From the NCBI GenBank assembly GCA_902764235.1, contig CACWVH010000003.1:12020-49698 (forward strand): DNA of 37,679 nt, given 5' to 3'. The notes below the pieces were generated by a model. It was not told where the DNA came from. It did no database searches and saw nothing but the letters and a program-made list of their open reading frames with translations. Numbering within the stretch: the stretch's first letter is position 1; each line of letters begins with the position of its first letter. This DNA is from an uncultured Ruminococcus sp. Lineage in GTDB: Bacteria; Bacillota; Clostridia; Oscillospirales; Acutalibacteraceae. This document shows positions 1-37,679 of this stretch, one piece after another. The position numbers were made by a program, and so were the translations under genes.

Positions 1-132
1 CTTGACAACCGTCAGGTTGCCTGCGGTCTTTTTGCACAACCTGACGAAAAAATTGCTGACGCAATACAGGCACTGGATTTAATCAGTGCTTCCTTAAATC
101 TCAAAAAAGCACCGCCACTTTTTTATAAGTGA
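1..132 (+). CDS. C-terminal end of an unidentified protein (cut by window edge)
   Basis: Frame 1 is open from the first base to a TGA at 130-132 and gives 43 residues of ordinary composition, ending KKAPPLFYK. It converges on spo0A, and its stop lies inside the hairpin that ends spo0A. I do not recognise the family from so short a tail. That it is a real gene end is inferred from the open frame and the convergent layout, and the upstream sequence would settle it. Confidence 0.45.
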   Translation, partial: LDNRQVACGLFAQPDEKIADAIQALDLISASLNLKKAPPLFYK

Positions 133-140
133 CGATGCTT
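103..140 (-). terminator. Rho-independent terminator of spo0A
   Basis: Two arms (about 108-120 and 127-139) form a 13-bp stem on the minus strand, with two G-U pairs and a loop of about 6 nt. A run of U (complement of A103-A108) follows. On the plus strand the same positions are C-A mismatches, so the hairpin favours minus-strand transcripts. Confidence 0.7.
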
Positions 141-145
141 TTTCA

Positions 146-937
146 TTATGCCGGTACTACCACCGGACGGTCCTCTCCGAGCCTTATCCTGTCGGCAAGC
201 ATTGCGACAAATTCACTGTTTGTAGGCTTTCCTCTTCCGTTATGGATAGTATAGCCGAAATAGGAATTCAGAACATCGAGATCTCCCCTGTCCCATGCTA
301 CCTCGATCGCATGGCGTATTGCTCTTTCTACTCTTGACGGAGTGGTTTCATAACGCTCTGCAACAGAAGGATACAACTCCTTTGTTACAGCGTTTATCAG
401 CTGAGGGCGGCGGACACACATGATTATTGAATCCCTGATATAATGATATCCCTTTATGTGTGCAGGAACGCCGATCTGATGAAGCATATCTGTTACCGTA
501 CACTCAAGCTTGTTGTCGCCTGAGCCTGATGACACAAATGCATAGTCGTTCTGCTTTTTGCAGAATTCTATCAGATCAGTTATCCTTTCAAGCAGGTCAT
601 CTGTGCTGAAGGGTTTTATCAGATAATATGCGGCTCCGGCTTCAATTGCCTCTCTTTCGATTATCGGACTTGCAAAATGAGACATTATGACAAATACCGG
701 TGATTTTTCTTTTCTTGCCGACTTTACCTTTTTAATTACACCTATGCCGTCAACACCGCTCATAAAAACATCCATCAGAACAATGTCAGGCTCAAATTCT
801 TCGATCTCCTCAAGCACTCTGCGTCCGTTTTTCTCACAATTTTTCGGAACAAATCCATGTTTATCAAACACATCAGTTCCCAGCTTTGCATATTCCTTCT
901 CTTCCTCTGAAATAAGCACCTTGAATTTTTTATCCAT
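146..937 (-). CDS. spo0A: Spo0A, master regulator of sporulation
   Basis: Response regulator of 263 aa. The receiver domain (about 1-125) has an acidic pocket at E11/E12, the phospho-acceptor D56 in DIVLMDVF and the conserved lysine K108 in LIKPF. A linker leads to the Spo0A C-terminal DNA-binding domain (about 145-263), with HQIGVPAHIKGYHYIR and the recognition-helix segment SRVERAIRHAIE (201-212). When phosphorylated this family binds 0A boxes to start sporulation and alter stationary-phase expression. The ATG is preceded by a GGGGG ribosome site. It lies downstream of spoIVB on the same strand, the usual clostridial order. Residue positions match B. subtilis Spo0A closely, so identification is firm. 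Whether the organism sporulates cannot be judged from this gene. Confidence 0.97.
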   Translation of the reverse strand: MDKKFKVLISEEEKEYAKLGTDVFDKHGFVPKNCEKNGRRVLEEIEEFEPDIVLMDVFMSGVDGIGVIKKVKSARKEKSPVFVIMSHFASPIIEREAIEAGAAYYLIKPFSTDDLLERITDLIEFCKKQNDYAFVSSGSGDNKLECTVTDMLHQIGVPAHIKGYHYIRDSIIMCVRRPQLINAVTKELYPSVAERYETTPSRVERAIRHAIEVAWDRGDLDVLNSYFGYTIHNGRGKPTNSEFVAMLADRIRLGEDRPVVVPA

Positions 938-1026
938 TTCAAATCCCCCGTTAAAATAATTTTGCAGCGGTCAGAAACAAAGCAGTTGCTGCTTTTTGTT
1001 TGCTTTGCTGTTTTCGTGATGATAAT

Positions 1027-1055
1027 ATATTACCATATTTTACCAGATTTGGCAA
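1027..1055 (-). promoter_or_regulatory. Candidate sigma-A promoter of spo0A
   Basis: On the minus strand, -35 TTGCCA (1055-1050) and -10 TAATAT (1032-1027) are separated by 17 bp, about 90 bp before the spo0A ATG. A hairpin (AAACAAAGCAG paired with CTGCTTTTTGTTT, around 985-1008) lies in the putative leader. I see no convincing 0A box or sigma-H motif. Confidence 0.45.
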
Positions 1056-1109
1056 TACCTAAATCAAACTTTTTTTATTTTTCCGGGAAATTTTTATCAA
1101 ACTGAAAAA

Positions 1110-2336
1110 CTATTGTGTTATCGCTGCCTGCTTTTGTACAATTTTATTATTATAATCTGCCATATTTTCCGCAAATACGGCATAACCGTGTACCGGATCG
1201 TCAATATATACATGAGTCAGTGCTCCTACGAGTCTGCCGTTCTGTATAATAGGACTTCCGCTCATACCCCTGACTATTCCACCTGTTTTTTCGATAAGAC
1301 GCTTATCGGTTATCCTTATTACCATATTTTTAGACGGGGTACTGTTGTCATAGCTGATATCCTCAATTTCGACATCATAGCATTCAGGCTCGCTGCCTTC
1401 AATAGTGGAGAGCATTGATGCACTGCCCTTTGTCACTTCCTGACGGAAGGCTATTTCTATTTCTTTACCGGGAGAAATATCGCTGTACGTTCCGTAAAGC
1501 CCGCATTCACTGTTTGCCCTGAGCCTTCCGAGAGGCTCGCCTGAGGTAAAACAGCCGCAAAGGCTACCGGGGCTTCCGCCGATGCTTTTATCTGCCGAGA
1601 TTATATCAGCCGGAACGATATCGCCGTCTGCCAGCGGCATGAGACTTCCGCTGTCACCGTCATATATACCGTGTCCGAGTCCTGCAAAGGTTTTTGTATT
1701 TTCATCAGTAAAGGTTATCGTCCCGATCCCGGCACAGCTGTCGCGCACCCACAGTCCCAGACGATAGCTGCCAAGCTGCACATCCATTTCAGGAATTATG
1801 GTGGTACTAAAATAATCACCGTTTCTTCTGCATCTGAGAAGTATCGGGCTGCCTCCGCTTTTTTCACAGATCTGCGTAAGCTGTTCATTTGTTTTCAAAG
1901 CTTCACCGTTTGCTTCAAGAATAATATCTCCGCAGCGTATTCCTGCCTTTGAAGAAGGATCCGAGCTTCCGCCTTCAACAGGTACAGAGGAGGTTTTTGC
2001 AACAACAAGACCATCTGTATAAAGCCTTATCCCAAACGGTTTTCCACCAAGTGTTACCGTCTGTCTGTCGCTCAGGTGTACGTCAACGCTTTTTACAGGA
2101 AGAAGTCCGAAAAGCTTTATCTCTGCTTTTGTATTCAGCCGGTCCGATGTTCCGTAAGCCCCTGTACTTTCTGTAAAGCACAGGGTATATGCGGAATTAT
2201 CACCGAAGCTGTAGCCTCCGTTTTTACAAATAGTGATCTCATCCGGAGTTGTCTGTGCTGAATAGGCACAAAAGCCCATTGCGAACAAGCTCAGAGCCGC
2301 CAGTGCCGCACTGAAGGCTCTGAATATTCTTTTCAT
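1110..2336 (-). CDS. spoIVB: SpoIVB peptidase (stage IV sporulation protein B)
   Basis: Secreted or membrane-tethered serine peptidase of 408 aa. In sporulating relatives SpoIVB is made in the forespore and cleaves SpoIVFA, triggering pro-sigma-K processing in the mother cell. An N-terminal hydrophobic segment (about 5-26) is followed by a PDZ domain (about 100-185) and an S55 peptidase domain with GLGHGIYD (H222) and the catalytic serine motif GMSGSP (S359). Length and motifs fit the family. The ATG follows GGAGGTGATGAT. Upstream, only 68 bp separate it from the stop of the KAS III-like gene, and no clear terminator lies between. Read-through from the biosynthetic operon is therefore possible. 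In many clostridia recN sits in this upstream position; here a biosynthetic operon does. Confidence 0.95.
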   Translation of the reverse strand: MKRIFRAFSAALAALSLFAMGFCAYSAQTTPDEITICKNGGYSFGDNSAYTLCFTESTGAYGTSDRLNTKAEIKLFGLLPVKSVDVHLSDRQTVTLGGKPFGIRLYTDGLVVAKTSSVPVEGGSSDPSSKAGIRCGDIILEANGEALKTNEQLTQICEKSGGSPILLRCRRNGDYFSTTIIPEMDVQLGSYRLGLWVRDSCAGIGTITFTDENTKTFAGLGHGIYDGDSGSLMPLADGDIVPADIISADKSIGGSPGSLCGCFTSGEPLGRLRANSECGLYGTYSDISPGKEIEIAFRQEVTKGSASMLSTIEGSEPECYDVEIEDISYDNSTPSKNMVIRITDKRLIEKTGGIVRGMSGSPIIQNGRLVGALTHVYIDDPVHGYAVFAENMADYNNKIVQKQAAITQ

Positions 2337-2404
2337 ATCATCACCTCCATTTTTAGTTTGCCCTTAATCAGGGATTTTTTTTATTGAAATTATTTGAAAT
2401 GCTT

Positions 2405-3337
2405 TCAATATCTGAATATGAGAATATTACAGGTAAGTCCTGCAGCTGTTCCTGTGAGCATTACATTATCGCCGTGCCTTATCTTATTTTCATGTATCGC
2501 AGCGCAGAGCATGAACGGTACGGATGCCGAGATCATATTTCCATAATCCTTTACCCTGTCTATGTATTTATCCTTTCCGATACCGAGCCTGGGCATGATA
2601 TATCCCAGCGCCTTACTTGCCTGATGAGGAATGACAAGTGCGATATCATCAAAGCTCATGCCTGAGCTTTTTATGCTTTTTTCAAAAAAGGACGGAAGAT
2701 TGTGTGCACAAAGCCTGAGCACCCTTAGCCCCTTCATATCAAAATAATAATCATCCCTGTTTTCTTCGTTCATTTCAAACGCAGATTCAAGAGCACAGCC
2801 GCCTCTTATCTCTGTATCATGTGCGCCCTCCGACCAGGTTTTCTGTGCTGCAAACAATACTCCGCTGTCCTCATCTGTACCGCTGACAACAAAGGCTGCT
2901 GCTGCATCTGAAAAAAGCTCATAGCTTTCCCTCTGCTTCGGATTCAGTGCCGCAGATGCGGTATCTCCGGAAACAATCAGTATATTCTTATATCTTCCGC
3001 TGTCCGTCAGATATGCCGCCATATCAAATGCTGTGATGAAGCTTGTGCAGGATGTATTTATATCCATTGCAGGAATATCCGTGCCTTTTGCAATGCGCTC
3101 ATGTATAAGTGCGGCATTACAGGGTATCGCCTGAAGCGGTGTTGCCATTCCGGCGATTATCAGATCTATCTCCCTGATATCAAGTCCTGCGTCACAAAGT
3201 GCGCCCATTGCTGCACGCTCCGCAAGATCAAGCAGAGTCTGTCCTTTTTGCAGTCTGTACCTTGTCTGGCTGCCGAATTTTACCTTTCCTCCGTCAGGCA
3301 GAACAGCTGCACATCCGGTTATTTTTATTTTTCTCAT
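2405..3337 (-). CDS. KAS III / OleA-like thiolase-fold condensing enzyme
   Basis: Condensing enzyme of 310 aa in the 3-oxoacyl-ACP synthase III family. The Cys-His-Asn triad is complete: C97 in NTSCTSF, H238 in IPHQASK and N267 in YGNMISAS. The C-terminal GTAAGLTCNI fits the KAS III C-terminal domain. Such enzymes make Claisen condensations from acyl-CoA or acyl-ACP substrates, and OleA in the same superfamily joins two acyl-CoAs. I chose the ATG at 3337, preceded by GAGGAC; a longer upstream frame would overlap the adenylate-forming gene. It is the last gene of the five-gene operon, 10 bp after its neighbour. No acyl-carrier protein, malonyl transferase or other fatty-acid gene is nearby, so a role in specialised metabolism is more likely than in housekeeping lipid synthesis. 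The substrate is unknown. Confidence 0.85.
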   Translation of the reverse strand: MRKIKITGCAAVLPDGGKVKFGSQTRYRLQKGQTLLDLAERAAMGALCDAGLDIREIDLIIAGMATPLQAIPCNAALIHERIAKGTDIPAMDINTSCTSFITAFDMAAYLTDSGRYKNILIVSGDTASAALNPKQRESYELFSDAAAAFVVSGTDEDSGVLFAAQKTWSEGAHDTEIRGGCALESAFEMNEENRDDYYFDMKGLRVLRLCAHNLPSFFEKSIKSSGMSFDDIALVIPHQASKALGYIMPRLGIGKDKYIDRVKDYGNMISASVPFMLCAAIHENKIRHGDNVMLTGTAAGLTCNILIFRY

Positions 3338-3347
3338 TTTTTTGTCC

Positions 3348-4625
3348 TCATGTTTTTCTCTGGCTTTCAACACGCCTGAGCTTTCTGCCTTTTTCACAGC
3401 TGTACGGATAAAATCTCAGCTCCGGCAGTAAGAAGCTCTTATCCGCAGAAAGCTGTCTGAATTCCTCTGATATTTTTTCCTTAATCAGACTGCTCACATC
3501 ACAGAAAATATCAATACCTCCGTCAGACCTCTGTACAATACGATAATCCGAGATATCACCTGCAAACAGTATGCACCGGCGGATAAAATCCGGAAATACC
3601 TTCACTGCCTTTCCGTCTGTCCCGTTAAAAACAAATACATCATCCTCACGCCCCTCTATCCGCTCAAGAGCTGTAAAGACACTGCCGCAGGGACATTCAT
3701 ATTCCCTTTCCACAAGAACATCATTAAGCTTGTATCTTATCACAGGCTGAGCAGTTCTTTCAAAATCGGTAATGATAGGAATAAACCTTCTTTTGTCGAT
3801 ATATTCCTTTTCAATATATACTATATCCTCATTAAGATGCAGAGTTCCGCAGCGGCAGGTCGTCGCAAGACAGCCCTCCGTACACTGATAGACCTGATGT
3901 ATGACATCAAGTCCGAATGCCCTTTTCAGTATCTGCTCATCCTCTTTTTCAAGCACCTCAGCTATTGAAATGACTGTTTCGGGATGAATACTCAGCCGTC
4001 CGCTTTCGATCTTACGGGCAAGTATCAGAAGCATTGAGGGCTGGGCAACTATTATATCCGCATTAAAGCTGCGCAGCCTGTCTATATTATTCTCAAGATC
4101 AGCATATATATCAAAAAATTCAAATCTAATATCAGACGAACCCACTGATTCATAAAGATTGCTGTTTGCCCTCATAAAAAATGCCACATTGTACTTAGCA
4201 GTTATTCCTCTTTCAAGAAATTTTGCAAGCACAAAGCCTGCCCATTTATCCTTTTCGCTGTCCTCAACAAGGAATATACCTCTGCTGTGTGAGGTACCTG
4301 AGCTGAGTCCTACCGTTATGTTATGCAGCTTTGGGGAAAAGCTGCGTTTTCTTTCGCTGTTTACAGCAAATTCCATTGCCTCGTCCTTGTTTATTCTGAC
4401 TGTATTGATTATGTCAAAATTATCCATCATTATTTTTTTATCAATAATGGGAAGGCTTTCAAGCATTTTTCCCATGAAACGATGATAAAACGGTGAATTC
4501 TCAGTCACAAATGAAAGATGTCTGTTTATCATCCTTTTCTGAAAAAATTTAAGCTGTCTTGCTGAATAGAATTTTCTGTACCTGAATAACAGATAATATT
4601 TAAGGATATTTAATTTATTACTCAT
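3348..4625 (-). CDS. Adenylate-forming enzyme (F390 synthetase / phenylacetate-CoA ligase-like)
   Basis: Small ANL-superfamily enzyme of 425 aa, resembling the putative adenylate-forming or coenzyme-F390-synthetase-related clade. Motifs in order: the phosphate loop SSGTSHSRG (108-116, lacking the usual final Lys), YQCTEG (246-251), RYKLND (297-302) and GREDD (325-329), ending with a lysine in GRKLRR (K415) where the catalytic lysine is expected. Cysteine pairs C257/C259 and C311/C313 could bind zinc, as in phenylacetate-CoA ligase relatives. Expected chemistry is ATP-dependent activation of a carboxylate. OleC of the olefin pathway is an ANL enzyme that makes beta-lactones from beta-hydroxy acids, so that is one possible role. 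The ATG follows AGGAG and overlaps the hydrolase stop by 8 bp, indicating translational coupling. Substrate unknown. Confidence 0.8.
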   Translation of the reverse strand: MSNKLNILKYYLLFRYRKFYSARQLKFFQKRMINRHLSFVTENSPFYHRFMGKMLESLPIIDKKIMMDNFDIINTVRINKDEAMEFAVNSERKRSFSPKLHNITVGLSSGTSHSRGIFLVEDSEKDKWAGFVLAKFLERGITAKYNVAFFMRANSNLYESVGSSDIRFEFFDIYADLENNIDRLRSFNADIIVAQPSMLLILARKIESGRLSIHPETVISIAEVLEKEDEQILKRAFGLDVIHQVYQCTEGCLATTCRCGTLHLNEDIVYIEKEYIDKRRFIPIITDFERTAQPVIRYKLNDVLVEREYECPCGSVFTALERIEGREDDVFVFNGTDGKAVKVFPDFIRRCILFAGDISDYRIVQRSDGGIDIFCDVSSLIKEKISEEFRQLSADKSFLLPELRFYPYSCEKGRKLRRVESQRKT

Positions 4626-5427
4626 ATTTTTTCTCCTGCATCGCTCCGTGCGAAAAGATGATCTTTATTTCCGGATGAAATGAGGAAAATGCACGGAGTC
4701 TTTTTATAGTGTCGATATACTGTCTGTAACTGTGCTGTATAAGTCTGGGTATAAACCGCATTTTTTCAGCATGATCCATAAGGTCTGTGCCCCAGCAGGC
4801 ATCAGCCGCAAGCAGCAGTTCAAATTCAGGAAGAAATATCCCCAGCTGACCGTATGCATGACCGTCAAGCTCAATTCCGATAATTGATCCATCGCCAAGG
4901 ATATCATATGTATTCCGGAAAAAACCGTCAAAAATTGTTTTACCGCTGTATTTTTTCAGTGCCCTCATATGCGGACGGTTTTCCGGGACCATATTTCTGA
5001 ATACAAGATCAAAGCAGTTCCCTGTATAAAGCGTATTGAGAACCTTAGGAGTTGAAATGAGCTCATAGCTTCTGAAAAGCTTCAAGGCTCCGATATGATC
5101 GGGATGAGCATGAGACAGTATTATCCTTTTCACGCTGTCAGGAGATATACCGTCAGCTTCAAGCTTTGAAATAATTGTCTCGTTTTCCCTGATAAATGTT
5201 CTGTTGAGTGTATTGTAGATTTTTGAAACTATCCCGTTTTCATATATCAGCTGAGAGTAACCTGTATCAAATAATATATTGCCCAGATCTTCATGGGTTA
5301 TCAGCGCTGCAAGAGCAGGAAAGCTTCTCCTCTCAGGCGGAAAGCTTTTAAAAACATGACTAAGCTCATTTTCACAGCAGCCGCAGGCATACAGCTTAAC
5401 GCTTCTGAGCCTTCTGATATCGTCCAT
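4618..5427 (-). CDS. Metallo-beta-lactamase-fold hydrolase
   Basis: A 269-aa protein with the full MBL metal-ligand set: HAHPDH (106-111), H190 in DGHAYGQ, D209 in AADACWG and H260 in FSHGAMQ. It should bind two metal ions and hydrolyse an ester, thioester, lactone or similar bond. The fold is close to lactonases (AHL-lactonase group) by motif spacing, which is inference only. The start at ATG 5427 is favoured over an upstream in-frame TTG because AAGGA lies 10 bp before it. It overlaps the reductase gene by 32 bp and the adenylate-forming gene by 8 bp, so the three are tightly coupled. In this operon it occupies the place of the alpha/beta hydrolase OleB in olefin clusters, or acts as a thioesterase that releases product. 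Confidence 0.85.
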   Translation of the reverse strand: MDDIRRLRSVKLYACGCCENELSHVFKSFPPERRSFPALAALITHEDLGNILFDTGYSQLIYENGIVSKIYNTLNRTFIRENETIISKLEADGISPDSVKRIILSHAHPDHIGALKLFRSYELISTPKVLNTLYTGNCFDLVFRNMVPENRPHMRALKKYSGKTIFDGFFRNTYDILGDGSIIGIELDGHAYGQLGIFLPEFELLLAADACWGTDLMDHAEKMRFIPRLIQHSYRQYIDTIKRLRAFSSFHPEIKIIFSHGAMQEKKYE

Positions 5428-6388
5428 AATCCTCAATTCCTTCCGAGATAGTTTTTACAGGCTTATATCCGAGCTTTTCCTTAGCCTTTGTTATATCAAG
5501 CGTCTGCGAAAAGGCAAGTGTGCAGACTGTATATCTTGTCAGCGGCGGTTCGCCAGGCTTATCCTTTTTTCTCCATTTGTTTTCCAGACTGCATGATATC
5601 CTGTAAACGAGTCCGAAGGGCAGCCTGAGATATTTAGGCTTTTCACCGATAGCTGCAAGAAATTTTTCAAGTATTATCCTGAATTTCATAGGCTCGCCGT
5701 TAGTGATATTGAATACCTCATTATCTATCCCGTCCTTTTGTGCTGCAAGTATACAGGCATGAGCAACATTTTCCACACAGGTGATATCCACGTAGTTTTC
5801 TCCGCCGTTGAAAAGTGGTATTCCTGATTTTTTATTAGCCTCAAGTATTCTCGGTATCAGACTTGTATCCCCTATACCGAAAAGCCCCCTCGGGCGTATT
5901 ATTACGGTATAAAGACCCATTTTATGAAATTCTTTTATTACATCCTCAGCAAGTATCTTCGATTTTATGTAATAATTCAGATCGTTGTTTTCATCGAAAT
6001 CATCCTCCCTGATGCTGAAGCGATGCAGCCTGCCTGAATAGATACTCGGCGATGAAACATATACGATACGGCTGACATTATTTTCGATACACAGCTCACA
6101 GATATTGTTTGTTCCCTCAACATTTATGCGGAAAAAATCCTCCCATTTTCCCCAGACCGTTGAAAGCGCACCTGCGTGTATAACACAATCTATGTCTTTG
6201 AAAAATCCGGCACATTCTGTTTTATTTGTGAAATCTCCCTTACAGAACACTGCACCAAGCTTACTGAGTTCCTCTCCAGCCTTTTCATTTCTTCCCAAAG
6301 CATATACGTTATAACCCTTGTCAATAAGCTGTCTGACAAGATATTTCCCAAGAAAACCGGTAGCTCCGGTCACAAGTATATTATTCAT
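5396..6388 (-). CDS. NAD(P)-dependent epimerase/3-beta-HSD-type reductase (OleD-like)
   Basis: Extended short-chain dehydrogenase of 330 aa. The Rossmann motif is TGATGFLG (G8, G11, G14), an Arg follows strand 2 (ALGRN, R33), which suggests NADP(H), and the catalytic tyrosine and lysine are Y140 and K144 (YIKSK) after VSSPSIY. Overall it resembles the 3-beta-hydroxysteroid dehydrogenase / OleD branch, which reduces a beta-keto acid to a beta-hydroxy acid, more than sugar epimerases. That choice rests on sequence character and neighbours. The start at ATG 6388 follows GGGGAGG at ideal spacing; the upstream in-frame extension is not needed. It lies 22 bp after the glycosyltransferase gene. A sugar-modifying role supplying that glycosyltransferase is the main alternative. 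Confidence 0.85.
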   Translation of the reverse strand: MNNILVTGATGFLGKYLVRQLIDKGYNVYALGRNEKAGEELSKLGAVFCKGDFTNKTECAGFFKDIDCVIHAGALSTVWGKWEDFFRINVEGTNNICELCIENNVSRIVYVSSPSIYSGRLHRFSIREDDFDENNDLNYYIKSKILAEDVIKEFHKMGLYTVIIRPRGLFGIGDTSLIPRILEANKKSGIPLFNGGENYVDITCVENVAHACILAAQKDGIDNEVFNITNGEPMKFRIILEKFLAAIGEKPKYLRLPFGLVYRISCSLENKWRKKDKPGEPPLTRYTVCTLAFSQTLDITKAKEKLGYKPVKTISEGIEDYGRYQKAQKR

Positions 6389-6410
6389 TTTTTCCTCCCC
6401 TGATCCGGGA

Positions 6411-7598
6411 TCATTCATTATTTCTGTTTAAAAGAGCCTCAAGCTTTTCCATAAGCTCATTCATCCTTATATCATTGAATTCGCGGATAAGCCTTTCATC
6501 CGCAGTATAGCTTTCTGTAAGCTCACGGGCTTTTTTCTGTATTCCTTCCGTCCCGTGAATAACAATTCCCAAGCCCGGCTTTTGCAGCATCTTTGCATTG
6601 ATAGCCTGTTCCCCCTGCTGTGGACAGATCAGACACGGCACTCCGTTTGCTGCTGCCTCACATATACTGTTCATACCTCCTGCGGAGATAAAAAGCCTTG
6701 CTTTTTTCATTACAGCCTGCTGGTCGGTATATTTCTTTATTATAATGTTTTCAGTCAGGTCATACTTATCTTGTTTATCAAAAAGCAGCGAAGAAGAAAT
6801 TATTACTGTAAAATCCGTTCCGGAGAATTCTTTTATTATCCCCTGCCAGAATTTCTCACTGCTGTTAAAAACCGTACCGAGAGAAACATATATCATGTTT
6901 TTATAATCATAATCATCCGGGTCAGAAAAAGTGGTTTCTCTCAGAAGGGATGAGGGCCCGAGAAAAAAGTCACGCCCTGTCATCCTGCTTTTATCAGGAT
7001 GCAGCAGACCGGGATATGTATATACATTCAGCTCCGCCTTATTCATCAGAATATCCAGAAGCGCTGCTTTTGTTATCTTGTATCTGCGTTTTATTATCCT
7101 GTTGTTCTGCCATACAGAAGGCAGAAATTTCAGTTCTCTCACACAGCCTGCGGAAAACCTCATTGTATACATAAGAAATGCTCTGCTGAAAACAGAAGGC
7201 ACTGTAATTATCGTATTAATGCTTACAGAGGAGATATGCAGGATTTCCGAGACCGCTCTTCCCCAGAATGCAAGCGTATCAAAAATTATAAGATCAGGTG
7301 AAAGCTCCCCTGCACAGTGCAGAAGTCCGTCAAGTACCCGCAGAGTAAAACGCTGAATCAGTTCCGTAAGCTCAAGAAGTCTGCTTCCGACTGTTGTATC
7401 AAATACAATATCTCCAAGCTCATATTCAATGAATTCAGCTCTGACAGATTCTGCTGCCGGTCTGAATTCCTCTGTTCCATAAAAAATCACCCTGCAGCCG
7501 CTTTCTGAAAGCTCTCTTAGTACAGGGAGTACCGGGTTAACATGACCATAAGCAGGAGTGCTGTAAAAAATGATTGTTCCTGTTAATTGCCTTTTCAT
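6411..7598 (-). CDS. MGT-family glycosyltransferase (GT1), first gene of the operon
   Basis: A GT-B glycosyltransferase of 395 aa related to macrolide and other UDP-glycosyltransferases. The N-terminal half has PAYGHVNPVLPV with the acceptor-side catalytic H19. The C-terminal half has VSLGTVFNSS (238-247) and the donor-binding segment SAGGMNSICEA with the late Glu-Gln pair (E330/Q331). The conserved His of the usual H-x-G-x-N donor motif is replaced by A306. These enzymes attach a sugar to small hydrophobic acceptors, so it could glycosylate the product of the four downstream genes. ATG 7598 follows GGAAG; the GTG nine bases upstream has no usable ribosome site. A consensus promoter lies about 50 bp upstream. 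It is a distant paralogue of the gene at 8382. Confidence 0.85.
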   Translation of the reverse strand: MKRQLTGTIIFYSTPAYGHVNPVLPVLRELSESGCRVIFYGTEEFRPAAESVRAEFIEYELGDIVFDTTVGSRLLELTELIQRFTLRVLDGLLHCAGELSPDLIIFDTLAFWGRAVSEILHISSVSINTIITVPSVFSRAFLMYTMRFSAGCVRELKFLPSVWQNNRIIKRRYKITKAALLDILMNKAELNVYTYPGLLHPDKSRMTGRDFFLGPSSLLRETTFSDPDDYDYKNMIYVSLGTVFNSSEKFWQGIIKEFSGTDFTVIISSSLLFDKQDKYDLTENIIIKKYTDQQAVMKKARLFISAGGMNSICEAAANGVPCLICPQQGEQAINAKMLQKPGLGIVIHGTEGIQKKARELTESYTADERLIREFNDIRMNELMEKLEALLNRNNE

Positions 7599-7631
7599 CG
7601 ATCTCACTTCCGAAAAAGTATGACTGCTCTG

Positions 7632-7834
7632 TTATCAGTTGTTATGATTATATTACATTTACAAAATATTGTCAATACACGAAGATTTTTTATACATTAT
7701 TTCTATATATAATACAAAATTTTGTATAACTACTTTGTTATTAGTTATTATGATTATATTTTATCTACAAGAAAACATCAATATATAAAGAATTTTTTAT
7801 GTATTATTTCTATATGCGATACAAAATTTTGTAT
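7632..7834. repeat. Tandem duplication (about 106 bp unit) of promoter plus palindrome
   Basis: Copy 1 (about 7632-7727) and copy 2 (about 7738-7834) are imperfect direct repeats. Both contain TATGATTATATT, a stretch resembling TTTTTTATRYATTATTTCTATAT, and end with the perfect 16-bp palindrome ATACAAAATTTTGTAT (7712-7727 and 7819-7834). Both also hold a minus-strand promoter: TTGACA/TATAAT in copy 1, and TTGATG (7781-7776)/TATAAT (7758-7753) with 17-bp spacing in copy 2. The palindromes look like regulator binding sites, each about 40-60 bp upstream of a -35 box. Confidence 0.75.
7647..7675 (-). promoter_or_regulatory. Consensus sigma-A promoter of the biosynthetic operon
   Basis: On the minus strand, -35 TTGACA (7675-7670) and -10 TATAAT (7652-7647) are separated by 17 bp, a perfect match to consensus. 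The predicted start near 7640 leaves a leader of about 40 nt before the glycosyltransferase ATG. Confidence 0.8.
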
Positions 7835-7840
7835 TACTGA

Positions 7841-7869
7841 TTGACAAAACTTATTTTTTAATATATAAT
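7841..7869 (+). promoter_or_regulatory. Consensus promoter of tRNA-Leu
   Basis: TTGACA (7841-7846), a 17-bp spacer and TATAAT (7864-7869) lie 22 bp before the tRNA 5' end. The second ATACAAAATTTTGTAT palindrome ends 6 bp upstream of the -35 box. Confidence 0.85.
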
Positions 7870-7891
7870 ACCTTAGTAATTTAAATTATCT

Positions 7892-7973
7892 GCGGGCGTG
7901 GTGAAATTGGCAGACACGCAAGATTTAGGTTCTTGTGCCGTAAGGTGTGCAGGTTCAAGTCCTGTCGCCCGCA
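7892..7973 (+). tRNA. tRNA-Leu (anticodon UAG)
   Basis: An 82-nt cloverleaf without encoded CCA. The acceptor arms GCGGGCG and CGCCCGC pair fully, with discriminator A. The anticodon stem CAAGA/TCTTG closes the loop TTTAGGT, giving anticodon TAG (codon CUA). The T arm contains GGTTCAAGTCC, and a long variable arm marks it as class II, as expected for leucine. A perfect promoter lies upstream and a strong terminator 12 bp downstream, so it is transcribed alone. Confidence 0.97.
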
Positions 7974-7984
7974 TTTGTCCTATA

Positions 7985-8028
7985 CAGCATACACACTTTT
8001 TACTATGTGTGTATGCTGTTTCTTTTTT
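7985..8028 (+). terminator. Terminator after tRNA-Leu
   Basis: A perfect 12-bp stem (CAGCATACACAC at 7985-7996 with GTGTGTATGCTG at 8007-8018) has a 10-nt loop and is followed by TTTCTTTTTT. Confidence 0.92.
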
Positions 8029-8098
8029 ATACATAATAGACAGGCTGCTGAGCCTGCCGGTTACAAATAAACAAAATTAAAAAAATTTGTTTTTATAC

Positions 8099-8145
8099 TT
8101 GACTTTATTATTATAAGGTGGTATGATTTGTATAACAAATCATAC
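8099..8145 (+). promoter_or_regulatory. Promoter with overlapping palindromic operator, abrB-like/MGT operon
   Basis: TTGACT (8099-8104), a 17-bp spacer and TATGAT (8122-8127) form a near-consensus promoter. A perfect inverted repeat with 11-bp arms GTATGATTTGT and ACAAATCATAC and an ATA centre (8121-8145) covers the whole -10 box and the start point. Occupancy would block transcription. The AbrB-like protein made from the same transcript is the obvious candidate for autoregulation, but this is inferred from position only. Confidence 0.8.
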
Positions 8146-8166
8146 TTATTTACTGAGGTGACTATT

Positions 8167-8379
8167 ATGACAGCTCCAAAAGGAAAACACGCATGGACGG
8201 CAACTGTGGGCGAAAAAGGTCAGATTGTTATTCCGAAACAGGCAAGAGAAATTTTTGGCATCAAGCCCGGTGATACACTGATCCTTTTTGGTGATGAGGA
8301 ACATGGAATAGCCATTCCCCCGAAAAATGCATTATCAGATATATTCGGAAAGGTTTTTGACAGAAAGGACGATGAATAA
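8167..8379 (+). CDS. SpoVT/AbrB-domain transcriptional regulator
   Basis: A 70-aa protein with one SpoVT-AbrB swapped-hairpin DNA-binding domain: ATVGEKGQIVIPKQAREIFG and then IKPGDTLILFGDEE, the classic pattern of AbrB/MazE-like regulators that bind DNA as dimers. The start at ATG 8167 is set by GAGGTG (8155-8160); the frame continues 13 codons upstream, but that part lies inside the operator. It ends 2 bp before the glycosyltransferase ATG, so the two are co-transcribed. It probably controls its own operon through the 8121-8145 palindrome and may act on the neighbouring biosynthetic promoter. A MazE-like antitoxin role is unlikely, as no toxin gene follows. Confidence 0.88.
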   Translation: MTAPKGKHAWTATVGEKGQIVIPKQAREIFGIKPGDTLILFGDEEHGIAIPPKNALSDIFGKVFDRKDDE

Positions 8380-8381
8380 TA

Positions 8382-9776
8382 ATGAAAAGAATTGCTTTCT
8401 TCTGTATTCCTGCTCATGGTCATACAAATCCTATGCTCCCCGTAGCTGCACAGCTTGTAAAAAGAGGCAACCTTGTGCGCTTCTATTCATTCAATGAATT
8501 CAATGAAAAGATCATTTCGACCGGTGCTGAGTTTGTTTCCTGTGACGAGTTTCTCCCGGAAATCAACGATCGGGAAATGGAAGCTTTAAAAAACAGCTCG
8601 ACAACGGAAATGTCAATTCAGGATATCCGCATTACTCTGAGAATGAACGATTTTCTTGAAAAGGAATTCAAAGAATTCCGTCCGGATGTTGTTTATACTG
8701 ATGCTGTCTGCTTCTGGGGTAAGCTGAATGCATGGAAGCATAATGTTCCGATGGTCGCTTCCACAAGCACATTCGCATTTAATCAGATGTCCACGAAATA
8801 TATGAAGAACAGTCCCGGAGAGCTTGCCGGTATGATCTTAGGACTGCCGAGAGTTGCAAAGGAACTGAAAACACTTGAACCATACGGCTATCATGTAAAA
8901 AATACGATCTCACTTGTCCAGAATGATAACAAAACCGATTCCATTGTTTATACATCAAGAAGATTCCAGCCATATGCGGAAAGCTTTTCAGATCATTACA
9001 AATTCGTGGGGCCGTCTGTTTTTTCTGACAAGCTGCCGGACAAGAATAACGACAGACCGCTTGTGTATATTTCTCTCGGAACAGTTATCAGTGACAAGCC
9101 TGATTTTTACAGCAAATGTCTTGAAGCCTTCAAGGATATGGATGCAGATGTCATTATTTCCTGCGGCAGATATATTGATATAGCTTCACTTGGAGCCATC
9201 CCGGAAAATATAAAGGTTTTCAACCGTGTGGATCAGCTTGATATACTTTCAAGAGCGGATGTTTTTATTACACACTGCGGTATGAACAGTACGTCAGAAA
9301 GTCTGTATATGGCAACGCCGATGGTTCTTTATCCTCAGACAAACGAGCAGCGTGCTGTTGCAAGAAAAACAAGCGAGCTGGGTGCAGGCGAGCTTCTTAA
9401 AGACGACTCTGTTAAAGGCATCAGAAAAGCTGTTGAAGATATTCTCGGCAACAGCTCATATGCCAGGGCTGCAAAGGAATGCTCAGATGATTTCAGAGCT
9501 TGTCCCGGCACGGTGGGTGCTGCTGAATTTATCGAAAACGCACCCCACAGCTCAAATGGTATCGACCCCCTTGAGGAGCTTAGAAAAGCTGACGGCAGAT
9601 TCAGACTTTTTTACTGGATCATAGCTATAATAATGATACTTACAGGGATTTTCCTGGGATGGAATTTTGTCTGGATAATAGGAATTGCCGCAGGTGTACT
9701 TTCCTATCCAATTTCAAGTGCTACACAGGGCATCAGATACAACAATATTATAAAGAAGCTGCCGAAAGCCGAATAA
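8382..9776 (+). CDS. MGT-family glycosyltransferase with C-terminal membrane anchor
   Basis: GT-B glycosyltransferase of 464 aa. PAHGHTNPMLPV carries the N-terminal catalytic H14. YISLGTVISDKP (229-240) and THCGMNSTSESL (donor-site H298, intact here) with NEQ (321-323) form the nucleotide-sugar site. After the catalytic part (about 1-385) come two hydrophobic helices (about 408-426 and 428-446) and a basic tail. These would anchor it in the membrane with the enzyme in the cytoplasm. It shares layout with the 6411-7598 gene but is about 70 residues longer because of the anchor. A membrane lipid or lipophilic metabolite is a plausible acceptor. It is co-transcribed with the AbrB-like gene and ended by a strong terminator. 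Confidence 0.88.
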   Translation: MKRIAFFCIPAHGHTNPMLPVAAQLVKRGNLVRFYSFNEFNEKIISTGAEFVSCDEFLPEINDREMEALKNSSTTEMSIQDIRITLRMNDFLEKEFKEFRPDVVYTDAVCFWGKLNAWKHNVPMVASTSTFAFNQMSTKYMKNSPGELAGMILGLPRVAKELKTLEPYGYHVKNTISLVQNDNKTDSIVYTSRRFQPYAESFSDHYKFVGPSVFSDKLPDKNNDRPLVYISLGTVISDKPDFYSKCLEAFKDMDADVIISCGRYIDIASLGAIPENIKVFNRVDQLDILSRADVFITHCGMNSTSESLYMATPMVLYPQTNEQRAVARKTSELGAGELLKDDSVKGIRKAVEDILGNSSYARAAKECSDDFRACPGTVGAAEFIENAPHSSNGIDPLEELRKADGRFRLFYWIIAIIMILTGIFLGWNFVWIIGIAAGVLSYPISSATQGIRYNNIIKKLPKAE

Positions 9777-9786
9777 CATTATTATC

Positions 9787-9838
9787 AACAAGCATATGCC
9801 GGTTCATATATGAACTTCTGTATATGCTTGTTTTTTAT
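9787..9838 (+). terminator. Terminator after the second MGT gene
   Basis: AACAAGCATAT (9787-9797) pairs with ATATGCTTGTT (9822-9832). GTTCATATATGAAC gives further inner pairing, and a T-rich run follows to about 9840. Confidence 0.88.
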
Positions 9839-9911
9839 TTCAGAAAGTAACGGCTGCAGGCGTAAGTGTAAAATTATAGTTGGCAATGGGGATTTGAACT
9901 TTTTTTCTGTT

Positions 9912-10004
9912 GCAGTTCAGGCTGAATAAGTATGACGGTGCCTGGAAAAAACTTTATCAGGCTGACTAAGCCGTGAATCTAGGGTCCAGCGTCACGCTGG
10001 CGGC
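9912..10004 (+). repeat. Dispersed intergenic repeat, copy 1
   Basis: About 93 bp, nearly identical to the reverse complement of 30125-30216. Shared blocks include CTGAATAAGTATG, CTGACTAA, CGTGAATC and GGGTCCAGCGTCACGCTGG; the last contains the small palindrome CCAGCG-TCA-CGCTGG. The gap 9777-10099 otherwise holds a terminator and the promoter of the next gene. Confidence 0.75.
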
Positions 10005-10018
10005 GCTGGTTTTTGTTG

Positions 10019-10048
10019 TTGACATATAGTTGGTTATTGTAATATAAT
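10019..10048 (+). promoter_or_regulatory. Promoter of the GT2/CDP-glycerol-type gene
   Basis: TTGACA (10019-10024), an 18-bp spacer and TATAAT (10043-10048) lie just downstream of the dispersed repeat, about 50 bp before the ATG. Confidence 0.75.
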
Positions 10049-10099
10049 GTAAATGGAAAGTTTTACACATTTTTGATTATGTGAGCTACGGAGAATATT

Positions 10100-12838
10100 A
10101 TGCCAAAAAAATATTTTTTCACAATTAATCTGCTTATCAGAAGCGATACAAATATAAATAATGCTGTCAGTTCTGTTATAGGAGATGAACGTTTTTTCAA
10201 GCAAAATGTTCAGCTCGTGCTTATTGACAGCGTAGGCAGCAGACTTTCTGTTGAGGTGTGCACACAGTACAGCAGCCGCTATCCAGATAACGTGTTTTTT
10301 GTTGACGCAGAGGGCGAAAAGCCTGCCGAAGCCTATAACCTTGCCGCTCCACTTTCGAGCGGTATTTATATCTCTTATATTGATAATTACGGAACCTATT
10401 CGCCAAAAGCACTCAGCAATGTTTTTTCAATGATAAAAAGCGGCCGTGTACCCATACTTTGTATCCGTCCCATGCGTTCTGTTATGCTTTCAGATGATAT
10501 TCCCTACAATGACTCAATGGCTAACGGTACTGTTCACCTTCAGGATACCCCTGATAAATTCATTTTGTTTTTAGGCGCTTACTTTTTTCACAAAAGAGTT
10601 GTTGCAAAGCTCCGATTTGATAAGAAACAGCGTTTTCATTATGATGTAAAATTTCTTATCAAGGCTCTGAAAAGACCGATGAATTACGTTTATTCCGACA
10701 GATGCAGCTACACCTCAAGTTGTCCCTGCGAACAGGATATCAGAAGATATGAACCCCAGTATTCGGCAGTTTTCTATACAAAATCAGTAAGGGATTTCAT
10801 TATCCCGATGCTGAAAAAATACAGCGATATAAGCTTCATAATGTATATTATGATGTATCTGATCGAGGTCAAATTTGCTCTGAATGCAGATGATGATTAC
10901 AAAAAGGTTCTTATCGGCAGCCATGTAAAGGAATTCCTTGATATCTGTTCAGAAGCACTTCAGTATATAGATGATACGGTCATCCTCAACCGCAGACTCT
11001 GTTCCCTCAGCGGAATGGATGAGGAAATGCTTTTCAGATTCATCAGAATGAAAAGAAAGGATCCTGATCTTTTTCCCGAGGTCGATCTTGTTTCTCCTCG
11101 GGATAATGTTGTAGGAAAATACAGGGTCTCAGAAAACAGGATAGCTGCACTCCCTCTCAGCGGCGAATTCGTCTGTCATATAGACGGTGTTCTGATCTCA
11201 AGATCAAAGGATATAGTTGCAGAGATCAGAACTCTTAATTTCGACGCCGAGGGAATATACATAGATGCAATACTCAGGGGCTGCTCTTATCTTGATGAAA
11301 AGGATTTCAGCGTTTATTCAGTATATAACGGCGAAAGACGTCCTGTCATACGTTCTCATGTATATACACTGAGAAAATACTTTGGTCAGTCCTTTCTTAA
11401 AAGATATTCCTTCCGGTTCTTCATACCTGTTGACAGAGCTTCAAAAATTGACACTGCAAGCCTTAATTTCAGATATAAAAATCTCGGCTTTCGTATGATG
11501 CTGTCCTTCCCCGGCGCATATTCAAAGCTTTCTGATGAAATGAGATCGTCATATGCGCTTTTCGGAGATAAGGTACTGATCTATGATACTAAAAGCAAAA
11601 CTCTTGTCATAAAGAGAGCTACAGAAAGTCTTGTTGCTATATCTGAATCAAGATTTCTCGGAGAGATAAGGAAAAGATCCGGCTTCCGTGAAAAACTTTA
11701 CTACAACAGGATAAGGAAAAAATCCAACGCTGCCGCCAAAAAAAATGACAGCAAAAAAATTGTCCTCTTCTATGAGGACAAGGGAATCAACTATAACGGA
11801 AGTCTTTTATTCAGATATTTCTATAAACACAAGCTCCGGGATTTTGAGCCGTACATATGTGTAAAAAGGGATTCGCCCGAGCATGAATTTCTTCTTGACA
11901 AGGGCTATGACAATGTCCTGGAAACAGGCTCCTTTAAAGCAAAGGTAATAACACTTGCCGCTGATATCATATTTGCCGAGGACTGTGATCCATATGATTC
12001 GCTGGGCTTCAACGACAAGGACAAGCTTTACCTTCGTGATCTTATGACGGCTATGACGATCTCTGTAAAGAACTATTTCATGACATATGAAACCGCACAG
12101 TACAATAACAGACTCAGAGATAATACCCAGATGGTATTCTGTGCGTCCGAAAAGGAAAAGGAAAATCTTCTTCTTCCTATCTATGATTATGATGAAAGCA
12201 TGATAAAGGTAACAGGCAGCGCTCTGCTTGACGCTGTAAACAAGAACAAGGAAAAGATCATTCTTATTGCGCCTGGCAAAAGAAAGCTTTTCAAGATCTA
12301 TGAGAATTCAAGCTACTACCGCTTTACGGAAAGCTCATTTTTCAAGGCGTACAACGAGCTTCTGTCCGATAAGGATCTGCTTGAGGCATGCAAGCTTTAC
12401 GGCTGGCACATTGCTGTGCTTATGCCGAAATCAATCGAGAAATACGCTTCTCTTTTCCCTGATGATCCATCGGTCAAGGTCTATCCTTACACCGAAAATA
12501 CAGAAACCATTCTTCTTTCAAGAGCAAGTACGCTTGTGACCGACTATTCTGATCTGCAATACAGATTTGCATACCTTGGAAAAAGCGTCATGTACTTTTT
12601 CCCTCAGGGACTGCCGATAAATTCCGAGCATAAGGGCGAAGGCATAACCAGAAACGGCTTCGGCGAGGTGCTCTTTGAAAAGGACGAGCTTTGTGACAGG
12701 CTTATCAGAGGAATGGAAAACAATTTTGCCAGAAGTGAAAAATACAAGCTCAGACGTGACAATTTCTTCGGCAAGCAGGACAAAAGCAATTGCCGCAGGA
12801 TATATGAACAGACTATCAAGATCATCAGAAGTATTTAA
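10100..12838 (+). CDS. Bifunctional glycopolymer enzyme: GT2-like domain plus CDP-glycerol glycerophosphotransferase-like domain
   Basis: A 912-aa cytoplasmic or membrane-peripheral enzyme. Residues 1-110 resemble a family 2 glycosyltransferase nucleotide-binding half (VQLVLIDSVGS, then AEAYNLAAPLSSGIYISYID in place of the usual D-x-D loop). A middle part (about 330-490) is probably an all-beta domain. The C-terminal third (about 550-905) matches the glycerophosphotransferase (TagB/TagF) family: KKIVLFYEDKGINYNGS, a central segment with VYPYTENTETILLSRASTL, and the typical end LVTDYSDLQYRFAYLGKSV. Such enzymes extend teichoic-acid-like or capsular phosphopolymers. The GT2 D-x-D is not clear, so that domain may be divergent. 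RBS is GGAG, with a consensus promoter upstream. It stands alone, without other wall-polymer genes in view. Confidence 0.8.
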   Translation: MPKKYFFTINLLIRSDTNINNAVSSVIGDERFFKQNVQLVLIDSVGSRLSVEVCTQYSSRYPDNVFFVDAEGEKPAEAYNLAAPLSSGIYISYIDNYGTYSPKALSNVFSMIKSGRVPILCIRPMRSVMLSDDIPYNDSMANGTVHLQDTPDKFILFLGAYFFHKRVVAKLRFDKKQRFHYDVKFLIKALKRPMNYVYSDRCSYTSSCPCEQDIRRYEPQYSAVFYTKSVRDFIIPMLKKYSDISFIMYIMMYLIEVKFALNADDDYKKVLIGSHVKEFLDICSEALQYIDDTVILNRRLCSLSGMDEEMLFRFIRMKRKDPDLFPEVDLVSPRDNVVGKYRVSENRIAALPLSGEFVCHIDGVLISRSKDIVAEIRTLNFDAEGIYIDAILRGCSYLDEKDFSVYSVYNGERRPVIRSHVYTLRKYFGQSFLKRYSFRFFIPVDRASKIDTASLNFRYKNLGFRMMLSFPGAYSKLSDEMRSSYALFGDKVLIYDTKSKTLVIKRATESLVAISESRFLGEIRKRSGFREKLYYNRIRKKSNAAAKKNDSKKIVLFYEDKGINYNGSLLFRYFYKHKLRDFEPYICVKRDSPEHEFLLDKGYDNVLETGSFKAKVITLAADIIFAEDCDPYDSLGFNDKDKLYLRDLMTAMTISVKNYFMTYETAQYNNRLRDNTQMVFCASEKEKENLLLPIYDYDESMIKVTGSALLDAVNKNKEKIILIAPGKRKLFKIYENSSYYRFTESSFFKAYNELLSDKDLLEACKLYGWHIAVLMPKSIEKYASLFPDDPSVKVYPYTENTETILLSRASTLVTDYSDLQYRFAYLGKSVMYFFPQGLPINSEHKGEGITRNGFGEVLFEKDELCDRLIRGMENNFARSEKYKLRRDNFFGKQDKSNCRRIYEQTIKIIRSI

Positions 12839-12974
12839 ACCTCAGGTGCTCACCAGTATAGTGCAGCTATTCTGCCCGCCAACCCTCCTACTCCCTTTAA
12901 AAAAAGAGATACTATAAGGGACGGCGGCAGGAGTGCGCCTGCCGCCTGAACAGAAACTTCACGAAATATCAAAA

Positions 12975-13001
12975 CAGCCGCAGGAAATGCTCCTGCGGCT
13001 G
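12975..13001. terminator. Bidirectional terminator between convergent genes
   Basis: CAGCCGCAGGA and TCCTGCGGCTG form a perfect 11-bp stem with a 5-nt loop. A T-rich tract lies on the plus side (CTTGTTTT), and on the minus strand TTTTGATATTT follows the stem. It serves the transcarboxylase-like operon and possibly the gene ending at 12838. Confidence 0.8.
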
Positions 13002-13012
13002 CTTGTTTTATA

Positions 13013-14428
13013 TCATACCGGATGAATTTTATTTTTAAGATCTGCTTTTTCGTTTATGCCGATCTTTTTATCTCTGCGCTTTTTGAAAAACTTCGGTGCA
13101 ACCTCCGGGAACTGTGCGTATGTGAGCACATCCTCCTCCTGCTCGATCCATTCGGGAATCTCTGCACGAAGCTTTTCAAGCTCCGGCTCAAGAAGATCTG
13201 CAGGACGACATTCAACCGGCTTCTGATCGCCGATTATCTTCTTGCGGAAGGCAGGATCGATCGGTACAGGTGTTGTGCCGTATTTTCCTGCGACAAGATC
13301 CTTGAAGCGCTCGTTGCACATCTTATAACGCTCGCCGAGTACAACATTGAATACTGCCTGTGTACCTACGATCTGTGATGTAGGAGTTACAAGCGGCGGG
13401 AAACCGGCATCCTTACGAACTCTCGGTACTTCCTCGAGAACCTCGGTAAGCTGATCCTCCTTGCCTGCCTGCTTGAGCTGACTGAGAAGGTTGGAAAGCA
13501 TTCCGCCCGGAACCTGATAGATGAGTGCCTTTGCGTCTGTTGCAAGCATCTTCGGATCAAGAAGTCCGCTTTTGATATATTTCTCCCTCAGTCCCATGAA
13601 ATACTCTCTGATCTCAGAAAGCTGTACAAGATCAAGTCCTGTATCATAGTCTGTACCCTGAAGTGCTGCCACCATGGACTCTGTCGGTGCGTGTGACGTT
13701 CCGTTTGCAAGCGGTGACATTGCAGTATCTATTCTGTCACAGCCTGCTTCAATTCCCTTGAGAAGGCACATTGAAGCAAGTCCCGAGGTATAGTGTGTAT
13801 GAAGCTGAACAGGAATGTCAACAGCCTTTTTGATAGCACTCACAAGCTCCTCAGTATAATACGGAGTAAGAAGTGCAGCCATATCCTTGATACAGATAGA
13901 ATCTGCGCCTGCCTCCTGAATTCTTTTAGCATAATCTACATAATAATCTGTTGTGAAAACATCGCCTGTTGTATAGCTGATAGCAACCTGAGCTTCAACA
14001 TTCGGGTTTTCCTTTTTTGCTGCCTTTGCAGCTTTGATAGCTGTCTTAAGGTTCTTGATATCATTGAGAGCGTCGAATATTCTGATAATATCAATACCGT
14101 TTGCAACTGAACGCTGCACAAAATATTCAAGTACATCATCTGCATAATGACGATAGCCAAGCATATTCTGTCCTCTGAAAAGCATCTGGAGCTTTGTTTC
14201 CGGACAATGCTTTCTCAGAGTGCGCAGCCTTTCCCACGGATCCTCATCAAGGAAACGTATACAGGAATCAAAGGTAGCACCGCCCCAGCATTCGAGCGAA
14301 TAAAAGCCTACCTTATCAAGCTTTTCAAGTATGGGAATCATATCCTCGATCGGCATTCTTGTCGCAATGAGCGACTGATGAGCGTCACGAAGGACTGTTT
14401 CGGTGATCTGTATTTTCTTCTTAGCCAT
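13013..14428 (-). CDS. Biotin-dependent carboxyltransferase, pyruvate/oxaloacetate-specific (transcarboxylase 5S / OadA-like)
   Basis: A 471-aa enzyme of the pyruvate carboxyltransferase family (HMGL-like TIM barrel plus conserved carboxylase domain). RDAHQSLIATRM (14-25) with D15, K181 (the carboxylated lysine position in CIKDMAALL) and H210/H212 in HTHYTSG form the metal site. It moves CO2 between carboxybiotin and pyruvate/oxaloacetate. It ends after the PYC_OADA domain with no fused biotin domain, as in transcarboxylase 5S subunits; a separate biotin protein is encoded upstream. ATG 14428 follows GGGGAAGG, and a small hairpin (CCCTTT-ACGG-AAAGGG) abuts this ribosome site. No membrane OadB beta subunit is present here, so a soluble transcarboxylase is favoured over a sodium pump. 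Confidence 0.9.
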   Translation of the reverse strand: MAKKKIQITETVLRDAHQSLIATRMPIEDMIPILEKLDKVGFYSLECWGGATFDSCIRFLDEDPWERLRTLRKHCPETKLQMLFRGQNMLGYRHYADDVLEYFVQRSVANGIDIIRIFDALNDIKNLKTAIKAAKAAKKENPNVEAQVAISYTTGDVFTTDYYVDYAKRIQEAGADSICIKDMAALLTPYYTEELVSAIKKAVDIPVQLHTHYTSGLASMCLLKGIEAGCDRIDTAMSPLANGTSHAPTESMVAALQGTDYDTGLDLVQLSEIREYFMGLREKYIKSGLLDPKMLATDAKALIYQVPGGMLSNLLSQLKQAGKEDQLTEVLEEVPRVRKDAGFPPLVTPTSQIVGTQAVFNVVLGERYKMCNERFKDLVAGKYGTTPVPIDPAFRKKIIGDQKPVECRPADLLEPELEKLRAEIPEWIEQEEDVLTYAQFPEVAPKFFKKRRDKKIGINEKADLKNKIHPV

Positions 14429-14607
14429 CAGGCCTTCCCCTTTCCGTAAAGGGCTGTCAAGGTATCTGTCCTTGCACCCTGCCGCTTTTTTCTGAGCGGT
14501 CATACTAACTTTATTTATTCAACATAATACTTCCCATCAGGAGCTATTAAAAAAATCGGAAATCATAAATTATTTTCGTATGGGAAGCTTTAGTTATCCG
14601 ATTATTA

Positions 14608-14967
14608 TCAGCCAAGTGTTACAAGAAGTGTACCTGTATTTACTGATTCACCCTTATTAACATTTACTGAGGTTACTGTTCCGTCCTTCGGAGCCTTGAT
14701 CTCGTTTTCCATCTTCATTGCCTCAAGGATAACAAGAACATCTCCTGCCTTTACTGCCTGTCCTGCCTTTACCGGAACATCAACGATAGTTCCGGGCATC
14801 GGAGATTTTACCGGGTCTCCGCCTGAGGGAGCCGCTGCCTTGGCAGGTGCTGCTGTGGGAGCTGCCTTAGGAGCAGGAGCGGCAACAGGAGCTGCTGCAG
14901 AACCGTCTGCTTCCTCAACCTGAACGTCATATGCAACACCGTTTACGGTGATCTTTAAATGTTTCAT
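14608..14967 (-). CDS. Biotin carboxyl carrier protein (transcarboxylase 1.3S-like)
   Basis: A 119-aa biotinyl protein. The N-terminal segment [19 protein letters not shown] is typical of OAD gamma/1.3S-type carriers. An Ala/Pro-rich flexible linker (about 23-50) leads to a biotinyl domain with the attachment motif EAMKMEN (K85). It shuttles carboxylated biotin between the two carboxyltransferase subunits encoded on either side. ATG 14967 follows AAAGGA; a TTG two codons upstream lacks a suitable site. It lies 76 bp after the carboxyltransferase gene and 179 bp before the 5S-like gene. That second gap holds an inverted repeat CTTCCCAT (14530-14537) / ATGGGAAG (14580-14587), possibly an RNA stem that sets subunit ratios. 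Confidence 0.93.
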
Positions 14968-15043
14968 AATCAAAAATCCTTTCCATTATATACATATCTT
15001 TAAAAGACAGAACCTTAACGGTCAGCCCTTTGTAAGGTTTTAT

Positions 15044-16393
15044 TTAAATAAAGCTGTTATTGTGCTTTTTCGGGAGAGTTGATACTCTCTTGTCGGAAAG
15101 CATATCAAGAGCAGCAATGACCTTTGCCCTTGTTTCTTCCGGAAGGATGATATCCTGAACATATCCGTCAGCCGCTGCCTTATCTGCGCCGAGGTTTTCT
15201 TCCTTGAACTGAGCGATAACCCTTGCACGCTCTGCCTTCGGATCAGCTGCACCTTTGAGTTTACCCCCGAAATCATCGCCGAGGTTAATCACAGCTGCTG
15301 CCTCCGGTGCAAGAGCGCTGATGCTTGCGCCTGCCCATGCATACGTTACATCTGCTGCTGCACCTGTGCCTGCTGCTGCGATATATACAGCTCCGAAAGC
15401 ATCTCCTGTAATCACTGTTACCTTAGCTGTTGTAGCCTCCGCATAAGCGCTTGAGAGCTTTGCAGCTGATTTTATGCAGGAAAACCTTTCAGCATCAAGC
15501 AGTGTCACCACCGGAATACCAAATGCATCACAGAAGCGGATAAACCTTGCCGCCTTTGAAGCGCCCTTACCGTCGATGACCTTATCATTGCTTGCAGCAA
15601 TACCAACTGTTGCACCCTCAACAGTAGCAAGGACAGTTCTCATGCTTTTTCCGAATTCGCTCTGAAGCTCAATACAGCTTCCGCCGTCAGCAACAGTTTT
15701 TATGATATCATCTGAAGAAGCCTCAGCGTCATCAAATTCAACTGTACCTGCATAATCAAGGTTATTTGAGGGAAGCATTGAAATAAGACCTCTTACCTTT
15801 TCAATAGCCTTATCCTCGTCCTCTGATACAATATGAGCCACACCATGTGCAGCATTTGTTTTTGCATCAGCGTCAGAGCCGTCTGTATTGATTGTAAGGC
15901 TTGCTTTTCCAGTCATTACTACAATATCGCCGCTTACAGCAATAAGCGCCTGTGTACCGCAGCAATTGCCCAGAACAACTGAGATCTGCGGAACTACACC
16001 TGAAAGATTCGAGCTGTATCTGAGCACATCTCCGTATGCACCGAGAAGGTCACTGCCCTCATCTATCCTTCCGCCTATGGAATCGAAAATGCTGACAACC
16101 GGCTCACCAGTTTTCAGAGCCAGATCGAACACCTTTTTTATCTTTGCAGCCTGAGCCTTTGACATTGCACCGCCGGAAACATCAGGATTCTGCGCATATG
16201 CAAAAGCACCGATGCCGCCTATATTTCCTCTGCCTGCAACCACCTCAGTATAACCTGAGGATGACCTTGCAAAAGAGTCTATCTCTGTAAAAACTCCATC
16301 ATCAAACAGCTTTGCAAGTCTTTCGTGTGCCTTTGAAGCACTTACTTCTTCGCGTGCTGCCTGCAGAGCGTCAATTTTTGACTGAACACTCAT
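15044..16393 (-). CDS. Acyl-CoA carboxyltransferase (MmdA / transcarboxylase 12S-like)
   Basis: A 449-aa carboxyltransferase-domain protein with two crotonase-like halves. Oxyanion-type glycine pairs occur (GNCCGTQALIAVSGD, and AAAGTGAAADVTYAWAGA in the second half). The C-terminus ..LPKKHNNSFI is typical of methylmalonyl-CoA decarboxylase and propionyl-CoA carboxylase beta chains. It is shorter than most homologues (about 510 aa), mainly within the second half, so acyl-CoA specificity (methylmalonyl-, propionyl- or acetyl/malonyl-CoA) cannot be told. ATG 16393 follows GAGGAGG; the in-frame extension upstream is AT-rich and covers the promoter. It is the first gene of the operon, and with its two partners can carry a complete transcarboxylation between an acyl-CoA and pyruvate. 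Confidence 0.85.
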   Translation of the reverse strand: MSVQSKIDALQAAREEVSASKAHERLAKLFDDGVFTEIDSFARSSSGYTEVVAGRGNIGGIGAFAYAQNPDVSGGAMSKAQAAKIKKVFDLALKTGEPVVSIFDSIGGRIDEGSDLLGAYGDVLRYSSNLSGVVPQISVVLGNCCGTQALIAVSGDIVVMTGKASLTINTDGSDADAKTNAAHGVAHIVSEDEDKAIEKVRGLISMLPSNNLDYAGTVEFDDAEASSDDIIKTVADGGSCIELQSEFGKSMRTVLATVEGATVGIAASNDKVIDGKGASKAARFIRFCDAFGIPVVTLLDAERFSCIKSAAKLSSAYAEATTAKVTVITGDAFGAVYIAAAGTGAAADVTYAWAGASISALAPEAAAVINLGDDFGGKLKGAADPKAERARVIAQFKEENLGADKAAADGYVQDIILPEETRAKVIAALDMLSDKRVSTLPKKHNNSFI

Positions 16394-16438
16394 CCTTTTT
16401 CCTCCTCGAATATATAAAAAAATAAAATTCCAAATATT

Positions 16439-16467
16439 ATTATAGTATAATTTTGTCAAAATTTCAA
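16439..16467 (-). promoter_or_regulatory. Promoter of the transcarboxylase-like operon
   Basis: On the minus strand, -35 TTGAAA (16467-16462), 17 bp and -10 TATAAT (16444-16439) lie about 45 bp before the first ATG. Confidence 0.65.
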
Positions 16468-16557
16468 GTATAAAACCATTGTAAAATATAATATATTTAT
16501 GAAATATTCTCTGAGTCATCTTCTAAGTAAACACTTAAATAAAAGCTGTAAAACAAT

Positions 16558-16585
16558 GCGCAGCAGATAATTGATTCTGCTGCGC
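16558..16585 (-). terminator. Terminator after the Big_2 protein gene
   Basis: GCGCAGCAGA (16558-16567) and TCTGCTGCGC (16576-16585) form a perfect 10-bp stem with an 8-nt loop. On the minus strand ATTGTTTTAC follows. Confidence 0.75.
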
Positions 16586-16598
16586 TATTATACTAAAT

Positions 16599-17747
16599 TT
16601 ACGAACAAATCCCGCATGGAGTATACCCTTCAGCCATAAGCTTTTCAGGTGTTGAGATTACTGTGGCTTTGTTCTCAGGATTAATTCTTTTTGCAGCTCT
16701 GCAACCCGCATCCTTGTGATAACAAAGGGTATTTGTATTGAGAATATAGTACATGCCTTGAGACTGATTTGCCGGAACTGATGTTTTAGAAGTGGATTTA
16801 CCAATTGTCGAACTACTTTGGTTCACAGTTTTTCCGGTGGATTGGGAAGGACTTGCAGATTTTCCGGTGGTTTTGGAGGGACTTGAAGAAGCATTGCTTA
16901 CTACATTAACTTTACAGCTGGCTTCTTTTCCATTGTATGTTCTGACTGTAACCCATGCTGTACCTGTTTTTACAGCCTTAAACTGTCCGCTCCAATTAGT
17001 TTTTGTCATAGAAACAATATTCTTGTTGCTTGTGCGGAATGTTCGTTTTGAAGAAGCAGAATCTGACGAGAGTATCGAATTCAAAGAGCCTGTCTGCCCT
17101 ACCTTAAGAGTTAAACTTGATTTATTAAGCCTGACTGACGAAGGAGCTTTTTTAACATTTATCCTGCAGCTTGCTTCCTTACCGTTATAAGTTCTGACCG
17201 TAACCCATGCTGTACCCGTTTTCAGTGCTTTGAACTGTCCCTGCCAGTTTGTTCTGGTCATTTTAACAAGATTGCTGTTACTGGTACGGAAGGTTCTTGA
17301 AGCACATGCAGAATTATCAGGTATTATAGCATTTAATGAATACGATTCTCCGACACCTAGTGATAAAACACTTTGTGACATACTAACCTTAGACGGAGCA
17401 TTTTTTATATTGAATCTGCATGATACTTCCTGTCCATAAACATTTGTAGCAGTTATCCAGGCTATACCTTTATCTTTTGCCGTAACCTTACCGGAATTTG
17501 TAACTGTCAGAATCTTAGAAGATGAAGTACGCCATTTTACATTTTGATTAGCGTTCAGTTTTATGGATTCGTTTTTACCAATTGATACAACTGATTTGTC
17601 AAGCTTAAGATTCGATGCTGCATTAGCAATGACAGCCGTATCCTGAACCGGAACATTCACAGTGCAGGCTATACCGATAAGCGTAAACGCAGACAAACAT
17701 ACACATATAGCTTTTTTTAATTGTTTTTTCAGAGTAAATGATTTCAT
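16599..17747 (-). CDS. Secreted protein with three Big_2 (Ig-like) domains and a C-terminal cysteine/histidine motif
   Basis: A 382-aa exported protein. A basic start and hydrophobic core (about 8-42, ending near ANA-AS) form a signal peptide. Three bacterial Ig-like (Big_2) repeats follow at about 45-115, 117-197 and 199-280; the second and third are near duplicates, each with the phrase GTAWVTVRTYNGKEASC. A Ser/Thr-rich linker (about 281-330) leads to a compact tail with NTNTLCYHKDAGCRAAKR and GYTPCGICS. This tail resembles the small metal-binding unit often found at the ends of surface and lipoprotein-type proteins. No enzyme or sortase motif is seen. A cell-surface or carbohydrate-contact role is likely, but the function is unknown. 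ATG follows GGAGGA and a consensus promoter. Confidence 0.8.
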   Translation of the reverse strand: MKSFTLKKQLKKAICVCLSAFTLIGIACTVNVPVQDTAVIANAASNLKLDKSVVSIGKNESIKLNANQNVKWRTSSSKILTVTNSGKVTAKDKGIAWITATNVYGQEVSCRFNIKNAPSKVSMSQSVLSLGVGESYSLNAIIPDNSACASRTFRTSNSNLVKMTRTNWQGQFKALKTGTAWVTVRTYNGKEASCRINVKKAPSSVRLNKSSLTLKVGQTGSLNSILSSDSASSKRTFRTSNKNIVSMTKTNWSGQFKAVKTGTAWVTVRTYNGKEASCKVNVVSNASSSPSKTTGKSASPSQSTGKTVNQSSSTIGKSTSKTSVPANQSQGMYYILNTNTLCYHKDAGCRAAKRINPENKATVISTPEKLMAEGYTPCGICS

Positions 17748-17785
17748 TTGCAGTTCCTCCGGTTTATTTAAAATATATTTGTTTA

Positions 17786-17814
17786 ATTATACATTTTTTC
17801 ACAATATTTGTCAA
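17786..17814 (-). promoter_or_regulatory. Consensus promoter of the Big_2 protein gene
   Basis: On the minus strand, TTGACA (17814-17809), 17 bp and TATAAT (17791-17786) match consensus perfectly, about 40 bp before the start codon. Confidence 0.8.
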
Positions 17815-17904
17815 TGCTTTTGGTATATTATTTATATTTGAAACTGCTTTTGTCACATCACAAGAATCTCCTTACAACATACAATTATTCAGATAGAGAA
17901 ACCC

Positions 17905-18534
17905 TTAAGAATCTCTTTCCGGTGCTGCCGGACAGGTATCATATACCTCGACAACCTTTTCCCTCATCCACAGGAAAGGATTCACCCGGACAGAAAAACC
18001 ATATCCGTTGTCCATCCTCCACTGATAGCTCGGCGCCTGCGGCAGACCGTACATTGCAAGTATCGTCATAATAACTCCGCCGTGGGTCACCACACCGGCT
18101 TCCGTTATTCCCTCGGCTGACATTTTTTCAACAAGCCTTTCAAAGCCCCTGCCTACCCTCGAAGCAAAGGCTTTTCCTGTTTCACCACCCGGTGGAGGCG
18201 TTTTATCAGAGTTTTGCAGCCACTGACCGAAACGGGGATCGCCTGCCAGCTCCTGAGCACTTTTTCCTTCCCATTCACCGAAATCACATTCGCTGAAATT
18301 GCTGATGCTGTTTATCTCCATCCCGGGAAAAATGATCTCACAGCTTTGCAGACATCTCTGCAAAGGGCTTGAATAGACCTTCTGAACGTTCGGATAGCCC
18401 GAGGTCTCTCTTATAAGAACAAGTGATTCACGGCCGGATTTTGACAGACTAACATCAGTTGACCCGATATATCTGCCCTTTAATGTTTCATCTACCGCGC
18501 CATGTCTTATTAAATGTATTACATATGACTGCAT
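17905..18534 (-). CDS. Histidine phosphatase family protein (CobC/GpmB-like)
   Basis: Cytoplasmic phosphatase of 209 aa. The phospho-accepting histidine lies in LIRHGAVDE (RHG at 10-12), with the acid segment CDFGEWEGKSAQEL and the second histidine in VVTHGGVIMTIL. The pattern F-G-x-W-E-G is common in alpha-ribazole-5'-phosphate phosphatases (CobC) and in phosphoglycerate-mutase-like phosphatases. With no cobalamin genes nearby I leave the substrate open. The ATG at 18534 is preceded by GGAG. It is divergent from the XRE regulator, sharing the 18535-18715 intergenic region. Confidence 0.85.
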   Translation of the reverse strand: MQSYVIHLIRHGAVDETLKGRYIGSTDVSLSKSGRESLVLIRETSGYPNVQKVYSSPLQRCLQSCEIIFPGMEINSISNFSECDFGEWEGKSAQELAGDPRFGQWLQNSDKTPPPGGETGKAFASRVGRGFERLVEKMSAEGITEAGVVTHGGVIMTILAMYGLPQAPSYQWRMDNGYGFSVRVNPFLWMREKVVEVYDTCPAAPERDS

Positions 18535-18582
18535 CCTTAAAACTCCTTAAAAAATTGTAATATTTTTTTTTTTGCAAACAAC

Positions 18583-18611
18583 TTTACAAAATGTTTTAAA
18601 TGGTATATAAT
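18583..18611 (+). promoter_or_regulatory. Promoter of the XRE regulator
   Basis: TTTACA (18583-18588), a 17-bp spacer and TATAAT (18606-18611) are followed by an untranslated leader of about 100 nt containing a small TCTGT/ACAGA hairpin. Confidence 0.7.
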
Positions 18612-18715
18612 TTACTTACTGTTTATATGTAAATTAGGGTCGAATTCTGTGTTTACAGAGCTGTCGCCTATCATATATATTAGTATTTTATGTCCGTAAA
18701 GTCAAGAGGTGGAAT

Positions 18716-19411
18716 ATGAACAACGATTTTCCAAGGATTATAACCCTGCTCAGAAAAGAACGCGGGTTAAGCCAGAAACAGGCTGCTATGGAGCTGGGAG
18801 TTTCTCAGGCTCTGCTTTCTCACTATGAAAAAGGCATAAGAGAATGCGGACTTGATTTTGTTATCCATATTGCTGATTATTATTCTGTTTCATGCGATTA
18901 TCTTTTAGGCAGAACCCCTGACAGAGCAGGTGCAACATTGATGCTTGAGGATCTTCCTGACAATCACGAGGTTCATAACGAGGATGAAAGCAAAAGCAAT
19001 ACCCTCATTACTTTAAATAAAAAGCTTATCCAGAATTCAGTCAGTATCGTTTATGAGATCCTTGCACAGCTGAATAACAAGGGACTGACAACCGAAATAT
19101 CGTCCTACCTTATGGTTTCTGTATATAAAATGATAAGAACCGTATATTCGGCAAACAACAAAAATCCTCAGGCTATGTTCTCAGTTATCCCTGAAATGTA
19201 TGCCGGACTTTCTGATGCATTACAAAGCATTATTGAAGCAAACGCCAAACAGATAGCTTCCGGAAAAACCGCTGACGGCTTCCAGGGAATAGACAGCAGT
19301 TCAGCTCCTAATCTTTCACCGGATATAATCTCTAAGCTCTATCCTGAGCTTGCACCATCTCTTTATAATCTCATACAGAAAACCGAAGAAAAAATCAAAA
19401 AGCTTACCTGA
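18716..19411 (+). CDS. XRE-family helix-turn-helix transcriptional regulator
   Basis: A 231-aa protein. Residues about 6-62 are a Cro/CI-type HTH: LLRKERGLSQKQAAMELGVS, then QALLSHYEKGIRECGLDFVI, ending with DYLLGRT. The remaining 165 residues are mostly helical and match no domain I recognise; they may be a sensing or dimerisation part. No metal site or peptidase motif is visible. ATG follows GAGGTGG, and a 100-nt leader precedes it. It stands alone, convergent with the PASTA pseudokinase gene, and its targets cannot be inferred. It is unlikely to be a phage repressor because no phage genes adjoin it. Confidence 0.85.
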   Translation: MNNDFPRIITLLRKERGLSQKQAAMELGVSQALLSHYEKGIRECGLDFVIHIADYYSVSCDYLLGRTPDRAGATLMLEDLPDNHEVHNEDESKSNTLITLNKKLIQNSVSIVYEILAQLNNKGLTTEISSYLMVSVYKMIRTVYSANNKNPQAMFSVIPEMYAGLSDALQSIIEANAKQIASGKTADGFQGIDSSSAPNLSPDIISKLYPELAPSLYNLIQKTEEKIKKLT

Positions 19412-19412
19412 T

Positions 19413-19464
19413 GCGATCCGTTTCAAAGACCCCTTTAAAAGGGGGCAGCAGCGGATCGTTTTTA
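19413..19464 (+). terminator. Terminator after the XRE gene
   Basis: CGATCCG (19414-19420) pairs with CGGATCG (19452-19458). The inner CCCCTTT/AAAGGGG extends the stem, and TTTTTATTGTG follows. Confidence 0.8.
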
Positions 19465-19482
19465 TTGTGTTTCTTTTTATTC

Positions 19483-19521
19483 AAAAACAGCGGCGCAAGC
19501 TCTCCAAAGCTTACGCCGCTG
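19483..19521 (-). terminator. Terminator after the PASTA pseudokinase gene
   Basis: CAGCGGCG (19488-19495) pairs with CGCCGCTG (19514-19521), with inner AAGCT/AGCTT pairing. On the minus strand TTTTTGAATA follows. Confidence 0.8.
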
Positions 19522-19549
19522 TATTATTATTCAGTATTTACAAATATCA

Positions 19550-21181
19550 TCAGGATTCAGGGCCGTTTGAAATATTGATACTGATTTTTGAACCGTAAGG
19601 AGCCAAATCGCCGGCATTATAATTTTCATAACCGACAACCTTGCCTGCTTCAACTGTATCGCTTGTAACATAATTACCGGGAGATGCGATAAAGCCCTGC
19701 TCATTGAGCGCTGTAACAGCAGAATCAACTGACTGTCCTGCGATAACAGGAAGCTCTCTGTTTGAGAAGCCCTTGCTGACTGTCACAACAACAACAACAC
19801 TTTTTCCAGCCTTGCTGTTTGCCTCAGGGCTTTGAGAAACAATCTGTCCCTCAGCATATTTATCGCTGAATATTTCCTCGTTAGCCTTGATGATTGTATA
19901 ATCAGAATCACCAGACTGCTTTGCAACAATATCATTGTAATTCTTTCCGATAAGATTCGGAACGGAAATTATGTTAGGATCAACCGACTGCTCTTCTGAC
20001 TGCTCAGAGGATTCCTCCTCCTCTGTCTGAGGCGCAAAAATCGTAAGGTTTGTCACAGGATGTTCGTTGATCCAGAAAATTCCGGCAATAAGAAGTATAA
20101 GCATACAGCTGAGCACTGAAAGTATAGCCCATGCATACCCCGGAACGCCTCCCTTTTTAGGAGTATAACCGCTTGCAGCCTCGCTCTGTCTTGCGCTTCT
20201 GCTTACCTCTGTACGAATAGCCTTGACCGCCGGGGCAGCTGTAAGCTGATCTCTCATTTCCTCAAAGGTCTGGATACGTTTCTTCGGTGAAACCTGAAGG
20301 CCGCCTGCCAGCGCCTGGACTACGTGTGAAGGAAGCTTTTTGAATACAGCTGTCGGAATAGGCAGTCTGCCGTCAGGCTTTCTGTCAGAGCTATTTTCGG
20401 GAAGTCTGCCTGTAAGCGCATAGAAAAGGGTCGCTGTAAAGCCGTAGATATCTGTCGCTTCATTCAGCTCGGAATTATCCATATACTGCTCAAGAGCCGC
20501 ACAGCCATCCATAAGCTCTGCTTCAAAGCCTGTTCCCGAGCGTCTGATATCATCAATAGCAAACGCATCAAGCCTGAGCTTGCCGGAAGGTGTGACACTT
20601 ATGTTTTCAGGTGATACGGCATAATGACCGATACCGGATTCATGGAGAGTTGAAAGAGCTGTTATGATAGGCATAAAAAGCTGACGGGCTGTATTCCAGT
20701 CAACGCTTCCGCCTCTTCGCTCAATGAATTCTGTAAAAGGAATAGAATCAAAATACTCCTCTACTGTATAGGAAACTCCGTTTTCTGTGAAAATATCGAA
20801 TATAGGAGCAACTGCACTCAGCTCTCTCATTCTTGCGATAGTACGGTAGTAGTCGAGGAACTTTTCGTTGAGTTTTTCATACTCCTCCTCATATCCGCCC
20901 CTGATGACAACATTCGTCTTTCCCTTGGCACGACCGCAGATACCTGCAGGCATGAACTCGTGGATGATAACAGGAGAATTCATTTTCTCGCTGAAGCCGA
21001 TATATTTTGCTCCCTCGGCATTATTTTCTATCTTTCTGCCGACAAGATAGTTATCCTCCTGAAGCTTTACGCCAAGCGGAAGGAAAGGCGCCGGCTGAAC
21101 AGTCGACTTATCAAAGCCGCAAAGCGGACAGATATTTTCGCCGTTATTTTCTTTCATACAGCCCAAACAAAGCTGTCCCAT
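19550..21181 (-). CDS. Membrane PASTA protein with zinc ribbon and degenerate kinase domain (predicted pseudokinase)
   Basis: A 543-aa protein laid out like PrkC/PknB kinases but lacking catalytic residues. An N-terminal zinc ribbon (C5, C8, C18, C21) precedes a kinase-like domain (about 45-315). The VAIK lysine position is H74, HRDxKPEN has become HYAVSPEN (186-193, Asp to Ala and Lys to Ser), and DFG has become AFA (206-208). EQY and the helix-F Asp (D244) remain. A transmembrane helix (about 349-371) leads outside to an acidic stretch and two PASTA domains (about 403-470 and 475-540), which bind muropeptides in this family. Phosphotransfer is unlikely; it may sense wall precursors and signal by binding. 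I chose ATG 21181, since GGAG sits too close to the ATG at 21196. Confidence 0.85.
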   Translation of the reverse strand: MGQLCLGCMKENNGENICPLCGFDKSTVQPAPFLPLGVKLQEDNYLVGRKIENNAEGAKYIGFSEKMNSPVIIHEFMPAGICGRAKGKTNVVIRGGYEEEYEKLNEKFLDYYRTIARMRELSAVAPIFDIFTENGVSYTVEEYFDSIPFTEFIERRGGSVDWNTARQLFMPIITALSTLHESGIGHYAVSPENISVTPSGKLRLDAFAIDDIRRSGTGFEAELMDGCAALEQYMDNSELNEATDIYGFTATLFYALTGRLPENSSDRKPDGRLPIPTAVFKKLPSHVVQALAGGLQVSPKKRIQTFEEMRDQLTAAPAVKAIRTEVSRSARQSEAASGYTPKKGGVPGYAWAILSVLSCMLILLIAGIFWINEHPVTNLTIFAPQTEEEESSEQSEEQSVDPNIISVPNLIGKNYNDIVAKQSGDSDYTIIKANEEIFSDKYAEGQIVSQSPEANSKAGKSVVVVVTVSKGFSNRELPVIAGQSVDSAVTALNEQGFIASPGNYVTSDTVEAGKVVGYENYNAGDLAPYGSKISINISNGPES

Positions 21182-21327
21182 AATTAATACCGCCATTCTC
21201 CGTACATATTTGTTTAAACTATCTGCAGAGCAGTACGGATGCGCTGCTGATATATTCTTTAGTTATTACAGCTGCAGAAAAACTCTCAACAGCACATAAT
21301 AACGCATTTTTATAAACTACTCAAATG

Positions 21328-21357
21328 ATTATATCACATAAGGAGGGCAAATTGCAA
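21328..21357 (-). promoter_or_regulatory. Possible promoter of the PASTA pseudokinase gene
   Basis: On the minus strand, TTGCAA (21357-21352), 18 bp and TATAAT (21333-21328) leave a leader of about 140 nt. The -35 box is weak. The 21358-21480 stretch between the two divergent promoters is AT-rich, with short imperfect palindromes such as TTACAA-AA-TTGTAA, and I see no gene in it. Confidence 0.4.
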
Positions 21358-21488
21358 GTTTTTATCCTCTAATGTTCCAATGAATTACAAAATTGTAAAT
21401 ATAAATAGTTATTTCTACCTAATTTTGTATATCAAAACAATGCATATGTTATCATTTGTTAGAAATATACAAAATATGTATTATTCAT

Positions 21489-21517
21489 TTGACAGATTTT
21501 ACGATTGCTGATAAAAT
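21489..21517 (+). promoter_or_regulatory. Promoter of the phosphopantetheinyl transferase gene
   Basis: TTGACA (21489-21494), 17 bp and TAAAAT (21512-21517) place the start near 21525, giving a leader of about 180 nt. Confidence 0.7.
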
Positions 21518-21554
21518 ATATAAGTCAGAATCAATCAAAAATATTTTTCTGTCT

Positions 21555-21677
21555 GTTTCCGCACAGAGTTTCTGAGCCGGAACACTGTATTTCTCAGTCC
21601 TGACCTACAGCAAAGCTGAACGGGAATTTCCCGGACGTCACAATAACTGAACAGTGTTCCTATGAAGATGACGGAAA
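21555..21677 (+). ncRNA. Predicted structured 5' leader of the PPTase mRNA
   Basis: Nested complementary segments: GTTTCCG (21555-21561) with CGGAAA (21672-21677), and a perfect 10-bp pair GGAACACTGT (21579-21588) with ACAGTGTTCC (21651-21660). The enclosed loop of about 60 nt contains CGGG-AATTT-CCCG (21621-21633). It lies between the promoter and the ribosome site and matches no riboswitch class I recognise. A DNA operator is an alternative. Confidence 0.45.
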
Positions 21678-21704
21678 AACTATTATTATAACGTGAGGTA
21701 CAAT

Positions 21705-22328
21705 ATGCTTTATATACTTGAAAACTCCGATAAGCTCGGAGCGGAATTTTTAACAGAAGCCATCCCACATCTCAGCCTGCAAAGGATAAGACGCCTTGAT
21801 GAACTAAGAATCGAGAGTGACAGGATCAATTGTGCAGCTGCCTATATTATGCTCAGATATGCACTCATAAAGGAATACGGCATAAGCGAAAAGACAGACT
21901 TCATATTTACTGAACACGGAAAGCCCTATGCAGACGGTCATCCGGACATTTATTTCAATCTGAGCCATTGCCGCAATTCCTGTGCATGTATCGTGTCGGA
22001 CAGTGAGACAGCCGTTGATATTGCTGATATCAGGCGTGTTTCTCTCCGTACAGCTGCTTATTTCTGCAGCGAAGAAGAGCTTGAAAGAATCACCGCAGGA
22101 ACAGAGAGCAATTCAGAGCTTATCCGTCTGTGGTCACGAAAGGAATGTCTCAGCAAGCTTGACGGCAGAGGACTTATGACAGATTTCAAAAAGATTACAG
22201 ATGATGCTCTCAGCTGTGTTCATACTGTCAAGGGAAGCAATTATTACTGCTCATATTACAGCAGACAAGACAAAAACGAACCTGTATACATAAGTGCACA
22301 GGATATCTTTTCAGCACTCAGCAACTGA
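21705..22328 (+). CDS. Sfp-type 4'-phosphopantetheinyl transferase
   Basis: A 207-aa enzyme of the Sfp/HetI group, which transfers phosphopantetheine from CoA to a serine of carrier proteins. Visible motifs are FNLSHC (84-89), the magnesium motif AVDIAD with D105, and WSRKECLSK (W143, K146, E147, K151). The second acidic residue of the usual D-x-E is Ala (A107), followed by Asp108. ATG 21705 has GAGGT just upstream; a GTG four codons earlier would lack a ribosome site. No carrier protein, NRPS or PKS gene is in the window, so the partner is encoded elsewhere. This could be fatty-acid ACP or a specialised pathway. It is convergent with the HAD gene and preceded by a long structured leader. Confidence 0.85.
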   Translation: MLYILENSDKLGAEFLTEAIPHLSLQRIRRLDELRIESDRINCAAAYIMLRYALIKEYGISEKTDFIFTEHGKPYADGHPDIYFNLSHCRNSCACIVSDSETAVDIADIRRVSLRTAAYFCSEEELERITAGTESNSELIRLWSRKECLSKLDGRGLMTDFKKITDDALSCVHTVKGSNYYCSYYSRQDKNEPVYISAQDIFSALSN

Positions 22329-22359
22329 ATAATGTGCATAAATATACTGTATTATAAGC

Positions 22360-22402
22360 AAAGAGTCGATGAACCTACGGATTAATCGACTCTTTATTTT
22401 AT
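22360..22402 (+). terminator. Terminator after the PPTase gene
   Basis: AAAGAGTCGAT (22360-22370) and ATCGACTCTTT (22385-22395) form an 11-bp stem with a 14-nt loop, followed by TTTATTTTATA. It may also act on the convergent HAD transcript. Confidence 0.85.
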
Positions 22403-22494
22403 ATACTTCATCAAACAATTATTTAATTCACTGTGCATACACTGCTGACCGGAAAATTATCCTCTGTAATCATGCAGATAAACAGCGCCTTACA

Positions 22495-23334
22495 CTATTC
22501 GGGTATTTCTGCATTTTCAAGAAGCCACAGTGCAACGGCATCCTCATAGCTTTTTCCGATCACAATATCGGCACACTCCTTCACTATTTCAGCACCGTCT
22601 GCAACCGCAATCCCCACATCAGCAAGGCTCAGCATTTCAAGATCATTCAGATTATCCCCGAATGCAACAACACGATCTGCACCGACAAGTTCCTTTATCC
22701 TTTGCATCCCTCTTGCCTTGGTAGCCCTGCTGCTGAACACCTCAAGAAAATAAAGATCGGAATAATTATCACTGTAAAGCGTCGGTCTTACTCCCTTTAT
22801 TTTTCCTATCTCATCGCAAATGGCCTTTAATCGTGCATATTCGTCAACCATTGTAAAGTATATGACCTTGTCATCGTCCTTTACGGTTATACAGCTGACC
22901 TGACTGAAGCTTTTATAATCATTATCCTTTCTGACCTCAAAAAAATTACGCTCAACATCATTTGTAAGACGCTCAAATTCAACATGAATACCGTATGTAT
23001 CATCTGCCTTATATACAAAGGACATCCTGTCAAAGCGTCTCAGAATATCCACGACAGCTCTTGCGTCCTCAGGCATTATCGGAGTGCAATCGGTGTAGCT
23101 GTGTTTCGGATAATCATACATAAGCACTCCGTTGAGCTGTACACAGGGGATCTTTATTCCAAGGCTTTCAAGTATTCCCACACTGCTCAGGCTTCTTGCA
23201 GTTGCTGCAGTGAACAGCACACCCTTTTTGATAAGTGAGCTTATAATTTCAGCTGTACGTCTGCTGAGTCTTGCGTCCCGTCCGAGAAGTGTACCATCAA
23301 GGTCAGATATATAGAGTGTTCTGTTTTTATTCAT
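22495..23334 (-). CDS. Cof-type HAD-IIB sugar-phosphate phosphatase
   Basis: A 279-aa cytoplasmic phosphatase. HAD motif I is SDLDGTLL (nucleophile D11, acid D13), motif II a Thr/Ser after strand 2 (TAATARS), motif III K206 in TKARGM, and motif IV GDNLNDLEM (226-234). A type IIB cap lies between about 85 and 190. Members dephosphorylate sugar phosphates or FMN-like metabolites with broad specificity, so the substrate is not predictable. ATG follows GGAGG at good spacing. It converges with the PPTase gene. Confidence 0.93.
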   Translation of the reverse strand: MNKNRTLYISDLDGTLLGRDARLSRRTAEIISSLIKKGVLFTAATARSLSSVGILESLGIKIPCVQLNGVLMYDYPKHSYTDCTPIMPEDARAVVDILRRFDRMSFVYKADDTYGIHVEFERLTNDVERNFFEVRKDNDYKSFSQVSCITVKDDDKVIYFTMVDEYARLKAICDEIGKIKGVRPTLYSDNYSDLYFLEVFSSRATKARGMQRIKELVGADRVVAFGDNLNDLEMLSLADVGIAVADGAEIVKECADIVIGKSYEDAVALWLLENAEIPE

Positions 23335-23419
23335 AAAGACCTCCTTCTTATGCTAAGTCAACAATCCTTCGAATATACATATTTGTCGCTTTCCTGAAAT
23401 AAAACTATTACAGAATTAT

Positions 23420-23461
23420 ATTCAAAACACCGACAGCTCAGCATCACTGGACTGTCGGTGT
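23420..23461 (-). terminator. Terminator after secF
   Basis: ACACCGACAG (23427-23436) and CTGTCGGTGT (23452-23461) form a perfect 10-bp stem with a 15-nt loop. On the minus strand TTTTGAATATAA follows. Confidence 0.85.
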
Positions 23462-23476
23462 ATGTGTTTTTCAGAA

Positions 23477-24715
23477 TTATTCTGTTTCGCCAGAATCGTC
23501 AGCAGACTCTACAGGAGTCTCATTTTCATCCTGCTCAGCTTCCTCAGAAGATACTTCCTCTGTCTCAGCTTCTGTCTCAGGCTCTGAATCATCAGATATT
23601 TCTTCCTCCGTCTCAGCTTCGGCAGCTTTATCCTCAGCTTTGACTTCAGCTTCTGTCTTTGCCTTCTTTTCTGTCTTTTTCTCAGGCTTTACATTCTTTT
23701 TTGCAGGAGCCTTTTTGTTTTTCTTATCAGACTTTTTCTGTTCCTTGGCATCCTTTTCCTTCTTATCCTTTTCAGCCTTCTTCTTGTCGGTGTGGTTCTT
23801 CCACATTACCCAGAGAGGTGCAGCGATGCAGATGGAAGAATAACAACCGGATACAAGACCGATCATCATCGGAAGTGCAAAGCTGATGATAGACTCAATA
23901 TTGAAGATAAGAGATACAACAAGAACTGCTCCGATAGCAGCAAGCGTTGTGATACTTGTGCAGATAGTTCTTGTGAAGCACTGGTTGATACTTGCGTTGG
24001 TAACCTCTGCTGTTGTTGCCTTCGGACCCATCTTTCTGCGGTTTTCTCTGATTCTGTCGTAAATAACGATAGTATCGTTTACAGAGTAACCGAGTACCAT
24101 AAGTACAACTGCTATAAAATTGTCGTTAAGCGACATATTGAACATCGCAAATGTAAAGTATACGATAATAAGGTCATGCACAAGAGCTACAATAGCCATT
24201 ACACCGGCAGAGATACCGCCGATCTTCTTGAATCTGATACCGATATAAGCGATAATCAGAACTGCTGCTAAGATTACAGCTGCAAGACACTTGAAGAAGA
24301 AGTTTGCGCCCTTTGAAGCATCTACGACTGTTGACTGCTCGACCTTGAAATTATTCTTTGGAAACTCTTTTGTAAGTTCCTCTGTTACCTTATCCTGCTC
24401 GTCAACAGAGATAGCCTTGTTGCCCATGAACTGGAGAGATACAAGGTGACTGTTGGAATCTGAGGATGCAAGGTTCTCAGCGAAGGTAAAGGTAATAGTA
24501 TCCTTTGTTGCCTTTTGAGCCACATCGGAAAGCTTCTTTTCTGTTACATTTCCGCTGTAGCTGTATTTGATAATTGTACCGCCGGTGAACTGGATATCTA
24601 TTCTTGTGGGAAGCACGAATATATTAACAATAAGTGCCACAAGCATTATTCCGAGTGAAATACAGAAAAAGATCTTAGAGTTCTTGACGAAATCTAAATG
24701 GAATTTTTGTCTCAT
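23477..24715 (-). CDS. secF: SecF, protein-export membrane protein with long charged C-terminal tail
   Basis: A 412-aa RND-type subunit of the SecDF complex, which uses the ion gradient to pull translocated proteins across the membrane after SecYEG. The first helix (about 15-35) is followed by an extracytoplasmic domain opening with IQFTGGT, then five helices (about 135-300) with ALVHDLIIVYF and YSVNDTIVIYDRIREN, the conserved proton-path region. After about residue 310 comes a roughly 100-residue cytoplasmic tail, first Lys-rich (KKEKDAKEQKKSDKKNKK) and then almost purely acidic (EEEISDDSEPETEAE). Most SecF proteins lack this. The ATG overlaps the secD stop by 4 bp (ATGA), so the two are translationally coupled. 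Confidence 0.95.
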   Translation of the reverse strand: MRQKFHLDFVKNSKIFFCISLGIMLVALIVNIFVLPTRIDIQFTGGTIIKYSYSGNVTEKKLSDVAQKATKDTITFTFAENLASSDSNSHLVSLQFMGNKAISVDEQDKVTEELTKEFPKNNFKVEQSTVVDASKGANFFFKCLAAVILAAVLIIAYIGIRFKKIGGISAGVMAIVALVHDLIIVYFTFAMFNMSLNDNFIAVVLMVLGYSVNDTIVIYDRIRENRRKMGPKATTAEVTNASINQCFTRTICTSITTLAAIGAVLVVSLIFNIESIISFALPMMIGLVSGCYSSICIAAPLWVMWKNHTDKKKAEKDKKEKDAKEQKKSDKKNKKAPAKKNVKPEKKTEKKAKTEAEVKAEDKAAEAETEEEISDDSEPETEAETEEVSSEEAEQDENETPVESADDSGETE

Positions 24716-26073
24716 GATTTCTTCTTACCTCCGTACAATCTTTTATTTCTCAGGAATTTAAGTCCTGAAACAGAGCGGAGCATCATTCTTGAAGCCCATA
24801 CGCCCATAATGAAGTTGGAGATAACACCAACGAGAAGTGTATAGCCAAAGGCATAGATAAGACCTGTTGTTGAAACTCCGAACAGAGCTGAGAAGATATT
24901 TGCCGGACCGAATACAAGGATAAGGATAACGGCAACGATAATAATAGTGATATTACCGTCGATAATAGCTGACAGTGAGCCTTTTGTGCCGTTATTGATA
25001 CAGCCGTCAAGAGTCTTGCCTGTCCACAGCTCATCCTTGATTCTCTCTGCGGTGATGATATTTGCGTCAACACCCATACCGATAGAAAGGATCATACCCG
25101 CAATACCGGGGATCGTCATTGTAAAGCTCGGGAACACGGTGAAGTAGCCCGAAACTGCCATGATTGAAAGTGAAAGCTGACCGAGAAGAGCAATAAACGC
25201 AACAAATCCCGGAAGTCTGTACATAATACACATGAACAGGAAAATGAAGCAAAGAGCTGCAACAGCAGCAATACCCATTGCCTGGAGTGCATATGTACCG
25301 AGGCTCGGACTTATCGTACCGTAGCTTTCTATTTTAAGGCTGAACGGAAGTGCGCCGGCATTGATCTTATTAGCAAGCTCTGTTGCACTTTCTGCAGTGA
25401 ACGGGTTTTCATTAGATGATATCATTGCATTGCCGTCTGTAATGGCTTCGTTTACGGTGGGAGCGGAGATCATAGTATCATCCATCCAGATTGAGATCTG
25501 CTTACCGACATTATTCTGAGTTGCGTCAGCAAATTTTGTCTTACCCTCATCGGTAAACTCAAGATCGATGATATACTGTGCCTTCTGACTGCCGTTAGCC
25601 TGCATATATTTTGCAGAAGCACTCTTTACATCTTTACCTGTAAGAAGCTCTGTACCGGTCTGCTCAGTTCCTTCTCTGAATACAAGCTGTGCAGTCGAAG
25701 CAAGCTCTTTGATAGCTTCGCCCGGGTCATAGCTTTCCTCATCAGATTTCCATGGGAAACGAACTGTGATTCTGTCATTAGTATAGTCAGGATAAAGCTC
25801 ATAGTCTGTTACATTCTGATTAACAAGACGAAGGTCTATGATAGCCTTTACCGACTGCATCTGTTCCTCGGTTGCGTCGATTCCGTCTGCAGGAGCGAAA
25901 ACAGCTTCAACGCCGCCATTGATGTCGATGCCCCATCGTATATCATTAATACCCTTGATATGAGTAACCGTCAGATCGCCGTTTTCACTGTATACACCAA
26001 AAACTGATGTATAGGTAAGCAGCAGAATGACTGCGAATACGATGAAGAACACCGGTTTGCCAACACGTTTCAT
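24712..26073 (-). CDS. secD: SecD, protein-export membrane protein
   Basis: A 453-aa partner of SecF. The first helix (about 7-25) precedes RWGIDINGGVEAVF, the SecD D-x-x-G-G motif. A large extracytoplasmic region (about 60-265) contains the P1-like parts and the ITDGNAMISS stretch. Five helices follow (about 275-440) with ILSIGMGVDANIITAERIKDEL, which carries the conserved Asp of the ion path. ATG 26073 follows GGAGGATACC; the in-frame sequence upstream is leader, not protein. Transcription starts at a perfect sigma-A promoter 125 bp upstream. The protein is slightly shorter than Gram-negative SecD, as expected in Firmicutes. Confidence 0.95.
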   Translation of the reverse strand: MKRVGKPVFFIVFAVILLLTYTSVFGVYSENGDLTVTHIKGINDIRWGIDINGGVEAVFAPADGIDATEEQMQSVKAIIDLRLVNQNVTDYELYPDYTNDRITVRFPWKSDEESYDPGEAIKELASTAQLVFREGTEQTGTELLTGKDVKSASAKYMQANGSQKAQYIIDLEFTDEGKTKFADATQNNVGKQISIWMDDTMISAPTVNEAITDGNAMISSNENPFTAESATELANKINAGALPFSLKIESYGTISPSLGTYALQAMGIAAVAALCFIFLFMCIMYRLPGFVAFIALLGQLSLSIMAVSGYFTVFPSFTMTIPGIAGMILSIGMGVDANIITAERIKDELWTGKTLDGCINNGTKGSLSAIIDGNITIIIVAVILILVFGPANIFSALFGVSTTGLIYAFGYTLLVGVISNFIMGVWASRMMLRSVSGLKFLRNKRLYGGKKKS

Positions 26074-26151
26074 ACGGTATCCTCCAAATGAATAATTTTT
26101 TTCGGTCTTGTGAAAACCCGATAACACGAACTGATTTTCACTATCCCTTGA

Positions 26152-26184
26152 TTTTGCCGAAGGCAATTGCCCTTATCGACAAAA
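26152..26184 (-). promoter_or_regulatory. Hairpin at the 5' end of the secDF leader
   Basis: TTTTGCCGA (26152-26160) and TCGACAAAA (26176-26184) pair with one mismatch around the inner AAGGCAATTGCC-CTT. The structure lies from about +7 to +40 of the predicted secDF mRNA. A second stem, GTGAAAA/TTTTCAC, follows in the leader (about 26110-26142). No known element was recognised. Confidence 0.45.
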
Positions 26185-26197
26185 CATATCAAATAAC

Positions 26198-26226
26198 ATT
26201 ATATAGTTTTTGCCTTAAAATGTCAA
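26198..26226 (-). promoter_or_regulatory. Consensus promoter of secDF
   Basis: On the minus strand, TTGACA (26226-26221), 17 bp and TATAAT (26203-26198) match perfectly, giving a leader of about 115 nt before the secD ATG. The rest of the 26074-26497 gap holds leader hairpins and the terminator-like hairpin at 26401-26445. Confidence 0.8.
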
Positions 26227-26400
26227 TGCTTTTATACATTTTTCAGCACCTTGACCAAGTTCTGACAGTAATATTTTTTTCACAGACTTTGCGTTTATTT
26301 CTATGTGATAATTAATATGTTAATTTTCCTATAATTGATTCTTTCTGAACGCTGCTGTCGATTGGTTGTGTCCGCAGGATGCTGACTCAGCCAAAGAGAA

Positions 26401-26445
26401 GAACCACCACGCCACGCACGGAGGGGCGACGTGCTGGTTCTTTTT
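26401..26445. terminator. Terminator-like hairpin between the antiporter and secDF genes
   Basis: GAACCA-C-CACG and CGTG-C-TGGTTC pair with one mismatch around a GC-rich loop. TTTTT follows on the plus strand, with a weaker CTTCTCTTT tract on the minus strand. Since both flanking genes are on the minus strand, it most likely ends the antiporter transcript. Confidence 0.55.
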
Positions 26446-26497
26446 GGTTAAGCGGTAAAGCAGCTGTGCGCAAAAATTATTCACTATTCATTATTCG

Positions 26498-27742
26498 TTA
26501 TTCACTGAGCGAACGAAGTGAGCGTTTCCGTTTTCGTGTTTGGTTTTTTCTTTTTTCTGAAAGCACAAGCTTCAGAAGAATAGGTGTGATTATTGTTGTA
26601 ACGATAACGACAAGAACTATCGGCGGAAAAAGTGCGGAATCGATTATACCTGCCTCATTTCCCTTTTGAGCAACTATCAGTGCTACCTCGCCTCTCGATA
26701 CCATTCCGATACCGATTGCAAGGGATTCTCTGTTACTGAATCTGCACAGCTTTGCGCCGACTCCGCAGCCTATGATCTTTGAAAGTATCGCCACAACAAG
26801 CAAGGCTCCGGAGAAAGCAAATATTGTTGTATCCATTGCTGTGATGTGTGTCTTGATTCCTATGCTTGCAAAGAATACAGGAGAGAAAAATGCAAAGGCA
26901 ACAATGCTGACCTTTTTATCTATATATTCATGTGAAGAATAATTGCAGAGTATCAGTCCTGCAAAATATGCTCCTGTTATATCTGCAACTCCGAAATAAT
27001 GCTCTGCACAGAAGGACATCAGAAATGCAAAGGACAAACCGAAAATTACTATCCTGTGTTTTTTTGCATAGAATTTTGACGGCAGCATAGAGAGCAGCCT
27101 TACAACAACCGCACATACAACGACAAAGACAAAGAAAAGACCTATCTTTATAACAGATTCAACAGGATCAACGGTCTTATCCTGAAGTCCTGTTACAAGT
27201 GTGAGTACGATAATGCCGATTATATCATCTATTATCGCAGCCCCCAGTATCGCAGTTCCCATTTTGGTTTTGAGCTTTCCCATTTCCCTGAGAGTCTCAA
27301 CGGTAATGCTGACTGATGTTGCCATAAGGACGACTCCGACAAATATCGTTTTGCAGACGTGGAGCTGATCCGTAAAGTCAAAGCCGTAAAACAGTCCATA
27401 TGTCACTGCGCCGCCTGCCATCGGGACTATTACACCTATCAGCGCAATAATAAGCGATGCTGCGCCTGTTTTTTTAAGCTCGCTGAAATCTGTACCGATA
27501 CCGGCAAGGAACATCAGTATTATTACACCTATTTCCGCTGTACGGTTAATAAAATCAAGCTCGCTTCCGCCGCCGAGAATCGAATTGTCCGCACCAAGAA
27601 GATTGAATACAGACGGTCCTATCAGCAGTCCTGCGATAAGAGCGCCCACGACCTGAGGCATATTGACCTTCTGCGACAGCAGTCCGAAAATTTTTGTTGA
27701 TGCCAGTATTATTGCCAGCACCAGTAAATATATATAGCTCAC
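26498..27742 (-). CDS. CPA2-family cation:proton antiporter
   Basis: A 414-aa integral membrane protein of the Na+/H+ exchanger fold, with about 12 helices from residue 4 to about 390. The ion-binding Asp pair is seen in GAAIIDDIIGI, as in NapA-like electrogenic members. Other conserved parts are LMFLAGIGTDFSEL, ADITGAYFAGLIL and FASIGIKTH. There is no cytoplasmic RCK/TrkA-N domain, which separates it from KefB/KefC. It probably exports Na+ or K+ for protons. Translation starts with GTG at 27742 after GGAAGGG. The last 20 residues (KRKNQTRKRKRSLRSLSE) are basic and run into a short repeat-like sequence (GAGCGAACGAAGTGAGC), so the natural end may have been altered. Confidence 0.88.
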   Translation of the reverse strand: MSYIYLLVLAIILASTKIFGLLSQKVNMPQVVGALIAGLLIGPSVFNLLGADNSILGGGSELDFINRTAEIGVIILMFLAGIGTDFSELKKTGAASLIIALIGVIVPMAGGAVTYGLFYGFDFTDQLHVCKTIFVGVVLMATSVSITVETLREMGKLKTKMGTAILGAAIIDDIIGIIVLTLVTGLQDKTVDPVESVIKIGLFFVFVVVCAVVVRLLSMLPSKFYAKKHRIVIFGLSFAFLMSFCAEHYFGVADITGAYFAGLILCNYSSHEYIDKKVSIVAFAFFSPVFFASIGIKTHITAMDTTIFAFSGALLVVAILSKIIGCGVGAKLCRFSNRESLAIGIGMVSRGEVALIVAQKGNEAGIIDSALFPPIVLVVIVTTIITPILLKLVLSEKRKNQTRKRKRSLRSLSE

Positions 27743-27773
27743 AATTACCCTTCCTTATTTTTTTATATGCATA

Positions 27774-27802
27774 AAAATACCACATTCTTATTGCTTTTTC
27801 AA
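27774..27802 (-). promoter_or_regulatory. Promoter of the antiporter gene
   Basis: On the minus strand, TTGAAA (27802-27797), 17 bp and TATTTT (27779-27774) lie about 30 bp before the GTG start. Confidence 0.5.
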
Positions 27803-27977
27803 TAGACAAATCCGACATTTTGATAAATATTTAACAAGCACACAAATTTGATTCCACTGTTTTATAATTTTGGTTAATATTAACATTTTTTCTCTGAATA
27901 TATGCTGTCTGACTGAGGAAAAATAGTAGAAAACACAAAAAAGAGACTGTGCTCAGTCCGGGAAGGAGTTTATTATA

Positions 27978-28331
27978 ATGCAATATGTGATATCATTCGT
28001 TACCGGAGGTCTTCTCTGTGTAATTGCCCAGATACTTATCGACAAAACCAAGATCACACCTGCAAGAATACTTGTAATCTATGTCACGGCAGGAGTTGCA
28101 CTGACAGCGATAGGAGTTTACGGTCCCTTTGTTGATTTTGCCGGAGCAGGAGCAACAGTTCCGCTGACAGGGTTCGGATATTCTCTTGCCGAGGGTGTAC
28201 GTGAGCAGGTTGCTGAGCGTGGTATCGTCGGTATTCTCACAGGAGGACTCGGTGCCTGTGCTGCCGGTATTTCCGCTGCAATTTTCTTTTCCTTTTTACT
28301 GACACTATTCAAAAAGCCTCAGGGAAAATAA
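27978..28331 (+). CDS. spoVAE: Stage V sporulation protein AE (SpoVAE/SpoVAEb)
   Basis: A 117-aa hydrophobic protein matching the SpoVAE family in length and in conserved phrases: FVTGGLLCVIAQILIDKTKITPAR, VPLTGFGYSLAEGV and GILTGGLGACAAGISAAI. About four membrane segments are predicted. In spore formers SpoVA proteins sit in the forespore membrane and move Ca-dipicolinate into and out of the spore. ATG follows GGAAGGAG. The usual partners spoVAC and spoVAD are not in this window, so the gene is separated from its normal operon or the partners are elsewhere. I did not find a convincing sigma-G promoter upstream. Confidence 0.88.
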   Translation: MQYVISFVTGGLLCVIAQILIDKTKITPARILVIYVTAGVALTAIGVYGPFVDFAGAGATVPLTGFGYSLAEGVREQVAERGIVGILTGGLGACAAGISAAIFFSFLLTLFKKPQGK

Positions 28332-28374
28332 CATTTACAATAACTCATACGAATTATCCATGATACTGCTTATT

Positions 28375-28415
28375 CATAAAAAATTCCGGATACGTAACAT
28401 ATGCTGCGTATCCGG
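28375..28415 (-). terminator. Terminator of the YitT-family gene
   Basis: CCGGATACG (28386-28394) and CGTATCCGG (28407-28415) form a 9-bp stem with a 12-nt loop. On the minus strand AATTTTTTATG follows, 12 bp after the stop. Confidence 0.85.
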
Positions 28416-28426
28416 TAAAATAATAT

Positions 28427-29302
28427 TCAATTGTTTGGTCTGCGGTAGAAATTACCCATTACCTCTTCAGATTTTACAATATTTATAAAGGCGCCGGGGT
28501 CTGCCTTTTTGATTTTTGCAACGACCATGCGTATTTCATCCGATGAAACAACAGAATATATCATATTCCGTTCCCTGCCCTTATACAGTCCTACGCCCTT
28601 GAACAGAGTTCCGTCATGATTGGTATTTTCCCTGATGACCTCATAGACCTTATCCGGCTTTTCTGTTATTATAAACATTGTCTGCTTCTGATACCTTTTG
28701 TAAAGCATCTGTATAATCATTGTGGAGCAGAACTGGAGGATTATGGAATACATAGCTCCTCTCCAGCCGAAAAGTATTCCCGAACAGACAAGCACTACGA
28801 CATTTCCGGCAAAAATATAATTCCATGCGTCCTTACCGTATTTTTCAGAGATAAAGATGGATATAAAATCTGCACCTCCGCTTGTTGCATTGCTTATCAG
28901 ACAGATAGAGATCGCAGTCCCATTGATAATACCTCCGAAAACAGCACATAGCAGAATATCATTTGTCAGCTGGAAATTCGGGATGACGTCCGCAAATACA
29001 GACGAAAGGACAATCATTATCAGCGAATATATAGTAAATCTTTTTCCGATAAATTTAAAGGCAAGCAGAGCAGGCACGGCATTCAGCGGAATATATATAG
29101 CACTCAGCGGAAGCTCTATTCCGGCAAATTGCCTGAGAGCATGCTGACCCAGCAGCGAGATACCTGTGAAGCCGCCGGAAAGCAAGCCCGACCCATGAAG
29201 AAAATTATTGATCGAAAAGCCGTATATTGCCGCCGCAAAAACAATACATACAATATGCCATGCTTCTCTTGTTATTGAAACCTTGGTTTTGTTATTATCC
29301 AT
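28427..29302 (-). CDS. YitT family membrane protein (DUF161 + DUF2179)
   Basis: A 291-aa protein. Five or six hydrophobic helices (about 14-200) with FLHGSGLLSGGFTGISLLG, FKFIGKRFTIYS and NATSGGADFIS form the YitT membrane region. A C-terminal cytoplasmic DUF2179 domain (about 215-285) has KGVGLYKGRERNMIYSVVS and ends near NIVKSEEVMGNFY. The family is widespread in Firmicutes; its transport role is not established for this subgroup. ATG 29302 follows GGGAGGG, and the upstream in-frame extension has no ribosome site. It is convergent with spoVAE and followed by a clear terminator. Confidence 0.9.
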   Translation of the reverse strand: MDNNKTKVSITREAWHIVCIVFAAAIYGFSINNFLHGSGLLSGGFTGISLLGQHALRQFAGIELPLSAIYIPLNAVPALLAFKFIGKRFTIYSLIMIVLSSVFADVIPNFQLTNDILLCAVFGGIINGTAISICLISNATSGGADFISIFISEKYGKDAWNYIFAGNVVVLVCSGILFGWRGAMYSIILQFCSTMIIQMLYKRYQKQTMFIITEKPDKVYEVIRENTNHDGTLFKGVGLYKGRERNMIYSVVSSDEIRMVVAKIKKADPGAFINIVKSEEVMGNFYRRPNN

Positions 29303-29426
29303 ATAAAGCCCTCCCGAGGGAGCCATAATACACTTTTATACATCTCTGACTGCCGCCCATTATCTGAGAATACCACAACTGATATCAACATCAGAATGAG
29401 TACAGCCGTGAAGCCCAGAATACAGA

Positions 29427-29855
29427 TCACATATCCAGAAAATCACCTGAGGGATCCTGATCGTCATGGAAATCATGTATTCCGTCCACGATCTCGCTCT
29501 GACGCATCTTCATTCTCAGCCTGTCCTTTTCCACTGCTTCGGAAAGCACTTCCTTGAATTCCTTCGGGTGTTTTATATTCTTGACAATAAGTGTGGGATT
29601 AGTTTTATCATGTGCATAAACCGTCAGAGTTCCCAGTCCGAACATTTTCTGGAAAAGCGATCTGGTAAGCGTCATATCCGTTACACGATACATCAGAATT
29701 TCATTTTCAGAGCTGTTTAAAAGACCTGATTCGATAATTATTTTCTTTTCCGTAAGAATATATTTTGTGAATGTCCATGGTATTCCGAAAAAAAGCCAGC
29801 GCTTTCTTTCTCTCATAAGCTCACGGTTTACTCCGATTTTACTTTCCTCAGCCAT
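29427..29855 (-). CDS. Bacterial PH-domain (bPH2-like) protein
   Basis: A 142-aa protein without a membrane helix. Residues about 15-105 carry the bacterial PH-2 pattern: FTKYILTEKKIIIESGLLNS, then EILMYRVTDMTLTRSLFQKMFGLGTLTVYAHD and KNIKHPKEFKEVLSEAVEKDR, ending with an acidic tail. Related proteins often carry two helices and sit at the membrane; this one is a soluble version, perhaps recruited to a partner. ATG 29855 follows GGAGG; an in-frame extension upstream is rejected because it covers the -10 box. Its promoter overlaps a perfect 14-bp inverted repeat, suggesting specific repression. Function unknown. Confidence 0.8.
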   Translation of the reverse strand: MAEESKIGVNRELMRERKRWLFFGIPWTFTKYILTEKKIIIESGLLNSSENEILMYRVTDMTLTRSLFQKMFGLGTLTVYAHDKTNPTLIVKNIKHPKEFKEVLSEAVEKDRLRMKMRQSEIVDGIHDFHDDQDPSGDFLDM

Positions 29856-29886
29856 TTTACTACCTCCTGATGCTATGCTGAAAAGC

Positions 29887-29933
29887 ATTATATACAAATT
29901 CAGTTATGACAGTCTGTCCGTCATAACTGAATT
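29887..29933 (-). promoter_or_regulatory. Promoter with long palindrome upstream of the bPH2 gene
   Basis: AATTCAGTTATGAC (29897-29910) and GTCATAACTGAATT (29920-29933) are perfect 14-bp inverted arms with a 9-nt centre. A TATAAT -10 box on the minus strand (29892-29887) starts 4 bp beyond the inner arm, so the palindrome covers the spacer and -35 region. No good -35 hexamer is visible, which fits a regulated or activator-dependent promoter. A start near 29880 leaves a 25-nt leader with the ribosome site. Confidence 0.6.
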
Positions 29934-30124
29934 ATATTATATTACGTTAAATAAGTCAACCGCCGGCGTGCCGCCGGTGTCGCGACGCGATATCGCTTCA
30001 CTACGTTTCGCTCTGTGTTCAGAACTTCTGCTTTTATTCCCGCGGCTCTGATTTCTTCTGACCAAAACTTTAATGTCAGTTGATTATAATTCCCTCAAAG
30101 CTCCCGGTTTTTTTTACGAACCGT

Positions 30125-30216
30125 GCCGCCAGCGTGACGCTGGACCCTTGATTCACGTTTTAGTCAGTCTGAAAAGTTTTATTCGGGCACCGCCATACTT
30201 ATTCAGTCTGAACTGC
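30125..30216 (-). repeat. Dispersed intergenic repeat, copy 2 (inverted relative to copy 1)
   Basis: The reverse complement aligns with 9912-10004 over about 93 bp, at roughly 80-85 percent by eye. The 29934-30124 stretch beside it has GC-rich short palindromes (CCGGCG-TG-CCGCCGG, TCGCGACGCGA) and I see no gene in it. So the 383-bp gap 29856-30238 holds a promoter/palindrome, a GC-rich segment and this repeat. Confidence 0.75.
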
Positions 30217-30238
30217 CGGACCATTTTATAGGATCTGC

Positions 30239-31318
30239 TTAATCACCGAAAGAAATACCGATATTCTTTGCATCCTGAATAACCGGGCAGTCGATCGGAA
30301 CACCCTTGAGCTTTCCTGCTACCTCACTGAGCGGAACCGGAACGATCTCGCCATTGATAAGGGCTGTCATATAGCCGTATTTTTCCTGAATGATAAGCTG
30401 AGCGCAGGCTGCACCATAGCGTGTTGTGATAAATCTGTCATAAGCGTCCGGGCTTCCGCCTCTCTGGAAATGTCCGGGAACAGTAACTCTTGTCTCCTGA
30501 CCTGTAGCTTCCTCTATTTCGTGAGCTATCTTATAGGAAATTGACGGGTACATCAAATTTGCGATAGCTTCCTTCTTTTTCTTTTTCGGAAGTGCAGCTA
30601 TATCCTTTGAGATAGCGCCCTCTGCAACTGCAAGAATGGAAAAGCCCTTGCCGTTCTTTGTACGTGTCTTTACGGTATCTATTACCTTGTCAATATCATA
30701 AGGTATCTCAGGGATAAGTATAATGTCAGCGCCGCCTGCAATACCTGCATGAAGCGTCAGCCAGCCTGCCTTATGTCCCATACATTCAACGATGAACACT
30801 CTGCCGTGTGATGTTGCTGTGGTATGGATACAGTCTATTACATGAGTAGCGATATCAACTGCGCTCTGGAAACCGAAGGTAACATCTGTTCCCCAGATAT
30901 CATTATCAATGGTCTTAGGCATTGATACAACATTAAGACCTTCTTCAGAAAGCATATTCGCACTTTTGTGTGTACCGTTGCCGCCGAGCACGACAAGACA
31001 GTCAAGCTTCAGGTCAGCATATGTCTTTTTCATTGAAGCTACCTTATCAACATTTGTAGCTTCGTCAATTACTCTCATCTGCTTGAACGGCTGACGTGAG
31101 GTTCCGAGAATAGTTCCGCCTCTTGTAAGAATACCGGAAAAATCTTCAGGCTGCATCAGCTTATATTCACCATTGATAAGACCTCTGTAACCGTCAGCGA
31201 TACCGTAGATCTCCACTTTTTTTCCATAGTGGAAGTACAGTCCCTTTGCAAGACCTCTTATTGCAGAGTTAAGACCCTGACAATCTCCGCCGCTGGTAAG
31301 AATACCTACTCTTTTCAT
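30239..31318 (-). CDS. pfk: Phosphofructokinase, group III/mixed-substrate type
   Basis: A 359-aa enzyme that phosphorylates fructose 6-phosphate in glycolysis. Key segments are TSGGDCQGLNSAIRG (8-22), the donor loop GGNGTHKSA (112-120), the catalytic loop MPKTIDNDIWGTD (133-145) and ECMGHKAGW (178-186). Gly115 matches the ATP type (E. coli G104), while Lys135 matches the PPi type (E. coli G124), and the usual Asp of GGDG is Asn114. This mixed pattern is known in group III enzymes and makes the phosphoryl donor uncertain. I start at ATG 31318; the earlier ATG at 31330 sits directly on the ribosome site. It follows ppk1 by 82 bp on the same strand and may be co-transcribed. Confidence 0.93.
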   Translation of the reverse strand: MKRVGILTSGGDCQGLNSAIRGLAKGLYFHYGKKVEIYGIADGYRGLINGEYKLMQPEDFSGILTRGGTILGTSRQPFKQMRVIDEATNVDKVASMKKTYADLKLDCLVVLGGNGTHKSANMLSEEGLNVVSMPKTIDNDIWGTDVTFGFQSAVDIATHVIDCIHTTATSHGRVFIVECMGHKAGWLTLHAGIAGGADIILIPEIPYDIDKVIDTVKTRTKNGKGFSILAVAEGAISKDIAALPKKKKKEAIANLMYPSISYKIAHEIEEATGQETRVTVPGHFQRGGSPDAYDRFITTRYGAACAQLIIQEKYGYMTALINGEIVPVPLSEVAGKLKGVPIDCPVIQDAKNIGISFGD

Positions 31319-31400
31319 ACATGAACACATCCTTTTCCATAATATTATTATTGACCGATCCTCAGATCAGATTATTTATTTAAGCACCTTTATCCGCAGC

Positions 31401-33608
31401 TTAAAGCTTATGATTATTCCCCGTCAGCGGCTTGAAGCGGTTTTCCTCGATAACTACAGTTTTCTTTGCAGAAAGAGCCTTTTTTGCCATTTCAGCAAAT
31501 TCCCTCTGTGAATTATGCGGCTTCTTGCCTCTTCTGTCTATCAGTTCATAAGAAGTATCAGGCTGCTGTATTCTTGTATTGAGGACATCCCTGAGAATTG
31601 TTTCAATGATACCGAAGCTTCTGTCGATGAGCTCCGGGTCCTCGATCGGGAATACAAGCTCGACTCTCTTGTCAAGATTACGCTGCATCCAGTCAGCCGA
31701 ACCCATATATATTTTCCTGTTTCCGCCATTTTCAAAAATAAAGATACGGCTGTGCTCAAGCAGCTGACCGACAATACTGCGGACTGTGATATTTTCGCTT
31801 ATCCCCTTGATACCGGGAACAAGACAGCAGATTCCTCTGACTATCAGCGTTATCTTCACACCTGCCTGAGAAGCTTCATAAAGCAGCTTTATTATTGCAG
31901 GATCAACGAGGGAATTGATTTTTGCCACAATTCCCGAGGGCAGCCCGGCGCAGGCATTTTCAGTTTCATGCCTTATCATTTCCTCGAAGAAATCTCTCAG
32001 TCCTGTCGGAGCCACCTTCATTTTATTATAGACAGGCGGAGTGCTGTAGCCGGTGATAACATTAAACAGTGAGGACGCATCCTCGCCGAACTGTTCATCA
32101 CAGGTAAACAAACCGATATCCGTATAAAAACGGGCTGTACTATCGTTATAATTACCTGTACCCATATGAAGATAGCGTCTGAGTCCGTCTGCTTCCTTTC
32201 TGACCACCAGAACGATCTTGCAGTGAGTTTTAAGTCCCTGAAGACCATATATTACATGGCATCCGGCTTTTTCAAGCTTTTTAGCCCAACCTATATTATT
32301 TTCCTCATCAAATCTCGCTTTCAGCTCAACAAGAACAGTTACCTGCTTACCGTTTTCAGCAGCCTTGATAAGAGCAGCAATTATAGGCGAATGACCGCTC
32401 ACACGGTACAGCGTTTGTTTTATTGCAAGAACATCAGGATCCTTTGCTGCCTGATTTATGAATTTGATAACGCTGTCAAAGCTTTCATACGGATGATGAA
32501 CCATCCTGTCCTTTTCACGGATAGCCTCAAAGAAATCCTCATACCCGAAGAAATCAGCCGGAGGCTCAACAGGAATTATAGGCTTGAAGCGCAGTTCATC
32601 AAGACCGTCTGTTCTTGCGAATTTAGAAAGGAAGGTCAGATCCAGAGGACCGTTGACCTCATATATCTCACTGGTACTGACATCAAGCATATCAGTAAGG
32701 AATTCCTTGAGTGCCTCGTCGCCGTGCACAGCAAGTTCAAGCCTTACCGGGTCGCCGCGCTGGCGTTTTTTCAGCGAATGTTTTATTTCAACAAGCAGGT
32801 CATCCGCATCTTCATCTATATCGAGATCACTGTCTCTTGTGATCCTGAACGGAAGGTATGCTTTTATTTTATAAAGCTCAAAAAGCTCAGAAAGCTTATC
32901 TATTATTATATCCTCAAGCATTACAAATGCTCTGCCGTTATCGCTTTCGACCTCAAAATATCTTGAAACGATGGACGGCACCTGAACAACAGCGAAAATA
33001 TCCTCACTTTCCTTTGAAAGGCGTACGGCAATATTCAGGCTTTTATTCATCAGCAGCGGAAAAGGTCTTGATGTATCGACAGCAAGAGGAGTCAGTATCG
33101 GGAAAATAAACTTATCAAAATATATATCGACCTGCTGACGCTGAGTTTTATTCAGCTCGTCGATTTTGAGAAATCTCAGCTTATTTTTCCTTAGCGCAGG
33201 GATAAGAGAACGATTCAGGCAGGAATACTGCTTTTTTGCAAAGTCGTGTATTTTTTCAGTCAGAAGCTCAAACTGCTTTTCTGCGCTCATACCTGATTCA
33301 TCCGGCTTTTTTCCCTTTGTAGAATGCATCCGGTCCATAACGCCGGCTACTCTTACCATAAAAAACTCATCAAGATTTGACGCTGTTATTGCAAGAAAAT
33401 TCAGACGCTCAAGAATAGGGTTATCCTTTTCAAATGCTTCCTCAAGAACACGGCTGTTGAAATCCATCCAGCTCAATTCCCTGTTATGATAAGGAAAATC
33501 GGCAGGCGAACAAAGCTTAGTCGGTTTAAGCTTAGCTTTTGAAGCAGGTCTGACCTTTTCCTTACCATCTTTTTTAGTTTTGACTTCCTCTTTTTTCTTA
33601 TCGCTCAC
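31401..33608 (-). CDS. ppk1: Polyphosphate kinase 1
   Basis: A 735-aa peripheral membrane enzyme that makes polyphosphate from ATP reversibly. A Lys-rich N-terminus (about 1-35) precedes the PPK N domain with NRELSWMDFNSRVLEEA, the middle domain with HHPYESFDSVI, and the PLD-like C-terminal domains with AIKQTLYRVSGHSPI, the phospho-histidine segment LKTHCKIVLV, YLHMGTGNYND and VELVFPIEDPEL. All four PPK1 regions are present and the length is normal. The start is taken at GTG 33608, with AAAGGTGA upstream; a GTG three codons earlier overlaps that ribosome site. It is followed by the phosphofructokinase gene, linking phosphate storage with glycolysis. Confidence 0.95.
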   Translation of the reverse strand: MSDKKKEEVKTKKDGKEKVRPASKAKLKPTKLCSPADFPYHNRELSWMDFNSRVLEEAFEKDNPILERLNFLAITASNLDEFFMVRVAGVMDRMHSTKGKKPDESGMSAEKQFELLTEKIHDFAKKQYSCLNRSLIPALRKNKLRFLKIDELNKTQRQQVDIYFDKFIFPILTPLAVDTSRPFPLLMNKSLNIAVRLSKESEDIFAVVQVPSIVSRYFEVESDNGRAFVMLEDIIIDKLSELFELYKIKAYLPFRITRDSDLDIDEDADDLLVEIKHSLKKRQRGDPVRLELAVHGDEALKEFLTDMLDVSTSEIYEVNGPLDLTFLSKFARTDGLDELRFKPIIPVEPPADFFGYEDFFEAIREKDRMVHHPYESFDSVIKFINQAAKDPDVLAIKQTLYRVSGHSPIIAALIKAAENGKQVTVLVELKARFDEENNIGWAKKLEKAGCHVIYGLQGLKTHCKIVLVVRKEADGLRRYLHMGTGNYNDSTARFYTDIGLFTCDEQFGEDASSLFNVITGYSTPPVYNKMKVAPTGLRDFFEEMIRHETENACAGLPSGIVAKINSLVDPAIIKLLYEASQAGVKITLIVRGICCLVPGIKGISENITVRSIVGQLLEHSRIFIFENGGNRKIYMGSADWMQRNLDKRVELVFPIEDPELIDRSFGIIETILRDVLNTRIQQPDTSYELIDRRGKKPHNSQREFAEMAKKALSAKKTVVIEENRFKPLTGNNHKL

Positions 33609-33754
33609 GATAATCACCTTTCATCCGGCTTAACCTGCCGAAGCTTATTTCATCATTGATTTACGGATATATGTAAATTCAGCTGAAAAAGCAGCTGAGA
33701 AACATACATTTTATCCGGAAATCCATTCGATCAGTCTTACAAAGCATTTATTTA

Positions 33755-33925
33755 AGGAAACGCTGATTAATTCATTAATCAGTGTTTTGGTGTGGGGGTG
33801 CGGGTGTCCGGTGGACACAGCTGCTTCGCAGCAGCACCGATCGAGCTGGCAGGCGAGACAAGCCCCACGTATAGCCACTTCTGACTTGCTTCAAACTTCA
33901 AAATGATATTTATTCAGTGTTTCCT
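33755..33925. mobile_element. MITE-like element with terminal inverted repeats
   Basis: A 171-bp non-coding block in the 33609-34121 gap. The termini AGGAAACGCTGA (33755-33766) and TCAGTGTTTCCT (33914-33925) are inverted with one mismatch. Just inside the left end is CGCTGATTAAT/ATTAATCAGTG, and within are GTGTCC-GGT-GGACAC and GCTGC-TTC-GCAGC hairpins in a GC-rich core. No open frame of note. I could not define target duplications. The rest of the gap is AT-rich with a hairpin at about 33678-33699 (in the ppk1 leader) and the terminator at 34055. Confidence 0.5.
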
Positions 33926-34044
33926 AAAATATATCTTTGCACAAAACACTTTTATTTATTATAGCAAACAATTTTCCGTATTTCAAGATATTTTTGTTTA
34001 TTTTCTCAGGCTTATTTTGCCACTGAAATATTTTTTGACAGCCG

Positions 34045-34094
34045 AAAAAAAGTAAAGCTCCTGCCGGTATATTTCGGCAGGAGCTTCGCTTTTT
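34045..34094. terminator. Bidirectional terminator downstream of the recombinase gene
   Basis: AAGCTCCTGCCG (34055-34066) and CGGCAGGAGCTT (34075-34086) form a perfect 12-bp stem with an 8-nt loop. On the minus strand TTACTTTTTTT follows; on the plus strand CGCTTTTTAT follows. Confidence 0.85.
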
Positions 34095-34121
34095 ATGATA
34101 AGATATTTTGTTTAAACGATG

Positions 34122-35843
34122 TTATTTTGATACTGTGATGCTGAAACTGAGAGAAAACAGAACGCAAAGGCTGTTTGTTTTATAGAGAAAAAATATTAAA
34201 CAGTGAATAATACTCCGGTGCGTTTTCAAAAATACTGAAAAAGATATTTTTCGACAAAACCCTGTCGGACTCGGACTCAAGCAAAAATATACCAGAATAA
34301 TCTCGTTCGTTCCGACAATCTTCTTTATTATTTGAGCCCCCAAGCGAAGCGAGGGGGCGTTTCTGGAGTGTTTGCAGTCAAAAACAAACTCTGAATTATT
34401 TTCAATATCTGAAAGTAATTCGTCATCAATGCTTATTTCTGAGTCGCCTGTATTGAAAATTATTTTCAATCTATCATCATAAAGATAAATTCTGTTTACG
34501 AATGTATTTACCAGCGTTTTTCTGTACATCATATCATCAACATTGCCTTTTTGTAATTGATATAGAAAGAATTTTATTTCTTGTTCAGTAATAGACACAT
34601 TTTGACTTGTTTCTATATCTAATTGCTTTTGTAAATCATCATATTCAACCGTTAATCTTGATATTTCTTGAAACAAGCTTTTTCTAACACTGTCTATATC
34701 ACATTCAGAAACAGCGGTTAATAAATTTCGCTGTTTCTTTTTGTTATCTTGCATTGCCTTTTCTATTCGTTTTATTGTAGTATTATCCTTATCACGTTCA
34801 CACAATGCAACAACTTCCTTAGCAATAATATCAATATTTTCTTTAGTTAATAGTTTACGACATTCATCTATTACAATATTTTCTATGTATTCTTTAGGTA
34901 CAGCTTTCTTGTGACAAGACTTCTTTTTTGCCCCATTGCATTTATAATAAAAATATGTTGTACTGCATTTTCCGGTTCCGGAAACCCCTGTCATCATTTC
35001 ATGACACTTTCCACAGAATAATTTAGTGGTTAATATGTATTCGGCTTTTGCCTTTTTATGGGCAGGAGCTTTTTTATTTTTATTCAAAATTTCCTGAACT
35101 ATATAAAACAGATCATCAGATAAAATTCGTGGTATTCCATTTGGTATTTCTTTATCACCAAAAGTATACACACCAATATAACGCTTATTACGCAGCATTC
35201 TCCGCAAACTGTTTTTATTGAATAAATTTCCTCTTGATGTTTTAAACCCTTGATCGTTCAATGTTTTGCAAATTTCAGTAACTGTTTTTTCAGCCGCATA
35301 CATCTCAAATATCTTTCTCACAATAGGAGCAGTTCCATCATCTATTTCATATTTTCGTTCTGAATTAACTTTAAATCCGAGCGAAATATTTCCACCATTA
35401 GCAACGCACTTTTCAGCGTTTATATTCAGACCACGCTTTATTTTTTGCGAAAGTTCAGCACTATAATATTCAGCCATACTTTCAAGCAAACCCTCAACCA
35501 ATATTCCGGATGCGTCATCAGTAATATTTTCACGAGCTGACAGCACTCTCACACCGTTCTTTTTCAGTTTTGACTTGTAAACTGCACTGTCGTACCTATT
35601 CCGAGCAAATCTATCAAGTTGATAAACAATCACATAATCAAAAAATTTTTTATTGCTGTCTGAGATCATTCTTTGAAAGTCTGGACGACTGTCATTTGTT
35701 CCGGATAGCGCTCTGTCTATGTATTCAGATACTATTGTGTAGCCGTTTTTTTCTGCAAATTCATGACATACTTTTAATTGCCCCTCAATGCTTTCTTCAC
35801 GTTGATTATGACTTGAATAACGAGCATAAATAACAGCTTTCAT
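34122..35843 (-). CDS. Large serine recombinase (site-specific integrase)
   Basis: A 573-aa enzyme for integration and excision of the element. The resolvase domain (about 1-150) has YARYSSHNQREESIEGQL with catalytic S10 and VIVYQLDRFARNRYDSAV. A recombinase domain (about 160-270) precedes a zinc beta-ribbon (about 275-330) with CGKC and paired cysteines in YYKCNGAKKKSCHKK, and a coiled coil (about 360-410). The last 75 or so residues, from about NAPSLRLG onward, are hydrophobic, Phe/Ser-rich and unlike the family; the -1 frame over the same DNA reads as a better protein. This suggests a frameshift or an inserted cassette. ATG 35843 lies 6 bp after the DUF6076-like gene, so the pair is one operon. 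Confidence 0.9.
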   Translation of the reverse strand: MKAVIYARYSSHNQREESIEGQLKVCHEFAEKNGYTIVSEYIDRALSGTNDSRPDFQRMISDSNKKFFDYVIVYQLDRFARNRYDSAVYKSKLKKNGVRVLSARENITDDASGILVEGLLESMAEYYSAELSQKIKRGLNINAEKCVANGGNISLGFKVNSERKYEIDDGTAPIVRKIFEMYAAEKTVTEICKTLNDQGFKTSRGNLFNKNSLRRMLRNKRYIGVYTFGDKEIPNGIPRILSDDLFYIVQEILNKNKKAPAHKKAKAEYILTTKLFCGKCHEMMTGVSGTGKCSTTYFYYKCNGAKKKSCHKKAVPKEYIENIVIDECRKLLTKENIDIIAKEVVALCERDKDNTTIKRIEKAMQDNKKKQRNLLTAVSECDIDSVRKSLFQEISRLTVEYDDLQKQLDIETSQNVSITEQEIKFFLYQLQKGNVDDMMYRKTLVNTFVNRIYLYDDRLKIIFNTGDSEISIDDELLSDIENNSEFVFDCKHSRNAPSLRLGAQIIKKIVGTNEIILVYFCLSPSPTGFCRKISFSVFLKTHRSIIHCLIFFLYKTNSLCVLFSLSFSITVSK

Positions 35844-35849
35844 AATTTC

Positions 35850-36722
35850 TCACATCCTTTTCATTTCCTGTTTGTAATTATTCAAGAATATCAAATACTC
35901 TGCAAATACTTCCGCAGAAGCTGTTTTGTCAAGTTTGATTTTATATTCATCACATTTTTTACTAAAATCAGTCTTTTCTTTTTCAATAACATCATCTTCA
36001 ACATAAAATTTAGTATTGCTTACCTGATTTATTATAGAATTGTATATAATCTTTCTTTTTCGGGTTGTTTGCTGATATAAATTTCTTACTGCCTGTTCAC
36101 ACATTAAATGTTCATATCCTTTAACGACTGACTTTCTATGACAGTACTTATTCTTTAGGTTGTCCGTTGCAAACCACCGTCCGCAGTGTTCGCATTTTAC
36201 CAATTTCAAACCGTTAAAAGCATAATAATATAGCAGACCATAAAACAGTTCATAAAAGGATGTAATGTTATCAATTCTCAGCCCCTTTGCATAGTCAACA
36301 TTATTCCAGTCAACAGGAATAACCGCTTTTGTGATATTATGATGAACACGCCAAATTTCAACATCTTGCATAGTTAGGTTGATCTTGTATTCACCTTTTT
36401 GCTTTATACCTCTTTTTGAAATATAACACCACCTGTCCGAGTCACTCAAAAACAAATTAATATCGAATAAATAATAAGCTGAACATTTCAACCCATACAA
36501 AAGAATTTCTTTTTCAGCTGTATTAGTTTCTAATGAATTTTTAAACCTTGAAATAAAATATTTTGAATAGGCCTTAGGTGTTGAATTTACAGCGAAAGGA
36601 AACTGTTGTTCAAGAACAGCCAAAATATTTCCAAACGCATTTTTAACCGTTCCGAGTTTGTAGCCGCCTAAATCGTCTTTTATGACCTTTACGTTTTCAT
36701 CATCAATAACCAGCTGCAACAT
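35850..36722 (-). CDS. DUF6076-like zinc-finger protein of mobile elements
   Basis: A 290-aa protein of unknown function. The central zinc-finger-like segment CEHCGRWFATDNLKN, then YCHRKS and a later Cys, resembles those in DUF6076-type proteins found next to recombinases in Firmicute elements. A basic region (TTRKRKII) and a C-terminal helical part follow. ATG 36722 has AGAGG upstream, and the GTG two codons earlier overlaps it. It is the first gene of the minus-strand operon and is driven by a perfect promoter (36761-36789). A role in DNA binding or control of integration is possible but not shown. The family name is from memory of the motif and context. Confidence 0.65.
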   Translation of the reverse strand: MLQLVIDDENVKVIKDDLGGYKLGTVKNAFGNILAVLEQQFPFAVNSTPKAYSKYFISRFKNSLETNTAEKEILLYGLKCSAYYLFDINLFLSDSDRWCYISKRGIKQKGEYKINLTMQDVEIWRVHHNITKAVIPVDWNNVDYAKGLRIDNITSFYELFYGLLYYYAFNGLKLVKCEHCGRWFATDNLKNKYCHRKSVVKGYEHLMCEQAVRNLYQQTTRKRKIIYNSIINQVSNTKFYVEDDVIEKEKTDFSKKCDEYKIKLDKTASAEVFAEYLIFLNNYKQEMKRM

Positions 36723-36760
36723 TACCACCTCTTTTCAAAAAAATGTTTCCTTTCAATTTC

Positions 36761-36812
36761 ATTATAACTTAACATTACGACAATGTCAATAGTTGTTGTA
36801 ATGTTGTATAAT
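36761..36812. promoter_or_regulatory. Divergent overlapping promoters within a long inverted repeat
   Basis: Minus-strand promoter: TTGACA (36789-36784), 17 bp, TATAAT (36766-36761). Plus-strand promoter: ATGTCA (36783-36788), 18 bp, TATAAT (36807-36812). The two -35 boxes occupy the same bases. Arms AACATTACGACAA (36771-36783) and TTGTTGTAATGTT (36793-36805) pair with one mismatch and flank this shared box, forming an operator that would control both directions at once. Confidence 0.75.
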
Positions 36813-36868
36813 ATCGTCAATAGGAAGTCGACTACCTTAAAAATTTTTATAAAGAAAGGTAAATGTGT

Positions 36869-37042
36869 ATGAGCAATGTTGAAATCAGGGAGCTGATCAG
36901 AAAGAACCGACTTTTCAATTATGAAGTTGCTGAAAAGCTGCATATCTCAGAATATACTTTTTGCCGCTGGTTAAGAAATGAACTTGACGAGGCGAAAAAG
37001 CAAGAAATTATCGATATCGTCAAAGAACTTACAAATAGATAA
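36869..37042 (+). CDS. Small helix-turn-helix protein of a mobile element
   Basis: A 57-aa protein starting MSNVEIRELIRKNRL, with the HTH segment NYEVAEKLHISEYTFCRWLR and the tail ELDEAKKQEIIDIVKEL. It resembles the very small XRE-like proteins carried in early regions of Tn916-like elements and prophages. ATG 36869 has AAAGG 9 bp upstream; an ATG two codons earlier is too close to it. It is the first plus-strand gene after the divergent operator and may bind it, acting as repressor or excision regulator. It ends 1 bp before the next start, which indicates coupling. Confidence 0.75.
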   Translation: MSNVEIRELIRKNRLFNYEVAEKLHISEYTFCRWLRNELDEAKKQEIIDIVKELTNR

Positions 37043-37043
37043 C

Positions 37044-37217
37044 ATGAATATGACAGTAATTACCAACATCAACGATGTTCAGATCAACAAAAAACAAGCT
37101 GAATTTTTTGCTATTCAAATTTTTTCCGGAATGAAAGAGTATATTAGTTCTCACAAAAAAGAATTTGAACAATGGGAAATTCAGCAGAAAGGAACCCAAA
37201 AAAATGAAAACTCATGA
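37044..37217 (+). CDS. Small hypothetical protein of a mobile element
   Basis: A 57-aa protein starting MNMTVITNINDVQINKKQAE, mostly helical and charged, with no domain I recognise. It starts 1 bp after the HTH gene stop and lacks its own clear ribosome site, so it depends on coupling. It overlaps the next gene by 14 bp. Both the tight packing and the residue make-up support a real gene. The ATG at 37050 is an alternative start. Confidence 0.6.
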   Translation: MNMTVITNINDVQINKKQAEFFAIQIFSGMKEYISSHKKEFEQWEIQQKGTQKNENS

Positions 37218-37545
37218 AGATAAAGCTGATTTTCTTTTCCATGAAAACAGTGTAACCGCCCAAGTTTTGGCAGTAATAGGAACGGGAGAAAAAGCCGCTG
37301 TTACTTCAAAGCAGATAAAACAAAGTTTCGGATTGACTGAAAGAGAGCTTAGAAAAATCATTGAAAAAAGTCGCCGAAGCGGAATTTATATTTTGTCATC
37401 AGAAAACGGATATTTTTTCCCAGCTTGCATTGATGAAGTCAAGGCATTTATAAAGCGAGAAAACGCCAGAATTAGAAGTCAATGTATAACTCTGTCGCCA
37501 ATGAAACGATATCTGAAATTGTTTGACAGCGGCGATATACTATAA
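37204..37545 (+). CDS. Helix-turn-helix protein of a mobile element
   Basis: A 113-aa protein. Residues about 17-75 look like a winged helix: VTAQVLAVIGTGEKAAVTSK, then QIKQSFGLTERELRKIIEKS and a beta-hairpin ILSSENGYFFP. The C-terminal half is helical. Similar small proteins lie ahead of replication genes in Firmicute prophages. ATG 37204 has AAGGA upstream and overlaps the previous gene. It is probably a DNA-binding regulator or replication accessory protein; its exact role is unknown. Confidence 0.65.
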   Translation: MKTHEDKADFLFHENSVTAQVLAVIGTGEKAAVTSKQIKQSFGLTERELRKIIEKSRRSGIYILSSENGYFFPACIDEVKAFIKRENARIRSQCITLSPMKRYLKLFDSGDIL

Positions 37546-37565
37546 ATCAAAAAGGGGGGAATATT

Positions 37566-37679
37566 ACGGCTGAACGCAGAATGTTTGCACGCAGCATAAT
37601 TGAAAGTGACGAATTTGCAGATTTACCGACAGGCTCAAAGCTGCTGTATTTCATAATCGGAGTAAGTTCTGATGATGAG
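37566..37679 (+). CDS. Replisome organiser-like replication protein, N-terminus (cut by window edge)
   Basis: The open frame runs to the window end: AERRMFARSIIESDEF, then LPTGSKLLYFIIGVSSDDE. This resembles the N-terminus of phage replisome organisers, which typically start MAERRMFAK. The codon at the expected Met is ACG (37566-37568), with GGGGGG (37554-37559) at proper distance, so translation may start at ACG. The first ATG in frame (37581) has no ribosome site. The family role is to load helicase at the element's origin. It ends a coupled early operon. Confidence 0.65.

Follow-up and report, generated by a model that had tools for sequence, protein, structure and literature searches.

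What does an operon make that joins a ketoacyl synthase III (KAS III), an adenylate-forming enzyme, a metallo-beta-lactamase-fold (MBL) hydrolase, a reductase and a glycosyltransferase (GT), and is it the olefin- or beta-lactone-type (Ole) enzyme set that a first-pass annotation proposed? The operon lies in a 37,679-nucleotide stretch of DNA from an uncultured Ruminococcus sp., here called the window, as five tightly spaced genes running from 7598 to 2405 on the minus strand. It probably represents an undescribed, dedicated and modular route that resembles the olefin pathway only at first sight. Our main reading, to which we assign a probability of roughly one half, is that this route leads to a glycosylated, glycolipid-like acyl product by chain joining or extension, reduction to a hydroxy-acyl form, and glycosylation.

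Layout and upstream region of the operon

All five open reading frames (ORFs) were found in the window as first described (Table 1), and the residues named for them hold, namely C97/H238/N267 of KAS III, Y140/K144 of the reductase and the metal ligands of the MBL hydrolase, with all residue numbers counted from the ATG starts. Foldseek searches and AlphaFold models support folds only, not substrates. The tandem copies upstream of the operon are 77% identical over a 74-nt part and 87% identical over a 47-nt part, and the palindrome within them occurs as an exact site only twice in the organism's own draft genome, both times upstream of the operon promoter. Judged from these motifs, the operon appears to be preceded by a promoter-like site and by a candidate operator of its own.

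Table 1. Features of the operon and its upstream region (positions in the window)
Feature	Position	Strand	Remarks
GT1/MGT-type glycosyltransferase, first gene of operon	6411..7598	-	ATG 7598, GGAAGTGAG upstream; ORF open to GTG 7607
OleD-like NAD(P)-dependent reductase	5396..6388	-	ORF open to 6418; Y140/K144 counted from ATG 6388
Metallo-beta-lactamase-fold (MBL) hydrolase	4618..5436	-	Complete metal-ligand set; W215
TIGR02304 adenylate-forming enzyme, PaaK/F390-synthetase branch	3348..4625	-	
KAS III ketoacyl synthase	2405..3337	-	C97/H238/N267; I71; short N-terminal form; ORF open to 3397
Sigma-70-type promoter TTGACA-17-TATAAT, perfect	7647..7675	-	Ahead of operon; consensus match only
Tandem copies of upstream region (n = 2)	7618..7838		Spacing 106-107 nt; promoter-like site in each
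Palindrome ATACAAAATTTTGTAT, candidate operator, copy 1	7712..7727		
Palindrome ATACAAAATTTTGTAT, candidate operator, copy 2	7819..7834		

A co-inherited core with exchangeable accessory genes

Eighty loci were collected, and 79 were retained after L081, for which the ORF caller gave no TIGR02304 gene, was dropped; having been picked as best matches to the enzyme of the window, they form a sample biased towards the window's own kind. Genes for KAS III, the reductase and the MBL hydrolase were found near the TIGR02304 gene in 73 of the 79 genome-contig loci, a figure that, unlike the next, includes loci with a contig end near the operon. Co-inheritance, which the first-pass annotation had set as a test of its proposal, was borne out by 50 of the 54 loci whose flanks reach 5 kb or more on each side, which keep all four of these core genes. 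One core gene was missing from the ORF calls at L077, L086, L105 and L122, where ORF calling may hide a gene. The cassette genes co-diverged with Mantel r values of 0.80 to 0.94 across 22 loci, none of 2,000 permutations being as high, and TIGR02304 scored above cut-off in one of 14 well-known genomes used as a control. Reductase-MBL fusions were counted in seven loci, leaving out L065, L098 and L100, which were also flagged as having both enzymes in one ORF, and L067 encodes a single 1052-aa GT-reductase-MBL protein. Altogether, the five genes are co-inherited as an operon, and this is not due to chance.

The set is not special to Oscillospiraceae, the family in which the first-pass annotation suggested searching for it: several phyla carry the core, and the accessory genes vary, a GT being one alternative among several. 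Among the 54 well-flanked loci, a GT1 or GT21 gene was present in 28, an ATP-grasp gene in 16, and both in none; nine loci had none of these nor a GNAT-like gene nearby, indicating that glycosylation is not universal. By Pfam, GT21 genes occur in cassettes of Enterococcus, Lacrimispora and Clostridiales GWD2, with a homologue in Fusobacterium. The four-gene core was also found in Streptococcus sanguinis, S. parasanguinis and S. infantis. An ACP-like ORF immediately follows the KAS III gene in L072, L073, L074 and L078 (with Pfam support in L072 and L078), and L072 has FabD/FabF-type genes there as well, L078 biotin carboxylase genes. A seven-gene cluster between narI and tRNA-Tyr, present in 672 of 5426 complete Escherichia coli genomes, contains all four core families; it differs from the window operon in that the KAS III gene comes first, no GT is present, and PAP2, sterol desaturase family and acyl-CoA desaturase genes are included. 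Targeted searches of the open-licence literature, judged by titles and abstract openings, turned up no description of this cluster.

KAS III groups with MxnB and CorB

The window KAS III scored above the cut-offs of PF08541 (75.8 bits) and PF08545 (69.2 bits), and its Cys-His-Asn (CHN) triad is intact. OleA has a catalytic Glu, E117 in X. campestris, that reaches into the active site of the partner subunit. All five OleA compared carry this Glu, whereas the 36 aligned cassette enzymes have Ile (31, including I71 of the window) or Leu (5) at the position; the excerpted text of PMC7064751 mentions two exceptions among the OleA of that study. The published OleA pattern EPxx[AS]x(14,18)DxxNACL (PMC7158056, excerpt) matched 5/5 OleA and 0/36 cassette KAS III. 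In a KAS III tree of 36 rows, drawn without PqsD, BioZ and DarB types and without L137 and L140, which had fallen among the cassette enzymes, the cassette joined MxnB/CorB with support of 98/94, apart from FabH (98/97) and OleA (100/100); the cassette clade itself was supported at only 81/80, and of the five FabH rows, L136, L138 and L141 were named FabH solely by clustering with the Aquifex enzyme and the organism's own FabH. The identity as OleA was rejected on the absent Glu, the failed pattern and the position outside the OleA clade. Housekeeping FabH was likewise rejected, as the protein reached 155.4 bits against a TIGR00747 cut-off of 292.1 and fell outside the FabH clade; a separate housekeeping FabH, encoded elsewhere in the genome (G000:C40), scored 364.5 bits.

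In a profile search with the window KAS III, MxnB (267 bits) and CorB (256 bits) led the hits, with FabHs close behind (Aquifex FabH, 238 bits), and a fold search with its monomer model placed MxnB and CorB on top with FabH structures close behind. MxnB and CorB, the KAS III enzymes of myxopyronin and corallopyronin synthesis, are its closest relatives of solved structure and share with the window enzyme the CHN triad and an aliphatic residue at the Glu site of OleA and PpyS, but are 30-31% identical to it, the window form having a short N terminus; no PKS gene was seen among the listed window ORFs, part of which are annotated. According to excerpts of PMC4578411 and PMC5724707, MxnB, in which Val occupies the OleA Glu position, links two carrier-bound chains. 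By its triad, its non-Glu residue and its clade in this small tree, the window KAS III appears to belong with the chain-joining enzymes of the MxnB/CorB type.

It is possible, if unlikely, that KAS III instead primes in the manner of FabH, starting a special fatty acid from malonyl-ACP and an unusual acid that the TIGR02304 enzyme has activated; long chains would then not be joined, and the reductase and hydrolase would finish a hydroxy fatty acid for the GT to glycosylate. Such priming would fit the intact triad, the absent OleA base, the FabH structures near MxnB/CorB in both searches, and the ACP-like, FabD/FabF-type or biotin carboxylase genes that follow KAS III in some loci. Against it stand the clustering with MxnB/CorB and not FabH, and the absence of the FabH-type N-terminal stretch in 28 of the 36 aligned cassette enzymes, the window's included; in FabH this stretch carries the CoA-binding Trp/Arg.

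The MBL hydrolase differs from known lactonases

The MBL protein scored 41.3 bits with PF00753 (cut-off 22.7), and its metal ligands H109-x-H111-x-D113-H114, H193, D212 and H263 are each present in 40/40 aligned MBL proteins, itself included. Its nearest folds are the AHL lactonases AiiA, GcL and AhlX, which share the metal ligands, but identity to the leading structures is 17-23%, and all 40 aligned proteins have Trp (W215) at the position of the lactonase Tyr after the bridging Asp, a Tyr with a catalytic role in AiiA. With this substitution and a score of 57.5 bits against the cut-off of 390 for the AHL lactonase model AttM, membership in the curated lactonase family failed; PqsE gave 29 bits only. 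The hydrolase could act as a lactonase or a thioesterase.

These features bear on a signaling role, in which KAS III, much as MxnB or PpyS produce pyrones, would make a signal of pyrone- or butenolide-like structure, the MBL hydrolase would destroy or mature it, and the GT would cap it. The fold nearest to AHL lactonases and the KAS III near MxnB/CorB are consistent with such a system, but the invariant Trp speaks against it, and we consider this explanation improbable.

An OleD-like reductase without OleA or OleC partners

Among NCBIfam models the reductase matched OleD best (NF042422/NF042423), at 206.7 bits against a cut-off of 580 that no protein of 59 Micrococcales genomes reached (best, 313.7 bits). 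A sugar epimerase was rejected on the model scores (HpnA, 132.7 bits; GalE, 68.9 bits), and the reductase is, by sequence, OleD-like. The first-pass annotation had named as refuting outcomes genes that are not inherited together, or a KAS III grouping with housekeeping FabH and a reductase grouping with sugar epimerases; since the genes are co-inherited, KAS III lies apart from FabH and the reductase scores best with OleD, neither outcome was found.

The adenylate-forming enzyme is a member of TIGR02304, "F390 synthetase-related" (491.4 bits; cut-off 251.9), a model whose name states no tested function and to which PaaK-like ligases are distant kin only. Eight motif positions of the enzyme are identical in 7/7 aligned members. 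For comparison, five ole loci (198 ORFs) were used, in all of which Pfam confirmed an Abhydrolase_1/AMP-binding (OleBC) fusion. Neither the adenylating enzyme nor the MBL hydrolase had a phmmer match among these ORFs at E<=1000. BLASTP of the adenylating enzyme against one OleBC gave an E value of 5.2, and PF00501 gave 15.3 bits (cut-off 29.9) versus 144-151 bits for OleBC; OleC was rejected on the missing phmmer match and the PF00501 score. Of other genes annotated as F390 synthetase, an acyl-CoA-ligase-like one of D. psychrophila has been proposed to take part in linking glycerol to its acyl chains (excerpt of PMC2649909), and another is merely listed in the excerpted text of PMC5467263.

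The proposed Ole-like set thus stands for the reductase and falls for KAS III and the adenylating enzyme. Like OleABCD for olefins and OleACD for beta-lactones, the operon combines a condensing enzyme of thiolase fold with an OleD-like reductase and an ANL enzyme; unlike them, it has no OleB-like protein, with an MBL hydrolase and a GT in place. An Ole pathway proper would entail OleA-like head-to-head condensation, reduction by OleD, beta-lactone formation by an OleC-like enzyme, opening or other processing of the lactone by the MBL hydrolase standing in for OleB, and glycosylation, as the first-pass annotation had it. In its favor, the reductase matched the OleD ORFs of the five ole loci at 111-131 bits, and an OleA/OleC/OleD cluster with a glycosyltransferase has been published for A. 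atraurantiacus, the glycosylated product being its authors' prediction (excerpt of PMC7064751). Against it, beyond the KAS III results and the two unmatched enzymes, a published survey detected, in its excerpted text, no ole clusters in Firmicutes (PMC7158056). As far as OleA and OleC are concerned, this pathway is largely refuted, and as a whole it is very improbable; the beta-lactone step suggested at first is not supported here.

The glycosyltransferase

The GT scored 46.0 bits with the GT28 C-domain model PF04101 (cut-off 22) and 198.8 bits with the macrolide glycosyltransferase model TIGR01426, whose cut-off of 260 it did not reach, so strict MGT membership was rejected. Detoxification is a frequent function of MGT-type GTs and of lactonases, and 16 of 98 loci have an ABC-transporter ATPase family gene on the same strand no more than 7 kb away (with Pfam support for two), making uptake possible, but a degradative operon, with the MBL hydrolase opening a lactone, the ligase activating the resulting acid, KAS III working as a thiolase and the GT conjugating the substrate, is the most improbable explanation, as the enzyme is a KAS III and not a degradative thiolase and is adjoined by ACP-like and fatty-acid-synthesis genes in other species.

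A proposed route to a glycosylated acyl product

The glycosylated acyl product of our main reading is suggested by the co-occurrence, fusions and co-divergence of the genes, the MxnB/CorB grouping, the OleD-like reductase, the ACP-like neighbors, the GT21 variants and the private palindromes; a glycosylated lipid, as also proposed at first, is a sensible guess. We infer the following order of steps. KAS III would load an acyl thioester on C97 and condense it with a second carrier-bound unit, which could be a beta-keto acyl chain like that used by MxnB or the malonyl-ACP used by FabH, yielding a beta-keto acyl product without the Glu base of OleA. The reductase would then convert the keto group to a hydroxyl, and the MBL hydrolase, fused to the reductase in some species, may release the product from its thioester or open a lactone. 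The TIGR02304 enzyme would adenylate a free acid, either supplying KAS III with chains or handing the finished acid over to its acceptor, and its place in the order is a guess. Finally, the GT would add a sugar to the new hydroxyl; in other lineages a GT21-type, ceramide-glucosyltransferase-like enzyme would do this, or the step would give way to that of an ATP-grasp enzyme, alone or together with a GNAT-like protein, or, in E. coli, of the PAP2 phosphatase with the sterol-desaturase-family protein and the acyl-CoA desaturase.

Counting against chain joining, the CHN triad suits a plain malonyl-ACP condensation equally well, and FabHs are close by profile.

Significance

A four-gene core with a recognizable logic is thus found across several phyla, and the open-licence literature, as far as titles and abstract openings among the matches listed go, gave no description of the operon, the cassette or its product. 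Tentatively, and with slightly less than even odds, we propose that the cassettes define an undescribed and widespread class of acyl natural products or membrane glycolipids, made by a KAS III of the MxnB/CorB branch together with a TIGR02304 ligase and an OleD-like reductase that is coupled or fused to an MBL hydrolase, whose head group is swapped between lineages (GT1, GT21, ATP-grasp/GNAT, or PAP2/desaturases). The bearers would include gut and rumen Clostridia, oral streptococci, enterococci, fusobacteria, Acholeplasma, bacilli and E. coli, among others. If these cassettes serve one lipid family with exchangeable head groups, a single product would account for genes that many genomes so far label only "F390 synthetase-related," "MBL fold" or "NAD-dependent epimerase," and it could turn out to be a signal or a lipid of the cell surface in bacteria common in gut, rumen and mouth.

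The operon and its upstream region

The five genes run in the order GT1-type glycosyltransferase (GT), OleD-like reductase, MBL hydrolase, TIGR02304 adenylate-forming enzyme and KAS III, with neighbors overlapping by 8 to 41 bases or separated by 10 to 22 bases according to the start codon chosen, as expected for a single transcript. Numbered from the ATG starts, the residues named in the first-pass annotation were present in KAS III (C97/H238/N267) and the reductase (Y140/K144), as was the full MBL ligand set that it had claimed (H109, H111, D113, H114, H193, D212, and H263). Read-through from the operon into the SpoIVB peptidase gene, an order also seen in the closest relative (L041), is possible.

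In the upstream region, 32 promoter-like sites were found against 17.1 expected, so weight was placed only on perfect consensus matches. Upstream, the sequence is repeated in tandem (spacing 106-107 nt), and each copy contains the palindrome ATACAAAATTTTGTAT. These are the only two exact ATACAAAATTTTGTAT sites in the window's own draft genome (3.23 Mb, 90.65% complete); no exact site was present in a collection of 156 loci, and 0 of 100 window shuffles yielded two matches. Because both exact sites are private to this region, the candidate operator points to a putative regulator dedicated to the operon.

Features of the window and of loci from other genomes (L-numbers)
Feature	Coordinates	Strand	Remarks
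SpoIVB peptidase	1110-2336	-	Start 68 bases past operon, same strand
Five-gene operon	7598-2405	-
Sigma-70-like promoter	7675-7647	-	Perfect consensus match ahead of operon
Second perfect TTGACA-17-TATAAT match	7841-7869	+	Just before tRNA-Leu
tRNA-Leu	7891-7974	+
ORF overlapping tRNA-Leu	7898-8080		Probably an artefact
Terminator-like palindrome	8120-8146		27 nt
MazE/AbrB-like gene	8128-8379	+	PF04014
MGT-family glycosyltransferase	8382-9776	+	Second GT; 296.9 bits, over cut-off; extra hydrophobic-looking C-terminal stretch
912-aa protein	10100-12838	+	N-terminal GT2-like part and CDP-glycerol glycerophosphotransferase part; teichoic-acid-like
4'-Phosphopantetheinyl transferase	21693-22328	+	PF01648; ~14 kb from operon; could activate an ACP for it
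Serine recombinase	34122-36728	-	PF00239, PF07508; with neighboring 292-aa gene, GC 0.32-0.33; recombinase and low GC make an integrated element likely
E. coli seven-gene cluster	L033:5191-12072; L135:1501-8382		Between narI and tRNA-Tyr genes
~216-aa protein	L080:5341-5991; L082; L037:4190-4837		Adjoins GT21 in Enterococcus and Fusobacterium cassettes; L080 copy without Pfam match

Kinship of the operon enzymes

The first-pass annotation had proposed an Ole-like set with an end product such as a glycosylated lipid or lactone signal. Grouping of KAS III with housekeeping FabH, which it had named as a refutation, was not observed: the window's own genome has a distinct FabH scoring 364.5 bits, over the FabH cut-off, against 154.9 bits for the operon enzyme, and in a 36-row tree FabH (98/97) and OleA (100/100) stand apart from a group (98/94) that joins the myxopyronin and corallopyronin ketosynthases, MxnB and CorB, with 24 KAS III of the cassette (reductase, MBL, TIGR02304 enzyme, and KAS III), which alone group at 81/80. 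An N-terminal stretch matching the CoA-binding loop of FabH is missing in 28 of 36 aligned KAS III, the window's included; it is retained in the other eight, from loci of Bacillales, Marinisporobacter, E. coli, and Ketogulonicigenium, where no GT1 or GT21 was seen.

An OleA identity of KAS III was not supported by comparison with five Micrococcales ole loci. Each of these carries an ORF matching the published pattern for OleA, an Abhydrolase_1/AMP-binding fusion like OleBC, and an OleD-like ORF, and the OleA of one (L154) matches OleA crystal chains (3s21, 212 bits) from X. campestris. Against the five OleA proteins the window KAS III scored 33-58 bits, with I71 in place of the glutamate found in 5/5; across 36 aligned cassette members the residue here is isoleucine (31) or leucine (5). 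The OleA pattern of PMC7158056 occurs in 0/36 cassette KAS III and 5/5 OleA. Published studies identify 3S23 as X. campestris OleA (PMC5724707), describe glutamate then proline in all but two of the OleA studied and place Clostridia among the classes having divergent OleA homologues (PMC7064751), and report no ole clusters detected in Firmicutes (PMC7158056).

By profile, the best solved relatives of KAS III are MxnB (266.7 bits), CorB (255.5 bits), and Aquifex FabH (238.2 bits); by fold (model pLDDT 94.2), MxnB and CorB lead, and OleA is absent among the best 50 of 1436 matches. According to published work, MxnB and CorB have V94 at the OleA glutamate position and two acyl moieties are joined to give myxopyronin and corallopyronin (PMC4578411), while MxnB has two substrate tunnels and condenses two long carrier-bound chains (PMC5724707). 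Since these enzymes join chains without the OleA glutamate, chain joining by the operon KAS III through a route other than OleA's is possible.

The reductase scored best with two OleD NCBIfam models (206.7 and 204.1 bits), followed by HpnA (132.7 bits), and matched the OleD ORFs from all five ole loci at 111-131 bits; the cut-off of the OleD models, 580, lies above its score and above that of every protein of 59 Micrococcales genomes. The adenylating TIGR02304 enzyme gave no match to the OleBC proteins of the ole loci. Its nearest solved kin is a PaaK-like ligase (1.6e-7), and motif residues S108, G110, T111, T249, E250, D302, R326, and K415 are identical in 7/7 aligned members. The MBL is nearest to AHL lactonases by profile and by fold; three residues past the bridging Asp it has Trp (40/40 aligned sequences), unlike AiiA, which has a Tyr there, and an AHL-lactonase name would thus be unsafe.

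Distribution, co-inheritance, and gene fusions

The TIGR02304 gene is patchy and not housekeeping. In a relatives set of 40 genomes, six exceed the model's cut-off: the window's own genome and five of the 24 further members of its genus, with none among the 15 from other families. Its alignment is matched at E≤1e-60 in 9 of 398 genomes drawn from the phylum, the window's own being one of the 398. Co-inheritance of the five genes was observed: the same order occurs, where contigs allow, in genus relatives L039, L040, and L041 (GT of the last cut off by the contig end). Scanning a collection of 84,980 species genomes turned up at least 559 relatives; the best 80 were retained, and one of them was dropped before the counts below. 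As these were the best matches to the window's own protein, distant cassette forms are under-sampled. By the gene models, KAS III is present at 78 of the 79 loci, the reductase and the MBL at 76 each, and the complete trio at 73. Where the flanks extend 5 kb or more in each direction (54 loci), the trio accompanies a TIGR02304 gene at 50. Within 6.5 kb on the same strand, 28 of these 54 have a GT1 or GT21 gene, 16 an ATP-grasp gene, and none both; GT1/GT21, ATP-grasp, and a GNAT-like gene are all absent nearby in nine. Among 98 loci, 16 have a member of an ABC-transporter ATPase family no more than 7 kb away and on the same strand (Pfam for two). The distance matrices of the five proteins are mutually correlated (Mantel r 0.80-0.94; 0/2000 permutations as high; 22 loci remaining from 33 once near copies were removed), and shared species history contributes.

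The window's core-four order recurs in Streptococcus infantis, S. parasanguinis, S. sanguinis, and S. pseudopneumoniae, and in Enterococcus, Acholeplasma oculi, Jonesia, and Fusobacterium vincentii; a Campylobacteraceae MAG has it for TIGR02304, KAS III, and reductase, with no MBL found. A Pfam GT21 protein occurs in Enterococcus, Lacrimispora, and Clostridiales MAG cassettes, with a homologue in Fusobacterium. In most Bacillales loci an ATP-grasp gene separates KAS III from the reductase, and some have a further gene, whose Paenibacillus urinalis counterpart is GNAT per NCBI. An ACP-like ORF follows KAS III in four loci, confirmed by Pfam in both tested. The E. coli cluster encodes KAS III, reductase, MBL, TIGR02304, a PAP2 phosphatase, a sterol-desaturase-family protein, and an acyl-CoA desaturase; among 5426 complete genomes of the species, 672 gave a match, which in 671 covered 80% or more of the query. 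The cluster also occurs on a plasmid record, and no description of it was found in the open-licence literature searched. That literature also yielded no paper on the cassette among the matches listed.

Seven loci (L062, L063, L064, L066, L071, L081, and L084) encode reductase and MBL together in one continuous reading frame (612-808 aa), including the named isolates Clostridium transplantifaecale (L063) and Acetatifactor muris (L071), and L067 has a single 1052-aa frame with Pfam domains of glycosyltransferase, reductase, and MBL in that order. These fusions are the strongest sequence evidence that the three enzymes (reductase, MBL, and glycosyltransferase) act in a common pathway.

Proposed pathway

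From the genes present, their residues and kinship, and the co-inheritance and fusions observed here, we infer the steps and their order: KAS III would form the C-C bond, the reductase would form the hydroxyl, the MBL would release or open the intermediate, the TIGR02304 enzyme would activate an acid, and the GT would cap the product. The operon most likely encodes a dedicated pathway that makes a hydroxy-acyl product and glycosylates it.
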